Source: Stieleria neptunia
GTDB lineage: Bacteria; Planctomycetota; Planctomycetia; Pirellulales; Pirellulaceae
Assembly: GCF_007754155.1 (NCBI RefSeq)
Contig: NZ_CP037423.1
Span: 5,176,865 to 5,240,864, forward strand
DNA: 64,000 bases
Direction: 5' to 3'
Shown: positions 1 through 64,000 of the stretch, piece by piece
How positions within the stretch are numbered: the first letter of the stretch is position 1
Layout of the letters: every line of letters begins with the position of its first letter
Position numbers and translations under genes: made by a program
The notes under the pieces: generated by a model
The model's database searches: none
What the model was told of the DNA's origin: nothing
What the model saw: the letters and a program-made list of their open reading frames with translations, nothing else

Positions 1-77
1 CCAGTTCAGAAATCATTGAGTAGCGTTTGGGGTTGAGGTACCTTGCCAGTCAGAACACCGTTTTCCAGGTAGAGGGC

Positions 78-308
78 ATGGCAAAAAAGGCAAGCAGTTT
101 TGCAAGAAGGAACATGCAAGGTCTTACAAAATCAGGGACATACCGCTTCAGTCCAGATATCGCCCTCGAGCTCGCGGTCTATGGAAAGGTTGGGAAGTTC
201 GGCTCTCAGAAGTCAATCATCGAGCAGTCGTTGGAAGAATTCTTCTCGAAAAATCCGCTTCCAAAGAAGCTGAGAGATGCTGCCTTGGTTCTTATCGATG
301 AGGCGTAA
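78..308 (+). CDS. small basic protein, probable mobilization accessory
   Basis: A 76-residue protein starting MAKKASSFARRNMQ. The ATG at 78 is preceded by GAGGG at 5-6 nt, which makes it a better start than the upstream in-frame codon at 27. The basic N-terminus followed by predicted short helices (SIIEQSLEEFF) resembles small DNA-binding or relaxosome accessory proteins, but no family is recognised. It sits immediately before a second small protein and a MobF relaxase on the same strand, so a role in oriT recognition is inferred from position only. Confidence 0.5.
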   Translation: MAKKASSFARRNMQGLTKSGTYRFSPDIALELAVYGKVGKFGSQKSIIEQSLEEFFSKNPLPKKLRDAALVLIDEA

Positions 309-312
309 ACGC

Positions 313-567
313 ATGGCCTGCCGGAAGTCCAAGAGAGAGCAAGCCGAGAAACTCTCGTTTCGATTGGCTCCTCGCTACGCAGAAAAGGTTTTTGAAGCCG
401 CGACGGCTGCGGGAATTTCCCCGAATCAGTTCGGACGAATCGCAACCATGATTGTCGCGCAAAACGGGCTGCTTGGTCTCAACCAGGAAATTCACAGAGT
501 GAGGGAAGAGCTTTCAGATTTTCGTCGCGAACTCGACGACGTGATTTTCGAGGACGAAGGAGGCTAA
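313..567 (+). CDS. small MobC/ribbon-helix-helix-like accessory protein
   Basis: An 84-residue protein directly before the relaxase. I chose the ATG at 313 because GAGG lies 9 nt upstream; an alternative ATG at 298 would overlap the previous gene. The body (KLSFRLAPRYAEKVFEAA, then ISPNQFGRIATMIV) has the layout of a ribbon-helix-helix or MobC-type protein: a short strand, then two helices with a small-residue turn. The C-terminus is acidic and helical, like a coiled coil. MobC-type proteins help open oriT DNA for the relaxase. The function is inferred from layout and from the abutting relaxase gene. Confidence 0.55.
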   Translation: MACRKSKREQAEKLSFRLAPRYAEKVFEAATAAGISPNQFGRIATMIVAQNGLLGLNQEIHRVREELSDFRRELDDVIFEDEGG

Positions 568-3027
568 TTGCTTTCGATTAAGCTGATCGGCGGTTCATCC
601 ACGGAGGTCAACTACTACGCGAATCTGGGCGATGCCGAAAACCACGACTACTACTCGGAAGATGGCTCTCGTCCTGGTGTTTACTTCGGAGCTGGTGCAA
701 GGAAGCTAGGACTCGAAGGGGAGGAGGTCTCCCCGGAGACGTTCAAGAATCTCCTTGAAGGTCTTTCTCCGGATGGAAAAGAACGGCTCGTCCAGCAGCG
801 GAAGAAAGGCCAGATAAAGCGGCGGGCTGGTTTCGACCTGACGTTCTCCATGAGTAAGTCTTACTCTCTCGCCTGGTCACAAGCTGACCGAGAGACGCGA
901 ACCGAGCTGGACCGTCGTGCTCGATCGGCACTGAACCGCACGCTTGAATTCATCGAGGAGATGTTCGGGAAGACTCGACGCGGGAAAGATGGGGTTCGCG
1001 TCGAAGACGGGAAACTTACTTTCGCGGTCTTCAGTCATGACACGGCTCGGGGAATCCCCGGCGAAGTCCCGGACGTGAACCGCCACTTTCATGCGGTCTT
1101 GGCTAATGTTGCGATGCGCGAAGACGGCTCAAGCGGCGCGGTCGATGCTCGCCCTCTGTTTCATCGACGGTCGAAGATGATGCTCGGTGCGATGTTCCGA
1201 GCGGAGCTCTCAAAAGAGCTTGAGTCGATGGGGCTTGGCACTCATCGAGCCGAGAGGGACGGCAAGAAGGCTTCCTGGTTTGAGCTGGACTGTGTCCCGG
1301 AATCTCTGATTCAAGCATCGAGCAAACGGAGAGGGGAGATACAGAAGTGGCTCCGTGACCGCGGGCTAACGGGCGCGAAGGCTGCGGAATTAGCGGCACT
1401 CCGGACGAGGGAAGGTAAAGAAAAGTGGAGCCAAGAAGAACTCTTCACTGCCTGGCGGGAGCTTGCAAAGGAACACGGTTTCACCCGTGAGGTGCTCGAT
1501 TCTGCAATCGGGCAAGCTCGGGAGTTTGTCCAGGGGCGAGAGCTCGAGTCCTCGGTAAACGCTGCTCTCGAGTCGCTCATGAAATCAAAAGCCCGGTTCA
1601 CCGAAATCGAGCTTCTAGAATCTGCGGCCGTCGAAGTACAATGCCGTGGTCTTGGAATCAATGAAATTCGTTCCGGGGTCGAAGCACTCCTCACCACGTC
1701 GAATGAGATTGTTCGGTTGGAAGACGACCAGTCGGGAGCCCGGACGTTTACGACCAGGGAAATGCTCGAGCTTGAAAAGAGAATGATTGGATGCGCTCAG
1801 AGACTCAATGGCAAGCATGGTCATGCGGTCGCTCCGGAGTTCGTAACAGATATCCTGAATGACTATCAGACACTCCGAGAGGAGCAGTGCGAAGCGGTTC
1901 GATTCATGCTCTCCGATTCTGATATCGCGTGCGTGAACGGTGTCGCGGGTAGTGGGAAAACGTTCATGCTCGGTGTTGCAAGGCAGGCCTGGGAGACAGC
2001 GGGCTACCAGGTGCTCGGGACTGCTCTCGCTGCAAAAGCCGCTCGTGGTTTGGAAGACGGCTCGGGTATCCAGTCGATTCACATCCACAAGCTTCTTCGG
2101 GATATCGAGAAAGGGGAAGCAAAGCTCGACGAGAAGTCCGTTGTTGTTTTGGATGAATCGGGAATGGTCGGGACCAGACAAATGGAAAAGCTGCTCTCTG
2201 TTGCTGAATCAGCGGGAGCGAAGCTTGTTCTTATCGGGGACTGCAAGCAGCTCCAGGCGATCGACGCGGGGGCCGCATTTCGTGGAATAGCTGAAGAGAT
2301 TGGGTACACATCGCTTGAGGAAATCATCCGTCAGCGGGAAGTTTGGTCGCGGAAGATGGTCAAAGACTTACGCGATGGGCGGGCTGAAGACGCTCTTTCA
2401 GAGCTCCACTCCAGAGGAGGGCTCTTCATCGGCTCTGACCGAGACGAGGCGAAAAAACGTCTGGTCGAAGATTGGCGGGAGTATGCAATCGAGAAGCGAG
2501 AGCTCAAAGAGACGCTCGTGTTTGCTGGAACAAACATCGAGGTGCGTGAGCTAAATCGTCTCCTTCAAGCTGAAAGGAAAGCATCTGGGGAGCCCGGAGA
2601 AGCGAGCATCGAAGTCGATGGAATGGAGCTCTTTCTCGGAGACCGGGTGATGGTTACCAGGAACAACAATCTACTCTGCGTACGGAACGGAACGCTTGCT
2701 GAAGTCGTTTCGATTGAAGGCGAGGTCGTGAGTCTTCGCCTGGATGATGGGTTCACGGTGGAGGTCGATACCAAAGACTTCTCGCATCTGACGCTCGGTT
2801 ACGCAATGAGCGTCCACAAAGGGCAAGGTGTGACCTGCGAGAATTCCCTTATCATGACGGGAGATTCAATGACTGACAGAGAAATGAGTTACGTTGAAGG
2901 CTCTCGGGCCAAGACGGTGACAATGCTTTACGCGGATGAGCTTTCGTCTGGCCAAATGGCTGAATTGGCGTCCAGGATGAACGTCTCTCGGCAGGCTGAG
3001 CTCGCGTATGAGTACGAAATTGGGTGA
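568..3027 (+). CDS. MobF (TrwC/TraI-type) conjugative relaxase-helicase
   Basis: An 819-residue protein that starts at TTG directly after the previous stop, with AGGAGG just upstream. The N-terminal half is a TrwC-type relaxase: tyrosines at 16, 17, 28 and 29, and a HUH metal site made by H157 (FSHDTARG) and H173/H175 (NRHFHAVLAN). The C-terminal half is a RecD/TraI-type SF1 helicase with Walker A GVAGSGKT at 458-465, Walker B VVLDES with D529-E530, and a GDCKQLQA motif III. In the family the tyrosine nicks oriT, stays bound to the 5' end, and the helicase unwinds the strand for export. At about 820 residues it is shorter than TrwC (about 970). A second, clearly different MobF protein lies at 57974-60910. 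Confidence 0.93.
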   Translation: MLSIKLIGGSSTEVNYYANLGDAENHDYYSEDGSRPGVYFGAGARKLGLEGEEVSPETFKNLLEGLSPDGKERLVQQRKKGQIKRRAGFDLTFSMSKSYSLAWSQADRETRTELDRRARSALNRTLEFIEEMFGKTRRGKDGVRVEDGKLTFAVFSHDTARGIPGEVPDVNRHFHAVLANVAMREDGSSGAVDARPLFHRRSKMMLGAMFRAELSKELESMGLGTHRAERDGKKASWFELDCVPESLIQASSKRRGEIQKWLRDRGLTGAKAAELAALRTREGKEKWSQEELFTAWRELAKEHGFTREVLDSAIGQAREFVQGRELESSVNAALESLMKSKARFTEIELLESAAVEVQCRGLGINEIRSGVEALLTTSNEIVRLEDDQSGARTFTTREMLELEKRMIGCAQRLNGKHGHAVAPEFVTDILNDYQTLREEQCEAVRFMLSDSDIACVNGVAGSGKTFMLGVARQAWETAGYQVLGTALAAKAARGLEDGSGIQSIHIHKLLRDIEKGEAKLDEKSVVVLDESGMVGTRQMEKLLSVAESAGAKLVLIGDCKQLQAIDAGAAFRGIAEEIGYTSLEEIIRQREVWSRKMVKDLRDGRAEDALSELHSRGGLFIGSDRDEAKKRLVEDWREYAIEKRELKETLVFAGTNIEVRELNRLLQAERKASGEPGEASIEVDGMELFLGDRVMVTRNNNLLCVRNGTLAEVVSIEGEVVSLRLDDGFTVEVDTKDFSHLTLGYAMSVHKGQGVTCENSLIMTGDSMTDREMSYVEGSRAKTVTMLYADELSSGQMAELASRMNVSRQAELAYEYEIG

Positions 3028-3150
3028 TAGGTGTAGTATTGCGTTGGCCTGATGAGCGTCCATTGGTAGACGGCAACCGTTTGTACGAAAACAAGCTATT
3101 TGAGGTTACTGACCCTTGAACACGGTAAGCTGCTTCGACGTTTCGATTCC

Positions 3151-3198
3151 ACGCAGGTTAGGGCGTCCCGCTTGCATGCTCAGGTCACGCCCTGAGCG
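3151..3198. repeat. dispersed intergenic repeat, left copy
   Basis: The stretch beginning ACGCAGGTTAGGGCGTCCCG and ending near CAGGTCACGCCC recurs almost unchanged at 50271-50311. It lies in the gene-free space 3028-3335 between the relaxase and the HEPN fragment. No coding potential is visible in this gap. Confidence 0.6.
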
Positions 3199-3335
3199 CG
3201 CTGGCCGAAACGCGGTTGGCATCATTTCGACCGCGCTGTTTGATGCTTTCAAGTGGCGGTGAGGACCGGTGCCCCAGACGAAAATCCTAGGCTGCTCCGG
3301 CGTCGGCCACCCGAGCGTGCTAGCGGGCGGGCGAG

Positions 3336-3623
3336 CTACAGACTTTGTAAATGCTTGTCGAGTGCCTCCGCACACCCCATGACGAGAGTCTCAAAGACCT
3401 TGGCGGCCTCTTTGATTTCTGTTTCGGATGATGTGTAATATGCAGGTCCGCGATGTATGATTTGATTGCGCCGCGTAATGAATCCATCTAGTTTCGTGCG
3501 CAGAAGGTGTTCGACGGTCTGCGGAATCGTTGATCCGAGATCAGCCTGAATACTCGGTTGCCTTGATAGTCTTTTCACGCCCAATCGTTGCGAGTAGATA
3601 TTCTCGAGTACACCGGCCCGCAT
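3336..3623 (-). CDS. HEPN-motif protein, probably a C-terminal fragment
   Basis: A 95-residue product containing RRNQIIHRG, which gives the R-x4-H pair (R52, H57) of HEPN ribonuclease domains; RNxIIHRG is typical of RiboL-PSP-HEPN proteins. In families with this motif the Arg/His pair cleaves RNA. The frame stays open upstream to about 3701, overlapping the end of the TIR-like gene, but has no ATG, GTG or TTG there, so the true N-terminus is unclear. It is either a short protein started at 3623, a product of coupling or frameshifting from the upstream gene, or a remnant. It is the last gene of a minus-strand cluster with a TIR-like and a nuclease gene. Confidence 0.55.
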   Translation of the reverse strand: MRAGVLENIYSQRLGVKRLSRQPSIQADLGSTIPQTVEHLLRTKLDGFITRRNQIIHRGPAYYTSSETEIKEAAKVFETLVMGCAEALDKHLQSL

Positions 3624-3690
3624 ATTCCGGTCGCTGTAAGAGAACGCGTCTGGAATTAGTTGATAGGGGTTTGCCGCGGATACCTTATCT

Positions 3691-4965
3691 TTATTCGACC
3701 GTCAGCTCGCAGATGCTGAGAATAGCATCGGCGCTGAACACTCGTCCGTCACGGTTGAACAGATCAGTGAATGACTTTCCAACCATAGCAAAGTCAGACA
3801 TCCAATCTTTGCGGAATTCGGACGCAGTTTTCTGGACTTGCCGCAACAGAGAAGGGGCACGGCATGGCCCTCTCTTGTCGTTTTCAAACTCAAGCCAACA
3901 GTCTTTCATATTCCTAACCGACACGTCGATTTGAATTTGTTCGGAGTCGGCAAAGCGACTTGCTAGGATTGCCGAAAAGTGAAACGCCGCACCCAGTTGT
4001 GACAGCGCGTACTTTCCATAGCCCCAACGACCGGCAGGAATGGTCGAGGAATCAACAAGCTCTTGAACCGATCTCGTACGTGTATCAAAGTCCGACAACT
4101 CCGTCGTTTGAGATTCGCCAAAGACAATTTCAGTCCAAAACTGACCAGCGTACGTGAATGCCCAAGGATGACGATACGTATCGTTAAACAACCCCCAGTC
4201 CATCGGGGCTGTTCCGGTTTGCACTGGCGGATAGTGATGGCGTCCAACATACGGTCCAATTTCTCGTAGCAAAGCCTCCAACGTCTCTGCATCGGGCCAT
4301 CGAAATTGTCGGAAAAGTGTTGGGCGAAAAACGAATTCGATACGTGGGTATGCGATTCGATTCTCCGACGGTTGATGAAACGACTGGATTTCGGATAAGG
4401 CACGTTGGTGCCGGATTTCGTCATCGCCCCCAGAACCACCAACGAGACCGAGCTTCAATACGCCTCGAAGTGCGGTTTCCAGTTCTTTCGCCAAGGCAGC
4501 GATTGTTTCTTTGCGAGTTCCTTGTCCCTTTTCATTTGAACTGACAAACGAAATCGGGCGTCGATGATGGGCCAAATCGAAAATCTGCTTGGCTGCTGGT
4601 CCATGAGCTTCGTTCATCACACAGATCAATCGTTCAGGACCAATTTGACCGAACGCATAGCCAAGTTCAAACAGAACATTGGGGTTGGAACAGTGCTTTG
4701 GCTCATCGCCCGTCGTTACGGCCACGAATGTCAGATCGGAAACCACAGCGTCTGATTCACGCAGCCGCCGCAAAAGTGTTTCCGGAATGTTGCAAAGTCC
4801 AGGTTCTCCCTGAGCATCGGACTGGACCAGAACTTGATACGAGTTGGACGCATCTTGGCTAACCGCATCAGCCGCGATATCCAGTGCTTCACGAATCAAA
4901 TGGCGTGCGTGATTCTGCTTCGTGTCGCTTTGCCAGGAATAGAAAACGGTAAATACTTCGCTCAA
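3691..4965 (-). CDS. TIR-like domain protein, putative defence effector
   Basis: A 424-residue protein. Residues 1-140 match the TIR-like fold seen in bacterial immune effectors: VFYSWQSDT at the first strand, a SDAVVSDLTFV strand, and PNVLFELGYAF, where E100 is the expected catalytic glutamate of NAD-consuming TIR domains. Residues 190-424 are an unrecognised domain with several aromatic clusters that could sense a trigger. No membrane segment is seen. It follows the 1260-residue nuclease gene by 15 nt on the same strand, so the two are probably co-transcribed, and it precedes a HEPN-motif ORF. NAD hydrolysis is known for several TIR effectors; that this one does it is inference. Confidence 0.72.
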   Translation of the reverse strand: MSEVFTVFYSWQSDTKQNHARHLIREALDIAADAVSQDASNSYQVLVQSDAQGEPGLCNIPETLLRRLRESDAVVSDLTFVAVTTGDEPKHCSNPNVLFELGYAFGQIGPERLICVMNEAHGPAAKQIFDLAHHRRPISFVSSNEKGQGTRKETIAALAKELETALRGVLKLGLVGGSGGDDEIRHQRALSEIQSFHQPSENRIAYPRIEFVFRPTLFRQFRWPDAETLEALLREIGPYVGRHHYPPVQTGTAPMDWGLFNDTYRHPWAFTYAGQFWTEIVFGESQTTELSDFDTRTRSVQELVDSSTIPAGRWGYGKYALSQLGAAFHFSAILASRFADSEQIQIDVSVRNMKDCWLEFENDKRGPCRAPSLLRQVQKTASEFRKDWMSDFAMVGKSFTDLFNRDGRVFSADAILSICELTVE

Positions 4966-4980
4966 TTCTCTGTCCCGTGA

Positions 4981-7900
4981 TTACTTGTTGCAAGTGAACA
5001 ATGCTTCGATTTCCGAAAACGACGTAAACTCTGTACTGAGGTCCTTGCCTTCCCAGGCATGTAGCATCGGAACTGGATTCTCGAACATCAACCAGGGCTC
5101 GATGGTGATTTCAGTCTTTGCCTTCAAGTATTTGCGAACTTGCTGAGGATCAGCCAAAAGCGTTTCGATTCGATCGAGGTGCTTTTTCAAGTCATCTCGC
5201 TTTCCCTTAGTGTTGGTGAGGCCACGCCAATCGCTCATTTGCTCCGCTACCTCCCCGTGTGACTTGTGGTAGTGCAGCGACTTGCATTCGATGACAAGCA
5301 CCCGCCCAGAGTCGGGGTCGTAGGCCAGAACATCAACGTCCCCGTAGTCTCGATCGAGCTTCTTCCCAAGTATCTCAGTCAGCTTGCGCTCGACTCGTGT
5401 TTTCCAACCCAGTGCGTTGAGAGCATCAGCAACACGCTTTGCGAATTCAGTTCCCTTTTCCTGGGCCGCGACTGACTTCCACTTCGACATAGCCTTGCAA
5501 TTCAGGTCTTGCTCTCGGATGGCACCGTAATAGTAGTTGTTCAGTGTGTACGCAAACGCATCTTGGATCATCCCAGGAACGATGTAGAGCCGTCCTGGCG
5601 AAAGCTCAACTATCGGACGACGCAGCAGAGATAGGCGGCGGCGCAATCGCCAGAATTGGGTGTCTTTTTGTTTGTAGCCATCCAACGGCTGACGGTAGGC
5701 ATCGGCGTCTTCATCCCTTTCAGCAATTCTCCATGTCGCGCGACTGCGAAGAATGAACTGGTTAACGATATTCTGGGCATCAGTGTCGAGACTCGTCTCG
5801 GCCAAGCGATTGACCAGTTCCTCCTCATCCATCTCATAAGCAAGAGCGTATTCATCCTCACCAAAACGGACTAATTCAATCAGAAGCGTTTGAACATCTT
5901 TGGTCGAAAATCCAAACTCTTCCAGGAATGCATTCTCGAAGGTTGGCTTCGTTTCTCGCCCTGCTTGGACTTTGCGACTGTGCGTTGCAGGATACGATTT
6001 TACTTGGTTTTTTGCCGAGTCCGAAATCGCGATCTCGGTGGCCTTAGTGTAGAAGGGTTGCAGAATCTGACGCTCAAATTCAGGATCGGAAAGCACTTTT
6101 CCTAGCGGAGTGATCTCAAGTTCAGGCTTCATCGCGTCCATGTAGATTGCGTCCGACCAACCACCTACAATTGAAATTGTATTGACCAAAGTCATCAGTT
6201 CCGACAGGTCCGATTTTCCAGGTTGCAGACCACCCTCAATCGGGCATTCACAATTCGCGGCTTCAATAACAAGGCGGGTCGGTTGGATGCAGGAGTCGCA
6301 CCTCCGATTGCGATTGACAATCGTCTCCAATGCTTCGGGATAGTCGTCGTGCATCGCAAGATTTGCCTTTGATGTACGCCGCCAGAGATCACGTCGGAAA
6401 ACTGCTGCCTCGTGATTCAAAATCAACTTGCGAATCAACTTAGTGCGATCGAGTCGACGCAGCCTTTCGCACAAGTCGTCCTCCAGTGTGGTGACTAGCT
6501 GATTTAGAAAGGCAAGTGACTCCGACTTACCAGCAATGATCGTGCGACCACTCTCACGCGATTCAACTTTGAACGCCATTCCCAGGTTGAGAATTCCATC
6601 GTCAAGCTGGTCTGGTACAATCGCATCTCGGTTTAGTTGCTCTGCGAAACCGTCTCGGAATGTCAACCCGACCATTGCGTGCATGTGACGACCATCGGGT
6701 CCGCCAGTGATGGCAAGGGCAAGTCGGTCAAGATCACTCGTTTCCAATGAGTGGCCGGACCACTGTGCTACCCCAGAGACAACGCGACGAAGCATTGCCA
6801 ATTCAGAGACGTTGGTCGCATGTCCCATTCCGTTTTCAAACTCCAGACCGATGGTCAGGGTGATAACGTTCTGGTCCCGATCAACCTCGACGGCTATATC
6901 GTTTTCGATTTCTTCGACCGTCGGATAGCTTTCGGGAAGTTCGCCAACCGAATGGAGTACAGGTGACAAAAACCGAAAGTGAATCTCGACTACATCGAAC
7001 TCTTTTTCCTCGGCTATCGGTTGCACGACGGGGACTGTTCGCCGCAGCCAAGTGAGCAACATCTGGTAGCGTTCGTATCCAACTGAACTACGTGGCTGGT
7101 CACACAAGACGAACCACCAGTGTGAATCCTGGGTGACGTAGACCGATGCTGTTTCGGCTTCCGTCATTCTTAGCGCAGTATATGTCGGCGCGAGGCACGC
7201 AAAATCGGAAATGTGAGCGACTGATCGCCGAACACGCATCGCAGTCCCGTCGGCACGGGTAGCAAGCCGCATGTCAGTGCGCTGGTGAGAAAAGGCTCGC
7301 AAGTCAGCCACGAAGTCTGGCGCAATCGATACGTTAAGGGGTTTGTTCCGGGCATCCTTTGGCATCTCAGCATGGGGGACAACATTTCCGTGCTGATGAC
7401 GAACGAAGGCGACGAAATTCGCAAAGTCAATGTCTCCGCTAAACGTGACTCCCAGCTTTTCAGCTTTGTCTTTCGCACGAAGTATCTTCAATAGGTAAAA
7501 TGCGTCGATTTCTTCCGTCCTCGACATATGCACCAAATCATCTACATCGACAATCTCGACCTGCCAGTTTTGGTCAGGTCGATCTAATTCAGGAATGTAG
7601 AGCTGTCGCCCAAACCCGCAAGTCACAATCAACGTGAGTCCACATTCGTAACGGCTCGTCACTTGAGCTTCTGTCAAACAACTACTTATCTTTTCCTTCA
7701 GCACACGGCTGAGCTTGGGATGGGTTGGCCAAGGACCTACGGTATCGGTTTTTTCAATCGACTCGGTGTTGTCAAAGAGAAACAGTACCTGTGCGAACTC
7801 ACCACCTTCCTCTTGCAGCCGAAGTTCAGCGAGTGGACCAATCTCTGAGTCTTCAAATACGATCGGATTCTGTTTATCAGCACCAAATACTCTTTCTTCG

Positions 7901-8763
7901 GTCAGCCAGCGCGAATAGCTTCCCACCAACGCTTTGGCAAAAGTCGACAGCATTTGGTTGCCAATTGCAAAGCGTACAACGAACTCTCGGATAGCGACGC
8001 CAACTGCAGTAGGCATCGCCAGCACAATGTCCGACTCAGATGCCGCCAATGGATATCGCTGCATCGGCGAACTTGCGATGGGGGCCTTCGAGGCATCCAT
8101 CATCCGCTTCGGCAAGGAAATGAATGGTCGAAGCGAATCTCGACCGATGCCGAGTGAATTCAAATCCTCCTTGGAGAAGCAAACCACGCTAGGGGAAACC
8201 AAGTCATAGTCTCTAAGCTGCTTTGTCGGCTTACCACTGTTAACGTGGTTCGGCGCAAGACTGGCGCGCGCGCACGCGACCTGAGAAAGGGTCAGTAGAG
8301 CATTGACACATGCTTTGAACTCGTCGAACCGTCCATCGTTAGGCATTGTTTCAACGATCCAAAGAACTCGTTGCAAGTTACAAGCGTTCGCACGCCAGAC
8401 GCCGTTCAACACACAGAAATTCTGGCCTTGAAACCAAACGGTTCCAGCCTGCACGTCGCCAGGTGAATCCGCAAAAAGCGTGAGGGACGTATTGGCCAAA
8501 GCGTCGAACAATAACTTCAAATCGTCCGCTGAGGCCGGAGAACCGCCAGTCGACTTCGTCATCGCTATTTGAACCATCGCCTCAATTCGCACGACACGTG
8601 AGTGAAGTGAGGGCTGATAAAACAAAGAGCCGCAGTGCGCAGCCAGCGAAGCTGGGTCTAGATCTGAGATCGCTTTGACAACGTCCGAGGCCTGTGCGGC
8701 CAACTCATCTGGGGTAGGCTCAACGAGTTCAGATGCGAAGGTGTCGTCTGCTAAATCAAACAT
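4981..8763 (-). CDS. large protein with C-terminal PD-(D/E)XK nuclease domain
   Basis: A 1260-residue protein I do not recognise as a whole. The last 150 residues are a restriction-endonuclease-like fold: EFAKRVADALNALGW (helix), then GDVDVLAYDPDSGRVLVIECKSL with the Asp of the GDVDV strand and E1159-x-K1161 as the catalytic set. A possible zinc cluster (CDSC and CEC) lies near 820-840. The first 1100 residues are mixed alpha/beta with no ATPase motif visible. It is followed by a TIR-like gene 15 nt downstream; upstream a disrupted gene overlaps its start. A DNA-cutting defence protein or sensor is the likely role. The nuclease call is solid by motif; the system is unknown to me. Confidence 0.7.
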   Translation of the reverse strand: MFDLADDTFASELVEPTPDELAAQASDVVKAISDLDPASLAAHCGSLFYQPSLHSRVVRIEAMVQIAMTKSTGGSPASADDLKLLFDALANTSLTLFADSPGDVQAGTVWFQGQNFCVLNGVWRANACNLQRVLWIVETMPNDGRFDEFKACVNALLTLSQVACARASLAPNHVNSGKPTKQLRDYDLVSPSVVCFSKEDLNSLGIGRDSLRPFISLPKRMMDASKAPIASSPMQRYPLAASESDIVLAMPTAVGVAIREFVVRFAIGNQMLSTFAKALVGSYSRWLTEERVFGADKQNPIVFEDSEIGPLAELRLQEEGGEFAQVLFLFDNTESIEKTDTVGPWPTHPKLSRVLKEKISSCLTEAQVTSRYECGLTLIVTCGFGRQLYIPELDRPDQNWQVEIVDVDDLVHMSRTEEIDAFYLLKILRAKDKAEKLGVTFSGDIDFANFVAFVRHQHGNVVPHAEMPKDARNKPLNVSIAPDFVADLRAFSHQRTDMRLATRADGTAMRVRRSVAHISDFACLAPTYTALRMTEAETASVYVTQDSHWWFVLCDQPRSSVGYERYQMLLTWLRRTVPVVQPIAEEKEFDVVEIHFRFLSPVLHSVGELPESYPTVEEIENDIAVEVDRDQNVITLTIGLEFENGMGHATNVSELAMLRRVVSGVAQWSGHSLETSDLDRLALAITGGPDGRHMHAMVGLTFRDGFAEQLNRDAIVPDQLDDGILNLGMAFKVESRESGRTIIAGKSESLAFLNQLVTTLEDDLCERLRRLDRTKLIRKLILNHEAAVFRRDLWRRTSKANLAMHDDYPEALETIVNRNRRCDSCIQPTRLVIEAANCECPIEGGLQPGKSDLSELMTLVNTISIVGGWSDAIYMDAMKPELEITPLGKVLSDPEFERQILQPFYTKATEIAISDSAKNQVKSYPATHSRKVQAGRETKPTFENAFLEEFGFSTKDVQTLLIELVRFGEDEYALAYEMDEEELVNRLAETSLDTDAQNIVNQFILRSRATWRIAERDEDADAYRQPLDGYKQKDTQFWRLRRRLSLLRRPIVELSPGRLYIVPGMIQDAFAYTLNNYYYGAIREQDLNCKAMSKWKSVAAQEKGTEFAKRVADALNALGWKTRVERKLTEILGKKLDRDYGDVDVLAYDPDSGRVLVIECKSLHYHKSHGEVAEQMSDWRGLTNTKGKRDDLKKHLDRIETLLADPQQVRKYLKAKTEITIEPWLMFENPVPMLHAWEGKDLSTEFTSFSEIEALFTCNK

Positions 8764-9215
8764 GTGTCTTGTGCATTGAGGGATTGCTTGCCGCTACAGA
8801 CACAGCCGACCACCCAATGTTCACACTTGCCCCTATCGAGTTCGCCACCAGAATCGCGACGGGCATTGTGAAAAGGTCGAAACGCTCGATCCTTTCGAGC
8901 GTGAATACGGCTTCGGAAACCAAACCGAACCTTCGGCGTCGATGGTCGACGATGTGCGGAAAATGGGTGTGCATCCATTTGTAAGTCTTCTCCAAAGTGC
9001 TTTCCTGCACGGCGGACCGCTTCAAGTCGAGTTTGCTCATCAGCTTCCGCTTTGGCAGCAGCCTTGCCCGCTTTACTCTTTTCGTAGAAGTGCATTTCGA
9101 TAAACAAGTTGTAGTCGTCGAAACCCGCTTCCGCAGCAACGTGTTGCAGGTACTCTTCCTCGAAGTCTTCGATAACCCCATCTGCCATGGCTTTGTCGAA
9201 GCCCTTAGTCGACAT
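8756..9215 (-). pseudogene. unknown gene, apparently frame-disrupted
   Basis: The first half reads well in one frame from an ATG at 9215 (MSTKGFDKAMADGVIEDFEE ... FYEKSKAGKAAAKAEADEQT). Its later part becomes Arg-rich and implausible. From about 9000 the other frame reads better (LEKTYKWMHTHFPHIV, then a hydrophobic LFTMPVAILVANSIGAS) and ends at 8756, overlapping the ATG of the nuclease gene by a few bases as in a translationally coupled operon. I read this as one gene with a frameshift near 9000, natural or a sequencing error. Without a frameshift the first frame alone ends at 8751. No family is recognised. Confidence 0.4.
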
Positions 9216-9474
9216 CCGGTTCACCACAATATAACGTGAACTCGGAGTCAGTTTCACTGCGAAAATAGCTATCACCGGCCTTGCTTTGCACCTGAAGGAT
9301 TCGTGCTCCGACGCGAGAAGTTACGTCGTCGTGTAGTTCAATGAATCCGTCGATTCCGGCCTCAAGGCCTTTTGGCGTCCACAGGTGCCCCATGTCAGAT
9401 ACCACGCGGTGGATCAGTGCAATACCACGATTCCCAGTGATTTCTCTCTTCGCAATGTTCTTCTTTTTCGACAA
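9205..9474 (-). CDS. DUF4365-type nuclease fragment
   Basis: About 89 residues. KREITGNRGIALIHRVVSDM followed by GLEAGIDGFIEL and ILQVQSKAG matches the core of DUF4365, a PD-(D/E)XK-like domain in which the Asp of GIDG and QVQSK form the active site. The protein stops right after GEPDVD, where family members usually continue with YW and another strand and helix, so it is truncated. I favour a TTG start at 9474 (AAGGG upstream); in-frame residues before it do not look like the family. Its stop overlaps the ATG of the next gene by about 11 nt. It may be a relic or an N-terminal half joined to unrelated DNA. Confidence 0.5.
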   Translation of the reverse strand: MSKKKNIAKREITGNRGIALIHRVVSDMGHLWTPKGLEAGIDGFIELHDDVTSRVGARILQVQSKAGDSYFRSETDSEFTLYCGEPDVD

Positions 9475-9871
9475 GCCGTGCCCTTGATCATTGCCATGCC
9501 GCCACTCGCTGCGTGCGAGTTTAGATTCTAGCCGCTCGACTTGATTACGGTAATCGGCCCGGCACAAAAACTTCGCTTCGAGGGAAAGGGTGGGCAGCAA
9601 TCGTATTTGCTGGAGTTGTGTCTGACTCCGCGATCCTATTCGATCTTGTTGTCTTCCACTTTGTTCGCATGACCCGCGCGCTACGGCGGCCGACTTCGGA
9701 GGTGCCAGTTCAGCTCACTTGGTCAATGAATCAGGAGCGACACCCGTCGTCTTCAACGATTCTCCTGTGAGAACTGCAGAATCCACGATCCGGAGCAAAT
9801 CGCTAAGAGTTGATTCCAGCGTTAGGAAACGACAGAATGTGGTGGTCGTTACTACACAGTGAGGGATTCAG

Positions 9872-11026
9872 ATGTCGAGTGAGCGTAGCAGGCGAAGATT
9901 CGTTGGAGAGTCTTTCGGCGTCCTTACCGCAACCGCATTTGGTGCCAAATCAGACCACGCTTGGGCGGGACCGCTCGATAAAAAGCGCGTTGCTGCGGTT
10001 CAGATGCATGCTGATTTGGGGGATGTCAATGCCAATATGAGGAAGGCTTCGAGATTGGCCAACAAGGCGGTCGACCAGGGGGCAAAAGTTGTCGTGCTTC
10101 CTGAGTTTTTCACCTCTGGACTTGGATTCCATCCTGCCGTATTGAATGCGAGTAGGCCAATCGATGGTGCACCCCAAAAGATGTTGTTGGATGTCGCCAG
10201 GCGGGGTGTTTGGGTCGGTGGATCCTTTCTGGCGGAGAGTGGCGGTCACGTCTACAACACGTTCATGCTCGCTTTGCCAGACGGCAGAGTCTTCACCCAC
10301 GACAAGGATTTTCCCACGGGCGCGGTTGAGCAGCATCTTTACGCAGGTGGCGACGACGAGCAATTCGTTTCTCTTCTCAAGCGGAACGGCCAACACCCAT
10401 TGCAACCACCTGTGCCGAGTCGTTCAGACAACAACCCGGATGGAGTTTTTCGAGTCGGAAATACCTGCGTTGGTGCGGCCATGTGCTGGGAACTCGTGCG
10501 GAAAAACACCGATAGACGACTATTGAAAGGTCGCGTCGATCTGATTCTTGGCGCTTCGGGCTGGTACGGTCTTGAGCCCAAGTCAGCAGTTGACGCGCTG
10601 GGTGGGACCGAAAACAGCTGGACGAAGAACCTCGAACAGGGACGTGCGGAGGTATCGGAAGCCCCGAGCCGGCTCGCGAAGATGACCGGCGCTGCCGTGA
10701 TTCACTCGAACCTGGTTGGAAACAATTGGGCGCCCCGCTTTCCATCCGGCCAAAAGCAGATATGTCGACAATTCTATGGCGAGAGTCAGATCGTCGAACG
10801 CGATGGGACGGTGATTCAAAAGCTGTCAGGTGACGCTGGGGAAGGAGTCGTAGTTGACGAGATCACTCCTGAGCGGATCGAACCGCCCATGGCGATCGGC
10901 GACGGCTTCTGGCATATCGACATGACACCGCAGTTGCAAGCCTTTTGGTACGACAGCTTTGGACGCGACTATTACCTGAAAGTAACTTGCCCACAGCGTG
11001 AGTTGATGCGTCGTCGACAACCCTAG
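9872..11026 (+). CDS. Tat-exported carbon-nitrogen hydrolase (nitrilase superfamily)
   Basis: A 384-residue protein. The ATG at 9872 follows GAGGG at a good distance. The N-terminus has twin arginines (SRRRF, residues 7-10), a mild hydrophobic stretch and an AWA cleavage-like site near 30, so export by the Tat pathway is likely. The nitrilase triad is complete: E78 in LPEFF, K145 in HDKDFPT and C205 in AAMCWELVR. The superfamily hydrolyses nitriles, amides or N-carbamoyl groups; the substrate cannot be told. It lies alone between the defence cluster and a coupling-protein gene, with no operon partner, so its role on this element is unclear. Confidence 0.82.
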   Translation: MSSERSRRRFVGESFGVLTATAFGAKSDHAWAGPLDKKRVAAVQMHADLGDVNANMRKASRLANKAVDQGAKVVVLPEFFTSGLGFHPAVLNASRPIDGAPQKMLLDVARRGVWVGGSFLAESGGHVYNTFMLALPDGRVFTHDKDFPTGAVEQHLYAGGDDEQFVSLLKRNGQHPLQPPVPSRSDNNPDGVFRVGNTCVGAAMCWELVRKNTDRRLLKGRVDLILGASGWYGLEPKSAVDALGGTENSWTKNLEQGRAEVSEAPSRLAKMTGAAVIHSNLVGNNWAPRFPSGQKQICRQFYGESQIVERDGTVIQKLSGDAGEGVVVDEITPERIEPPMAIGDGFWHIDMTPQLQAFWYDSFGRDYYLKVTCPQRELMRRRQP

Positions 11027-11082
11027 AGTTCTCGGGAAGTGAAGCCAATGTTTAGCTCTCGTTTAGCGGTTGGCTACCTGCA

Positions 11083-11216
11083 CCGGTGGCCGACGCCGGT
11101 GCAAATTCGGGTTGAGATAGCAGTCTGAATCGAGCAGCGTTCGTGGCCAAGGACGAACCGTCATGGTGTATTTGGACATCCGCCCCAAACTGCATCGGAT
11201 TCGTCGTCCGACGCAG
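11083..11216. repeat. dispersed ~135-bp intergenic repeat, copy A
   Basis: This stretch (CCGGTGGCCGACGCCGGTGC, then a run through GAATCGAGCAGCGTTCGTGG to CGTCGTCCGACGCAG) recurs with a few substitutions at 49815-49953. It sits in the gene-free space 11027-11422. It contains short inverted repeats (CCGGTGGCCGACGCCGG) but no ORF with coding character. Confidence 0.75.
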
Positions 11217-11422
11217 ATTAGCAGTGTCACTTGCAATTGGACCTAAGGCTATTGGGCATGCCCGTTTATCGGTAATGGCGCATTGATTTGTGGAGCTTGA
11301 ACGTCATCGTTTGAGGGCAATCGAATTGTTAGGTTATGACGGATAGTGAAATAGCCCAATCGCGAGCGATTATTTGCTGTCCGGTTCGTTGAGTAGCACA
11401 CATTTCACTGCTACCCTCTGGC

Positions 11423-13045
11423 ATGGGTGTGTTCGATGTGTTGCGTGTCGCTCTCGGGGTGTGCGTTGCCCTGTTCGTCGTATTGTCTCCAGCGATACGT
11501 CGTCACGTCCGTGCGAGAACTTATCGACGTGGCCGCACTCGAGTTGCGACCAAGAAGAAGGCGGGTGCTTTGAAAGAAGGCGGCCTGCGGTGGGGAAACG
11601 AGTATTTGCCCGAGTCAGCCGCGACGAGTCATTTTCTCGCGGTTGGAACCACGGGGGCGGGAAAGAGCCTGGTTCAAAAGCGGCTAATGCGTGGACCTCT
11701 CAAGCGAATCGCTCCGGGAACGGACTCTCGAGCAATCATCTTTGACGCAAAGAATGATGTCGCTGCGTTCCTTCGTCACCAGCATGTGAGTTGCCCGGTC
11801 TACACCCTGAATCCGTTCGATGCTTCCAGCGAATACCCGATTGCGGTCGCCTGGGATATTGCCGCCGACATTACCTCACCTGCTCGGGCGTTGAACCTCG
11901 CAACGTCTCTCATTCCGGGCGAAAAGGGTGGGAGCAATCAATACTTCACGGACGCCGCGAGACAAGTTGTTGCGGGCGTCATCGAGTCGTTTATCAAGCA
12001 CTCTGGAAGCCGTTGGACGTTCTCCGACTTGGTTTATGGATGTCTCTCGGAAGAGCGAATCAAAGAGCTTCTCTCGCGAGACGAATCGGGCCGGGATGTG
12101 TTGTCTGGGTTCCTGGGTGACGAAAAAACCGGCTACCAAGTAGCAACTACCGTGTTCTCAAGAATGAGCTACTTCAAGCCCGTTGCGGCACTTTGGCAGA
12201 ACGCAGAGCAGAAGCTTTCCATTCGGCGGTGGCTTCATTCGGAATCCGTTCTCCTCCTGGGTGCGAATGCGACCACGAAGACTTCGCTTGACGCGATCAA
12301 CGAGCAAGTGTTTCGGGTGTTCGTGGAAGAAGTCGACGTTCAATCGAATTCGAAGACGCGGCGAACCTGGGTGTGGATGGATGAAGCACGGCTCTCGGGC
12401 TCGATCGTTTCCAAGTCTGATTTGTTGCCCTTTTTGGCGGTCAAAGGTCGAAGCCGTGGAGTGTGCTTGGTTGTTGCGTTCCAGGACATCGAGGGACTCC
12501 GAGAAGCGGCGGGGGAGCGAGTCGCGAATGAGCTCGTGGCTCAATTGTCGAACAAAGCTTTGCTTCGGGCTGAATCCGATGGGACGGCCACCTGGTCATC
12601 AAAGCAGATTGGGCAGGCCGAAGTCTTGGAGCATCACACTTCGGATTCATCCGGGTTTCGGCAAAGCGTCTCCGCTCAGCGGGTTGTCCGAGATGCCGTG
12701 CTTCCAAGCGAGTTCTTCAACATTCCTCCATCCAGTCGAGAGAACGGCGTGACGGGGTACTTTCTCTCACCGCACTTCGGAGCTCAGAAAGTGACGATAC
12801 CAGGGCACAATATTGACCCGGTTGTGGTGCCTGAACACGTGGAGCAGCTCTATGCAATCACTCTTCAGCCGGAGTCAGCTCAGTGGCTCGCGAACTGGAG
12901 TCCAAACGACCGTGAGCGTCTTGGGCTCAGCCTAGAGGTCGAGATTGCGGGCGAGAGCGGCGAGGTTCATAGGCGTCGAAAGAAGGCGAAAATCAGAGTG
13001 AATCACGGCTTCGGGAAACTTCAGATGCCACGGGCCAACACGTAA
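11423..13045 (+). CDS. TraD/VirD4-type coupling protein
   Basis: A 540-residue protein. One N-terminal hydrophobic segment (LRVALGVCVALFVVLSPAI, residues 7-25) is followed by a basic stretch and an AAA-type motor: Walker A GTTGAGKS at 75-82 and Walker B WVWMDEA with D320-E321. KGRSRGVCLVVAFQDIEGL matches the conserved stretch after Walker B in TraD/TrwB-like proteins. In the family this hexameric inner-membrane ATPase recruits the relaxase-DNA complex to a type IV secretion channel. Family members often have two N-terminal membrane segments; here one is clear. In the module at 51-64 kb the coupling gene is close to its relaxase gene; here 8.4 kb of defence genes and a hydrolase lie between. 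Confidence 0.85.
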   Translation: MGVFDVLRVALGVCVALFVVLSPAIRRHVRARTYRRGRTRVATKKKAGALKEGGLRWGNEYLPESAATSHFLAVGTTGAGKSLVQKRLMRGPLKRIAPGTDSRAIIFDAKNDVAAFLRHQHVSCPVYTLNPFDASSEYPIAVAWDIAADITSPARALNLATSLIPGEKGGSNQYFTDAARQVVAGVIESFIKHSGSRWTFSDLVYGCLSEERIKELLSRDESGRDVLSGFLGDEKTGYQVATTVFSRMSYFKPVAALWQNAEQKLSIRRWLHSESVLLLGANATTKTSLDAINEQVFRVFVEEVDVQSNSKTRRTWVWMDEARLSGSIVSKSDLLPFLAVKGRSRGVCLVVAFQDIEGLREAAGERVANELVAQLSNKALLRAESDGTATWSSKQIGQAEVLEHHTSDSSGFRQSVSAQRVVRDAVLPSEFFNIPPSSRENGVTGYFLSPHFGAQKVTIPGHNIDPVVVPEHVEQLYAITLQPESAQWLANWSPNDRERLGLSLEVEIAGESGEVHRRRKKAKIRVNHGFGKLQMPRANT

Positions 13046-13296
13046 CGCGTTAATGGGCAACACTTTACTGCGCATCGCTCACTCTATACGAAGTAAGAAT
13101 AGACGACAATCGAAAACCTCTGATGGGGAGCTTAGGACGGCGGGTGTGAGAACGGACCAAGCGGCTTCGCGCGGGTCTTTTCCGACGAAATTCTCCAACC
13201 ACAGCTGTTGCGAAATGAAGTAGGATAAATACCCGGCGCAGGCACCGGAGATTTACTAGTTATGTCGCATGAATGAACACGCAACTGGAGGTTCAA

Positions 13297-14139
13297 ATGA
13301 AGAAACGCACATTCGTCGTCCTCACACTTTACCTGCTTTGGACGTCGCCGACGTTCGCTGACATTGTCGTTTTCGACGAAACAACCGACACGGTCGCCGT
13401 CAATGCGTTCCCCAACATGTCCATCGCTGCGACAATTGAAGCAGTTGTTAGATTTGACACGTCGCAAGTCGGACAGGGAATGATCTACAATCAATGGCGG
13501 CCAAACCAAGAAGACAAGCAATTCTCCTACAACGCGTCATTAGATTCGCTTGGGGGTTTCTTGAACATTGGCTCTCCTTCCCTCCTCAGCGGCCCAGTAG
13601 GTCAAGACATTTGGCGGCACATCGCCTATGTGTACGATGGCGCTGAAGAACGAATGTACTTAGACGGGCAATTGATCGGTTCTCAATTATCGTCCGGAAA
13701 CATCCCAGATGGAACTTCGTCTCGGCAAACGGTCATTGGCGCAATCGACCGTTCAACTGCTCCGCCGGACACGTTTCGGAGCAGCTTCATAGGTCAAATG
13801 GAGTCTCTTCGAATATCTTCCGTCGCTAGGTATTCGGGCACTACGTTCTCACCTCATTCCGGAGATTTTTCTGTTGATGCAGATGCGCTCCTGATCTACA
13901 ACTTCGACGAAATGCCAGGATCAACTTCGATCACTGATTCGGTAGTTGGCGCAACTGGAACTTTTGGCGTTGGATTTGCCGGAGCAACTAATCCACACAT
14001 CATTGCTGCTGTACCGGAACCGGGCACGATGCCGCTACTTGTGTTTGGCGTACTGGCGTTGTATTCCCGCCGCCTGAGGTTCACACGCGACATAAAAACA
14101 GGGTTGAACCTGAGCCGAAGCCCAACGTCCGATAAGTGA
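13297..14139 (+). CDS. secreted LamG-like protein with PEP-CTERM tail
   Basis: A 280-residue protein. I chose the ATG at 13297 over 13273 because GGAGG lies 8 nt upstream and the product then starts with a proper signal peptide (MKKRTFVVLTLYLLWTS). Residues 30-215 look like a concanavalin/LamG fold (SIAATIEAVVRFD, IWRHIAYVYDGAEERMYLDG, GQMESLRISSVARY). The C-terminus has the PEP-CTERM sorting layout: VPEPGT, a hydrophobic span LLVFGVLALY, then arginines. In families with this tail the protein is processed by an exosortase and goes to the cell surface. The ligand is unknown. Surface-protein genes like this are common in planctomycetes. Confidence 0.8.
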   Translation: MKKRTFVVLTLYLLWTSPTFADIVVFDETTDTVAVNAFPNMSIAATIEAVVRFDTSQVGQGMIYNQWRPNQEDKQFSYNASLDSLGGFLNIGSPSLLSGPVGQDIWRHIAYVYDGAEERMYLDGQLIGSQLSSGNIPDGTSSRQTVIGAIDRSTAPPDTFRSSFIGQMESLRISSVARYSGTTFSPHSGDFSVDADALLIYNFDEMPGSTSITDSVVGATGTFGVGFAGATNPHIIAAVPEPGTMPLLVFGVLALYSRRLRFTRDIKTGLNLSRSPTSDK

Positions 14140-14159
14140 ATTGCGGTTGTATTCCGAAC

Positions 14160-14525
14160 TCAATTTCGGGCAGGTGGATGCGATTTGTTGGTTAGGAAAC
14201 CGCACTTGTTGCAGAGAAACTTGTCCATAGCAGCAACAACCACTATTTCGCAGGTTGGACAGTACGGAAGGTGCTCGAAACCGGTGCCATCCGGTTTCCA
14301 AAGAACCCCGTTCTTAGAAACGAACTCGGTTACTTTCGTGAGTTGAGCGACATTCGCGTCAGCAATTGCAAGTCTGTCTCTTAGGGACGCAACTTCGCTA
14401 GCGAGGTCGTCTCGCTCGGATTGCAATTGGCCCAATTGCGTTTTGAGCAATTCGAGGTGCGTTTTTTGAATCGCCGCACTGCCATGCTCAGTGATGAGTT
14501 TCTCTACCAGTGCAAGGGGATTCAA
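14160..14525 (-). CDS. coiled-coil zinc-ribbon protein
   Basis: About 121 residues from a proposed TTG start (NPLALVEKLITEHGSAAI). Residues 20-70 form a heptad-rich coiled coil (LELLKTQLGQLQSERDDLAS). The C-terminus has CPTC and CNKC pairs, a four-cysteine zinc ribbon. The frame is open further upstream, but that part is Cys/Arg-rich and not protein-like, so I place the start here. Coiled-coil plus ribbon proteins of this size often accompany mobile elements, but no function can be given. Confidence 0.55.
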   Translation of the reverse strand: MNPLALVEKLITEHGSAAIQKTHLELLKTQLGQLQSERDDLASEVASLRDRLAIADANVAQLTKVTEFVSKNGVLWKPDGTGFEHLPYCPTCEIVVVAAMDKFLCNKCGFLTNKSHPPARN

Positions 14526-14832
14526 AGACACGGGATTCCATCCGAGATTCGATGTACAAACAGCGGCGTCAAAACACCTGTGCTGCAGCGTGTGGCTAGC
14601 GTAGCCCACGACGTTGAGAATATAGCATCGGGAGGTCGTGCATTCCACCGCCGCCGGTCCTGCCGAACGACACCAACCGCGAGAGGATCTGATTTGACTG
14701 ATGGCGGGTCTTGCCGTCCGATATCGGGCCTTGGGTTGTATTGTGCCGTCACAATAACCGCAGTCCCTGCCGTTTTGCGTTTCAGTGGCAGCGACCTTGG
14801 ACAATTCGAGAATCGCTCAAGTCAACTCCGGG

Positions 14833-15555
14833 TCACGTTTCGTTTCCGTCACCAATTGGAGCGTAGTAGACGTAGACAGCGGCGGTAGCATATCGCTTGT
14901 CATCGTCGTTGTGCACTAGATGCCGGACATCAACAACTTCCTGAACGTCACCTTTGAAGGCTTCAATGGTCTCACCGATTCGCGGAACGACTGGAAGTCT
15001 GCAAGCGATGTTCTTTGCATTCTCAGTCGTATCGACTAGTTCAACGTAAGTTGACGAACCAAGGAAATTTGGTTTCATGTCCAAGCTCGGATTTGCCGTT
15101 CGGACATACGAATAGTCTTCGTCGGCCATCGCTTGGATAGCGTCGGAAAAATTGCCTGAGTGCTTGCACACATCAATGTACCGCAGGAACTTCGATTCGC
15201 TCAATTCTGCTTGTCGGAGTCGTTGTCGAACGTCGTCTTTGCTTGGCGAGAGTCTTTCATGTTCGATATCGTTGAGTATGTCGTCTATGGTTTCTCGATC
15301 AGCCTCGGAAATCTGCTCTGACAAAAACTCATTCACGTCGGCTTCGATCCCTTTGCAAACTCCGAGCACTTTGTTTTCATCTAGGTCGAAGCGTCCAGCC
15401 CACTTTTGTAGAGCCAAAACTTCTCCAAGAATCGTTGACAGCAATGCTTGCGCTTTCTCATCCTGATTCACGTCAGTTCTCCAAAGGATATTGATTGCCA
15501 GGGTGACAGTCACCGCCAGCAATGCGTAAAGGTAAGCAAATCTTATTCCGAACAT
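14833..15555 (-). CDS. membrane-anchored hypothetical protein
   Basis: A 240-residue protein from ATG (MFGIRFAYLYALLAVTVTLA). An N-terminal membrane anchor (residues 5-25) is followed by a soluble acidic helical domain (EKAQALLSTILGEVLALQKW, EADVNEFLSEQISEADRETI) and a C-terminal beta-rich part. An ATG 12 nt further upstream (15567) is possible. No family is recognised. It stands alone, with 28 bp to the start of the neighbouring zinc-ribbon ORF reading frame, and may be co-transcribed with it. Confidence 0.55.
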   Translation of the reverse strand: MFGIRFAYLYALLAVTVTLAINILWRTDVNQDEKAQALLSTILGEVLALQKWAGRFDLDENKVLGVCKGIEADVNEFLSEQISEADRETIDDILNDIEHERLSPSKDDVRQRLRQAELSESKFLRYIDVCKHSGNFSDAIQAMADEDYSYVRTANPSLDMKPNFLGSSTYVELVDTTENAKNIACRLPVVPRIGETIEAFKGDVQEVVDVRHLVHNDDDKRYATAAVYVYYAPIGDGNET

Positions 15556-15906
15556 GGTTCCGCACAATCACCATGTCATGTTACGTATCCCTAAACGATT
15601 TGCCCCGGCTTACAAATTAATGAAACCGGAAAGTCGTGCCATTGGCTTAGCAGGTTACGGTCCGACAAACGGAAGATTGTTTCAAGTGCCAACCCTTTGT
15701 CGGACGGTGAACGCGTTTCTTCTTGAAATGGGAATTTGAATTAGCGTCTCTCACTTTCCGCTGAAACAAATTACAGCCGCACAAACGCACACCGAATCAA
15801 AATTTGCAAGCCATCAGGAAAAAATGGCCCACGTGCGGGTTGGAGGCAGGCTTCAACAAGATTCCAATGCGTGGCCATGTCACACAATGGGAGAAACACA
15901 ATCGCG
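15556..15906. other. gene-free stretch
   Basis: About 350 bases in which I see no convincing gene. A minus-strand frame from 16007 to 15771 is open but has no protein-like pattern and overlaps the next gene in another frame. No repeat of the families described elsewhere in the window was found here. Confidence 0.4.
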
Positions 15907-16341
15907 TCATCGGCGAGTTGTGCGTCCTTTTGATGCTCTGCCACGGGATGTGTTGAACGCCTTGAACAAATAGTGTTCGAGCACTTCGGAAAACGTGACG
16001 TCGTCACGCTCGGCGACCTTCGAAAGCAGATGATGTGCTTTCTTCGAAATCGTGATCGTGTGTTGTTCGTCGTAGTGTTCCGTTCGGTAACGCCGCTTGC
16101 GGATCGCGGTCTTCAGTCTCTTCCACTCTTCGCTGCCGAGATAGGTTTCACACCAGGCGTTAACCGCCGCCGCCCGATCGACTCGCGATTTGACATCCGC
16201 TGCCGCTGTAAAGCCACGCTCGACATTCTCAAGCGAAATTGAATCGACAAATTCGAATCCTGAAGCCTGCAACCGCCCGCGGATGTAGAACGTGGCGTGT
16301 ACGACGTCGTCAGGGGTGATTGTGTATTTCGCCCTTGGCAT
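15907..16341 (-). CDS. DNA-binding-like protein with C-terminal ribbon-helix-helix
   Basis: A 144-residue protein starting MPRAKYTITPDDVVHATF; this ATG fits better than the upstream codon at 16422, which would add an atypical leader. The C-terminal third (EQHTITISKKAHHLLSKVAE, then DVTFSEVLEHYL) has the strand-helix-turn-helix layout of ribbon-helix-helix proteins. The middle is basic (KRLKTAIRKRRYRTEHYD). It may be a small regulator or a DNA-organising factor. It is separated from the BREX operon by about 850 bases and is transcribed away from it. Confidence 0.55.
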   Translation of the reverse strand: MPRAKYTITPDDVVHATFYIRGRLQASGFEFVDSISLENVERGFTAAADVKSRVDRAAAVNAWCETYLGSEEWKRLKTAIRKRRYRTEHYDEQHTITISKKAHHLLSKVAERDDVTFSEVLEHYLFKAFNTSRGRASKGRTTRR

Positions 16342-17200
16342 CGGAAGTCTCTGGCAAGAAAGGGTGAAACGCGGTCCCGAGGAAATTGTAGCCGGAACTG
16401 AATGCGGGACAATGTCACGCAACCGGAAATCTGGACGTCAGCCAATTGAGTGCATCTGAAGGAATGCGAGTCACGAACCGGTGACCATCGCCGCTAGAAG
16501 GCAGGGTCGTTTCTTGTCCACATCTCAAAGGCACCGACATTTTGGCCACCTCCGGACCACTCGGATTTGGGGTGCCGTGAATCTGGGTGCAGGTGAAGTC
16601 CGGCGACACTCCGCTGGACCGGCTCACGCTCGACCCATTGATCGGCGTCATGCAGAACGTCCACGCGGAGCGAGGCTAGCTGTATTTGATTCGATTCGCT
16701 CTTGGCAGCGACACGTTGGACGTGGAGGTAGAGGCTTTTTGGGAATGCGGACGGATCGGACGCTCATGGTCGAACCATGAGCAGCGTGAATGGCCTCGGC
16801 ACCGAGGCACGACATGTCACGGATTTTGAGCATGTTGATCAAGCTGACAATGTTCAGGATCTCGCACTCGTTTTGCCATGATTCACCCACCATGAGGGGC
16901 CTGCTATACTTCCTCCCGCAACACACCAATCTGGCGTTTGGCGGGCTCCTAAGCCCGCCTTGCGTTGTCTCCCGGTGATCGATCCGCGAGCTAGCCGCCG
17001 CTGCGTGGCTGGTGTAATCCACTTCCAGATGGCCTTGGTCGTTGCGATTTGGCCAGAAGAGATCTCCAGCGTGGTCCATGCTGACCAAAAGGAATGTTCC
17101 AAAGCAACGCCATGAACGGTTCAAGCACGTGTCGCAGACTGAAACGCCATGCTTTTTTCGACCGACGTGTGCTTACAAACGATTGATTGGCGGGATTCCA
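16342..17200. other. gene-poor stretch upstream of BREX
   Basis: About 860 bases upstream of brxA without a gene I can support. A minus-strand frame around 16650-17124 contains a protein-like piece (CEILNIVSLINMLKIRDMSC), and the neighbouring frame has another; this may be a decayed gene, but I cannot name it. The BREX promoter should lie here; no clear promoter is visible to me, and no WYL-type BrxR regulator gene is present. Confidence 0.35.
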
Positions 17201-17791
17201 TTGCGTTACCGAGCAGACATCACGGCTGGCTCTCTCAAGGTTGCTGAGAGTCGAGTCATCGCCGACTTGCTGTTGAAGCGGGCCGACGATGATGCATGGA
17301 AGGCTGCGCTTCGTGATGAGAACGTGCTGCAAACTCGCTCCCCCAGAACTGCCGACCGGCTCGCCCTGCTGATTCGAGGCCGACTCGAAACCATGGATTC
17401 CGGCCTTTGGAAACTGGTCATGGACGGCAATGCCTCTGTCGCCACCCACGCCTGTCTCGCGGCGGCGGTCAAACACAGTGCGTTATTGGCCGACTTTCTG
17501 GAACTGGTTGTCAAGGAGCAGTACCGCGTCTTTGCCGAGAAGCTGACCCACCAAATGTGGGACGAATTCATCGCCGATTGCCAGAACCGGGACGCCGAAC
17601 TCCCGGCGTGGAGTGAATCGACCATTGAGAGGCTCCGCTCCTCGGTCTTCCAAATTTTGCAGCAGGCCGGTTACATCGACAACACCAGGTCGTTGCGACT
17701 TCAGACCGTCCATATCGCCGACGAGGTGGTGCGGTACCTACAGAATCATGACGAGGACAGCGTCTTGCGTTGCATTGAGATTGCACCATGA
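17201..17791 (+). CDS. brxA: BREX protein BrxA (DUF1819)
   Basis: About 196 residues from a TTG start (LRYRADITAGSLKVAESRVI), the usual N-terminus of the family; the frame is open further upstream to 17042, but that leader is not conserved in character. ITAGSLKVAESR and the closing helices (VVRYLQNHDEDSVLRCIEIA) fit BrxA, a small helical, DNA-binding BREX component. It is the first gene of the operon and overlaps brxB by 4 nt (ATGA). It is needed in several type I BREX systems for phage exclusion; the exact role is unsettled. Confidence 0.85.
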   Translation: MRYRADITAGSLKVAESRVIADLLLKRADDDAWKAALRDENVLQTRSPRTADRLALLIRGRLETMDSGLWKLVMDGNASVATHACLAAAVKHSALLADFLELVVKEQYRVFAEKLTHQMWDEFIADCQNRDAELPAWSESTIERLRSSVFQILQQAGYIDNTRSLRLQTVHIADEVVRYLQNHDEDSVLRCIEIAP

Positions 17792-18399
17792 GTGGCCAAC
17801 TGACCGAACGACTGAACGCCATCTTGCCGAAGCTCACGTCGCCAGATTTTCTGAGCGGCCAGGGGATCGGCAATGAAATTCCGTTTTACGTTTTCGACTA
17901 CCCGGCTGAAGACGAACTGCGCATCAGAGAGCACTTGGCGTTTCTGGTCGACAAGCTGCCCAAACAGGCACCCGACCTGAAAGTCGTTCACGTCAACCTG
18001 TTCGATTTTCTGATCGATTACATCAAGGGGCGGGGCTACTTCGAGAAGTCGCTAGAAAAAGAACGCACGCTGGGCAGCGCCAAGGCCGTCAAGTCGATCA
18101 AGGCGATCGCCAGCGCCGAGAAATTGGCCGACCATTTCGCCAAAGAGGTCATGAGTGACCAGCCCGACTTGGTACTGGTCTCGGGTGTCGGTTCATCGTA
18201 CCCGATCATCCGCACGCACGAATTGCTGAACAACCTGCACAAGCACATGGGGCTCACGCCACTCGTGATGTTCTATCCCGGCGTGTACGACAAGATCACG
18301 CTTAAGCTGTTCGGCAAAGCCAGCTTGGCGTTCGATTCATCGTCCAGCGACCGAAAACGCAAAGCCCGATATTACCGAGCATTCCGACTGATCGATTGA
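17788..18399 (+). CDS. brxB: BREX protein BrxB (DUF1788)
   Basis: A 203-residue protein. The pattern FYVFDYPAEDELRIREHLAF, VVHVNLFDFLIDYI and LTPLVMFYPGVYDKITLKLF is characteristic of BrxB. It begins inside the last codons of brxA and ends 11 nt before the brxC ATG, so it is part of a tightly packed operon. BrxB is a conserved core protein of type I BREX without known enzymatic activity, and probably a structural partner of the BrxC/PglZ complex. Length is normal. Confidence 0.9.
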   Translation: MSGQLTERLNAILPKLTSPDFLSGQGIGNEIPFYVFDYPAEDELRIREHLAFLVDKLPKQAPDLKVVHVNLFDFLIDYIKGRGYFEKSLEKERTLGSAKAVKSIKAIASAEKLADHFAKEVMSDQPDLVLVSGVGSSYPIIRTHELLNNLHKHMGLTPLVMFYPGVYDKITLKLFGKASLAFDSSSSDRKRKARYYRAFRLID

Positions 18400-18410
18400 G
18401 AATACCCACT

Positions 18411-21400
18411 ATGAAAATCAGCGACCTGTTCAAGAAGAACATCGCACGCCCGATCAACGGTGTCGTCAAAGCTGACCAGTTGGATGAAGAGTCCGTCTGG
18501 CAGGAGTTGGACGAATTCGTCGTCACCAAAGAACTCGATGGCCACCTGCGCAGGTTCTTCGAACGGTACTGCGAAGCCATCAACACCCCGAATGATCCCG
18601 ACATTTCGGGCAAGATTGGCGTGTGGGTCTCGGGCTTCTTTGGATCCGGTAAATCGCACTTCATCAAGGTGCTGTCCCACCTGCTGGAAAACGCAGAGCA
18701 CACGCACGACGGGCAGGTCAAAAAGGCCGTCGACTTCTTTGACGACAAAATCGATGACGCCACGATCCTCGGCGATATCAAGCGGGCGGTCATTTCCGAC
18801 ACCGATGTCATTCTCTTCAACATCGACAGCAAGGCCAGCAGCAACACGGGCCGAGACGCCATCCTCGCAGTGTTCCTGAAGGTGCTGAACGAAAAGCTCG
18901 GCTACAGTCCCGATCACGCTCACATTGCCCACATGGAGCGTTACCTGGATGAGAAGGGGAAGTACGGTGAGTTCCAGAATATCTATAAAATGCTCACCCA
19001 GACCGAATGGAAGCAGGAACGAGACGCCTACGAATTCAACCGGGACGAAGTGATCGAGGCTTTGTCAAAGACGCTGGGACAAAGTCAGGAGTCCTGCGAA
19101 AAGTGGGTCGATACCGGCGAGAGCACCTTTAGCCTGACCATCGAGAACTTCGCCAAATGGACGAAGGAGTATCTCGACAAGCAAGGCCCGACTCATCGGA
19201 TCATCTTCTTGGTCGACGAAGTGGGACAGTTTATCGGCTCCGAAACGGCCTTGATGCTCAATCTGCAAACCATCACCGAGCAACTTGGCACGGTCTGCAA
19301 CGGCCGAGCTTGGGTGGTCGTCACATCGCAGGAGGACATCGACGCTGTCCTGGGCGAAATGCGGACCAGTCGTGAAAACGACTTTTCCAAGATTCAGGGG
19401 CGTTTCAAGACTCGGCTATCGCTGTCCAGCGCCAACGTCGACGAGGTGATTCAGGAGCGGTTGCTTCGCAAGCACGACTCGGTCCGTCCTGATTTGGAAA
19501 AACTGTACAAGGAAAAGGGCGACATCCTCAAAAACCAACTTTCTTTCCGGGAGGTTGGGGCTACCTACAAGCAGTTCAAGGAAGCGGACGACTTCGTCCA
19601 CACTTATCCCTTCGCCCCCTATCAGTTCAAGCTGTTGCAACGGATTTTCGAATCAATCCGCAAAGCTGGGGCCACGGGCCTGCACTTGGCGCAAGGCGAG
19701 CGGTCACTGCTCGATGCCTTCCAGCATGCCGCCAAGACGGTTGCGGATCGAGACCTTGGTGTGCTGGTCCCGATCTACATGTTCTACCCATCCATCGAGA
19801 GTTTCCTAGACACCACCGTCAAGCGAACCATCGATCACGCCAGGGACAACGAGAACCTTGAACCGTTTGACATTCATGTCCTGCAGGTCCTGTTCCTTAT
19901 TCGCTACGTCGACGAGATGAAAGGCAATGTCGACAACCTCGTCACGTTGTGCCTCGATGAAATCGATGCCGACCGACTGGCGCTGAAGAAAAAGATCGAG
20001 GCAAGTCTGGCCCGATTGGAAAAAGACTCGCTCGTCAGCCGCAGTGGCGACTTGTACTACTTCCTGACCAACGAAGAACGGGACATCAACCAAGAAATCA
20101 AGAAGGAAATCATCTCCAGTGCCGACGAGGCAAAGTTGCTGGGCGACATCATCTTTCTGGATGTCCTCAAGGATCAGAAAAAGCACCGCTATTCAGCCAC
20201 CAAGAAAGACATCCCGTTCAACCGAATTTGTGACCAGCACCCCACGGGGCGCAATACCGATGGGGCCATGGCGTTTGAGGTCATCAGTCCGCTGCACGAC
20301 GATTTCAGCCAGTGCAGCGACCAGAAGTGCATCCTTTCCAGCAGCGACGATAACGGTAAGGCCATCGTTCGTCTGGACGACAAGGAAGCACTCGGCCGTG
20401 AACTGAAGGCGTATCTGCGGACCGACAAGTACATCAGGACCAAAGACGACAGCACCTCCCCACCGACCACTCGCCGCATCCACAAGGACTTGGCCGCAGA
20501 AAATCAACAGAGGCGCAACCTGCTGGCCAACCTGTTGAGTGACATGCTCGTGGAAGCCAGTTACTTCGTGGCCGGTGAGAAGCTGGAGATCGGCGCCAGC
20601 GGACCGATCACGGCGATGGAACAGGCCCTTGAATACCTCGTCGAGAACACGTTCACCAAACTCAGCTACCTGAAGCACCTCAACGAGAACCCGCTGAAAG
20701 AAGTCCATGCGATCCTGAAGAGCGACGACACGGCTCAGCAATCATTGCAGATGGATTTGCCCGAGAACAACCCGCAAGCGTTGGAGGAAGTGCGACGGTA
20801 CGTCGATTTGGCATCTGGTCGTGACAAAGAGATCGTGATGTACGAGATGTGTTATGGACGCTTCTCAGACCGGCCCTATGGGTGGCCGGAACTGGAGACG
20901 GCGATGCTGCTGGTTCGCCTGTACGCGGCCGGGGAAATCCTCTTCGTGCGTGGCGGTGACGCCATCAAGCACGACGACCTCTACTCTGCACTCTCGGAAT
21001 CCAAGAACTGGCGAAAGATCACCATTGTCCAAAAGGTGACCGCCAAGATTGAAGACGTGAAGAAAGCTCGTGAGATCGGCAAAGAGGTCTTCCACGAGAT
21101 GGGACCGGAAACCGAAGAAGGGCTCTGCGAATTCCTGCGCAAGAAGCTGACGCATCAGCAAACGTGCCTGAAACGATACGCCGAACTTGCCCAAGATGGC
21201 CGGTATCCGGGCGGGGCAACCATCACCGATTCGCTGGCGACGATCAAAGCATTGCTGGTAGTCGACGAGAGCAACAAATTCCTGGAGCGTTTCAACGAGG
21301 ACGAAGCCGACCTACTTCAGCTCTCCGACGAATTCCACGACTTGGAACACTTCTTCGAGAGTCAGAAACCGACGTGGGACAAGATGCTGAAGGCCGAGCA

Positions 21401-22019
21401 GGAGTTCAGCCTCAACCAACATCAATTGGCTCAGGACGAGCAAGCAAAGAGGGCGTTGGATCGGATCAAGGTGATCCGCACCGCTTCCGAGCCATACGGG
21501 ATGGTGCATGAGGTGGATCCGCTCATCACCACAGTCCAGAAGGTCAATGACAATCTGGTCAGCGAACAGCGCACGAAGTCTCTGGAAGTGATCGAAGCTC
21601 AGATCGACGCGATCCGGCAAGAACTCACCGCGACGGGTGACGATCCAACCCTATCGTCGTCGTGCCTAAATCCCCTGGAGTCCCTCAAAAGCCAGGTGGC
21701 CGGCCAAACCAGTCTGGCGCACATCACTCAGGCCGAGACCGATGCCGTCAATCTAAAGGACTTGGCGATCGGCAAGATCGGTGATTATGTTGCAAAACAA
21801 GAAGCCAAGAAGGCCGACAAGGTTGCAGAGAACAGCCCGGATAAAGGCGACGGCGGCACCGTGACGCCCAAGTTCAAGAAACCGAAGGTAATTCACCCCA
21901 AGACGATCGTGACCAAAGCCTACTTAGAAACACACGACGACATCGACGAGTTCCTGAAGGCACTACGGGCGGAAATGGAAGCGGCGATTAACAACGATGA
22001 GCGAATAGAGATCAGGTGA
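18411..22019 (+). CDS. brxC: BREX ATPase BrxC (PglY-like)
   Basis: A 1202-residue protein from ATG at 18411 (MKISDLFKKNIARPINGVVK), the family's usual start; an in-frame TTG at 18396 is possible. Walker A is GFFGSGKS at 75-82, and Walker B is RIIFLVDEVGQF near 262-272. The rest is long, helical and charged, ending in a Lys/Asp-rich linker and a compact tail (IDEFLKALRAEMEAAI). BrxC is the large P-loop ATPase of BREX, thought to assemble with BrxB and PglZ on DNA. Length is typical (about 1200). An inserted small gene follows before pglX. Confidence 0.93.
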   Translation: MKISDLFKKNIARPINGVVKADQLDEESVWQELDEFVVTKELDGHLRRFFERYCEAINTPNDPDISGKIGVWVSGFFGSGKSHFIKVLSHLLENAEHTHDGQVKKAVDFFDDKIDDATILGDIKRAVISDTDVILFNIDSKASSNTGRDAILAVFLKVLNEKLGYSPDHAHIAHMERYLDEKGKYGEFQNIYKMLTQTEWKQERDAYEFNRDEVIEALSKTLGQSQESCEKWVDTGESTFSLTIENFAKWTKEYLDKQGPTHRIIFLVDEVGQFIGSETALMLNLQTITEQLGTVCNGRAWVVVTSQEDIDAVLGEMRTSRENDFSKIQGRFKTRLSLSSANVDEVIQERLLRKHDSVRPDLEKLYKEKGDILKNQLSFREVGATYKQFKEADDFVHTYPFAPYQFKLLQRIFESIRKAGATGLHLAQGERSLLDAFQHAAKTVADRDLGVLVPIYMFYPSIESFLDTTVKRTIDHARDNENLEPFDIHVLQVLFLIRYVDEMKGNVDNLVTLCLDEIDADRLALKKKIEASLARLEKDSLVSRSGDLYYFLTNEERDINQEIKKEIISSADEAKLLGDIIFLDVLKDQKKHRYSATKKDIPFNRICDQHPTGRNTDGAMAFEVISPLHDDFSQCSDQKCILSSSDDNGKAIVRLDDKEALGRELKAYLRTDKYIRTKDDSTSPPTTRRIHKDLAAENQQRRNLLANLLSDMLVEASYFVAGEKLEIGASGPITAMEQALEYLVENTFTKLSYLKHLNENPLKEVHAILKSDDTAQQSLQMDLPENNPQALEEVRRYVDLASGRDKEIVMYEMCYGRFSDRPYGWPELETAMLLVRLYAAGEILFVRGGDAIKHDDLYSALSESKNWRKITIVQKVTAKIEDVKKAREIGKEVFHEMGPETEEGLCEFLRKKLTHQQTCLKRYAELAQDGRYPGGATITDSLATIKALLVVDESNKFLERFNEDEADLLQLSDEFHDLEHFFESQKPTWDKMLKAEQEFSLNQHQLAQDEQAKRALDRIKVIRTASEPYGMVHEVDPLITTVQKVNDNLVSEQRTKSLEVIEAQIDAIRQELTATGDDPTLSSSCLNPLESLKSQVAGQTSLAHITQAETDAVNLKDLAIGKIGDYVAKQEAKKADKVAENSPDKGDGGTVTPKFKKPKVIHPKTIVTKAYLETHDDIDEFLKALRAEMEAAINNDERIEIR

Positions 22020-22020
22020 G

Positions 22021-22035
22021 TGGGCAGTGGGCAGT
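22021..22035. repeat. left inverted repeat flanking the S23 gene
   Basis: The sequence TGGGCAGTGGGCAGT starts 1 nt after the brxC stop. Its exact reverse complement is at 22463-22477, so the pair brackets the four-helix-bundle gene. The same unit, extended to three copies, is found inside pglX at 25285-25306. Confidence 0.8.
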
Positions 22036-22053
22036 CGACAGTGAGAAAGAAGA

Positions 22054-22440
22054 ATGGAGAATACAAGACGATCTCGAAACTATCGAGACCTCCTCGCATG
22101 GCAACGTGCGATGGACTTGGTCGAGGTTGTGTATGGACTGAGCAGTCGATTCCCGAACGAAGAACGGTACGGTCTTTCATCGCAGGTCCGACGTGCGGTC
22201 GTGTCTATCCCGTCAAATATAGCCGAAGGCGAGGGGCGCAATGCACCCAACGACTTTGCACGTTTTCTCTCAATTGCGCACGGTTCGTTGCGGGAAGTCG
22301 AAACACAATTGCTTATTTCTGTTCGGCTCAAGTATCTGACGGAAGAAGACATCACGAATGCGATGACACTTTGCGAAGAAACGGGACGAATCACTAACGG
22401 ACTAAAACGAAGTCTACAAGGTAGAGGCAAATCCGGCTGA
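22054..22440 (+). CDS. four-helix-bundle protein (S23/IVS family)
   Basis: A 128-residue protein. RNYRDLLAWQRAMDLVEVVY, SSQVRRAVVSIPSNIAEGEG and FLSIAHGSLREVETQLLISV are the signature of the S23/IVS four-helix-bundle family, first found in intervening sequences of 23S rRNA genes and related to the Avd protein of diversity-generating retroelements. No reverse transcriptase is nearby. The gene lies between brxC and pglX, which are normally adjacent, and is bracketed by a perfect 15-bp inverted repeat, so it looks inserted. The molecular role is unknown; nucleic-acid binding is plausible. Reading direction matches the operon, so it would be co-transcribed. Confidence 0.85.
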   Translation: MENTRRSRNYRDLLAWQRAMDLVEVVYGLSSRFPNEERYGLSSQVRRAVVSIPSNIAEGEGRNAPNDFARFLSIAHGSLREVETQLLISVRLKYLTEEDITNAMTLCEETGRITNGLKRSLQGRGKSG

Positions 22441-22462
22441 GCGTGCAGTCATCCCTGTTTTT

Positions 22463-22477
22463 ACTGCCCACTGCCCA
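22463..22477. repeat. right inverted repeat flanking the S23 gene
   Basis: ACTGCCCACTGCCCA, the exact reverse complement of 22021-22035, with a further ACTGCCCACT unit at 22484-22493, just before the pglX ATG at 22502. Confidence 0.8.
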
Positions 22478-22501
22478 CCGCTTACTGCCCACTGAGAAAC
22501 T

Positions 22502-25500
22502 ATGGAAACCAGTCAGCTAAAAAACTACGGTCCGCAAGCCCGTCGAGATTTTATCGAGGGTGTGAAGAATCAGGCTGCCGTCTACGGTTTGCTGCCCGAC
22601 GAGATCGTTCCGATGAAGGAGGACGGAGACGTTGTCATCATCGGGGATCGCCCCTTCCCACGCGCGGTGACGAAGCAGCGGATAAAACTGGAAGAGTGTA
22701 TCCGCCAAGAGGGTTTTGACCACGTCATCGAGGCCATCGCCTACACGTGGTTCAACCGCTTCGTCGCCATCCGGTTCATGGAACTGCACGGCTACCTGGA
22801 CCACAGCTACCGCGTCCTCAGCCACCCGGACGGCAAATCCACGCCGGAGATCCTGGAGATCGCCGAGCGGGTCGAACTGCCCGGACTCGATCGCGACAAA
22901 GTCGTTGAACTCAAGCTAGACGGCACGAAAGACGAAGAACTCTACCGCCTGCTGCTCCTGGCCCAATGCAACGCGCTTAACAAAGCGATGCCCTTTCTCT
23001 TCGAGAGGATCGGGGACGAGACCGAGTTGCTCCTGCCCGCCAATCTGCTGCACACCGATTCGCTGATCCGCCAGTTGGTCGAGCAGATCGAGGAAGCGGC
23101 GTGGCAGGACATCGAGATCATCGGCTGGCTCTACCAGTTCTATATCTCGGACAAGAAGAAGGACGTCATCGGCAAGGTGGTGAAGTCGCAAGACATTCCG
23201 GCGGCGACCCAGCTATTCACCCCCAACTGGATCGTGAAGTACATGGTCCAGAACTCGCTGGGGGCGCAGTGGCTGGCGACCTATCCCCAGTCACCTCTCA
23301 AAGGGCAGATGGAGTACTACATCGAGCCCGCCGAGCAGACCGACGAGGTCAACGCGCAGCTCGCGGCCATCACGCCCAGCCAGCTCAACCCCGAGAAGCT
23401 GACCCTCATCGACCCGGCTAGTGGCTCCGGGCACATTCTGGTGGAGGCCTACGAACTCTTCAAAGCCATCTACCTGGAGCGAGGTTATCGACAACGAGAC
23501 GTCCCGCAACTGATCCTCGAAAAAAACCTCTTCGGCCTCGACATCGATGAGCGCGCGGCGCAGCTGACGGGCTTCGCACTGATGATGAAAGGGCGGGCGG
23601 ATGACCGGCGGCTGTTTGGGCGAGGGGTGAAGCTCAATGTGATGGCGCTGGTGGATAGCGCGGGGTTCGATCCGGAATCGCTTGCGAATGGGATGGAGCT
23701 CAGTGACTACCTACTAAAGCCAACGGACCTCACGGAGCTTAAGCGGCTGTTCAAACACGCGACGACGTTTGGGTCCTTGATTCAGGTGCCGGAGGTGCTG
23801 GCGGAGAAGCTACCCGCGCTGAAGCAGCTGATCGAGGCGACCAGTCAGGAACTCTTCGTGTCGGAGGCGCTCAGGCGTTTAGAGCCATTGGTGCAGCAGG
23901 CTGAGTTGTTGGCGACGCAGTACGACGCGGTGGTGGCGAACCCACCGTATATGGGAAGTGGAGGAATGACTGGCCTGTTGAAGAAGTTCGCTAAGGACAA
24001 CTTTCCCGAAAGCAAGAGTGACCTCTTCGCGTGCTTTATTGAACGCGGATTGACGCTCGCGAAGACTGCCGGCCACAGCGCGATGATCACGATGCAGAGT
24101 TGGATGTTCCTTTGGTCCTTCGAGAAGATGCGCGAACGTATCCTCCGCGACAAGACCATTTGCGCAATGGCGCACCTTGGCGCAAGGGCGTTTGGGAGCA
24201 TCTCGGGCGAGGTCGTCCAGACGACGGCATGCGTCCTGAGCAACCGGTCGCCACAGTGTTACAAGCCGGTATTCTTCCGACTGCTTAACGGCGGTGAGGG
24301 CGAGAAGCGGATAGCGCTCGCAAACGGCGAGAATCGTTTCGATGCGACAGCCCAAGACGCTTTTCGGAGTATCCCTGGCAGTCCTATTGCGTATTGGCCA
24401 AGCAGAGCGTTAAGGGCAGCCTTTCGAAAGCACAAAAGTCTTGCGGAGGTTGCCAGGCCCAGGGAAGGGCTGAACACTACTGACAATGACAGGTTCCTGC
24501 GGCGTTGGTGGGAGTGTCGATTGAGCGCGACGAAGCTTGACACCCACTCCGCGGACGATGTGGTTTCAAGTGGTGCGACGTGGTTTCCGTGCCAGAAGGG
24601 CGGAACCTATAGGAAGTGGTTTGGAAACAATGAATACGTCGTCAATTGGTGGGGCAATGGAGCGGACATAAAGTCCGTTGTGGTTGAGCGCTATGGAAGC
24701 GCGACGAAGCGAGTCGTGAATGAGCACCTATACTTCCAAGAGGGAATTACCTGGTCCTCGATCTCTAGCTCCGCACTCGCAATGCGCCATGTTCCAGCAG
24801 GGTATGTCTTTGAAACAAAGGGCAACATGTGCTTCTTTGAGACAGAGCCACAGCTTCTTCAGGGATTGGGGTTTTGTAACTCGTGCGTCGTCAACCCTTT
24901 GATTCAATGTGTAAGCCCAACGCTAGATTTCCATGCAGGGCCCGTAGGGAAGCTCCCGGTCGCAGCGGAGACGGGCGCGATCGATATCACCAAACGATCG
25001 GTCCATGTTGCGAGGGCAGACTGGAACTCCTACGAGCGGTCCTGGGACTTTCAATCCCTTCCCCTCCTGGCGGAGTCCTCCGCGACCACGCTTGAATCCA
25101 GCTATACCGCCTGGACACGTGAGAACCACGACACCATCGCCGAGATGAAGCGCCTCGAAGAGGAGAACAACCGCCTCTTCATCGACGCCTACGGTCTGGC
25201 CGACGAGCTCTCCCCCGACGTCCCCATCGAGCAGATCACCCTGACGGTGAACCCCGCCTACCGCTACGGGTTGAAAGTGGGCGGTGGGCAGTGGGCAGTG
25301 GGCAGTAACGGCGCGAAGGTGGGCAGTGATGGGTGGTCGATTGATGATGGCTTTGGCAACGAACTGGAGGCTCGCTTCCGCCAGGACACGATGGAGGAGC
25401 TGGTCTCCTACGCCATCGGCTGCATGATGGGCCGCTACAGCCTGGACCACCCTGGCCTCATTTACGCACACAGCGGCAACGAGGGATTTGATCCCGGCCG

Positions 25501-26146
25501 CTATACCAGTTTCCCGGCCGACGACGACGGCATCGTCCCGCTCACCGACACGGAGTGGTTCGACGACGATGCCGCCCACCGGCTGATCGAGTTCATCTCG
25601 GTGGCCTGGGACAAGAACCACCTCGAAGCCAACCTCACCTTCCTGGCCGAGAACCTCTCGCCCAAGAAAAACGAGTCGAGCCGCGAGACCATCCGGCGCT
25701 ACCTCTGTGACAAGTTCTTCAAGGACCACCTGCAGACCTACAAGAAACGCCCCATCTACTGGCTCTTCTCCAGCGGCAAGCAGAAAGCGTTCCAGTGCCT
25801 GGTGTACTTGCACCGCTACAACGAGGGCACGCTAGCCCGCATGCGAACCAAATACGTCGTCCCACTCCAAGGCAAGATCAACGCCCGCGTCGAGCAACTC
25901 GAAAGCGACATTCCCGCCGCAACCAGTACCAGCCACCGAAAAACCCTCGAACGAGAGCGTGACAAGCTGGTCAAACAACGAAACGAACTTCAAACCCTCG
26001 ACGAAAAACTCCGTCACTACGCCGACCAACGCATCCACCTCGACCTCGACGACGGCGTGAAAGTCAATTACAGCAAGTTCGGCGACCTTCTTGCCGAGGT
26101 GAAGGCCATCACCGGCAAGAAACCCAAAGTGGAGGTAACGACATAA
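22502..26146 (+). CDS. pglX: BREX adenine-specific DNA methyltransferase PglX
   Basis: A 1214-residue protein. The SAM-binding motif DPASGSGHILVEAYELF lies near 303-319 and the catalytic NPPY near 480 (VVANPPYMGSG), both typical of gamma-type N6-adenine methyltransferases. In BREX this enzyme marks one strand of a 5-7 bp asymmetric site so self DNA is spared, and it is also needed for defence. The C-terminal half (target recognition) is present and ends in a coiled-coil-like charged region. Length is normal. Residues near 926-946 are an unusual Gly-rich insertion encoded by the TGGGCAGT repeat. The stop overlaps the next ATG (TAATG). Confidence 0.94.
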   Translation: METSQLKNYGPQARRDFIEGVKNQAAVYGLLPDEIVPMKEDGDVVIIGDRPFPRAVTKQRIKLEECIRQEGFDHVIEAIAYTWFNRFVAIRFMELHGYLDHSYRVLSHPDGKSTPEILEIAERVELPGLDRDKVVELKLDGTKDEELYRLLLLAQCNALNKAMPFLFERIGDETELLLPANLLHTDSLIRQLVEQIEEAAWQDIEIIGWLYQFYISDKKKDVIGKVVKSQDIPAATQLFTPNWIVKYMVQNSLGAQWLATYPQSPLKGQMEYYIEPAEQTDEVNAQLAAITPSQLNPEKLTLIDPASGSGHILVEAYELFKAIYLERGYRQRDVPQLILEKNLFGLDIDERAAQLTGFALMMKGRADDRRLFGRGVKLNVMALVDSAGFDPESLANGMELSDYLLKPTDLTELKRLFKHATTFGSLIQVPEVLAEKLPALKQLIEATSQELFVSEALRRLEPLVQQAELLATQYDAVVANPPYMGSGGMTGLLKKFAKDNFPESKSDLFACFIERGLTLAKTAGHSAMITMQSWMFLWSFEKMRERILRDKTICAMAHLGARAFGSISGEVVQTTACVLSNRSPQCYKPVFFRLLNGGEGEKRIALANGENRFDATAQDAFRSIPGSPIAYWPSRALRAAFRKHKSLAEVARPREGLNTTDNDRFLRRWWECRLSATKLDTHSADDVVSSGATWFPCQKGGTYRKWFGNNEYVVNWWGNGADIKSVVVERYGSATKRVVNEHLYFQEGITWSSISSSALAMRHVPAGYVFETKGNMCFFETEPQLLQGLGFCNSCVVNPLIQCVSPTLDFHAGPVGKLPVAAETGAIDITKRSVHVARADWNSYERSWDFQSLPLLAESSATTLESSYTAWTRENHDTIAEMKRLEEENNRLFIDAYGLADELSPDVPIEQITLTVNPAYRYGLKVGGGQWAVGSNGAKVGSDGWSIDDGFGNELEARFRQDTMEELVSYAIGCMMGRYSLDHPGLIYAHSGNEGFDPGRYTSFPADDDGIVPLTDTEWFDDDAAHRLIEFISVAWDKNHLEANLTFLAENLSPKKNESSRETIRRYLCDKFFKDHLQTYKKRPIYWLFSSGKQKAFQCLVYLHRYNEGTLARMRTKYVVPLQGKINARVEQLESDIPAATSTSHRKTLERERDKLVKQRNELQTLDEKLRHYADQRIHLDLDDGVKVNYSKFGDLLAEVKAITGKKPKVEVTT
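25285..25306 (+). repeat. in-frame TGGGCAGT tract within pglX
   Basis: Three tandem copies of the 7-bp unit TGGGCAG lie inside pglX, with a further related unit (GTGGGCAGTGA) at about 25319-25329. They translate as VGGGQWAVGSNGAKVGSDGW, a low-complexity piece between two well-formed segments (TVNPAYRYGLK and LEARFRQDTMEELVSYAIGC). The tract is the same repeat that flanks the S23 gene 3 kb upstream. It keeps the reading frame. Confidence 0.75.
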
Positions 26147-26718
26147 TGCCATCCGATAGATACGAAGAGCGCAAACCGTTCTTTGATTGCGTGTTTGAAA
26201 ATGGTGTGGATCAGTATGTCCATCCGACTGGTGTAACCGGCGTCAAGATCGTGACAGGAGTGGAGGAATCATTTCTCGATCCTTACTTCAACTCTCCTTA
26301 CGGACAACGAGCGAAGAGCTCTGGTGACTTATCGATTTTTTTGGCAGACAGCGAACAGACGGCTAAGGCTGAAGTGTTCCAAGGTCAACAATCGAGTGGC
26401 TATCCACCAAATTCGTGGCTGCTTTCATACGAATACCAAGGTCAAATCCTTAACATTCAGAAAATTGAGGATGAAAATTTCAAGAACGACTTTCTTGAGG
26501 CGTCCGGCGAATACAAGCACGAGTTCTCGCAGGACGCTCGACACTATTTAGATGAGAAAGGATACGCCCAAAAGTTTGATTCCATTGGATGGGTGAGTGT
26601 CCAGGGAAATCAAATCGGACAAGGCGGCTTTGTCTACAACTGGGTGTCAGGAGAATCACCGACCTTCAATCACCTATGCACGATCCGGCTTGATTCTCCA
26701 AGTGGAGATCAACAGTAG
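26146..26718 (+). CDS. unknown BREX-embedded protein, RES-like
   Basis: A 190-residue protein. Its ATG overlaps the pglX stop (TAATG) and its stop is directly followed by the pglZ ATG, so it is translated as part of the BREX operon. The stretch SSGDLSIFLADSEQTAKAEV resembles the core of RES-domain toxins (a serine-containing strand, then a helix with a glutamate), some of which degrade NAD. The Arg expected near the N-terminus could be R5 or R9 (DRYEERKPF), but I am not sure of the alignment. It is not a standard BREX core gene. It could be an accessory effector, an anti-restriction sensor or a passenger. Confidence 0.5.
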   Translation: MPSDRYEERKPFFDCVFENGVDQYVHPTGVTGVKIVTGVEESFLDPYFNSPYGQRAKSSGDLSIFLADSEQTAKAEVFQGQQSSGYPPNSWLLSYEYQGQILNIQKIEDENFKNDFLEASGEYKHEFSQDARHYLDEKGYAQKFDSIGWVSVQGNQIGQGGFVYNWVSGESPTFNHLCTIRLDSPSGDQQ

Positions 26719-29349
26719 ATGGATACCAAACAACTCAATGAAGCCCTGAGCAAAATCTACGACGAAGAACACCAGCGGGTCGTTTTCTGGAACGATCCAC
26801 AGCAGGAGTTCGACCGGGTCGCTGAGAACCTGGATCTGGATGGAGTCAACGTCGTTAGGCTCGATCAGGTTGGCGGGATTGAAACGAAGCTGCGCATCGA
26901 GCGAGAGGAACCCGACGCCAAATTCCTACTGTACGCCCCGACCGAAGAACCGGAGTTTGAAGATGACATTCTGCTGGACGTCCGCCTCTACAGTCGCAGC
27001 TTCCGGGCAGACCGCTCGTCGATCATCCTCGATGAACTGGGGCTGGCTCGGCAACATCTCCGCAGCCACCTGAACCTGCGCCGCAAGTTTTTCGACAGCA
27101 AGGAACGACTTGGCAAGCTCAAGCACTTGGTCAATGCCGACGACAATGAGTTGGACCTGGATCGTAAGATGCTGGCCGTCGTCACCAAGGCCGATCAGCC
27201 TGAACTGTTCAGCATCGTCCGCACGCTGTTTCAGTCGTTCACCGAAGAGGAGGAGATCGACCTCGAAACTCCGCCCCCGGCATGGACGCTGATCGAGAAG
27301 TACGATCTGGATCGTTCGTTCTGGAAGATGGTCTCCACGGCCTTCGGCTATGAGGAAGAAAGTCCCACGCTGCAAAAGCTGCTGTTGCGGCTGATGTTGT
27401 CGGACTTCGCCCATCAGCTCGGCATTCACGTTCCCCTGGCAATCCAAAAACTGCAATTGAGCCGCAGCGGCACGCACAACGCCGTCGTTTGCCTGGATCA
27501 GTGGCGTGACAGTGCCAAGCAGGCCTCCAGCTTCAACATCCTGTCGGACATGGTCGCTGGCGCAACGAACATCGACGAGCAACTGCAAGGGCTGGAGCCA
27601 GAGGTGCTGGCCGATGCCGTTACCTTCCGCAACGTGGATCGCGCAATCCTGCTGGGACTGCTGGAACGGGTGGCATCGACGAAAGACCACGTCGATGCAG
27701 ACGCCATCCGAGGCATCGTCACTCGCCGACAGGAAGGACACTGGATCGCATCCCTGTCGGTGCCGGAACACCAACGCAAGGCTCGCCACGCCGCCTACGA
27801 GGCTATCGCGGTCGCCGCCGAGTTCTTCGATCTCCGCGCTCAGCATTCAGGCGGCTTCGACTGCGACACCGCAGAGGAGATGTACACGTTGTACACCGAC
27901 GAGCTTTACAAGTTCGACCAGCTTTACCGCCACTTCTGCCACAACGCCGACGTCGCCGAGTCGCAGGCCTGGGACATCCTTAAGTCGCTCCGCAAAGAAG
28001 TCGAAGCGGCCTACAAGAACTGGTTCCTGGTGCAGGTCGGTCTGAAGTGGGCCAAGTTTGTCGCCCCCAACGCGGACCATACGGGGATGCTCGACAAGTG
28101 GACGCTGCCCCACATTCCGAACCAGTACCGCTTTTACGAGAAGCACGTCGCCGAACGACAGAGAGAATCCGAGAACCGCAGATCCTTCGTCGTGATCAGT
28201 GATGCCTTCCGGTACGAGGCCGCGACCGAGTTGACCAAAATCCTCAACGGCGAATACCGCTTCCAAGCCAAGCTGACGACTCAGTTGTCCGTGCTGCCAT
28301 CGTACACGGCATTGGGCATGGCCAGCATGTTGCCCCACAAACAATTGGAGTACACGGAAAAGGGAGACGTCCTTGCCGACGGTGTCTCCACGTCGGGCAG
28401 CGACAACCGCAACACGATCCTTAGCAAACACGAGGGCATGGCGATTCAGGCAGACGATTTGTTGAAGTTGAAGGGAAAGGAAGGGCGTGCCCTGATCGAG
28501 GGCAAGAAGGTCGTCTACGTCTATCACAACGAAATCGACACCCGTGGAGAAAACGCGGCGACCGAGGGCGACACCTTCCGAGCGACCCACGAAGCCATCC
28601 GCGAACTAGGCGACATCGTTCGCTACATCATCAACAACCTGAACGGCAACTACGTCGTTGTCACCGCCGATCACGGTTTTCTGTTCACGGAATCGTCGCC
28701 AGCTGAGACTGACAAGAGCAAGCTGAAAGACAAACCACCCGGCACAGTCAAAGCCAAGAAGCGATACCTGATCGGCTACAACCTGCCGGAGTACGAAGAC
28801 GCTTGGCGCGGTAAGACGGAGATCACGGCCAAGTGCGACGGCGGCATGGAGTTCTGGATTCCCAAGGGCTCCAACCGATTCCACTTCACCGGCGGCGCCC
28901 GCTTCATCCACGGTGGGGCGATGCCGCAAGAGATCGTTGTCCCGGTCATCACGGTGCGGCAGGCCAAGAGCAAGAAAGCCCTCGAAAAGACCAAGACGAA
29001 GCAGGTGTCGTTCTCGGTGCTGGGCAGCAATCACAAGATCACGACGCACACCCACCGCTTCAAGCTGATTCAAATGGAACCGGTCAGCGATCGCGCCAAG
29101 GCCTTGACCGTCAAGATCGCCATTTACGACGGCGACGAACCGGTCTCCAGCATTGAGACCGTGACATTCGCCAGCGCGTCCAAGAACCTCGACGACCGCC
29201 AACAGTCGGTGATGTTGACCTTGCGGGACCAGCAGTTTGACAAGCACAAGCGGTACAAGCTGCTCGCAAAAGATGCTGGCACAGATTTTGAATTACAGAG
29301 CCACGATGTGACCATTGATCGAGCGATTGCCGATGACTTCGACTTCTGA
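26719..29349 (+). CDS. pglZ: BREX phosphatase-fold protein PglZ
   Basis: An 876-residue protein. The N-terminus (RVVFWNDPQQEFDRV) and the alkaline-phosphatase-like core with VISDAFRYEAATEL (near 492-505) and VVTADHGFLFTE (near 647-658) are diagnostic of PglZ. Metal-binding Asp and His residues of the fold are present in these motifs. PglZ is a core BREX component; family members act as metal-dependent phosphodiesterases or nucleases in vitro, and it is thought to organise the defence complex. Length is typical. Its 3' end overlaps the brxL start. Confidence 0.93.
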   Translation: MDTKQLNEALSKIYDEEHQRVVFWNDPQQEFDRVAENLDLDGVNVVRLDQVGGIETKLRIEREEPDAKFLLYAPTEEPEFEDDILLDVRLYSRSFRADRSSIILDELGLARQHLRSHLNLRRKFFDSKERLGKLKHLVNADDNELDLDRKMLAVVTKADQPELFSIVRTLFQSFTEEEEIDLETPPPAWTLIEKYDLDRSFWKMVSTAFGYEEESPTLQKLLLRLMLSDFAHQLGIHVPLAIQKLQLSRSGTHNAVVCLDQWRDSAKQASSFNILSDMVAGATNIDEQLQGLEPEVLADAVTFRNVDRAILLGLLERVASTKDHVDADAIRGIVTRRQEGHWIASLSVPEHQRKARHAAYEAIAVAAEFFDLRAQHSGGFDCDTAEEMYTLYTDELYKFDQLYRHFCHNADVAESQAWDILKSLRKEVEAAYKNWFLVQVGLKWAKFVAPNADHTGMLDKWTLPHIPNQYRFYEKHVAERQRESENRRSFVVISDAFRYEAATELTKILNGEYRFQAKLTTQLSVLPSYTALGMASMLPHKQLEYTEKGDVLADGVSTSGSDNRNTILSKHEGMAIQADDLLKLKGKEGRALIEGKKVVYVYHNEIDTRGENAATEGDTFRATHEAIRELGDIVRYIINNLNGNYVVVTADHGFLFTESSPAETDKSKLKDKPPGTVKAKKRYLIGYNLPEYEDAWRGKTEITAKCDGGMEFWIPKGSNRFHFTGGARFIHGGAMPQEIVVPVITVRQAKSKKALEKTKTKQVSFSVLGSNHKITTHTHRFKLIQMEPVSDRAKALTVKIAIYDGDEPVSSIETVTFASASKNLDDRQQSVMLTLRDQQFDKHKRYKLLAKDAGTDFELQSHDVTIDRAIADDFDF

Positions 29350-31390
29350 AAACACCGAAAACGACACGGGCCTCGACGAATTGCTCAATGAGCATTTCGC
29401 AGGCAAGGTAGTGCGCAAAGACCTGACCAAACTGGTCAAGGAGGGGGCGAATGTTCCGGTCTATGTTCTGGAATACTTGCTGGGGAACTACTGCGCCTCG
29501 AATGATCCGGAGGTCATCAATGACGGTCTGAATACCGTCAAGAAGGTGCTGGCCGACAACTACGTCCGTCCCGATGAAGCCGAGAAGGTGAAGTCCACGA
29601 TCCGCGAGCGTGGCAGCCTGAAGATCATCGACAAGGTGACGGTGACGCTGAACGAGAAGCGGGACGTGTACGAGGCCCTGCTGTCGAATCTGGGCACCAA
29701 GGGCGTCGAAATCCCAACCGGCACGGTGAAGAAGTACGAGAAGCTGCTGGCCGGTGGCATCTGGTGCATCATCACGATGCAGTATTTCTTCGAGGAAGGC
29801 CAGAAGGGATCACCCTTCCTGATCGAAGAACTCAAGCCGATCCAGATGCCCAACATGGACATGGATGAGCTGTTCAAGGGGCGGGGGTACTTCACCGAAG
29901 ACCAGTGGATCGACGTGCTGCTGCGATCCTGCGGTTACGAACCAACCCAGTTCGAGACACGGGTGAAGTGGCACTTGCTCTGCCGCATGATTCCCCTCGT
30001 CGAGAACAACTACAACGTCTGCGAACTCGGCCCCCGCGGAACCGGCAAAAGCCACATCTACAAAGAAATCAGCCCGAACAGCATTCTGGTTTCCGGTGGT
30101 CAAACCACGGTCGCCAACCTGTTCTACAACTTGGCCCGGCGCCAGGTCGGTCTGGTGGGCCTCTGGGACTGTGTCGCCTTCGACGAAGTGGCCGGCATTT
30201 CCTTCAAGGACAAGGACGGTGTCCAGATCATGAAGGATTACATGGCTTCGGGGTCATTCGCCCGTGGCCGCGATTCGATCAACGCCTACGCCTCAATGGT
30301 GTTCGTCGGGAACATCAACCAGCCCGTCGATACACTCGTGAAGACCAGCCATCTGCTGGCACCGTTCCCCGAGACGATGATCGACTCGGCCTTCTTCGAC
30401 CGCTTTCACGGTTACATCCCCGGCTGGGAAATCCCCAAGATGCGGCCCGAGTTCTTCACGAACCAGTACGGCCTGATCGTGGACTACTTCGCCGAGTGGG
30501 TGCGCGAGATGCGGAAACGCAACTTCGGCGATGCGATCAACAAGTACTTCAAGCTGGGGCGAGACCTGAATCAGCGCGACTCCATTGCCGTCAAACACAC
30601 GGTTTCGGGGTTACTCAAGCTGCTCTACCCCAACGAGCAATACGACAAGGACGCCGTCCGTCGCTGTCTGGAGTACGCACTGGAAGTCCGCCGCCGAATC
30701 AAAGAGCAACTCAAGAAGATCGGCGGCATGGAGTTCTACGACGTTCACTTCAGCTACATCGACGTGGAGACATCCGAAGAGAAGTTCATCAGTGTGGCAG
30801 AACAAGGCGGCGGCTCCATCATTCCCGATGGCCCACTCAATCCCGGTGTCCTTCACACGGTTTCCACTGGAGGCACCGATTCGCACCTTGGCCTCTACCG
30901 CCTGGAAACCCAAGTCACATCCGGCAACGGTTCACTGAAAATGTCGGGCCTTGGCTCAAACATGAAAGCCAAAGAGGCGATCAAAGTTGGTTTCGACTAC
31001 TTCAAAGCCAACGCTGGTGGGGTCAGTGCCTCGGTGAAAGTCGGCGATCACGACTACCACCTGCACGTCGTCGAGCTTCACAATACGGGGCCAACTACGG
31101 CCATGACACTGACCACGTTCATCGCTTTGTGTTCTGCCGTCCTTGGCAAGCCGCTGCAGAGCCAATTGGTTGTCCTCGGCAGCATGAGCCTGGGCGGCAA
31201 CATCATCCCCGTCGAGAACCTCGCCGAATCCCTCCAAGTCGCCCACGATGCCGGTGCCAAACGAGTCCTCCTCCCCATGGCCAGCGTCAGCGACATCCCC
31301 ACCATCCCCGGCGAACTGTTCGCCAAGTTCCAAACCAGCTTTTACTCCGATCCGAGGGATGCGGCGTTCAAAGCGTTGGGCGTGGAGTGA
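29333..31390 (+). CDS. brxL: BREX AAA+/Lon-like protein BrxL
   Basis: A 685-residue protein from ATG at 29333 (MTSTSENTENDTGLDELLNE), overlapping pglZ by 17 nt; the in-frame upstream codon at 29315 is less likely. Walker A ELGPRGTGKSHIYK lies near 230-243 and Walker B is WDCVAFDEVAG. The C-terminal Lon-like domain (TTAMTLTTFIALCSAVLGK, VLGSMSLGGNIIPVENLAES) shows TT where Lon peptidases have their catalytic Ser region, as in other BrxL proteins. BrxL is an AAA+ ring that binds DNA and is required for phage exclusion in type I BREX. This is the last gene of the operon. Confidence 0.93.
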   Translation: MTSTSENTENDTGLDELLNEHFAGKVVRKDLTKLVKEGANVPVYVLEYLLGNYCASNDPEVINDGLNTVKKVLADNYVRPDEAEKVKSTIRERGSLKIIDKVTVTLNEKRDVYEALLSNLGTKGVEIPTGTVKKYEKLLAGGIWCIITMQYFFEEGQKGSPFLIEELKPIQMPNMDMDELFKGRGYFTEDQWIDVLLRSCGYEPTQFETRVKWHLLCRMIPLVENNYNVCELGPRGTGKSHIYKEISPNSILVSGGQTTVANLFYNLARRQVGLVGLWDCVAFDEVAGISFKDKDGVQIMKDYMASGSFARGRDSINAYASMVFVGNINQPVDTLVKTSHLLAPFPETMIDSAFFDRFHGYIPGWEIPKMRPEFFTNQYGLIVDYFAEWVREMRKRNFGDAINKYFKLGRDLNQRDSIAVKHTVSGLLKLLYPNEQYDKDAVRRCLEYALEVRRRIKEQLKKIGGMEFYDVHFSYIDVETSEEKFISVAEQGGGSIIPDGPLNPGVLHTVSTGGTDSHLGLYRLETQVTSGNGSLKMSGLGSNMKAKEAIKVGFDYFKANAGGVSASVKVGDHDYHLHVVELHNTGPTTAMTLTTFIALCSAVLGKPLQSQLVVLGSMSLGGNIIPVENLAESLQVAHDAGAKRVLLPMASVSDIPTIPGELFAKFQTSFYSDPRDAAFKALGVE

Positions 31391-31538
31391 TCCAGTACGC
31401 CGAACCGGATTTGCGAAACCAATACTGTCTAGCCCTGCCTTCGTCGGAGCCAATCATCGGTCGCTCAAAGGGAACCGCGACTGATGAATGGTGACAGAGA
31501 AGGTCTGGGCGGCCGCCATGAATACCTCCTTTTCGAAA

Positions 31539-32435
31539 TCAGGAAACCCTCCTTCGTCGAAGCACAATACCAACCGAAAAAATTGAGCCGACTACGAAAA
31601 TTGAAGAAGGCTCGGGAACTGCTGAAACAACAATTTTTGCAGCATGCTGAAAACCGCCAAACGACGGGTTCAAGGAAAAGTCTTCCAAAGGCGTTGGGGA
31701 ATTCGTCACAGGGACGAAGTACCAAAAATCAGCTTCCGCACCGATTACAACTCCCGAATCAGTTGAGCGTTGAGTTAAGAAAACACCTCCATCCGGAGTC
31801 AGGTTGAGACCCAAGTACTGAACCTGCCCAGCAACAACCGGAAGTCGTTCGGAAGAAAGGTCATAGTCAAAACGATAGAGACTAAAGCCGTCCGTGGTTT
31901 GACCAATTGGAGTCAGGAATTCAGAGCCATAGCCACCGACGTGGGTCACGGTAAATCGCTGTGGGTCTGATTCCAAATCTTGCCTCGAGGCGAAATGTGA
32001 GAAACGAAGACCGAGGATAGGTGGGTTCGGAGGATTGTTGTTTGGACCACCAGACGCCAGAGTAAATGTCCCGACCCATGAAACTGACTTAAGGAATCCG
32101 TCTTGCGGACTAGAGTAGCCAAAATAGGAATTAACTCCCATTAAGGAGTTGATGGAAGTAGCCGTGCTTCCAGCCGCAATATCCCCCAACACATTCGCAT
32201 ACTCACTCCCAGCCGGGTCACTGTCCAGCGTATCCTTCACAACGATATCGGTGGTAATCGCAGCCTCGGCATGAGTTGCAATTCCGAATAAAAACTCAGC
32301 CAAAGCAACTGCGATGTATGCAGCGTTTCTTACTGCTCTTCCGTCCCAACTTTCGTCTTTTTTGCACTTAACACCAACATCGTCTTTCGTATCAAAGTTT
32401 TGAATTCGTTTGGCATTGTCGATTCGCTCAGCCAT
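31539..32435 (-). CDS. secreted PEP-CTERM protein
   Basis: About 298 residues from an internal ATG (MAERIDNAKRIQNFDTKDD); the frame extends upstream to 32534. A hydrophobic signal-like stretch (AAYIAVALAEFLFGIATHAEA) lies about 35 residues in, so an even later start is possible. The body is a beta-rich extracellular domain (VSWVGTFTLASGG, FTVTHVGGYGSEFLT). The C-terminus VPEPSSIFVVGSIFSVGIVL followed by RRRR is a PEP-CTERM sorting signal. It is convergent with brxL and lies 148 bp from it. Function unknown; a surface or matrix protein is likely. Confidence 0.7.
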   Translation of the reverse strand: MAERIDNAKRIQNFDTKDDVGVKCKKDESWDGRAVRNAAYIAVALAEFLFGIATHAEAAITTDIVVKDTLDSDPAGSEYANVLGDIAAGSTATSINSLMGVNSYFGYSSPQDGFLKSVSWVGTFTLASGGPNNNPPNPPILGLRFSHFASRQDLESDPQRFTVTHVGGYGSEFLTPIGQTTDGFSLYRFDYDLSSERLPVVAGQVQYLGLNLTPDGGVFLTQRSTDSGVVIGAEADFWYFVPVTNSPTPLEDFSLNPSFGGFQHAAKIVVSAVPEPSSIFVVGSIFSVGIVLRRRRVS

Positions 32436-32674
32436 TGGAGTACGGTGGATTGCCCCCAATGATAATCGGAAGCTCTCTCTGTTGCAGCCCGGTTGGGCCG
32501 ACTGGACAGAAAGGTGGGTGACTTGGCTGCACAAGTGCTGCCAGTGCTACAGAATGCTCTGCGGGCGAAGCGGAAGGGGAGCGTGAAAGGGGAGCAATTG
32601 TGCTCAATTGGCCGTCTGAAACTACCCCTCTCGCTCTTCAGATTGGTGTTGAGTCGGATATCTGTCCAACTTTT

Positions 32675-33562
32675 TCAATTCTCATCAGGCGAGTTTTTAA
32701 GCGAAGGACACACCCCATGTTTCTTGAGCCAGGGGTGTGCAATGAGGACAGGGTCGATGGTGAGACCCTCACAGAGTTCTTGTATGTTGTAAGCGTGAAA
32801 AGCGACGTTCAAGTCATCGTCGAGAACCGCGTACTCGTAGACTCTTTCTTTTTTGTCGATGAGTATTCTGTTTTTCAAAGGAAGTTTGACTTTGGAACGC
32901 AGGAAGAGCCCACCGGGTTGGCGATACCATTTCCGCGCTTTCCGCGAAACATAGCCGAGAAGGGGAAATGCCAATGAGCTGGAATCGAGCTGGAGTTTCT
33001 TTTGAATGTAGGACGGGTCGGTTTGTCCAAGCCTGGTTCTGCCAACGTCACTCCACGGGAAGTCTGGGCCCTTTGGGAATCTGATTCCTTCCGAGTCGTA
33101 CTCGATGTAGCTTACGTCTCCAGCATCCGTGTGAACGGCTTTCCTGTTCAACGTTTCTTGCGTGATGCGTCCTACTCCGGAGTTGTTCAAGAGGGTATGG
33201 GCTCGCAATGTACAAAGAGCTGATGTTATGAATTGGCGAATCTTCAGCATGGGCTCGGTGTACTCTTTTTTATTGACGAGTGATGCAGATTTATCACCGT
33301 AGAAGATTTCGAGGTCTTTCTTGCGGGTGAGGCCGTTACGAATGGCCGTGATTGCACTGTAGGGTATGTGTTCGATGTTGGGCCAATGGTCCGACCCGCC
33401 GTATTCGTGCTTGGCGAAAACGATTCCGTGCTCGTAAGCTATCCATCGCGAACCAGGTCTCGGAGCAGGCATTCCCGTCATTACCCTTCCGAATTCGCCA
33501 GTGTGAGCGGCGGCTATGGGTTGAAGCTCTTTGGGCCAAGAGGACACTGGCACTTCGGACAT
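32675..33562 (-). CDS. hypothetical protein
   Basis: A 295-residue soluble protein starting MSEVPVSSWPKELQPIAAAH. Residues 35-115 (RWIAYEHGIVFAKHEYGG, then HIPYSAITAIRNGLTRKKDL) have a strand pattern reminiscent of PH-like domains, and a similar pattern may recur at 145-230. No signal peptide or catalytic motif is visible. It is followed upstream, on the same strand, by the CPGCG mini-protein at 33630. No function can be assigned. Confidence 0.55.
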   Translation of the reverse strand: MSEVPVSSWPKELQPIAAAHTGEFGRVMTGMPAPRPGSRWIAYEHGIVFAKHEYGGSDHWPNIEHIPYSAITAIRNGLTRKKDLEIFYGDKSASLVNKKEYTEPMLKIRQFITSALCTLRAHTLLNNSGVGRITQETLNRKAVHTDAGDVSYIEYDSEGIRFPKGPDFPWSDVGRTRLGQTDPSYIQKKLQLDSSSLAFPLLGYVSRKARKWYRQPGGLFLRSKVKLPLKNRILIDKKERVYEYAVLDDDLNVAFHAYNIQELCEGLTIDPVLIAHPWLKKHGVCPSLKNSPDEN

Positions 33563-33629
33563 GGTTGAGCTGCTCTAAGGAGTGAAAACGGACGGGATTG
33601 TTTGCGTGTTGTCAGAATTGTAAACGGAA

Positions 33630-33830
33630 CTAGAAGACTTCGGTGTCTCCGCAACCAGGACAATTAAGCCGCCTCATCTGTTGGCGGTAGGCTTCGAGGT
33701 TGGCTTTCTGGGTCGCCTCGTCAGCGAGTTGTGCTTGCTGCTCCGGAGTGAGGTTCGGAGACGCCTTGGATGTCGGCTGGGAATCTGCGGCGTGCTGTGG
33801 CTGATTGTTTGGAGTCTGTGCCGGTTCCAT
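33630..33830 (-). CDS. CPGCG mini-protein, copy 1
   Basis: A 66-residue protein with a Pro/Gln-rich N-terminus and the ending LEAYRQQMRRLNCPGCGDTE, a single CPGC knuckle. It is clearly paralogous to the 65-residue product at 60922-61119 over its last 40 residues (LT.E..AQL.DE..QKA.LEAY). The right-hand copy stands directly before a MobF relaxase, so I take both as parts of related mobilization backbones. One CxxC pair suggests a half zinc site, perhaps completed by dimerisation. Confidence 0.6.
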   Translation of the reverse strand: MEPAQTPNNQPQHAADSQPTSKASPNLTPEQQAQLADEATQKANLEAYRQQMRRLNCPGCGDTEVF

Positions 33831-33950
33831 AAAAGGGAGTCTGGCAGGGCTAGGGAGGTAGTCAAAAATAAATGACTCTAGCGAGGTCGGGTGACTTCCG
33901 ATAATATGCTTTATCAGAAGTCTTCGGGACTTCCAAAACGGAGGGGGGAC

Positions 33951-34217
33951 ATGATGGTGAAAGCATCGGAAAAGACGCTAAAAATCGAACTGGTAGACGC
34001 CATGTGGGTGAAACTCGAAAGGCTCGCAAACGAGCTGAGCCAAGTATGCCCGCCAGCCCATGGACATTCAGAAATGGAATCACTCGTTGCGAGCTTGCTC
34101 GCTTTCGCCCACGGCGGGCTCTCCCATCCGAACTCCCGGCTCGGCGAATGGCTCGATCTGTGCTTCGGTAAAGCAACGGTCGAACGGGCTTCCCTGGAGC
34201 AAAGAATCGGAAGATGA
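33951..34217 (+). CDS. small protein coupled to the integrase
   Basis: An 88-residue protein from ATG at 33951 (a second ATG follows), with GGAGGGG just upstream. It is helical (LKIELVDAMWVKLERLANEL) and has a central HGHSEMESLVASLLAFAHGG. Its stop overlaps the ATG of the tyrosine recombinase by 4 nt, so the two are co-expressed. It may be an excisionase-like or DNA-bending partner; no family is recognised. Confidence 0.6.
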   Translation: MMVKASEKTLKIELVDAMWVKLERLANELSQVCPPAHGHSEMESLVASLLAFAHGGLSHPNSRLGEWLDLCFGKATVERASLEQRIGR

Positions 34218-35266
34218 CAACAAAAGGCGAACTGGTTGTGATGCCAGAGGATCTGGAAAGTGGGCTCACGCCCGGTCGGATCGACGTTCCGCGTGATCTC
34301 TCGAGTTCAGCTCGGGTGGCTGGGTTTCTCTCTGAGCTCATCCCAGCCGTCGGCCACTCCGATGCGGCGGCGGTCCTGGTGCCTTGGTTCTGTGATGTCG
34401 TGAAGAGTCCGCATTCTCGTCGGGCGTATGGGCGTGACCTGGCGGAATTCGTCTTTCAAATGGGAGAACTCGGGATTCATCCGCTCCACGTGACTGGCGA
34501 TGAGATTCGGATTTACAAAGAAGCCCTTCGAAGGGGTGGCCTCAGAAAGTCAACGATTGCCCGGAAGCTGTCTGTGCTTCGCGGTGTGTTTGAGCAGTTT
34601 GGAAAGCGGGGATACATCGACTGGGAGACCGTGGGCGATATCCAATCGGTCTCGAGTGATTCGGTGGACAAGAACACGACTCCCGCACTTTCTGAGAAAG
34701 AAGCAAAGGCGATGCTTCACGCTCCGAATATTGAAACCGTGCAGGGACTTCGCGACTACGCGATGTTGTTTACCTACTTCATTACGGCGTGCCGAGCGTC
34801 CGCCGTTGCAAACGCGAAAGTCTCTGACTTGGAGCGAACCGAAACGAACTGGTACCTGGTGGTGACCGAGAAGCGGGAGAAGACAGAACGAAAGTCGCTT
34901 CTTGAAGCGGCGGAAGCGATTCATGCGTGGCTCGAACGTTCAAAGCTCGTTGAAAATGCTCCTCTCTTTCCGGCATTGGAGCGTGACCGGGTGACTCCAA
35001 CCGGTCGCCATCTGAGCTCCCGGCAAGTGCTCAACCTCGTCAAGAAATACGCTCGGTCTGCCGGCATCCAGGTGGAACGCGTTGGGCGAGGGGTCTGTTC
35101 ACACAGTCTCAGGAAGACGGCTCTCACCAATGCACTGAATCACGGAGCGAAAATGGAGCAAGTTCAAGCGTTAGCGGGTCATGCTGACATTCGTACAACG
35201 CAACTCTACTACGAGAACAAAGAGAGTGACGCGGAAGACGCGGCTCGGCACATTCAGATTCGGTAG
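34214..35266 (+). CDS. tyrosine recombinase (XerC/D-like integrase)
   Basis: A 350-residue protein. An N-terminal SAM-like core-binding domain (SPHSRRAYGRDLAEFVFQMG, residues 65-150) is followed by the catalytic domain with all expected residues: R194 (ACRASAV), H297 and R300 (SHSLRKT), H323 (AGHADIRTT) and Y332/Y333 (TQLYYE). It cuts and rejoins DNA through a 3'-phosphotyrosine link, for element integration or dimer resolution. It overlaps a small gene upstream. No attachment site with direct repeats could be identified. Confidence 0.88.
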   Translation: MTTKGELVVMPEDLESGLTPGRIDVPRDLSSSARVAGFLSELIPAVGHSDAAAVLVPWFCDVVKSPHSRRAYGRDLAEFVFQMGELGIHPLHVTGDEIRIYKEALRRGGLRKSTIARKLSVLRGVFEQFGKRGYIDWETVGDIQSVSSDSVDKNTTPALSEKEAKAMLHAPNIETVQGLRDYAMLFTYFITACRASAVANAKVSDLERTETNWYLVVTEKREKTERKSLLEAAEAIHAWLERSKLVENAPLFPALERDRVTPTGRHLSSRQVLNLVKKYARSAGIQVERVGRGVCSHSLRKTALTNALNHGAKMEQVQALAGHADIRTTQLYYENKESDAEDAARHIQIR

Positions 35267-35873
35267 AGCCATGGTGAAGAAAAGCGAGATTTTGGGCCAT
35301 TAGCGGGCAAGTCAGGAAGCGTAGCCAGCCCCATGATACGGTTGCCATTCGCTGCGTCGGAGCTTCACGCCGACGCATCGAAGTCAGATCACCAAAGTGC
35401 GTCGGTCTGTTGCACATCTGCAAATTGGTGAGCTGCGAATTTGGGGTCGGTTTGTCCAACTTACGTAGGCTACAAACAAGCGTTGCCTGCTTCGGTATGA
35501 GCTTCATTCGCCACCGCCAGTCGGTCAGGAACAAACCCGTCCCCTCGGTACAGTGCCCGTAAAAAACCGCGTCCGGTTATCAAGTTTTCATTAACGGCAA
35601 TCCCGGCTCGCGAAAGTTGATCATCCGAATCAGTGGGAACACACGATGAAAACCGCCGCTTGATTTGCTCACGGGGGGATGCTACCATACCACCTACATT
35701 GCAGCCTTCTTGCTTCTTGCCAAGAATCCATCGAAAACGGTGCGTTCCGTGACGTGGTCCATGTAGATATCGCATTCCCTATGTGCGGATGCGTCACCGG
35801 GTGGCGTTGATCGGTTCAACTAATTTCTTTGGACATAAAATCTACGATACTACCCAATCTGGTAGGACGCGCC
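35267..35873. other. gene-free stretch with a dispersed hairpin repeat
   Basis: About 600 bases between the integrase and the envelope cluster. At 35333-35377 a repeat (GATACGGTTGCCATTCGCTG...) recurs at 50231-50275; it contains a perfect hairpin TGCGTCGG / CCGACGCA (35353-35360, 35370-35377). A minus-strand frame at 35470-35775 is open, but I cannot support it as a gene. Confidence 0.55.
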
Positions 35874-36224
35874 ATGAGCGATACACAGCCAGCAGATGAC
35901 CAAGACTCATCCCTCTCTGCGTTGAAGTACCCCGAGACGGCTGAGCGTTACGAAGCCCAGCCTTGGGAGAAGGTCACCGCTCTTGTGGTTTCTGTTTGGG
36001 TTGTAATTCTTGCGTCGCTAGCAGTTCTGGGCTTCGTCCCTGAAGACAGCGAGAATGCTTGGACGGTTCTTCGTTTGATGCTGAGTATCTCTCTAGGCGT
36101 GCTCGGCGCGATCATTCCTGGATTTCTCCATGTGGCATGGGAAAAAGGTGGACTTGCAATTCGAGCTGGCGGAGGGCTGGCGGTCTTTGTGCTTACGCTA
36201 GTCGTAGACCCAACCGTGTTTTAG
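35874..36224 (+). CDS. small inner-membrane protein
   Basis: A 116-residue protein from ATG (MSDTQPADDQDSSLSALKYP). Three hydrophobic segments are visible (VTALVVSVWVVILASLAVLG, LRLMLSISLGVLGAIIPGF, GGGLAVFVLTLVVD). It is the first gene of a three-gene plus-strand cluster; the next start lies 8 nt after its stop. No family is recognised. An upstream TTG at 35829 could add 15 residues but gives a less natural N-terminus. Confidence 0.6.
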   Translation: MSDTQPADDQDSSLSALKYPETAERYEAQPWEKVTALVVSVWVVILASLAVLGFVPEDSENAWTVLRLMLSISLGVLGAIIPGFLHVAWEKGGLAIRAGGGLAVFVLTLVVDPTVF

Positions 36225-36232
36225 GGGTGGTT

Positions 36233-37366
36233 TTGGAATCAGACGAAAAATCAGACGGACACGCAGACACGAATACTGTATGGACTTTTCTGTCTAGCTA
36301 CGGATTCGTCCGGCTAATCATGCTGATTTGGGTAATGAGCCTCGTCTCTGCCATGCTTTTGCTGGAGACTCCACTTCAGAACAAGAATAGCGCTTGGCTC
36401 ATTCGCCTTCTTCTAAGCGCTACAGTTTCCTGTTTTTTCTTTCCGCCATCCGCATTATTTGACAGGAAAAGCAAGAAGGAAACCGAGACTGCTGATAAAC
36501 ATACCTCAAGGTCCACGGTATCGTCACGGCTTGTGCTTACAATCAGTGCGAACGTAGTTGTTTTTCTTGTTTGCTATGCTTGGACTCCAAAGCTTATACC
36601 GTCGCTGGAGCAAGGTCCAGCATTGGAAATCATAGATGCAGCCACGGGGCTTCCAATCGAACGGGAGTTCTCGGTCGACTACAGGGCTCGGCGAATTCTC
36701 ATGCATGATATTGGCGGGCTGGGGCGAATTGAGCTGAGAATTGAACCCGAAGATATCGATTCGGTCGAAATTGAACACGTGAATTGCGGAGGCTACACGT
36801 TTTCACCAAGTCAAAGTGTGTCCATCGTGGATAGCGAGCGCGAACCTCATCTCCGTTGTGAACTAAAACGCAAAGACCGCGACATTTGGAGGCACCTAGT
36901 TCCATCGACGCCGCTGCTCGTATCTGATCTTCCTTCAAACGCGGAGTACAAGAAAGCGATTGAGAACAGCTTTGATAGAAAGAAGATTTCTCTGTCCATC
37001 GAGAATCTTACCGAAAGACAAGTCGATGTACTTTTGTATCACTATGATCCGGAGCCACAGGTTCTCCCTGGAATTCCAATTGGGCTGGCAATGGAGTGGA
37101 CGCACTTTAATCCGTCTGTTGTTGCTCGAATGTCTGCCCGCCACCCGGACTACAAACCGTTCAAGATTTTTGGATTTGACTCCGGGTATTTCCTTGTTTT
37201 TGTGTCGATCAATTCTAGGGTTGCAACCTACGCCGGACGAGGGAATTTCTACAAGATAGAATCACCAAGGCTGCTGATTGAGGCTGGTAATACCAGCAAG
37301 ACATTTGTCGCCAAACTTGAAGGAGCCGAACTTGCGGCTCCCAATAGTACCCAAGACTCTCACTAA
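36233..37366 (+). CDS. membrane protein with C-terminal soluble domain
   Basis: About 377 residues from a TTG start 5 nt after an AGGGG ribosome site that overlaps the upstream stop; a GTG at 36227 is an alternative. Three membrane segments (RLIMLIWVMSLVSAMLLL, WLIRLLLSATVSCFFF, LVLTISANVVVFLVCYA) are followed by a roughly 240-residue beta-rich domain likely outside the cytoplasm. The domain (ALEIIDAATGLPIEREFSVD and later repeats of similar strands) is not recognised. It is probably an envelope complex with the flanking membrane and secreted proteins. Confidence 0.55.
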   Translation: MESDEKSDGHADTNTVWTFLSSYGFVRLIMLIWVMSLVSAMLLLETPLQNKNSAWLIRLLLSATVSCFFFPPSALFDRKSKKETETADKHTSRSTVSSRLVLTISANVVVFLVCYAWTPKLIPSLEQGPALEIIDAATGLPIEREFSVDYRARRILMHDIGGLGRIELRIEPEDIDSVEIEHVNCGGYTFSPSQSVSIVDSEREPHLRCELKRKDRDIWRHLVPSTPLLVSDLPSNAEYKKAIENSFDRKKISLSIENLTERQVDVLLYHYDPEPQVLPGIPIGLAMEWTHFNPSVVARMSARHPDYKPFKIFGFDSGYFLVFVSINSRVATYAGRGNFYKIESPRLLIEAGNTSKTFVAKLEGAELAAPNSTQDSH

Positions 37367-37387
37367 ACGTTTACAAGGAGTTTCTCG

Positions 37388-38107
37388 ATGATTCGACGTT
37401 CAGCCTTAATGGCCACCGCTTGCCTTTTTGTTGCTTCTTCTTTCGCGTTTGGTCAGAGCTTAAAAATAGAAAATGGCGCTGGAGAAACGCTCACGTTTCA
37501 CTATAAACCTGCGGCTGCAGGCGTTATGGATTTCAAGAGCGTGAAGCTCGCGAGCGGAGGCAGTCATTCTGTGTCAGTTGCAGAAAGCGATCCCTACTAC
37601 GTTTTTGTTGACAGCGAAAACGGTGATGTTTTTTCTTCAGGAGGTACAGCGAATCTACGTGCATACGCTTCACAAGGAAAGACTGTAGATATTTCACGGG
37701 GGATTGCTGCAAAAGGAGACGGTCGCGGTAACATTCGGAATTACAAGCACTTTTCGCTTTCAGGTGCTGGTCGCGCATCAGGTATGCCGCGGGACGAGAC
37801 GGAATCCCTCGCCCGTAGTCGATGGGGATCGACCTATGTAGTGGGAAACCAGTCGGTGAACGTGACCATCGAATTCAACAAGCGTTCGGGTAGCTTTTCT
37901 GGTAACAACTCTGGGTCGCTAAAGAGCATTGTCTACTATGAGACAGACAACGCAAATAGCTGGCTTGTCACAGGCACCTGGGAGAGCGGGAATAGTCGAG
38001 GGCCATTTCAGTTTCGGGTAAATGGGAACTCGTTCCGCGGTAGTTGGCGAAAGAGCAATGAGGCGAACTGGTCATCCTGGAACGGTACGCGTCTCGGCGG
38101 AGGGTAG
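37388..38107 (+). CDS. secreted hypothetical protein
   Basis: A 239-residue protein. AAGGAG lies 8-9 nt before the ATG. The N-terminus is a clear signal peptide (MIRRSALMATACLFVASSFA with FG/Q after it). The mature part is Gly/Ser-rich and beta-like; the segment VTIEFNKRSGSFSGNNSGSL and the ending WRKSNEANWSSWNGTRLGGG suggest a lipocalin-like or carbohydrate-contacting barrel. It is third in the envelope cluster. No family is assigned. Confidence 0.6.
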   Translation: MIRRSALMATACLFVASSFAFGQSLKIENGAGETLTFHYKPAAAGVMDFKSVKLASGGSHSVSVAESDPYYVFVDSENGDVFSSGGTANLRAYASQGKTVDISRGIAAKGDGRGNIRNYKHFSLSGAGRASGMPRDETESLARSRWGSTYVVGNQSVNVTIEFNKRSGSFSGNNSGSLKSIVYYETDNANSWLVTGTWESGNSRGPFQFRVNGNSFRGSWRKSNEANWSSWNGTRLGGG

Positions 38108-38179
38108 GGCCTGCTCAGCAACAAGCCTATTCAGCCTGGCGTTCTCCTTCCGAATCGCCTTCAATTGTCTGGCCGGTAG

Positions 38180-38285
38180 AGAAGAAAAGGTACGCGGACT
38201 CATTTTCGCAGGCACGGAGGCTAATCGATGCTCCGGAGCCCGACGCCGAGTTCTCAAAAACGACACCGACGTGCGTCGGAGTTGA
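38180..38285. repeat. dispersed repeat, GGTACGCGGACT family
   Basis: AAGAAAAGGTACGCGGACTC followed by TGCTCCGGAGCCCGACGCCG and a short inverted repeat. Related copies are at 49735-49830 (+) and about 42480-42605 (reverse). It is non-coding and lies between the envelope cluster and an integrase. Confidence 0.6.
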
Positions 38286-38512
38286 ACCGAACTCTCCGAA
38301 GTTGCATCGTTTTCCGTGAGTTAGCTCGTCCACTTCGCCACTGAATTCGGCAGTTTCGGGGCTATTGTTAACGAAGTGTGCAGACACGCGTCTGCTTCAT
38401 CTTTTTCCAGAATGGCAGGAAGCCCAGCAAGATGCCCGTCTTTACCGGCTATCGGCCGGGCGGAGGAGCCTGCAGCGAAGCACAAGGTCGACGGCCTGGA
38501 GTTGTCACCATG

Positions 38513-39550
38513 TCTATCAGTCTTGAATCTGTCGTAGTGAAGTACCTTGAAGCCAAGAAGCTGTCGCGGGGAACCCGGAAAGAGTACCGATCCACTGTCA
38601 CCAAGTGGGTTTCCTGGGAGAGCTGTGTCGACGTTGACGAGATCGAGAGAATCCACGTCCGTGAATTCCTGGATCGCGTTTACGCAAATGCAATCGAGAA
38701 TGGAGGTTCCAATCCCGGTCGAACGGCGAACAAGGCGCGGGAGCACCTGCGAGCGATTCTTTCTTGGGCGTGGGAGCAGGATTTCATTGAGAAACTGCCC
38801 CGGCTTCCAAAGCCGAAACCACAACGCGATGTCGCGGGTCGCCACTACCTGACAAAATCTGATCTCAACGCGCTGTACTTCGCCACTTACCAATTACCGC
38901 GACCTCGCGGATGGAAGAAGAATGTGACGGTTGGACATCACTGGCGTGCGGCACTCGTCGTGTTCTTCAATTACGGTGTCGACACCGGAACTGTTTTCAA
39001 GTGCGCGGGTTTCCATGAACCGATCCTATGGAGACACATCACGTGGCAGCCAGAGCCGCCGAACGGTCAGGGCCAAGACTCTCGTCACGGCTGGCTCTAC
39101 TATCGTCGCGTGAAGACCCAAAAACAGTTCTATCGTCCGATGAATCGCGTCGTGCATACACACCTGAAGAGCATAAGGGCAGATTCGGCTCAGCTTGATG
39201 ACGCGGTTTTTGATGGCGGAACCTCTCGACCCAATCAACAGTTTCAGATTCTGTGCGACTTGGCGGGCGTCAAGCCCAAGCGTGACATGGAAACTGGCGA
39301 GGAACGCCCATGGGTCTTGAAGGATCTGCGCAAAACGTGCGCGACGTACTACGACGAACATATGCCTGAATCGTCAATCGAGATTCTCGGCCACTCAGTG
39401 GGCGGAGTCACGTACCGGCACTACGCCCATCGCGATCCACTGGCGTTCAAAGCGATCCTGAGCATTCCTCAACCAGAAGCCTTCAATGCCTTAGTTCAGG
39501 GATTCGACGGCGAATGTCCCTGTTGTCGCCGGAAATTCTTGCAGGCGTAG
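38513..39550 (+). CDS. tyrosine-recombinase-like integrase, atypical active site
   Basis: A 345-residue protein from ATG at 38513, with GGAG upstream; the frame is open to 38378. Residues 1-105 form a core-binding domain (GTRKEYRSTVTKWVSWE). The catalytic domain has KDLRKT (K271, R274), GHSVGG (H295) and YRHYAHR (Y305), but where the first catalytic arginine is expected the sequence reads YGVDTGTVFK, without an Arg. The C-terminus has CPCCRR, a small metal-knuckle-like tail. It may be inactive, or belong to a planctomycete lineage that uses another residue. Stands alone. Confidence 0.7.
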   Translation, partial: SISLESVVVKYLEAKKLSRGTRKEYRSTVTKWVSWESCVDVDEIERIHVREFLDRVYANAIENGGSNPGRTANKAREHLRAILSWAWEQDFIEKLPRLPKPKPQRDVAGRHYLTKSDLNALYFATYQLPRPRGWKKNVTVGHHWRAALVVFFNYGVDTGTVFKCAGFHEPILWRHITWQPEPPNGQGQDSRHGWLYYRRVKTQKQFYRPMNRVVHTHLKSIRADSAQLDDAVFDGGTSRPNQQFQILCDLAGVKPKRDMETGEERPWVLKDLRKTCATYYDEHMPESSIEILGHSVGGVTYRHYAHRDPLAFKAILSIPQPEAFNALVQGFDGECPCCRRKFLQA

Positions 39551-39793
39551 ATCAAGCCTGGTTCAATTCAGGGCAGCATCTTCACGAAAGAAGCGGAGGT
39601 GCTGCCACCGATGCGCGAGCGAGATTCCGCTACGAGCCAACGGATTGTCCAGCCGCTTTCAATTCAGGACTTCACTAAGATGCATCGGTGCTAGAACGAT
39701 GGCCATCGCACGGCCATTGTGGTTTCCATTTGTAACCGCTCCATGCCATGCTCAGCTGGCCAGCATGGTTCGCCGCTCGCGTGTAGTTTCGAT

Positions 39794-40039
39794 TCAGACC
39801 CGACGTACACCGAGAGCAGGACCCAAATTGAGACTGCCATTCGCGTTCTCACCACGCTGAATCTGGTAATCCGCACCACAAGTGCACGACACTTCAAACT
39901 CAGTATCCCCGGTTCGATTGCCAACCAACTCGCCACATGTCACGCAAACCCAAGCGGCGTTATTGCCCCAAATCAGAGCACGTGTACCGGGAATCGAATC
40001 CCCATCTTGATCATCAATCGGGCGTCGTGTTGTCTGCAT
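39794..40039 (-). CDS. small zinc-ribbon protein
   Basis: An 81-residue protein with CVTCGELVG and CTCGAD, four cysteines spaced like a zinc ribbon, set in plausible beta strands. It begins 48 nt after the stop of the 203-residue gene on the same strand, so they are likely co-transcribed. Role unknown. Confidence 0.5.
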   Translation of the reverse strand: MQTTRRPIDDQDGDSIPGTRALIWGNNAAWVCVTCGELVGNRTGDTEFEVSCTCGADYQIQRGENANGSLNLGPALGVRRV

Positions 40040-40087
40040 CGGTGCCTCGGGTTTCGTGGCGAGAAACGCTATTCGCCGCGTCGTGGA

Positions 40088-40699
40088 TCACAAGTTAGGT
40101 GGTCGTCGCCGAATCCTCTGTTGGGCAGCATTTTGCGCGGCGAGTTCGGCGTCCATTTTTTCACAAACCGTGCGGAGCCAGACCAGTGTCTGAACAAATT
40201 GACGCAAGACTCGATCGAACCCAGCACGCATCCCATCATACTGAATGAGAGTTTCCCATCCAGCAACAATTTCATGTTTTGTTAGATGGGCGTATTTGCC
40301 GTACATGAAAGCCTCGAATATCTCTCGGTTCCTGATCGTATGGCCGCCAATCTTGAATATGGGCGGACCATGATCGCGATCGAGGTAGGCATTGAACTCA
40401 TCACGAATCGTTTCGAATTCATCTTTGAGCGATTGGTTGACCGACAGCCCTTTAGTAAACGCGGCCATATTTCGCATCGAGATGTCTTCATTATCTTGAC
40501 AGAAGAAACGAAGCGTCAGAATTGCAGCCTTCACCGATTCTTCGTCGGGGCCAGTGCGGCTTGACTCGGCGAAACCCTCTTTCAAGTTGAAGTGCACGGA
40601 TACGCTGATAGGTTGCTGCAGCTCTTGTGCGTAGCGAGATTCGTAAACTTCCGTGGCCGACTTTATGAATCGCTGCAGCCTTGCTCGGTCTTCATCCAT
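40088..40699 (-). CDS. hypothetical protein
   Basis: A 203-residue, soluble, mostly helical protein (LQRFIKSATEVYESRYAQEL, SLKDEFETIRDEFNAYLDRD) with a Gln/Arg-rich end. No family, signal or motif is recognised. It is followed by a zinc-ribbon ORF. About 225 bases upstream, before the CoiA-like gene, hold no visible gene. Confidence 0.5.
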   Translation of the reverse strand: MDEDRARLQRFIKSATEVYESRYAQELQQPISVSVHFNLKEGFAESSRTGPDEESVKAAILTLRFFCQDNEDISMRNMAAFTKGLSVNQSLKDEFETIRDEFNAYLDRDHGPPIFKIGGHTIRNREIFEAFMYGKYAHLTKHEIVAGWETLIQYDGMRAGFDRVLRQFVQTLVWLRTVCEKMDAELAAQNAAQQRIRRRPPNL

Positions 40700-40924
40700 G
40701 GGAAGTACGTCTCACTGAAGTTCTGCCGCGTAACAATTTAGTTGTTCAGCCCGCTGGCAGAGTAATATTGCGTTTACGCCACTCATGCAACATACTCCCG
40801 CAGAGGTATGGCATTCAAGGACACCGATGCGGATTTCGTCGATCCTTCCGCGCAACAGGTTGCATCGGCCGAACGCTCGGCTAACCTACCGCCGGCCGTG
40901 TCGGTGTGATCGACCGAGGCAGGG

Positions 40925-42049
40925 TCAAAATAATCGCGCCTGAACATCCTTCGATTTCTGGGGTCGTGGACGTGGCGTTCCGTATTGTTTGACCTCGTAT
41001 TGCTCGGCGCGCGAGATGAGTTCTGCTTTTGTCGCGTCCTTCAACACCGGCATTCTACCTGCTTGAATGTGTTCCTCGACGTGAGCAATGTGCTCCCTGG
41101 CCGCCGACACTGACATCTCAACAGTGATTTGTTCCAGTGGAGCAGGCATGACACGGACGAGTCCATCCAGGATGATGGCCCGCCCGTTAGTGAACCTCTC
41201 CATTCGCACTAATTCAACCGCACTCCACCCATTGGCCAGCACAGGATGATGGTTGACGATCTGATCCCGCTCGTAGATACGTGGTTCACCGACTGGCTTG
41301 GTATACCAGTTGAGCGCAATGCACGGTGTATTCTTCGCGATAGTTACAGGTTTCCAATTGATCATCCAGCGGCTCGCATGCTTAGTCTTATCGAATCGAT
41401 GGCTCCCGGACCATCGGATGGTTGGCGATCTGTGACCCGCCGATGGTCTCGCCCGATCTTCGAGAACACCGGATAAATATTGTTCTGCGAACCACTGCTG
41501 TGTACGTACCCGGCCGAACCCGGAGAGCTTGGCGAGCGTTTCGGTGAATATCTCGACTTCAACAATCATGCTCCCAAAGTCAAGGAACACAGGCTTCTCG
41601 CATGTCGAGATGTGCTTGTTTTGCCCGAGTGAGAAAAATGCACGTTGACCAGTCGAAATAACCTTGAACCGCTCGGTCGCATCGAATACCCATACCATGT
41701 CGCCGTAGAACTTCTCTCGCTCTGCGATTTCGGGCACAGGGATATTTGAATGCTGGAGTTCAATGACAGTCTTGTTGTTGCCGATGATGTCGGCTCGATG
41801 TTCGCCTATCGTCACTTCCTTGGAGTCCAGACGAACCAAGTCTTGCCAAGCGATGTGCCACGGCCCGACGTTCTCCGACCATTTATCGCATTCGCCGCGG
41901 GCTTTGTGCTTCCAATGGTGGATGACCTGCGTTCCGCAGTGAGATACGACCGTGCTGCCGCATGTGAGGCACTTACCCCATACGCCGGGTTCCGGCAGGC
42001 ACTTGATGCCGTCCACGTCCGCAAAGCGCATTGTTCCGCCATGAGCCAT
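40925..42049 (-). CDS. CoiA-like nuclease-domain protein
   Basis: A 374-residue protein. An N-terminal zinc-knuckle-like region (CLTCGSTVVSHCG) precedes HHWKHKARGECDKWSENVGP and HRADIIGNNKTVIELQHS, the PD-(D/E)XK pattern of the CoiA competence family, where the Glu of GEH, the Asp of RADI and the Glu of VIELQ would bind metal. CoiA proteins take part in handling incoming single-stranded DNA in transformation; many homologues sit on mobile elements. The second half is unassigned. Stands alone, flanked by gene-poor DNA. Confidence 0.65.
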   Translation of the reverse strand: MAHGGTMRFADVDGIKCLPEPGVWGKCLTCGSTVVSHCGTQVIHHWKHKARGECDKWSENVGPWHIAWQDLVRLDSKEVTIGEHRADIIGNNKTVIELQHSNIPVPEIAEREKFYGDMVWVFDATERFKVISTGQRAFFSLGQNKHISTCEKPVFLDFGSMIVEVEIFTETLAKLSGFGRVRTQQWFAEQYLSGVLEDRARPSAGHRSPTIRWSGSHRFDKTKHASRWMINWKPVTIAKNTPCIALNWYTKPVGEPRIYERDQIVNHHPVLANGWSAVELVRMERFTNGRAIILDGLVRVMPAPLEQITVEMSVSAAREHIAHVEEHIQAGRMPVLKDATKAELISRAEQYEVKQYGTPRPRPQKSKDVQARLF

Positions 42050-42778
42050 TTGCGTTGTAATACTCCGTTTGGCTGCTTGTAGAAGTCGTACGCGGTCGCC
42101 TATTCTCGGCCATATGGTAGCGTGGCCACCAGTTAAGTAGACGCGAAACTACCGTCAACGTCCAGCCGCGCCGCAGATGACCGGCGCGAGTTTGTTGATC
42201 TTGGTGCGAGTGGATTCATTGGTTTCTGCGAGTTTCACTATCAACATGGCTAAGCGTCAGCTATGTGGGTCTTGAGTCTCAACACCGATGCGAGTTCCGA
42301 AGATTGTTTAGAGCAAGCGGTTGCATCGTCCGCCCGCAGATCGAATGGCTGCCAATCCGCAGACCTGCGACAGACCGATGCATTTTACGCAAATCCTGAA
42401 ACTGCGTCGGATTCATCGTCCGACGCGTTTCTGGTTCTTCGCTAACTCGCGGAGGACGTGAACTTCCACGCAGGCTACGCGGACGGCTGAGGGCCGCTGC
42501 CGGTGCCCAATTTGCAAGATTCGGAGGTACACCGGCGTCGGCCGCCGGAGCGCGCAAGCTTGGCATGCTTACCAACCGAACAAAGTCCGCGTACCTTTTC
42601 TTCTCTGGCATGAACAACACTATGCGGCGTAGGCAGCAGCAATTTCACGGATAGAGCTTCTCTGCCAAACATAGTCGCGTAGTTCTTTGCATCGTCTTTG
42701 GAACGACGAGGTATGGGAGCCATATCAGCGACACAATACAGGATTTTGACGTCGACTTCTACGCTCGTCTGTTATGGC
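42050..42778. other. gene-free stretch with repeat remnants
   Basis: About 730 bases without a supported gene. It holds a reverse-oriented copy of the GGTACGCGGACT repeat family (about 42480-42605) and a short piece shared with other copies (CTGCGTCGGATTCATCGTCC, about 42403-42422). Short open frames here follow the repeat and have no protein-like pattern. Confidence 0.5.
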
Positions 42779-43735
42779 TCAATCCAACGGCTGCAAGATT
42801 GCAACAACGGAACACCCACCATTCGGTCCAATTGCAGTCTCGTTCGTGTAAATAGGTAGCGCGGACACCGAAAAATGCCGGGATTTCCTGCCAAAATCGA
42901 GAGTTTGCTTGCCGTCGACAGGGATCTGCGACATAGAAGCCTCGAAAATCGGGCCTTCACATGGGATCGATTTTGACTGGGGGATAAACTCATTCACCCT
43001 CTCGTCAAAAGCACGGTTCGCAATCCGATAATCGACGCGCAGTTTGGGTTCCGGCTCTGGAAGATCGAGGGCCGGGAACAGAGATGGTGTCATTCGGCTT
43101 GCTTTCAGCTCCCGCTCTTCCACCGGTTTCAGTTTCCAGCTGAAAAAAACTGCCGCCATGGCGCTCGGATGCACTTCAACAACTCGCCGAGCAGTGGCAT
43201 CCCGTGAAGCCTCGAAATCGTCGGCAAGCTTGGCCAAGTTTTCGGCCGAGATGCTGAGCAGTTTCAAGCAATCGTCGAACCAGGGAGTTGGAAACATCAG
43301 CTCAGACGCCGCAACATCGCAGAGCGTTTCGAGCAAATCCTCGGGGTCGGCAAACGAGCGGCGATCACCTTTTCGACACCTCACTTCCAACTGGTACTCT
43401 GGAAAAAGTGTGTGCCCGACCTCGTGGCAGATGCTGAATCTTTGCCGAGTGAGTGGCCGGGTCTTATCCACCCGGAGCACAACTCGCCCATCTGATTCGG
43501 GAGCAATTTCCGAGTCTGGGCTGAACCTTGGGTCATCATCAGACCAGTGCAGACCTCGCAGGCTGGCTATTGCTTTGACATCGAAAGGCGGTTCCCCACC
43601 GAAGAGCTGGTGAAATTGGGAGATAACGTCTCGTGCTTTTGTTCGTACGGCTTCATGCGGGTCTTCGACACCAGTCTCATCCATGATGGCGAGAATATGC
43701 TGGTGCAGATCTGATCTTCGGTGCCTTCTTGGCAT
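42779..43735 (-). CDS. ImmA/IrrE-type metallopeptidase
   Basis: A 318-residue protein. The zinc peptidase motif HEVGH is at 104-108 (RFSICHEVGHTLFPEY), with a downstream Glu-containing helix (LCDVAASELMFPTPWF) as expected. The C-terminal 150 residues are a separate unassigned domain. ImmA-type enzymes cleave a partner XRE repressor when a signal arrives, switching on mobile-element or defence genes. The XRE gene lies 2 nt upstream on the same strand and the pair is divergent from the MBL and E2-E1-JAB-patatin operon, so control of that operon is a reasonable inference. Confidence 0.82.
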   Translation of the reverse strand: MPRRHRRSDLHQHILAIMDETGVEDPHEAVRTKARDVISQFHQLFGGEPPFDVKAIASLRGLHWSDDDPRFSPDSEIAPESDGRVVLRVDKTRPLTRQRFSICHEVGHTLFPEYQLEVRCRKGDRRSFADPEDLLETLCDVAASELMFPTPWFDDCLKLLSISAENLAKLADDFEASRDATARRVVEVHPSAMAAVFFSWKLKPVEERELKASRMTPSLFPALDLPEPEPKLRVDYRIANRAFDERVNEFIPQSKSIPCEGPIFEASMSQIPVDGKQTLDFGRKSRHFSVSALPIYTNETAIGPNGGCSVVAILQPLD

Positions 43736-43737
43736 CG

Positions 43738-44190
43738 TTACCTACCGGTCGTTCTTTTTAGGGTGCGATAGAGGTCTTCCCAATCCTCGGCCGTCTTCGG
43801 CTGGCCGCCTCGAAACCGCATCGTCGCAAGGTCATGCACCTCGTCCTCGGAGAGTTCGCGATCGGTCTTTTTCATCCAATCACAGAATTCTTTCAGAGAC
43901 TTGCTGATTTCGATTGCACGATTGTCGACCTGCACTGATGGAAGGCCGAGAAGGTCAGCGATAGTGACCCGCAGTGGCCCAACCAATTTCATGAGCGTGT
44001 CCGCCGACGGCCTCTTCTCGCCTTTCTCGTCGTTCTCTAACTCCCACAGATAAGTCTTCGAGAGCTTGGATTCATCAGCCAACTGATCGAGGGTCAATCC
44101 AGCCTGCTTACGGGCGTCGCGAATGCGATTTGCCAGCGTTCCACCGGGCGTTCTCCCCGTGTTTTTCGGTCGTTCTCGTTTCTTGGCCAT
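43738..44190 (-). CDS. XRE-family helix-turn-helix regulator
   Basis: A 150-residue protein from ATG at 44190 (MAKKRERPKNTGRTPGGTLA); five more residues are possible from 44205. The HTH covers residues 19-75 (IRDARKQAGLTLDQLADESK, LSKTYLWELENDEKG). The C-terminal part (EISKSLKEFCDWMKKTDREL) is helical and may be the cleavage or sensing part. It is paired with the ImmA-like peptidase and faces a 151-bp intergenic space before the MBL gene, where its operator should lie; no palindrome stands out to me. Confidence 0.85.
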   Translation of the reverse strand: MAKKRERPKNTGRTPGGTLANRIRDARKQAGLTLDQLADESKLSKTYLWELENDEKGEKRPSADTLMKLVGPLRVTIADLLGLPSVQVDNRAIEISKSLKEFCDWMKKTDRELSEDEVHDLATMRFRGGQPKTAEDWEDLYRTLKRTTGR

Positions 44191-44341
44191 GCAATAAGCG
44201 TACACTTCTGCGTTCGCTTCGGCAATACGCTTGTTCGCTGGGGTTGAATCCCAGGCTGAGATGCGATATGTTCGTTGCAGTTGAACTTTTCGTTCCTCTG
44301 GAGCGGAGAGGTTTGTTCATCTCAACAGCACTGAGGGACAC

Positions 44342-45526
44342 ATGAGTTTCAAGCTGCCAGAACACGGATTTGTCTTTTGGCCGATCGGTACCGGTGACAG
44401 CACCACAATTTGCATCGACAAAGACACGGTCATCCAAGTGGATATTCACAATCTGGAGATCGCGAATGACGACGACGATCCGAGAACACCGATCGTGGAT
44501 CGCCTGGTTGACTTGCTACCGAAAAAGAATGGCAAGCCATACCTCGCACTTTTTGTCCTTACCCATCCAGATAAGGACCACTGTCTTGGTTTCAAAGATC
44601 TAATGAAGAAAGTGACCATCGGCGAAGTCTGGTTCTCGCCGCGGGTCTTTCGTGAGAACAATTCCGACCTGTGTGATGATGCGACAGAATTTCGCAAAGA
44701 GGCGAAACGCCGTGTAAAGAAAGTGATCGACAGCACGGGATCCGTATCAGTCGGCGATCGCGTTCGAATCATCGGTTACAGCGATCTACTGGAAGAGGAC
44801 GACTACAAGAGCTTTCCAGATGAAAAGCTCAATCGCCCGGGTGATGTTGTTACCGAGGTTGACGGGAAGTGTCGCAAAGACAAGTTCTCTGCCTTTATCC
44901 ACGCACCTTTCAAAGACGACAGTAACTCACGCGAACGGAACGAGACAAGCATTGCGTTTCAGGCCGAGTTAGTTTCGGGATCACACACTGGCCAGGCGCT
45001 CTTGCTCGGCGATTTGAGCTATCCCAGTGTTCGCCGGGTCTTTGACGAAAGTGACCGGCACAAAAACAGCAATCGCCTGCACTGGGACGTATTTCTCTGT
45101 CCCCACCACTGCTCAAAATCTGTGATGTACTGGAAAGACGAGGGAGAGGAAGAGGCCAAGCTAAAACAGGACATCCTCGACGATATCGAGAAGGCCGGAG
45201 AATCGGTGGGATACATTATTGCGAGCAGTAGTGAAATTCCGTCATCCAACAAGAGTGGCGACAACCCGCCGCATGCCAAAGCGAAACGCCGCTATGAAGA
45301 GATTGCACCAAGTGGGTTTCTCTGCACGGGGGAACACGTCGATAAGGATAACCCAGAACCCATCGTCTTCGAGTTAACCGATTCGGGCTTTGCCTACAGC
45401 GAACCCAAAAAGGAGGAGAGCAAAAAATCCAAAAAATCAGATCAGTCAGCCTTGAGCAAGGCTGTAATTGCTGGGCGCGGTCGCCCAACTCCTCCAACGG
45501 AACGGGTAGGGTTTGGAAGCAAATGA
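44342..45526 (+). CDS. ComEC-like metallo-beta-lactamase-fold hydrolase
   Basis: A 394-residue protein. The metal motif HPDKDH is at 75-80, followed by an Asp in ALLLGDLSYPS and a His pair in LCPHHCSKS, so all key positions of the ComEC/Rec2-type MBL fold are present. There is no membrane segment. The C-terminus is Lys/Ser-rich and ends in a Pro-Thr-rich tail, RPTPPTERVGFGSK. The stop overlaps the ATG of the next gene (ATGA), so the two are coupled. MBL proteins are known companions of bacterial E1/E2/JAB clusters; the substrate, nucleic acid or second messenger, is unknown. The tail deserves attention as a possible conjugation site, but this is speculation. Confidence 0.82.
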   Translation: MSFKLPEHGFVFWPIGTGDSTTICIDKDTVIQVDIHNLEIANDDDDPRTPIVDRLVDLLPKKNGKPYLALFVLTHPDKDHCLGFKDLMKKVTIGEVWFSPRVFRENNSDLCDDATEFRKEAKRRVKKVIDSTGSVSVGDRVRIIGYSDLLEEDDYKSFPDEKLNRPGDVVTEVDGKCRKDKFSAFIHAPFKDDSNSRERNETSIAFQAELVSGSHTGQALLLGDLSYPSVRRVFDESDRHKNSNRLHWDVFLCPHHCSKSVMYWKDEGEEEAKLKQDILDDIEKAGESVGYIIASSSEIPSSNKSGDNPPHAKAKRRYEEIAPSGFLCTGEHVDKDNPEPIVFELTDSGFAYSEPKKEESKKSKKSDQSALSKAVIAGRGRPTPPTERVGFGSK

Positions 45527-48500
45527 TGAATTCTGAGCAAAAGCTAGCGATAGACCAGATCCAGCGAGTGGCAAAGCAGAGCGACGCTCTCGAGGTCATC
45601 AACGTCATCAGTTCCGAAAAATCTGATTCGTTTGTCATCGTCGATCTTTCTCTGTATTGCGGGGACTTGGTCGGGGCAGATGGTGGGTTTCCAATCAAGG
45701 AAAGGGAAAGGGTGCGGGTGCTAATTGGCCCTGATTACCCTTACGCCCCACCATCCGTGGCTTCGTCACACACCCGCTTCGCTGGATATCCCCATGTGAA
45801 TTGGAAGCGTTGGCTGTGCCTCTATCTTGCTCCGCAGACTGAGTGGTCGCCCCGAAACGGGATGTTTGGATTTCTTGAGAGACTAGAGCTTTGGCTTAGA
45901 CGTGCAGCATTGGGTGAACTAGACGAGACTGGAGGGCCGATTCATCCACCGGTGACCTATTCGTCAAAGGGGCCGCTACTAATACCCCGGAGTGATACCC
46001 CCAACGTCGACGGCGAACCGTGGCTGGGATTCGCAAATCTCAAGCAGATTTCACCCGATCGGATCGATCTAGTCGGCTGGGCGCGTGACGAGGAGTTGGC
46101 AGAGACAGCTGGTGTCGCGATCCTCCTGGACGCCCCTATGCCACTAGAATTCCCTTCAAAACTCAATGAGTTGATTGAATGCATCGCAGATCGTGGCGTG
46201 TCCGTTGAGTCGGTTTTTGAGCTACTAAGAAAAGCTGCCGAATCAAATTCCTCCGATACTCCACTGTTCGTTGTGGTTGGCACTCCAATGCGCGGAACAA
46301 AGGGGAAGGAGCTCAAACAGCACTTAACTGGATGGCGTGTCGACACACTCTTGAACAAAATAGCATCGCTGGATGGCGATCTTTTGCAAGACAGACGGGT
46401 TGCAAATGCAAACGATCTTTCAGATTGGTCAGCTTCTATTGACGAACACAGGGGGCGCCTGATGGAACTATTTGCCGATTGGTCGAAGGAAGCAGACATT
46501 ACGTGGTGCCGTGTACGCGAGGATCGACCGGAGATCGTTACTCGCCGAGACAACGGCAAGCCGGTATCATGGTTCTCAGGAAGGAATTTGGAATTATGGG
46601 GTTGCGGAGCACTTGGTGGATACATCGCTGAATGGCTGGTAAGGGCCGGCGCGGCAAAGATCATTTTGCGGGATGAGGGTGTCGTTACCCCTGGACTGCT
46701 AGTGCGCCAACCCTTTCACGACGAGGATATTGGGACCTTCAAAGCTGAAGCATTGGCGGCTCGACTTCGAAAAATCTCTCCAAGCTGTCAGATTGAAACA
46801 TCGACGAAAGATGTCATTGAATGTCCGCTCGGCAATCCCGGCGAATGTACTGACTGTGATCTCATCATTGATGCAACAGCCTCCAATATCGTTCTCAGCA
46901 AACTAGAAAGCGTTTGGCGAAGTTCGGCTGGAATTCGAAAAAGAATTGCATCCGTAGCGATCGACAGAGAAGCTGAGCGACTCCTCGTTGGCATAGCAAA
47001 ACCCGAGCATTCGGGTGGTCCGCTCGATATCTTGAGGAAGATGAAGCTGAAGGCGTGCAAGGACGGCACCCTCAAGCGATACCTCGATGCCTTTTTCCCT
47101 GAGAATCCCCCCGTTCCATTTCAGCCTGAACCCGGTTGTTCAGATGCGACTTTTATCGGGTCGGCGGCAGATGCTGCGTCTTTGTCATCATTGGCTGTCA
47201 ATTTCATTGGACGCGCACTAAGCGAGGATCTCTGCGAATCAACTGGCTTCGGTGCTTACATGTCGGATGCATGCGCGGAAACGATCGCTCCGCCATTCGT
47301 TAAGTTCGAATTTTCTCCAGATCATTGCGTGCAAGACCCGGAAAGTGGATTTGAAACCCGCATTGCTGCATCAGCGTGGCGATCAATAAAATCCTGGAAA
47401 GCCGATTCTGCAAGGCGGCGTGGAGCAGACGTTGAGACAGGCGGTTTGTTATTTGGCGAATTGGACGAGCTGCTAAAGGTCGTTTGGGTGACAGAAGTTA
47501 GTGGGGCACCATCTGATAGCATCCATTCCGCTGAAGAATTCGTATGTGGGATCAACGGTACGACTCAATTAAATGATTCAATCACGGATCAAAGTAGACG
47601 ATCCGTTCAGTTTGTTGGCTCTTGGCATACCCATCCAGTTTCGCCTGCGATCCCAAGTGGAAAAGACCTTGCCGCAATGGACCGGTTGCTCGTGCAGAGT
47701 CCTGTGCCGTCTGAAAGACAGCTTTTATTGATCATTGGCCATGCGAGCACATCAATGGAGACGGGCGCATTTATCTTCCAACGAAAGGAGTTCGAATCAT
47801 TGCGGCGTTCAGGCCAGCTTTCGCGTCAGATTGCGATTTCAGAGTCTCCTTCTCTCAGACCTGACCTGCTCCCAAGCATCGGGTTGTCGCTTTCTGGAGG
47901 TGGATCGCGGGCAATGGCATTCCACTTGGGCTGTCTTCGCGCTTTAAATGACCGCGGAGTCTTGGATCGTGTTCAAGTACTATCCACGGTTTCTGGAGGA
48001 TCGGTCATTGGAGCAATGTTTGCTTTTTCCAACACACCGTTCGAAGAATTCGAGCTAGATGTCCGCGCAGCGCTGCGCCGAGGATTCGCAAAAGGCCTCG
48101 TACGCAGAACGCTGCTGTCGCTTCGCCTGTTTCAGATTCTTGGTACGTGGATTTTTTCTGGTGTTCCCGCGAATATGACATTCGCAACACGTTTCATTCT
48201 CGGCCGTGCCAACTCGTTAGTGCCAAAGGATTCTCGTGCCGGGGGAACTGTTGCGCAGTCACTTCAACCACCGTTTCGTCGCTGGGTAAATCGAACCAAC
48301 GCACTAGAACAGACTTTTGCTGACTTACTCTTCGGTGAGACCAAAGTCGCGCAAGTAGCCAGAGATGGGCTTGATGTTGTTATCAATGCAACAGAACTAA
48401 GAACTGGCACTGCTTTTCGATTTGGTAACAGAGAGTCTGGATGTTGGCGGTTCGGTACGATTGAAAACAACGATGTCAGTGTTGCAAGAGCTGTCGCCGC

Positions 48501-49041
48501 TTCAGCCGCTTATCCTGCGTTGCTTCCGGCAATCGATACCGTGCTTCAGTATTCGCACGGTTCGAGTGATGGTGAATCGAAACGCACGATTCTTACCGAT
48601 GGCGGTGTGTACGAAAACCTTGGAATCTCCTGCATGATCCCTGGGCGAGACAAAGCATTTTCAACGAATGTTTTTTCCCCCGATTACATTGTTTGCTGCG
48701 ACGCAGGGCCTGGACAGTTCAGCGATACAGTGATGCCCTACGGCTGGGGAACACGGATGATGCGGTCCATTGAAACGACATTCCGTCAAGTGCAGCATGG
48801 ACTTCAGAAGCAAATCCACATGTGTCGCGAGAATCGAGAACTAAAGGGGTTTGTCTATTCCTACCTCGGACAACAGGACGCAAGACTCCCAATCCGTCCG
48901 CCTGAGCTTGTTACACGTGATCAAGTGACGCATTACCCGACCGATTTTTTTGCCATGAGCAACACTGACATCGAGCTACTATCGCAGCGTGGCGAGCAGC
49001 TCACTCGGCTTCTGATCGACCACTATTGTCCGGAACTCTAA
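45523..49041 (+). CDS. E2-E1-JAB-patatin fusion protein
   Basis: A 1172-residue protein with four enzyme modules. E2-like (1-150): IGPDYPYAPPSV and candidate catalytic C99 in KRWLCLYL. Linker (150-345): alpha/beta, unassigned. E1/ThiF-like (350-590): nucleotide-binding loop GCGALGG at 360-366, D384, and a candidate catalytic C539 in PGCSDATF. JAB/JAMM isopeptidase (about 600-765): E638 (ETGG), then HTHPVSPAIPSGKD with H702, H704, S712 and D715, the complete JAMM set. Patatin phospholipase (785-1172): GGGSR at 792-796, nucleophile S824 in VSGGS, catalytic Asp in DGG (1026-1028). E1/E2/JAB modules attach or remove ubiquitin-like tags; patatins destroy membrane lipids in CBASS. It overlaps the MBL gene by 4 nt. 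Confidence 0.9.
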   Translation: MMNSEQKLAIDQIQRVAKQSDALEVINVISSEKSDSFVIVDLSLYCGDLVGADGGFPIKERERVRVLIGPDYPYAPPSVASSHTRFAGYPHVNWKRWLCLYLAPQTEWSPRNGMFGFLERLELWLRRAALGELDETGGPIHPPVTYSSKGPLLIPRSDTPNVDGEPWLGFANLKQISPDRIDLVGWARDEELAETAGVAILLDAPMPLEFPSKLNELIECIADRGVSVESVFELLRKAAESNSSDTPLFVVVGTPMRGTKGKELKQHLTGWRVDTLLNKIASLDGDLLQDRRVANANDLSDWSASIDEHRGRLMELFADWSKEADITWCRVREDRPEIVTRRDNGKPVSWFSGRNLELWGCGALGGYIAEWLVRAGAAKIILRDEGVVTPGLLVRQPFHDEDIGTFKAEALAARLRKISPSCQIETSTKDVIECPLGNPGECTDCDLIIDATASNIVLSKLESVWRSSAGIRKRIASVAIDREAERLLVGIAKPEHSGGPLDILRKMKLKACKDGTLKRYLDAFFPENPPVPFQPEPGCSDATFIGSAADAASLSSLAVNFIGRALSEDLCESTGFGAYMSDACAETIAPPFVKFEFSPDHCVQDPESGFETRIAASAWRSIKSWKADSARRRGADVETGGLLFGELDELLKVVWVTEVSGAPSDSIHSAEEFVCGINGTTQLNDSITDQSRRSVQFVGSWHTHPVSPAIPSGKDLAAMDRLLVQSPVPSERQLLLIIGHASTSMETGAFIFQRKEFESLRRSGQLSRQIAISESPSLRPDLLPSIGLSLSGGGSRAMAFHLGCLRALNDRGVLDRVQVLSTVSGGSVIGAMFAFSNTPFEEFELDVRAALRRGFAKGLVRRTLLSLRLFQILGTWIFSGVPANMTFATRFILGRANSLVPKDSRAGGTVAQSLQPPFRRWVNRTNALEQTFADLLFGETKVAQVARDGLDVVINATELRTGTAFRFGNRESGCWRFGTIENNDVSVARAVAASAAYPALLPAIDTVLQYSHGSSDGESKRTILTDGGVYENLGISCMIPGRDKAFSTNVFSPDYIVCCDAGPGQFSDTVMPYGWGTRMMRSIETTFRQVQHGLQKQIHMCRENRELKGFVYSYLGQQDARLPIRPPELVTRDQVTHYPTDFFAMSNTDIELLSQRGEQLTRLLIDHYCPEL

Positions 49042-49044
49042 GCA

Positions 49045-49717
49045 TTACTCGTCGCTTCGAGGTTGATAGATCTTCATCTGCCCACGCCTCAGGCGGAGTG
49101 CTGTGATTGGAACCGGCTGAACCCCCTGAGACTGTCGCTTCTTGTTTGCGGATCGAAGCAGATTCGGAAGTAGTCGGCGAACTGGGGCGTACCTTGCAAA
49201 GGGGAGCTTTCCAAATCCTTCCCCCAGATTCTCCGGAGAGCGATGACAAGCAATACCACCGAAGTGGGACTTCAGTTGCTTGTACGTGGGGCGATCGATC
49301 CGCACATGGGCATGCCATCTCACTGCCCCCCTTTTCCGTCACTCCCGATCGCCGGTAAGAAATCGAGTAGCCGGCAATCTTGATCGGCATGCGGCGACAA
49401 TCCCGGAGTTGGTTCTTCTCCCGTCACCGATCCTCATGCTGTTCGGATCCGGTGGTGACCTTTTGTCTCCAGCAAGTGAATCAGTCTTCAATCCGCGCAT
49501 GCTGGACATTGGCGAGCCCAGCCTTTCGCCGCCTGGTTGGCTCCCATGGGGAAACATCGATTCCGTATTTTCGGATCGGTTTCTTGTTAGTCTTGAGCGG
49601 ATCTTTCCCGACCGTGATTTTCACCGTCACGTACCAAAAGTAGTCGTGGCGAAGATAGTTCCTGGCAATCAGCTGAACTATTCCGTCGGCTGAATTTGCT
49701 TCGCACCGATAATCCAC
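49045..49717 (-). pseudogene. frame-disrupted gene of a planctomycete-type family
   Basis: Three minus-strand pieces in different frames join into one protein-like sequence: YFWYVTVKITVGKDPLKTNK ... LANVQHARIED (49717-49481), a middle piece with KIAGYSISYRR near 49390, and VRIDRPTYKQLKSHFGGIAC ... FARYAPVRRLL (to 49045). At least two frame changes and a stop after ARIED separate them. I have a memory of similar proteins dispersed in planctomycete genomes but cannot name a function. It ends 4 bp from the stop of the fusion gene, convergent with it. Confidence 0.5.
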
Positions 49718-49814
49718 GGATGGCTTTCGGGCGACGGAAAGGTACGCGGACTCGTTTTTTTCTTGAAGGGTGACGTCTGCTCACCGTTCGTGTTTTGAAC
49801 AAAGTTTGGGTGCT

Positions 49815-49953
49815 CCGGTGGCCGACGCCGGTGCAAATTCGGGCTGAGATTGCAGTCTGAATCGAGCAGCGTTCGTGGCCAAGGACGAGACGAGCCGTCA
49901 TGGCGTATTTGGACATCCGTCCCAAACTGCGTCGGATCCTTCGTCCGGCGCAG
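49815..49953. repeat. dispersed ~135-bp repeat, copy B
   Basis: Close copy of 11083-11216 (shared GTGCAAATTCGGG, GCAGTCTGAATCGAGCAGCG, GACATCCG, CCCAAACTGC), with a 5-bp insertion and about ten substitutions. It runs directly into the ~280-bp duplicated block that follows. Confidence 0.8.
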
Positions 49954-50233
49954 CTTGCTGGCGATTGCGATTCGCTCGCCATGCCCTTGATCTCCTATTT
50001 CGTTGCCACGGTTTTGGGGTTTGGGTAGACCCTCTTCTAAGGCCGTTCTTTCGTCGGAGCCATCGTCCGTCGCCCACCGTTGGGCGAAGCGTCAGCGGAG
50101 CGAATGGTGACGGACGATTGCGACAGAGAAAGGTTAGGCCGTGGCCCGGCGGCTTGCCCGCCCCGTTCTTTCGTTGGTGAATTGTTTTGTGGGCTCAACG
50201 ACGAGGAATCGTGCGGGGTTACCCCGCTCCTTG
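49951..50233. repeat. ~280-bp imperfect direct repeat, copy 1
   Basis: From CGCAGCTTGCTGGCGATT to GGGGTTACCCCGCTCCTT. The second copy is at 50791-51069. Inside is a long-arm hairpin ATCGTCCGTC / GACGGACGAT around a smaller GCCCA/TGGGC stem, so the unit is highly structured. No gene is visible in it. Confidence 0.8.
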
Positions 50234-50479
50234 ATACGGTTACCATTCGCTGCGTCGTAGTTTCACTCCGACGCAGGTTAGGGCGTCCCGCGTGCATGCA
50301 CAGGTCACGCCCACTTTGGTCCCGATCGATTGGAAGACCTGGGCCTCGCTGACAGGATTCGAAATGTCGTCAATCTGACGCTGCAGCTGCGGAGGTGTCC
50401 GCCACCGACGCGCCGAAGCCTGTTGGAGAACCTGCGTCGGTTGGTCCAACCGAGGCGGCGAAGGGTCCCGCGATCGATA

Positions 50480-50529
50480 GGACCAATAGGACAGATGCGA
50501 CCTATAAGTCCTATGTGTCCTATTGGTCC
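50480..50529. repeat. perfect 14-bp inverted repeat
   Basis: GGACCAATAGGACA at 50480-50493 and its exact reverse complement at 50516-50529, separated by 22 nt. The spacer has a shorter related unit (TAAGTCCTATG). Hairpin former in non-coding DNA; no U-tract follows, so it is not an obvious terminator. Confidence 0.75.
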
Positions 50530-50572
50530 CATTGCACGATTGGTACCCCATCCTCGGAGCAAAGGCAAAACA

Positions 50573-50615
50573 ATGGGGGCAAAACAATTTTAGGCTGTGA
50601 TCGTTTTGCCCCCAT
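50573..50615. repeat. perfect 13-bp inverted repeat
   Basis: ATGGGGGCAAAAC at 50573-50585 and GTTTTGCCCCCAT at 50603-50615, 17-nt loop. It lies 44 bp after the 14-bp inverted repeat in the same gene-free region (49718-51160). Confidence 0.75.
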
Positions 50616-50790
50616 CGTCTTGCCCATCGTTCGTTGTCTAGTCGAGCAACAAAGACTGACAACTGAGGGCGCCGCGGTTGCATCGACTTCCGCGCTGAAA
50701 CTCTCGGCTGAATTCGCTTCGGTGTCGCGAAATCGGGGGCACCGACGCGCCGATATGATTGTCGCGAAGGTGCACCGGCTTCCTCGTCCG

Positions 50791-51069
50791 ACGCAGCTTG
50801 CTGGCGATTCGCGCGCCATGCCCTAGATCTCCTATTTCTTTGCCACGGTTTTGGGTTCAGGTAGCCCCTCTTCTACGGCCGTTCTTTCGTCGGAGCCATC
50901 GTCCGTCGCTCACCCTTGGGGGCGAAGCGTAGCGGAGCGAATGGTGACGGACGATTGCGACAGAGAAAGGTTAGGCCGTGGCCCGGCGGCTTGCCCGCCC
51001 CGTTCTTTCGTTGGTGAATCGCTTTGCGAGCTCAACAACAAGGAATCTCGCGGGGTTACCCCGCTCCTT
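50791..51069. repeat. ~280-bp imperfect direct repeat, copy 2
   Basis: Second copy of 49951-50233, about 840 bp downstream, in the same orientation, with small indels. The stretch from GAATGGTGACGGACGATTGC through CGTTCTTTCGTTGGTGAAT is almost identical. It ends about 90 bp before the next ORF. Confidence 0.8.
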
Positions 51070-51160
51070 TCTCTCTTCCTAGAACAATCGCTCGGAAACT
51101 TTGAGTGCCTTGCACGGCCGTGCTATCACTTGCCCATAACGTAGGGTCCAAAGGGGGCAC

Positions 51161-51829
51161 ATGGGTGAGTATGAAGATAGGCGACCGGGACGAAAGGGCG
51201 ATGGACAGGAGCAGCCAGAAGACAGTCACCTCTCGCATACTGACGTCAACGGCCAAGCCAATCTAGAGAACTGGTCATTTATTGGGCAGGATGGCCAACC
51301 GCTCGAAAACAGGAAGTCAGATTTCATAAGCAAAGAAGACTGGTGGGAGAAAGCCAAGCACTTAGAAGAGTACATTTCTCGTAGTGAGCTTGAGTGCATG
51401 CGGCTGTCGATGAATAGGGCAGAACAATTAAAGGAAATCAAACCGGTAAATAGGGCTGGGTCGGTTGCGTCTGGCAGCACTCGGGATGATTTCGCAGGCG
51501 ATTTTAGCTTAACTCGTGAAAACGTCGAAGGTTTAAGTTCGCTTACTGGGCGACCTTTGGTTCAACCAGCGGTCGACAACAATGAAAGCGTACGCGAGCA
51601 GCAAGCTAGCGACACTCAGCATGCTGAAGACGCAGAGCGTTTTGAAGCAGCTGTCATTGGTGCCCGACAGCAAAAAAGGCGATGCGACATTGATGCGGGG
51701 TTCGGGAATCCTGGAATTTTCCGCCGCGCAATTGCCGCATTTCGAAGGGCTTTCAATCTGTATCCAAAGGCACGACGGAATATTGGTGTTGAGGGTGTAG
51801 AGAGTCGGCCGCTTCGTCGCGATAGCTGA
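51161..51829 (+). CDS. hydrophilic hypothetical protein
   Basis: A 222-residue protein. The ATG follows AGGGGG at about 4 nt. It is polar and acidic N-terminally (QEQPEDSHLSHTDVNGQANL), with a helical middle (DWWEKAKHLEEYISRSELEC) and a basic C-terminus. No motif or homologue is recognised. It converges on the 743-residue gene with only 3 bp between the stops. Real, but function unknown. Confidence 0.5.
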   Translation: MGEYEDRRPGRKGDGQEQPEDSHLSHTDVNGQANLENWSFIGQDGQPLENRKSDFISKEDWWEKAKHLEEYISRSELECMRLSMNRAEQLKEIKPVNRAGSVASGSTRDDFAGDFSLTRENVEGLSSLTGRPLVQPAVDNNESVREQQASDTQHAEDAERFEAAVIGARQQKRRCDIDAGFGNPGIFRRAIAAFRRAFNLYPKARRNIGVEGVESRPLRRDS

Positions 51830-51832
51830 TGC

Positions 51833-54064
51833 TCAAACGCGAACTATTTTCCAACTGTCTTTGGGTTTTTTGGAAAACTTCCTGTGGTGCCATGGCAAGA
51901 ACTTTCCATACATCCAATCAGCCCACCACTCGGCATTGTATACCGCACCGGCATGGTCGAAGGGAGGGTCGGAAAGACGCGAACAAGCGTACAAAGCATT
52001 GTAGTACAGTGCATAAAATCGCTCTTTATGACTATCTCTCCATGGGCACATCCCAGAGCGTTCGTAGTTTGTCCGCGTATCGTCTCCTAGGAGCCATCTA
52101 ACGAACTCGGGACAAATTGTAGCTCCGGTAATTCTATTGTCTTCGGATGAGTCTCGTGCGTCAGTTGTGTAAACGACAGGGTAGAAAGTGTCAGAGTTGG
52201 CATCACCGACGCAACAGATGTTAATCGCGTCAAGCCGCTGGCCCTCGGCATCTACTATGTAATCTGGGAGTGGATGCCGAGTTTCGAATGTCGACACGTG
52301 CCCGTTATATCGATACTGAACTTCAGCCCAAATTGCGTCAGAACCGGGCTCCGGTGTCAATCGAAGTAGCGTGGCGGGGTGTACGATAAATTTGCTCGGT
52401 CCGGTGGTGCAAAAGGTAACTGGTCTTGGGCTCCATCGGACCGCTTGCGGTTTGTCCTCATACTCTTCATCTTCGAAAGTTTTTGTTCCCGTGATGCTGG
52501 CTTGAAACCCTATCACGTACCAAGCACCATCTTTGTAGACGAAGACATCAGCGGGGCGGAATTCCTTCTTCAGGACCGTCCGGTGCCAGAATTCAAACTG
52601 AGCGATTCCACCGTTGTGACTGAGCATGAAAGAGCAAAGCTCTTCTGAATCTCTGTTGGTCACAATCGTCCAGAATTCTTCAGCTGGAAGGTTTTCAGTT
52701 TTTTGCTGAAGTCTTATTGCGACCCGTCCATCTTCCAGTAACGTGAAAATTTGGAGCTGTCGGCTTTCTTCGGTTTTGAGTTCTACGAAATCAAGTGTGT
52801 AATTGTGTTCTCTCGCATATTTATTGACGTCCCACGGGCTTCGGTTGGGAGTACGGTCAATCCTGTGGGTGTTTTTCGCTTCCTTCGATTGATTCCGATG
52901 ACCTTCAGCTGTCGAAAATGGAATGAGACCTGGTTCATTGCTTACTTGCTGGGAGTTTTGCGTCCGATTTACGAGGTTTGGAAAAGCTTTGTGCAGTGAA
53001 ATAAACACCCAATCGGAGTCTTCGTTGTTGAACTCGTAAAAAGCAGAGGGGATAGGGACGCCATCCTCCACTCGCCACATTTCAAGGGTTGTACCCGAGG
53101 AGTGCTCGAAGAACCGGAAAACGAATTTGAGTCCATCGTCATCGGTGATTGATAGCTGCTGTTCGTGCTGGAGAACCGTTGTCCCGTCCGTTGTGTTGTT
53201 TTCTTCGTGGTCGGAAGCTATTGAACCATCGGAACGGAAAGAGAGGCCACGTGGAAACTTGGTAGCAGCTTTTCGTTCGAAGAGGATGCCTCTTTCTTTC
53301 GCGTACTTTCTGTAATCGACTGGCTTTAGAATTGGTTTGATAACGACCCTGTACCACGCAACATCTTCTTCGTTGAACACGAAAGTCGCATCAGGAGTTG
53401 GCTCATTTGTGTCGTTCGCCCAGAGGTCCAGTTGCGAACCGTCAGACCGGCTGTTGAGAAGTGCTGTGAAGTCTCCCGTTTTGATTTTGACACCTTCTTT
53501 GAGCGGCTCTCGTTCGGGAAGTCCGCTCATACCCACAACAAGCACTTCGACCTGTCCGCTAGAGCGAAGCTCGATTTCATCGCACGGTTGTTGAGTGACC
53601 CTCTCATGGTCGAAAGTGTTTCCGCTCTCTTGGGCATAAGCTGCAAAGTCAAAGGGCGAATCCCCGGATTTGTTTTTTTGAATGTCGGAGTTTCCCGAAC
53701 CGCTTATCTCTTCAAATACAACCTTAAACCAAGCCTTCTCCTGCGATTGGTAAAGATAGTTTTCGACTGCGGGGGCCTCGTCAGCGGTTCGGATGACGTC
53801 GAGTTGACTGTCAAATCGCGTGTCGATTTCTGGATGCTCAGACGGAGGTTTTAAGTCGATGGTGACAACTTCATCGTTTGGGAATCGGATAATTGTGTCG
53901 TCACCAACGGAAAGATCTAGCCAATTGCCATTCTTTTTTGCGTGAACCGTTCCCTGCGGATGAAGGACAAGGAAATCGTTGACAAATTCATCTTCGCAGC
54001 GTTCAAACCGAAAGCTGAGCGATGCTTCTTTAGCGTGTTGCGCAAAGTTGAAGGGACGGATCAT
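51833..54064 (-). CDS. four-repeat protein coupled to the conjugation operon
   Basis: A 743-residue protein with four degenerate repeats of about 110 residues (roughly 4-120, 137-244, 248-358, 410-522). Each starts with a pattern like FDFAAYAQESGNTFD or VDYRKYAKERGILFE, then has a G-x-L-x-W type core and ends with F.F..ED..W..V. The last 200 residues (PEFVRWLLGDDTRTNYERSG, WADWMYGKFLPWHHRKF) are a different domain. No signal peptide or transmembrane segment is visible. Its start overlaps the coupling-protein stop by 4 nt, so it belongs to the transfer operon. It could be an effector or substrate adaptor; no family is known to me. Confidence 0.65.
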   Translation of the reverse strand: MIRPFNFAQHAKEASLSFRFERCEDEFVNDFLVLHPQGTVHAKKNGNWLDLSVGDDTIIRFPNDEVVTIDLKPPSEHPEIDTRFDSQLDVIRTADEAPAVENYLYQSQEKAWFKVVFEEISGSGNSDIQKNKSGDSPFDFAAYAQESGNTFDHERVTQQPCDEIELRSSGQVEVLVVGMSGLPEREPLKEGVKIKTGDFTALLNSRSDGSQLDLWANDTNEPTPDATFVFNEEDVAWYRVVIKPILKPVDYRKYAKERGILFERKAATKFPRGLSFRSDGSIASDHEENNTTDGTTVLQHEQQLSITDDDGLKFVFRFFEHSSGTTLEMWRVEDGVPIPSAFYEFNNEDSDWVFISLHKAFPNLVNRTQNSQQVSNEPGLIPFSTAEGHRNQSKEAKNTHRIDRTPNRSPWDVNKYAREHNYTLDFVELKTEESRQLQIFTLLEDGRVAIRLQQKTENLPAEEFWTIVTNRDSEELCSFMLSHNGGIAQFEFWHRTVLKKEFRPADVFVYKDGAWYVIGFQASITGTKTFEDEEYEDKPQAVRWSPRPVTFCTTGPSKFIVHPATLLRLTPEPGSDAIWAEVQYRYNGHVSTFETRHPLPDYIVDAEGQRLDAINICCVGDANSDTFYPVVYTTDARDSSEDNRITGATICPEFVRWLLGDDTRTNYERSGMCPWRDSHKERFYALYYNALYACSRLSDPPFDHAGAVYNAEWWADWMYGKFLPWHHRKFSKKPKDSWKIVRV

Positions 54065-55119
54065 TGCTTTTTGTTTGGTTTCGAGATGTGAGTGTATTTT
54101 AAAGGACCAGACACGATATCTGGTTCCGGATCTGGTTCTGGATCTATTTTCACCCCTTCGTTATCTGGTGGTGGGTCGAATCCAAAGTGCTCGTAGTCTT
54201 CCGCTCCCCACGGCACTTCGTGTTGGTGACATTCCGGTGCCGGCACGTAAGGTTTGATCGTGTCGCAACGGGGTCGAAGCCGGTTGGTGATCTCCTCGTG
54301 ACACATTTTCTGGCCAGGCTTCGGACGGAATACATGAGGGCTCGTAAAGTATGCGTCTAGTCCGTCTTTGTTTGGATAGTTCAGCTGGTTGAACAGAAAG
54401 TAGGGAACGGTATCGTCTTCTTGCATGTGCGTCGTGCATCCCCTGCTGTCGGAATTTGATCCATAGGTTTGCGTGTTGGACTGTTGTTCGACCCATGATT
54501 TACCGAGTTGCTCGACGGCCTTCTTGATGTTGGCCGCATTTCCTTGCGGCAAGTACATCTGGTGAGGACACTGCCCGAGCACCAAACTTGCGTTGGCAGG
54601 CTTGTCGAACGCTTGTTCAAGGGAGTCATACCCGAGAGCAGTGACGACTACCCTTGCTCCGGCACTCCTCCCAACTTCGAGGAGGTTTGGAAGATTGTCC
54701 ATCTTCCCCATGAATTTGATTTCATCGAGGAGGAACCATGAAAGATCCGTCTTCGTGGGGCCTGCATTGATGACGGACTGGATAGCGTAAAGAAAAGTAA
54801 AGTAGTTAATGATTCTGGATTGGCTCTCTGCCTGTGAGTCGTAGCCGAGTACCAGGACTCCACCGGACTTTCTCCATTCCTTGATGCTGAATTTTGTTTT
54901 CGCGTGGTACCAAAGATTTGCGACGATTCGAAGAGGGTCGAGAGTTGCTGCTAGTGTAACGTCGACACTCCCTTTGATATCGGTCGACTGGTTGTTGATA
55001 TACTTCTCCATCGCGTTCTTGCCCGCGCGCGTCCGACTGAGGGCCTGCTTGAGAATGTGCATGTCTGACACACACTCAATTAGGTCTCGGAGGTCCCAAG
55101 TTCTTCCGCCTTCCGCGAG
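54061..55119 (-). pseudogene. coupling protein gene, C-terminal part, split by IS
   Basis: This part encodes the second half of a VirD4/TraD-like coupling ATPase: GGVLVLGYDSQAESQSRIIN, Walker B SWFLLDEIKF, then a sensor-like VVVTALGYDSLEQAF. An internal ATG at 55071 could give a 336-residue fragment lacking Walker A. Reading through the junction, ALAE (before the insertion) continues as GGRTWDLRDLIE, so the frame is intact when the IS and one target copy are removed. The tail is Pro/Glu/Asp-rich (DPEPDPEPD). The split should abolish coupling function, so this module can no longer mobilize by itself unless the other coupling protein substitutes. Confidence 0.85.
55112..55119. repeat. left target-site duplication
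   Basis: TCCGCGAG, repeated exactly at 56894-56901 on the other side of the IS. Confidence 0.9.
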
Positions 55120-56893
55120 GGGTGCATTCCCATTTAGTTGACGTTTTTGCTAGCAACCCGTCGGGGGCTTGGCTGCTGTTTCTGGATCCGGTGTTGACGG
55201 TATCTTGGGCGATTCAAGGATGATTTTCCACTCGCCTAGCAAGGATGCCGACGACAATGCAAGGACTAGACATGGGGCAAGAGAATGGTGAGCGGATTGA
55301 GTCGGCTGAAGAAATGCTCGCGCTCTTTTACGCTCAGTTGGTTCCCAAAGTTACGCTCTGGAAACAACGGATCTCAGATCATCCCGAGCAACTCGCAACG
55401 CTGGAAAGAACCATCCATGATGCCTTTGCCCGCGGTGCGGACATGGTCGTCGCCGGGCTGATCTCCGCGACCATGATCGAAAAAGGTTTTGAAAAAGCAT
55501 GCCAATCGAGTCGGGTCAACTTCTCAAGACCGCTTCAGAAAGGGCGCGAGACTAGGGTCGCCGTTCGATTGCTCGGCGGCATGCTGTTCTGGGCCACAGC
55601 GCTCTACTGTGCCCCTAAGAAAAAGTTGCTTGGTCGAGACGATTCGCCCCGCGTCGGCTTGCATGTTTCGCTTGCTCAATTCGGGTTCGGCAAAGGCGTC
55701 TCGCCCGCGCTGGAGAGTCGCGTGGCACGCCAAGTGGCATTGTGTCCTTCGATCGAAGTGGCTCACCGAGAACTGGTTCGCGATGGTATCACACTTGATA
55801 TCAAGGCGGTCAAACGGATCGCCTATCAATCTGGCGACGGCTTATTGCGCCTACGACGGCATCGGCTCAAACTGTTTCGGCAGGGCAAGTTGGCGAGCAC
55901 CGGTGAATTGGCCGGGAAACGAGTGTCGGTGCAAATTGATGGCGGAAGAATGAAAATACGCGGCAAAATGCTACCTGCATCGACTTCCAATGCGTCAAGC
56001 GATGATGTCGCTCAGGGGCAAGCTGACTCGCCCGGACGCTCGGCAAAGAAACCTGCACGCTCGTTTGAAGCGGACTGGCGGGAGCCTAAACTGATGACGA
56101 TTTTTGTTCACGACGAGCAGGGGCGGATGGTGAAGGAGCATGAAGCGACGATCGATGGCACCCTGACTGGGCCCGACGCGATCGCCGAATTGGTTGCGAT
56201 GCATCTGCATCGGCTCGGAGCCGCGGAGGCACATAGCGTGACGTTCGTCGCCGATGGCGCCCCCTGGATTTGGGATCGTATTGATCGCATCATTCAATAT
56301 GCGGGACTCACGAGCGTCGTCACGCATCAGGTCTTGGACTGCTGCCATGCGGTGCATCACGTTTCCAAAGCGCTTGCTTCGCTTGGGCTCGACGCAGACG
56401 TCCGCCAGGGGCTTTATCGTCAGTACCGAACGCTGCTGCGAAACGGTCAATGGCGGCGAGTGGTTGATGAGCTCGCCGGCCTAGAACGCGTCGGAAAATC
56501 GGCCACAGAACTGGAAACAGAAATCCATTACCTTTGCCGACATGGTGAAGCGGGTCGGTTGAGTTACCCTGCCTATCGTCGCAGCGGAATCCCTTGTGGT
56601 AGCGGGGCGATCGAAAGCAGCATTCGCCGCGTGATCAATTTGCGTCTAAAGAGCAATGCAATGTTTTGGAAAAGCGAAAACGCGGAGCAGATGCTTCAAG
56701 TTCGCGCTCATCTGATTCCTAATCGTTGGGATGAATCAATCGGCGAGCTGGCCGAATTCCGTCGCACCCAGGCAAGCGACAGTTGGCACTGGGAGCCTCG
56801 TCCAATGAGCTGCAAAGTTGAAGCCACTGACCAACAACTCCTTTCGGCCGACGATTAACGTGATTTTTGCGTCAACTAAATGGGAATGCACCC
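55120..56893. mobile_element. ISKra4-like insertion sequence, 1774 bp
   Basis: The ends are inverted: GGGTGCATTCCCATTTAGTT at the left and its exact reverse complement at the right, extending to a total of about 24 matching positions. The element carries one transposase gene and is bounded by an 8-bp direct duplication TCCGCGAG. The ends and target copies are perfect, so the insertion looks recent. It interrupts the coupling-protein gene after the codon for AE. Confidence 0.92.
55245..56858 (+). CDS. ISKra4-family-like DDE transposase
   Basis: A 537-residue protein. The catalytic set is visible: D in VSVQIDGGRMKIRG, D in VTFVADGAPWIWDRI and E in CGSGAIESSIRRVINLRLK. The N-terminal third is helical (FARGADMVVAGLISATMIEK). 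The layout fits the ISKra4 family as I know it. The gene reads opposite to the split coupling-protein gene. Several in-frame ATGs lie close together at the start (55245, 55257, 55272); I keep the first. Confidence 0.85.
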   Translation: MPTTMQGLDMGQENGERIESAEEMLALFYAQLVPKVTLWKQRISDHPEQLATLERTIHDAFARGADMVVAGLISATMIEKGFEKACQSSRVNFSRPLQKGRETRVAVRLLGGMLFWATALYCAPKKKLLGRDDSPRVGLHVSLAQFGFGKGVSPALESRVARQVALCPSIEVAHRELVRDGITLDIKAVKRIAYQSGDGLLRLRRHRLKLFRQGKLASTGELAGKRVSVQIDGGRMKIRGKMLPASTSNASSDDVAQGQADSPGRSAKKPARSFEADWREPKLMTIFVHDEQGRMVKEHEATIDGTLTGPDAIAELVAMHLHRLGAAEAHSVTFVADGAPWIWDRIDRIIQYAGLTSVVTHQVLDCCHAVHHVSKALASLGLDADVRQGLYRQYRTLLRNGQWRRVVDELAGLERVGKSATELETEIHYLCRHGEAGRLSYPAYRRSGIPCGSGAIESSIRRVINLRLKSNAMFWKSENAEQMLQVRAHLIPNRWDESIGELAEFRRTQASDSWHWEPRPMSCKVEATDQQLLSADD

Positions 56894-57495
56894 TCCGCGA
56901 GAGCGTCCATTACCGGTGTTAAGCAAGCGTTCGCGATCCTATCCCACACTCGGGATCCAGCATCGCGGACCGCTCCGCTCAGATTGACTGGATCCATATT
57001 GATGATTTCCTTTACGAACTGGTCTCTTTTGACGTGGGTGTCGAGGTCTCCTGAGATGTCCCAACCTGAGCAGCGTGCATCAAAAGGGTTGGTGATGATG
57101 ATCGCATCTTTCGGGATTCCCCATCCGTGCATCTTGGGGAGGTTTTCGTTTTTGGGGTCTGTTATTAACGCCCTGAAGCGGAGCGGAAACTTGCTTTGAT
57201 AAGGTGTTGGGTCAGGGTGAACAACGCCAATGTGCCCGACGGAATTCCTCGGAACGAGAATGGACTTGCTTAAGAGGTGAAGTGCTGTAGTCTTTCCACT
57301 TCCGGCAGTCCCCACGATCAGAAAGTGCACTTTGGTGTCGTTGACGTGTTCGTCGTACGGCATGCCCTTTCGACTCAGACCCCAGGAAAGCCGAAGTCCT
57401 TTCGGACCCTCAAGCGGGAAATATCGCTTTCGGTCTGCTTCGTGCGGCATCAAGAGAGTGGTGTGGGCAGGGTGAAGAGGTTTCTCCCGACTCAT
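56894..57495 (-). pseudogene. coupling protein gene, N-terminal part, split by IS
   Basis: Encodes the first half of a VirD4/TraD-type ATPase: Walker A VGTAGSGKT (G62-T69) after a short N-terminus without clear membrane segments, then FRALITDPKNEN and IIITNPFDARCSGWDI, the usual patterns after the P-loop. The frame runs into the IS (GAFPFS, stop at 56872). The ATG overlaps the stop of the accessory gene 57492-57977 by 4 nt. The absence of membrane helices suggests the TraG/TraD-like subclass that relies on partners, or a start further upstream than usual. Confidence 0.85.
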
Positions 57496-57977
57496 GAGGC
57501 TCTCCTCTCAATGTCTTTTTGTGCTCGCTCGAAGGCGGCGAAAAGGATCTGGCCGATGTCATTGACGCTTGGGGACGTGCTTTTGTCTGGAAAGAGCACA
57601 TGGTGATTCTGAAGAATTACATTGAAAAAGGCAAAAATGTGGTACTGAAAGTGTTCCTGTTGGCTGGCTAGTTGGCGAGCGAATCTCTCTTGCTGTTGGC
57701 TTAGCTTTTCCTGATCCTCCGCTATGCTCTCAAGAGCAGTCGCGAGACCTTGTATCGCTCGCTCAATGCGATCAAGTCGGTCGTTGAATTCACTGCCATC
57801 CATTTGTTGCGATTGGCTGTTGATTTCAGGTGAGGTTCCGTTGACGATTCCGGTAACAAATTGTCGCAATTTGTCGCTCCGTTTGCCACCATCGGGGACG
57901 CGTTCCAGGAACGCAGCTTTGAGGTCGGGCTCGATTTTAAAGGAAATCGCCTCGTTCTTCACGAATTTTTTCTTCAT
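57492..57977 (-). CDS. mobilization accessory protein (RHH plus coiled coil)
   Basis: A 161-residue protein. The N-terminus (AISFKIEPDLKAAFLERVPD, then KRSDKLRQFVTGIV) fits a ribbon-helix-helix DNA-binding domain. Residues 65-115 form a coiled coil (RLDRIERAIQGLATALESIA, DQEKLSQQQERFARQLASQQ). The end, HIFAFFNVILQNHHVLFPDK, is shared with the product of 62699-63136, so the two are paralogues. It overlaps the relaxase stop and the coupling-protein start by 4 nt each, the position of a relaxosome accessory protein. Confidence 0.7.
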   Translation of the reverse strand: MKKKFVKNEAISFKIEPDLKAAFLERVPDGGKRSDKLRQFVTGIVNGTSPEINSQSQQMDGSEFNDRLDRIERAIQGLATALESIAEDQEKLSQQQERFARQLASQQEHFQYHIFAFFNVILQNHHVLFPDKSTSPSVNDIGQILFAAFERAQKDIERRAS

Positions 57978-60910
57978 ATGCGAAGCCCTTCTCGCAACAC
58001 GGCGCTACGTTGTTCCTCTTTTATTCGTAGCTCCTCTTTGTCGTCCAACGGCGGCTGGTTCTCGGGACATTTTGACGAAGCGAATTCCTTCTTGTGGGAG
58101 GCAGCGAGGCGTTTTGCCAGAAGCGAGTTTTCCACTTTGGTCTCGCGATGTTCGCTGGCTGCTTCAATCAGCTTTTCAAGCTCTTCGATTTTCGGCGTAT
58201 CGTGTTGGCGAATTGCCTCCTTGCGTTTTTCTCGAAGGCAAATCTCCATTCCAGCCTCTCTTTCCGTGGCATAGACCTTTGTCGAATGGGTGCCGCGAGA
58301 AAGCTGGACGTAGGAAAGTTCTCGATCTTGCATCCTACCGCCCGTCAGGACGTAGCTGTGCTTGTACTCCGAACCCTGCGAAAGGTGGGTCGTGAGAGCG
58401 TAACCGAGCGACACATTGACCTTCCTCGTTCGGTCTCTTCCGAAGATGTCCGTGTGGTAGGCTCCGAAGATGTTCTTTCGGTTTTGGTCTCGTATTTCGC
58501 TTGGGAGCGTGATGAAGCGGCCGTCATCCATCTTGAGGGAGTATTCCTTGGTGAAGGGGTTCACCGCGACAACGGTTCCGGTCTGCCCGTTTCGAACTCG
58601 CTGTACGGCTTCTCGCTCCTGGGTGACGAAATGCTTTGCTTTTTCAAAGAGGTAGTTGAACCCCGATTGAAACTGCCCGCTAAGGATCAGGTTCTCTCGG
58701 ATGACCACCCGGTCACCTCGAAAAATGGTTTGGTTTTCGTGGTTCCTAAAGCCGACACCGATTTTTCGCTTCACGATGTTTTGGCGTTCTTTTTGGCATG
58801 CTTCGTTAACGGCGAGCCTGTCTTCGTTCGTCGAAACAAGAATCTGGTGCTCCTTAGGGCTTCGGATCCCTTTCATTTTCCACTCTTCTACGAGCTTCGT
58901 TCGGGAGTCTTCCTTCTCTTTTGAGAGTCTTAGACGGTCGCGTTCATGGAGGTTCTCAATGACGCCCCTCGCGTCACCGGCTGCGGCAAGTTTTACGAGC
59001 TCTTTATCCTCCTCGCTGACCTGCCGATAGTTTCCCGTCAGACGTGCTGCGTCCGTCGCTTGTGCAGCCAGCGAGAAGAATCCCCCGTGCCCAATCGCTT
59101 GGCACTGTTTGTCATCACCCGACCAGATAACAAGGGAACCGGCTTCAACGGCTTTTTCGTAAAGCTTGGAAAGCTGGGGAGTGTCAGTCATCCCTGCTTC
59201 ATCGATTACAAGGACTGTGTTCTCGTCAAGAAAACACGGGTTGTCCAAGTGCCACCAGTCTTTTCCATTGACGGTTCTAGCAGCCATCCTTCCAAGATGC
59301 TGCACTGCATCCAACGCTCGCTTTCCGTCCGACTTTGCAAGTTCATGAAACCACTTCGAGACGGTGGTGCTCTGGATTCCTGCTTTGCTGGTTAGTTCGT
59401 CAGCAGCCTTCCCCGCAATAGCAGCACCCACCACTCGGTAGCCTGCTCTTTCAAAAGCATCTCTGGCGGTTGCAAGAAGCGTGGTCTTCCCGCTTCCAGC
59501 GTCTCCGATGAGTACCCGAGTTGCCCCGACATCACGGCCCGGTACGTTACCTATTGTGAGGTAGAGAAGAGCACTCAGGTAATCCCTGTTGTACCTGACT
59601 CCGGTCCTGTCTTCCGTGTTCCTAATCGCTTGCTCCCGTAGATCGGGACCAATTTTGTGGGAACGGTCTTTGGCGTGCTCTTCGAGCAAGCCGCACATCC
59701 GGTGCTCCAACTCAAAGTGGGTTTTGTCGGTAAGCAATCGTTCGAATTTTTCGATTCCAAGTGAGACCAGTTCACTCGGATCGTCAATGCCTTCAATTTC
59801 GGTACCGAGAATCGCTGTGTCGACCGAGGACTTGAGTTCTTGGTAGGTTCTCAACGTACCTATCGACTCATTCGCCAAGCGCTCAACGAGCTGGGATTCC
59901 CTAAATGCTCCATGCTCTTGGGTGAGAGCTGTTGAGGCTTCCTGGATTGCTTCTGATGCGTGTAATGGTTTGGTTCGCTCAAACGGAAGGTATTGTTCTG
60001 TTTGCAGCTTGGCCCACAGCGGGTTGAGCCCGCATTCGTTCAGTTCCTGTTTCCAAGTCGAATCTAATTCTTGCCGGTTTACTTCCTGCTTCTTCGTCCT
60101 GGTTTGCAGGTTTGCAAGTTGAGAACTGTGGGAACCAGCAAGCTTGTGCTCTTGCATGAAATCGTCGATTTCTTGGCTCCGCTTTGAGTAGGTTTCAATA
60201 ACTGATTCCGGTACAGCGTTCAGTTCAAAGGAAAAGCGGTCTCGAACCACTTCTACACGAAGCGACTCTTGAAGTTTGGTCGCCAGTTCAAGGCGGTAGA
60301 TCGCGCCAGCCGCCTTGATGTGGTCAAAGAGTGGGTTTTCGGCGAGTACCACCTTTCCATTCTGGTCCTTCTTGACGCGACCATAGAAGGTCCCTGTCGT
60401 TCCGTCTTCTCGGACACAGGCATTCGCGAGTAAGACATGGGTGTGGAGCTGCGGGTCTCCGGCTCTCGAAGTGATGTGTTCAAAGGCGGCACCAATCGCA
60501 GTCGCTCGCTCGATTTCCTGTCCACCCTTTCCTCTTCGAGTGAAGAGAGCAGCATCCTCAACGTAGGCAATGGCTGCGTTCACCGCTTCTTTCTGACAAT
60601 CGCGAATGACGTTTTGGATTCCGCGATCACTTGCAGCATAGAAAACGGAGACGCTTTTCGGCGCGGAAAAGCAGAAGTCGTATCCTTGGTGTCGCGTCTT
60701 ACCGGCGTTCTGGACAAGCTTCTCGCCGTTCTTGCCGAAACCTTTCATTAGATTTCGGAGTTCGTCCTTACCGACGTTCCCTTCGTATCCGAGGGCATCT
60801 GCACCGCGACCAAGGTAGTACCCTGGTGGCTCGCCGCCTTGTGTGTAGTACTGGGTCTTTGCAAGGTCCAGCCAATAGTTGGCGTTGTAGATCGTCGTAG
60901 CTGAAAGCAT
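57974..60910 (-). CDS. MobF (TrwC-type) relaxase-helicase, second module
   Basis: A 978-residue protein from ATG at 60910 (MLSATTIYNANYWLDLAKTQ), with AGGAGA upstream; a longer start at 60946 is less likely. Relaxase domain: tyrosines Y8, Y12, Y21 and Y22, HUH site H145 (EHITSRAG) and H156/H158 (QLHTHVLLAN). SF1 helicase: Walker A GDAGSGKTT near 466-474, Walker B VLVIDEAGM. Length is like TrwC. It nicks oriT and unwinds the strand. It differs strongly from the relaxase at 568-3027 (different HUH spacing sequence and about 160 residues longer), so the two modules are not recent duplicates. Confidence 0.94.
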   Translation of the reverse strand: MLSATTIYNANYWLDLAKTQYYTQGGEPPGYYLGRGADALGYEGNVGKDELRNLMKGFGKNGEKLVQNAGKTRHQGYDFCFSAPKSVSVFYAASDRGIQNVIRDCQKEAVNAAIAYVEDAALFTRRGKGGQEIERATAIGAAFEHITSRAGDPQLHTHVLLANACVREDGTTGTFYGRVKKDQNGKVVLAENPLFDHIKAAGAIYRLELATKLQESLRVEVVRDRFSFELNAVPESVIETYSKRSQEIDDFMQEHKLAGSHSSQLANLQTRTKKQEVNRQELDSTWKQELNECGLNPLWAKLQTEQYLPFERTKPLHASEAIQEASTALTQEHGAFRESQLVERLANESIGTLRTYQELKSSVDTAILGTEIEGIDDPSELVSLGIEKFERLLTDKTHFELEHRMCGLLEEHAKDRSHKIGPDLREQAIRNTEDRTGVRYNRDYLSALLYLTIGNVPGRDVGATRVLIGDAGSGKTTLLATARDAFERAGYRVVGAAIAGKAADELTSKAGIQSTTVSKWFHELAKSDGKRALDAVQHLGRMAARTVNGKDWWHLDNPCFLDENTVLVIDEAGMTDTPQLSKLYEKAVEAGSLVIWSGDDKQCQAIGHGGFFSLAAQATDAARLTGNYRQVSEEDKELVKLAAAGDARGVIENLHERDRLRLSKEKEDSRTKLVEEWKMKGIRSPKEHQILVSTNEDRLAVNEACQKERQNIVKRKIGVGFRNHENQTIFRGDRVVIRENLILSGQFQSGFNYLFEKAKHFVTQEREAVQRVRNGQTGTVVAVNPFTKEYSLKMDDGRFITLPSEIRDQNRKNIFGAYHTDIFGRDRTRKVNVSLGYALTTHLSQGSEYKHSYVLTGGRMQDRELSYVQLSRGTHSTKVYATEREAGMEICLREKRKEAIRQHDTPKIEELEKLIEAASEHRETKVENSLLAKRLAASHKKEFASSKCPENQPPLDDKEELRIKEEQRSAVLREGLRI

Positions 60911-60921
60911 TCTTGGTTCTC

Positions 60922-61119
60922 CTAGAAGGTTTCGGTTTCGCCGCAACCTGGGCAGTTCCGCCGCCGCATCTGTTCCATGTACGCTTCTAGGTGTGCTTTC
61001 TGGATAGATTCATCAGAAAGCTGGGCTCTCTCTTCTTTCGTGAGAGAGTCGAGTTCATTGGTCGCTTTCGTGTCCTCGACTTGCGAGTTTCCGCATTCGG
61101 TTCTTCGACGGGATTGCAT
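60922..61119 (-). CDS. CPGCG mini-protein, copy 2
   Basis: A 65-residue protein; the C-terminal 40 residues (LTKEERAQLSDESIQKAHLE, then NCPGCGETETF) match the product at 33630-33830. It ends 11 nt before the relaxase ATG, so it is the first gene of the transfer operon after the candidate oriT region. A single CxxC pair is present. It may help load or regulate the relaxase; this rests on position only. Confidence 0.65.
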   Translation of the reverse strand: MQSRRRTECGNSQVEDTKATNELDSLTKEERAQLSDESIQKAHLEAYMEQMRRRNCPGCGETETF

Positions 61120-61183
61120 TGGAGAGCGAGCCTCTATGTGAGAAATTGGGCCGGGTTCGCTTTCATGTTCCGGAGTGTCGAAC

Positions 61184-61287
61184 GTATACCCAAGGACTTT
61201 TCGGGGTATACTTCGTAATCGTTGTAAACAGTTCCAGGCAAGGCACTTAGCGGGACTGGACTCACGCCGTATACAGACCGGTATACG
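61184..61287. promoter_or_regulatory. four GTATAC sites in two inverted pairs
   Basis: GTATACCC at 61184-61191 faces GGGTATAC at 61204-61211 (12-nt spacer). CGTATAC at 61268-61274 faces GTATACG at 61281-61287 (6-nt spacer). Paired palindromes upstream of the transfer operon look like operators or accessory-protein sites at oriT. Confidence 0.5.
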
Positions 61288-61700
61288 TCGGAAACCCAGT
61301 ATTTTCCGGTACGAGAACGTTTTCGGGGATACGCCTCAGGTGCATTTGGTGTGTTGTGGAGTGGAAATGGAACAGACGAACTTGTTCGGCTGATTTCATT
61401 TCCATGGAACACTTTATTGGCTTCGGCGGTGAGCCGAAGTTCGAGCGACGAGCGAGAACCAAAAGCCGCTTACGGCTTTTGGCATCAAGAATCCCGTAGG
61501 GAGGCCATGAGGGCCGAGTAGGGATTCTTTCGTTTTCCGGAGCTTCTTTCCCCAGAAAGAAGCGGAGCACAAACAAGTAGGCCGTATCAGGCCGTTAAGC
61601 TTGTTTTCGCAAGTACCGGCAGAAGAGTGCGAGGGAGCGGTGGAAAGGGTTCGCATAGAACCCGTGCCGCGAGCACGCACTCCCCTGTCCGGTACGCACC

Positions 61701-61720
61701 ATGACGCCGGATGGCGTCAT
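61701..61720. repeat. perfect hairpin ATGACGCC/GGCGTCAT
   Basis: 8-bp arms with a 4-nt loop, in non-coding DNA upstream of the relaxase operon, without a following U-tract. A candidate for the inverted repeat recognised by the relaxase. TTATCCACA, identical to the DnaA-box consensus, follows at 61733-61741. Confidence 0.45.
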
Positions 61721-61893
61721 GGAAGGCGCGAGTTATCCACAGGTCGAAGACACGCTGGCTTTGGAACATTTAGGCACGAAGCGGAAATTTCGTCGGGTGT
61801 GATCGAATTTCCGCGTAGTCACCGCGAGCGTGAAGCTCGCTTCTCGCGTTGAATAGAGCGTTGCTCAGCGAGCTACGCGGAAAAAATAGGAAA

Positions 61894-61915
61894 GCCCCCG
61901 GTTGGCACCGGGGGC
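61894..61915 (-). terminator. rho-independent terminator of the 85-residue gene
   Basis: On the minus strand, GCCCCCGGT and ACCGGGGGC form a 9-bp stem with a 4-nt loop, followed by TTTCCTATTTTTT. It starts 13 nt after the stop of 61929-62186. A near-identical hairpin core occurs at 62623-62642, without the T-tract. Confidence 0.75.
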
Positions 61916-61928
61916 GGATAGGTGGCTG

Positions 61929-62186
61929 TTAGGCAGCTTCTTGTTTTTGGACAAGTGGGTTTTCGGCTGTCCAGGTATGGGCCAGGTCAGCGGCTTTGGC
62001 GAGGCGAAGAAGGGCGTCTCCAGAGTAGGAGTCTGAGTTCTTGACTCCGTCGTCTGTTCGGTACTTCCTGCTGAAGGTGGTTGAGTAGAACGAACCGTTC
62101 TTTGAGTCGTTCACCCAGATCGCCGCTTCGACATTTCCAACTCGGACGGTGTGGACGGGTGCTTTCTTTTCGTTTGTCATTTTCAT
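61929..62186 (-). CDS. conserved small plasmid/element protein
   Basis: An 85-residue protein (HTVRVGNVEAAIWVNDSKNG, FYSTTFSRKYRTDDG, then LLRLAKAADLAHTWTAENP). This layout, two strands with a central IW motif and a closing helix, is a small family I know from plasmids and integrative elements, often near transfer or replication genes; no function is established. GGAG lies upstream; the second ATG (62180) has the better spacing. It ends at a strong terminator. Confidence 0.65.
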   Translation of the reverse strand: MKMTNEKKAPVHTVRVGNVEAAIWVNDSKNGSFYSTTFSRKYRTDDGVKNSDSYSGDALLRLAKAADLAHTWTAENPLVQKQEAA

Positions 62187-62698
62187 TTCTCCAGTGTTAA
62201 GCGGGCTTCCTACTTTGGAAGCCCTTGTCTTGTTTACGGAGCGTGAAAAAGCGAGCGGAAAAGAGAGCCGGTCAAGGAGGAACGCGAAGCGGCAAATCCT
62301 TTACCTGCTCTCGAGTGAGCCAAAATCACGTGCAGGAAATCAGACAGAAGGGCGTAAAGTCAGGGGGAGACCGCATTGGAGAAGTGAAAGAAGAAGAGGA
62401 AAGCAACTGTTCCATTCAAGTTGGAAAGAAGATGCGTCTGGGTGTCCGGAGAAGTCGATATCGTTCTCGAAGTTATCAACCGAATCGTAAGAGAAGATGG
62501 AAGAAAGAACGTTTTCCGTATTCAGCATTGGAGACGCCCTTCTTCGCGCTGATATGCGACCGGCAAGATGCAGGCAGCAGAAATCACGGTGACCAGGCAT
62601 GACGATAGGCAGCAGCCAGCCCGCCCCCGGTGCCAACCGGGGACAATTTTGCGGCACGCCCTTTCAACTCTCAAGTTCGCCGCTCCGTGGCTCATTCC
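62187..62698. other. gene-free stretch
   Basis: About 510 bases between two minus-strand genes. It is purine-rich on the + strand and holds a hairpin GCCCCCGGT/ACCGGGG at 62623-62642, related to the terminator at 61894. The open frames here are Arg/Lys/Ser-rich by composition and I do not support them. Confidence 0.45.
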
Positions 62699-63136
62699 CT
62701 ACTGCGCGGCATTAGGCATCTTGCCTTTTGCCTGCTCGAACGCTTCCCAAAAAAGCTTCGCGACTTCGCTCACGTCAATATCTTTTGATTGGTCTGGAAG
62801 AAGCGACTGATGGTTCTGGAAAAGCAAGCTGAAGATCGCCCACACTTCGCGCTGAAAGTCGCTCCTCATTGAGTTCTGAGTCTCCTCGAGCTTTAGCTGC
62901 TCGTTGTAGAGGTTTCTCATTCCTCGTTTGAGCTCATCAAGCGAATCAAGAACTTGGGACATCCCTTCTTCGAGCGGTGCGGGCTCGGGGGAGCCAGATT
63001 CCGGAACACCATCAAGTGATGCTTTGATCAACTGCTGTATCTTCTGGCTCTTGTTGGTTCCCTCGGCCCTGCATTGCGCAGAGAACTGTTTTTCAAGATC
63101 CGCTGTGATTCGCGAATGGACGAGTCGATTGCTCAT
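62699..63136 (-). CDS. accessory protein paralogous to 57492-57977
   Basis: A 145-residue protein: N-terminal RHH-like part (LVHSRITADLEKQFSAQCRA, NKSQKIQQLIKASL), a coiled-coil middle (MSQVLDSLDELKRGMRNLYN, QLKLEETQNSMRSDF) and the ending FSLLFQNHQSLLPDQSKDID, which matches the other protein's end. Two such proteins in one transfer region suggests that they bind different sites or form mixed complexes. Confidence 0.65.
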   Translation of the reverse strand: MSNRLVHSRITADLEKQFSAQCRAEGTNKSQKIQQLIKASLDGVPESGSPEPAPLEEGMSQVLDSLDELKRGMRNLYNEQLKLEETQNSMRSDFQREVWAIFSLLFQNHQSLLPDQSKDIDVSEVAKLFWEAFEQAKGKMPNAAQ

Positions 63137-63173
63137 GGTTCCGTGAAATGTCGAGTATGCGAGTCTCTCAGTA

Positions 63174-63725
63174 TTACAGCTTTGGCTTCCGGATGCGGAT
63201 GCCCTCGCTTTCTTGCTGGCGTTCGGCGAGAGTTTCCTTTTCCAGCTTCTGCTCCAGCTCTCTCATTCGTTTTTCAACAGGAAATCGATTGTTGAGAACC
63301 CAAGCCTTCGCGGCAGTGAGGTCGTCCTTGAACTCTTTTGGAAAATCTCGCTTCATCTCTCGGTGCTCTTCCAGTTGATCGACGTCAATCGTAACCTCGT
63401 TTCTTTCCGAGAAGAGCTCTCGGGCCTTTTCTGCGATTGCGACCTCTTTAAAATCGACATGGAGCGTCGTATCGCGAATTGGGGTATCCGCAAAATCTAG
63501 CTTTGCGTTTTCGCGCAGGTACGATTCGATCTTGTAGGAGATGGTTGCAGATCCATCGTCGTAGTCGACATGTGTGTTCTCAAGCAGTTTAAACTTCGCG
63601 TTGTCGCCGATTGCGAACTCGTGGATGACAGTTGGTTCATCCTCGAAAGCGAAGAGGTCTTTTTGAGGAGACAAGGAATCGCCTGGGTTGAAGATCGAAG
63701 GGCATCGTGTGGCGTCAAACGCCAC
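63174..63725 (-). CDS. hypothetical protein with C-terminal coiled coil
   Basis: A 183-residue acidic protein. The N-terminal 110 residues are beta-rich (TVIHEFAIGDNAKFKLLENT, TTLHVDFKEVAIAEKA). The C-terminus is a charged helix (KRMRELEQKLEKETLAERQQ). It is 37 bp upstream of the accessory gene on the same strand. No family is recognised. Confidence 0.55.
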   Translation of the reverse strand: MAFDATRCPSIFNPGDSLSPQKDLFAFEDEPTVIHEFAIGDNAKFKLLENTHVDYDDGSATISYKIESYLRENAKLDFADTPIRDTTLHVDFKEVAIAEKARELFSERNEVTIDVDQLEEHREMKRDFPKEFKDDLTAAKAWVLNNRFPVEKRMRELEQKLEKETLAERQQESEGIRIRKPKL

Positions 63726-63770
63726 TAGCTATTGAGCACGCGTGCGATTGTCGCGGCTCATGTATTGTAG

Positions 63771-64000
63771 CTATTTGCAACGTTTTTGTCCCCATTCCCG
63801 GATGAGTTCGCGAAAACGTTGTTCTAACTCCTGATGCTCGGACGCCGGAGCCTGTTTCAGCACGACCGCGAAAACAAGGTTTCTGATGCCCATGTGAAGC
63901 CTGCGCAGGTCAGATTCTACCCGACTTAGCTCTTTGCATTGCTCACGGATCGCACTCTCGTCTCGAAAGTTGTGGAGTAAATGCAACGCAAGCTCTTCAG
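63771..64000 (-). CDS. hypothetical protein, cut by the window edge
   Basis: At least 71 residues, helical and charged (ELSRVESDLRRLHMGIRNLV, LEQRFRELIREWGQKRCK). A TTG at 63986 could be the start, but the frame remains open to the edge (EELALHLL), so the N-terminus may lie beyond the window. No family is recognised. Confidence 0.4.
   Translation of the reverse strand, partial: EELALHLLHNFRDESAIREQCKELSRVESDLRRLHMGIRNLVFAVVLKQAPASEHQELEQRFRELIREWGQKRCK

Follow-up and report, generated by a model that had tools for sequence, protein, structure and literature searches.

In a 64,000-nucleotide stretch of Stieleria neptunia DNA (the window), we found a two-gene operon in which an MBL-fold protein with a conserved glycine close to its C-terminus is encoded directly upstream of a single chain that carries E2, E1, JAB and patatin domains (Table 1). 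The operon as a whole is best explained as a ubiquitin-like conjugation and effector system built around the MBL protein, and we consider this explanation probable. The initial annotation of this DNA covered the four-domain protein, and the protein likely to be tagged is the MBL encoded before it.

Table 1 Features of the window, with positions counted from its first nucleotide.
Feature	Position	Strand	Basis or remark
ComEC-like MBL-fold protein, 394 aa	44342..45526	+	4-nt overlap (ATGA) with the E2-E1-JAB-patatin gene; MBL fold in model
MBL C-terminal tail, residues 370-394	45449..45523	+	Conservation, synonymous codon variation, low pLDDT, sequence
E2-E1-JAB-patatin gene, 1172 aa	45523..49041	+	ORF; Pfam, PADLOC, alignment, structure model
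E2 (Prok-E2_A), residues 10-150, C99	45550..45972	+	Pfam 5e-21; C99 and H83 invariant in 38 rows
E1 (ThiF/Cap2-like adenylation domain), residues 348-601, GCGALGG 360-366, C539	46564..47325	+	
JAB/JAMM protease, residues 632-741: E638, H702, H704, S712, D715	47416..47745	+	Pfam 7e-10
Patatin-like phospholipase (predicted), residues 780-1172: GGGSR 792-796, S824, DGG 1026-1028	47860..49038	+	Pfam 3e-21; PlpD, CapE, CapV folds
CapH-like HTH repressor, divergent	43738..44205	-	PADLOC capH 3e-18
CapP-like M78 (ImmA/IrrE) metalloprotease	42779..43735	-	PADLOC capP 2e-21; Pfam Peptidase_M78 5e-12
BREX row: BrxA, BrxB, BrxC, PglX, PglZ, BrxL	17042-31390	+	PADLOC
1260-aa Upx match	4981-8763	-	PADLOC 4e-162
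TrwC-type relaxase, first	568-3027	+	
TrwC-type relaxase, second	57974-60946	-	
TrwB/TraG-type coupling protein, first	11423-13045	+	
TrwB/TraG-type coupling protein, second	54061-55071	-	Matches later profile part only

All four domains that the initial annotation had proposed for the 1172-residue chain (Prok-E2_A, ThiF/E1, Prok-JAB and patatin) scored above the Pfam cut-offs, and the catalytic residues that it had named (C99, GCGALGG, C539, the JAMM set, GGGSR, S824 and DGG) proved right, since they are conserved in an alignment of 40 rows. The JAMM residues of the JAB, here fused within the same chain, were invariant in the alignment, and so were S824 and D1026, the Ser-Asp dyad of the patatin, in all 40 rows. 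The PADLOC E1-E2 profile matched the protein at 3e-90, while the best stretch for the PADLOC JAB profile was residues 609-760, with an E-value (1e-21) that refers to the whole protein. The expected folds appeared in the structure model, which has a Cap2-like E1 at residues ~348-601 (matching 7tsq and 7to3) and a PlpD/CapE/CapV-like patatin at residues ~780-1172, and the best Foldseek match of the modelled protein was Cap2. In 7tsq, Cap2 has the C-terminus of CdnD02 bound to it. The E2 and JAB assignments are supported by the profiles and by Cap2 being the top match; among the VIA matches listed, none that spans the JAB was singled out. The likeness of the patatin to CapE and CapV is one of fold, and its phospholipase activity is predicted.

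The fusion is common. A protein search in which 7993 candidates were scored gave 271 proteins, and all 120 of them that were listed, including the window's own, share the same four domains, which rules out a unique fusion or an assembly error; the listed relatives are 41-59% identical to the window's protein over 85-100% of the query. We also scanned genomes, keeping 80 of 260 related loci, and added one locus with all four domains from a contig of a viral collection (L086). Of these 81 loci, 29 have the patatin fused within a single frame (a number that includes contig-cut frames), 41 have it as the adjacent downstream frame, and 11 lack an adjacent patatin, among them L076, which stops short of the patatin position. 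A small protein, membrane-type by eye, was next downstream in five of these 11 loci (L029, L030, L035, L059 and L060, the first two being from one genome), and another was upstream on the other strand in L032; among these small neighbours only that of L030 matches a PADLOC family (M48A). A tree of the E2-E1-JAB part, quickly made and with long branches, gave rough counts of at least seven changes of the fused state and at least four of the partner, the outgroup included. We infer from this pattern that the patatin is a swappable membrane-attack effector. The idea, put forward in the initial annotation, that tagging directly gates the phospholipase is not borne out by these data: none of our findings points to a modified patatin, and the patatin is a separate protein in 41 of the 81 loci. 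A different division of labour, which we regard as unlikely, would make the MBL protein both conjugated and the effector, as a ComEC/RNase J-like hydrolase stuck on phage or host proteins, with the patatin as a second weapon or accessory; against this, 70 of the 81 loci have the patatin either fused or in the following frame, which looks like an effector slot. We keep to the reading in which the MBL protein is conjugated and the patatin attacks.

The system is widely but thinly spread, judging from low per-class genome counts, all of which include the centre genome, chosen because the system is present in it. At E <= 1e-100, the window's own genome was the only one of 392 Planctomycetota genomes with a match. 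With the E2-E1-JAB alignment at E <= 1e-60, matches were found in 10 of 394 genomes of one class (only three reaching into the JAB) and in 2 of 385 of another, and at 1e-120 in 3 of 219, 1 of 35 and 1 of 200 genomes in three further sets. The E2-E1-JAB-patatin gene had no match in 50,697 phage records, leaving a phage-borne reading unsupported. A second viral scan gave 29 loci, of which nine were looked at, all outside the count of partner tails given below: four (L137, L138, L140 and L146) have an MBL with a Gly-type tail directly upstream of an E1-bearing gene, three (L135, L136 and L139) have no MBL match, and two (L144 and L145) have DncV-like CD-NTases ending in Ala (Pfam). In L138 (3779-8340), two MBL relatives flank one E2-E1-JAB gene, and the Gly-type tail is on the upstream one only. 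MBL relatives were present in 250 records of a plasmid collection (139 predicted conjugative; 125 from Klebsiella and 25 from Escherichia), and from these matches the operon class may be frequent on enterobacterial plasmids.

The MBL gene is present in 72 of the 81 loci; of the other nine, two (L024 and L070) have a different partner in the slot and seven are left unassigned, with the frame at a contig edge in four. The 394-residue protein of the window had no Pfam match and nothing credible in a sequence search of the PDB, and its fold was seen in the structure model, in which the C-terminal tail is disordered. In 66 aligned MBLs, the tail follows a variable linker and has the consensus ARGxxxPPxxxVGFG plus 0-6 residues. 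Its most constant residue is Gly392 (codon 45515-45517, then Ser-Lys-stop in the window), present in 66 of 66, and the residues after it vary in both number and identity. The codons of the tail, namely all four of V-G-F-G as well as those of A-R-G, vary synonymously among the 66 genes, ruling out an artefact of a ribosome-binding site and showing that selection acts on the tail peptide. More distant plasmid MBLs, also beside E2-E1-JAB genes, end in RAG, HG, YG or TQG with 0-4 extra residues.

We counted the tails of partners that flank E2-E1-JAB genes, leaving out frames that lack the E2-E1 N-terminus and counting identical 30-residue tails once; no partner was present in L056, and L076 and L130 were excluded as truncated. 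A Gly lies within the last seven residues in 86 of 86 distinct tails. An [FYH]G ending was found in 80 of the 86 and in 36 of the 674 remaining genes predicted in these loci, which are uncurated ORF calls, and the fuller motif xG..P..[FYH]G, drawn from these partner tails themselves, in 72 of the 86 and in none of the 674. L090, whose record ends inside the JAB, is among the 86; the 85 without it comprise 81 MBLs by profile, two CD-NTases (L024 and L098), one STAND protein and one fragment (L117, whose MBL pieces are separated by an IS5-family transposase gene). The partners in L026 and L029 are fragments as well, and the L024 CD-NTase, as read, meets the MBL profile through its tail alone. 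The two tails set aside (VGFGGDTE in L076 and PRFGRCR in L130) also have the Gly. L130, from a genome of the window's phylum (G044), has the MBL tail APRFG-RCR beside an E2-E1 frame, and its MBL match has one internal TGA. The Gly tail was absent in four control proteins without E2-E1-JAB (L127, L132 and two on the L131/L133 contig), a small set in which the L127 protein is weakly MBL-like (8.7 bits, no Pfam match); all nine plasmid loci examined out of the 250 records (L119-L126 and L128) have E2-E1-JAB genes, so that no controls were gained. One to six residues follow the Gly in 74 of the 86 partners of JAB-fused machines, and 12 end at the Gly itself, so that some partners would need no trimming. 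In many cases the extension reaches into the start of the next gene, and it might be a by-product of coupling.

The same slot can hold proteins of other folds. In L024 (Planctomycetales) it is occupied by a CD-NTase (SMODS 2e-25; PADLOC cyclase 2e-145), and in L113, from a genome of the class of L070, by a CD-NTase beside a TIR-SAVED protein. When 9236 ORFs were searched with a tail profile made from MBLs only, both of these CD-NTases, each beside an E2-E1-JAB gene and each also present under a second locus id, were recovered (L024 at 1.6e-9, L113 at 6e-7), and apart from their second copies there was no other non-MBL match at E < 0.01. In the E2-E1-JAB tree, L024 groups with L011 (SH-aLRT 90) and L113 falls in a group with a value of 96, both inside MBL-partnered groups; since the cyclase-partnered machines are nested among MBL-partnered ones, the tail goes with the conjugation machine and not with the fold of the partner. 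L113 (4130-9485) has a CBASS-like row of TIR-SAVED, CD-NTase and single-chain E2-E1-JAB genes. CD-NTases beside E2-E1 genes that lack the JAB end exactly in GRAG in 10 of 10 cases (actinobacteria or their plasmids). In L070 (Nonomuraea, 4511-9336), an NB-ARC-like protein directly before the E2-E1-JAB gene ends in ARGDDSAVPPESTFG plus six residues, making L070 a possible STAND-based version of the system; the likeness of this tail is judged by eye and position, because its tail-profile E-value is 0.53 and its NB-ARC match (1e-3) is below the cut-off. We lean towards reading the ~25-residue tag ARGxxxPPxxxVGFG as portable, read by one E2-E1-JAB family and borne by immune proteins whose folds are unrelated (MBL hydrolases, CD-NTases and perhaps STAND NTPases), with the sensor being the modifier and with effectors that can be exchanged (patatin, membrane proteins, TIR-SAVED) located next to the machine or within it.

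A precedent for such a tag is found in CBASS. According to one report (PMC10097602), Cap2, the E1-E2 fusion of CBASS, forms a thioester with the C-terminal Gly of a bacterial cGAS and conjugates the cyclase, which then makes more cGAMP, and Cap3 cuts at this same end; among 1,583 cGAS whose operons encode full-length Cap2 and Cap3, the final position is a highly conserved Gly or Ala. The analogy makes the MBL protein very likely the conjugated substrate here. As the cGAS that work with a separate Cap3 end at Gly or Ala in the same account, the extra residues may mark this E2-E1-JAB family and not the JAB as such; the L144 and L145 CD-NTases likewise end without an extension. In the model that follows, where we infer every catalytic step, the MBL-fold protein would take the place of the CD-NTase in type II CBASS. 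The JAB would trim the residues after Gly392, the E1 domain would adenylate Gly392 and form a thioester through C539, and the E2 domain, using C99, would join the MBL to an amine on some target, so that the MBL is switched on or placed; the JAB could also reverse this bond. The active MBL would then, through some signal, cause the patatin to cut membrane lipids, resulting in abortive infection. A role of the patatin as the death effector is probable, and an anti-phage function of the whole system is likely. It is improbable, in our judgement, that the tail instead serves as a peptide for docking the MBL onto the E1-E2 while another protein, an unseen Ubl or a host protein, is conjugated. Conservation alone fits docking as well as conjugation, but no tail residue is more constant than the Gly, which is 0-6 residues away from the C-terminus, much as in modifiers that undergo processing, the cGAS of relatives is a known conjugate through this end (PMC10097602), and in 85 JAB-fused cases the distance between the partner's stop and the aligned E2-E1-JAB start is -6 to +51 nt, too little for another gene. 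Conjugation of the MBL protein itself remains our preferred reading.

Sequence comparison establishes the operon and its four domains, the conserved tail, the exchange of partners and effectors between loci, and the CapH/CapP-like regulators. In L116, L118 and L120, too, annotated HTH and ImmA/IrrE pairs are found upstream of the operon, as are WYL-domain genes in L115, L124, L125, L126 and L128. The window reads as a mobile defence island, because BREX genes, Upx, relaxases, coupling proteins and integrases are present; Rfam gave no match within 42000-52000. With type II CBASS the operon shares a Cap2-type E1-E2 fusion, a Cap3-type JAB, a partner with a C-terminal Gly, a patatin effector fold and the CapH/CapP-like regulators, whereas here the operon has no CD-NTase, the partner is an MBL, the JAB and patatin form one chain with the Cap2-like part, and the conserved glycine, G392, that corresponds to the C-terminal Gly/Ala of CBASS partners is followed by Ser-Lys. 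A CBASS whose operon lost its cyclase, with the patatin answering cyclic nucleotides from a CD-NTase elsewhere in the genome, is very improbable: the Cap2-like E1-E2, the CapV/CapE-like patatin and the regulators would suit it, but PF18144, which covers the SMODS cyclase family only, has 0 matches in the whole genome (G000), making the usual CapV trigger not obvious, and the MBL gene recurs in 72 of 81 loci. The MBL-centred conjugation system resembles other known systems as well. Bacterial E1/E2/JAB-type conjugation also works in defence in Bil/Bub, using a beta-grasp ubiquitin-like protein; the BubCD structure 9ea4 was among the Foldseek matches of the 1172-residue model. In the window, the MBL and E2-E1-JAB genes have no other gene between them. 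As for PDC-M48 of PADLOC (an M48A membrane protein plus M48B), the small protein of L030 matches M48A at 3e-62 and the window's MBL matches M48B weakly (5e-7); in L127, an M48A-like gene (40.6% identical to that of L030) adjoins the weakly MBL-like control protein (8.7 bits) without a Gly tail, and no E2-E1-JAB gene was seen in that stretch.

An E2-E1-JAB triple-module protein beside a specialised MBL gene was described as an operon in 2006 (row 6a of Table 1 in PMC1779556), and both elements are shared by the window, where Pfam finds E2, E1 and JAB in one chain in the same order. 'Patatin' and 'phospholipase' have 0 occurrences in that paper, and its section 14 mentions no Gly tail on the MBL and does not present the MBL as conjugated. 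In the open literature searched, neither the patatin fusion nor the MBL tail was reported, a weak negative as subscription papers were mostly outside the search; 'lactamase' and 'patatin' are absent from PMC12355090 and PMC11153139, which were searched by term. The claim that the four-domain union is not a characterised system therefore agrees with the open papers searched as far as the patatin fusion is concerned, but the architecture is common in sequence data and the E2-E1-JAB and MBL operon was already known. Within this weak negative, what appears new is the patatin fusion and the MBL tail as a putative conjugation signal.

These results give an operon class that was recorded as uncharacterised in 2006 a concrete, testable substrate. 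If the MBL is conjugated, priming of the Cap2 type would extend from nucleotide cyclases to another enzyme fold, and the fused patatin would unite conjugation and the presumed cell killing in a single chain. A tag that is portable would also offer a natural means of linking proteins by their C-termini.
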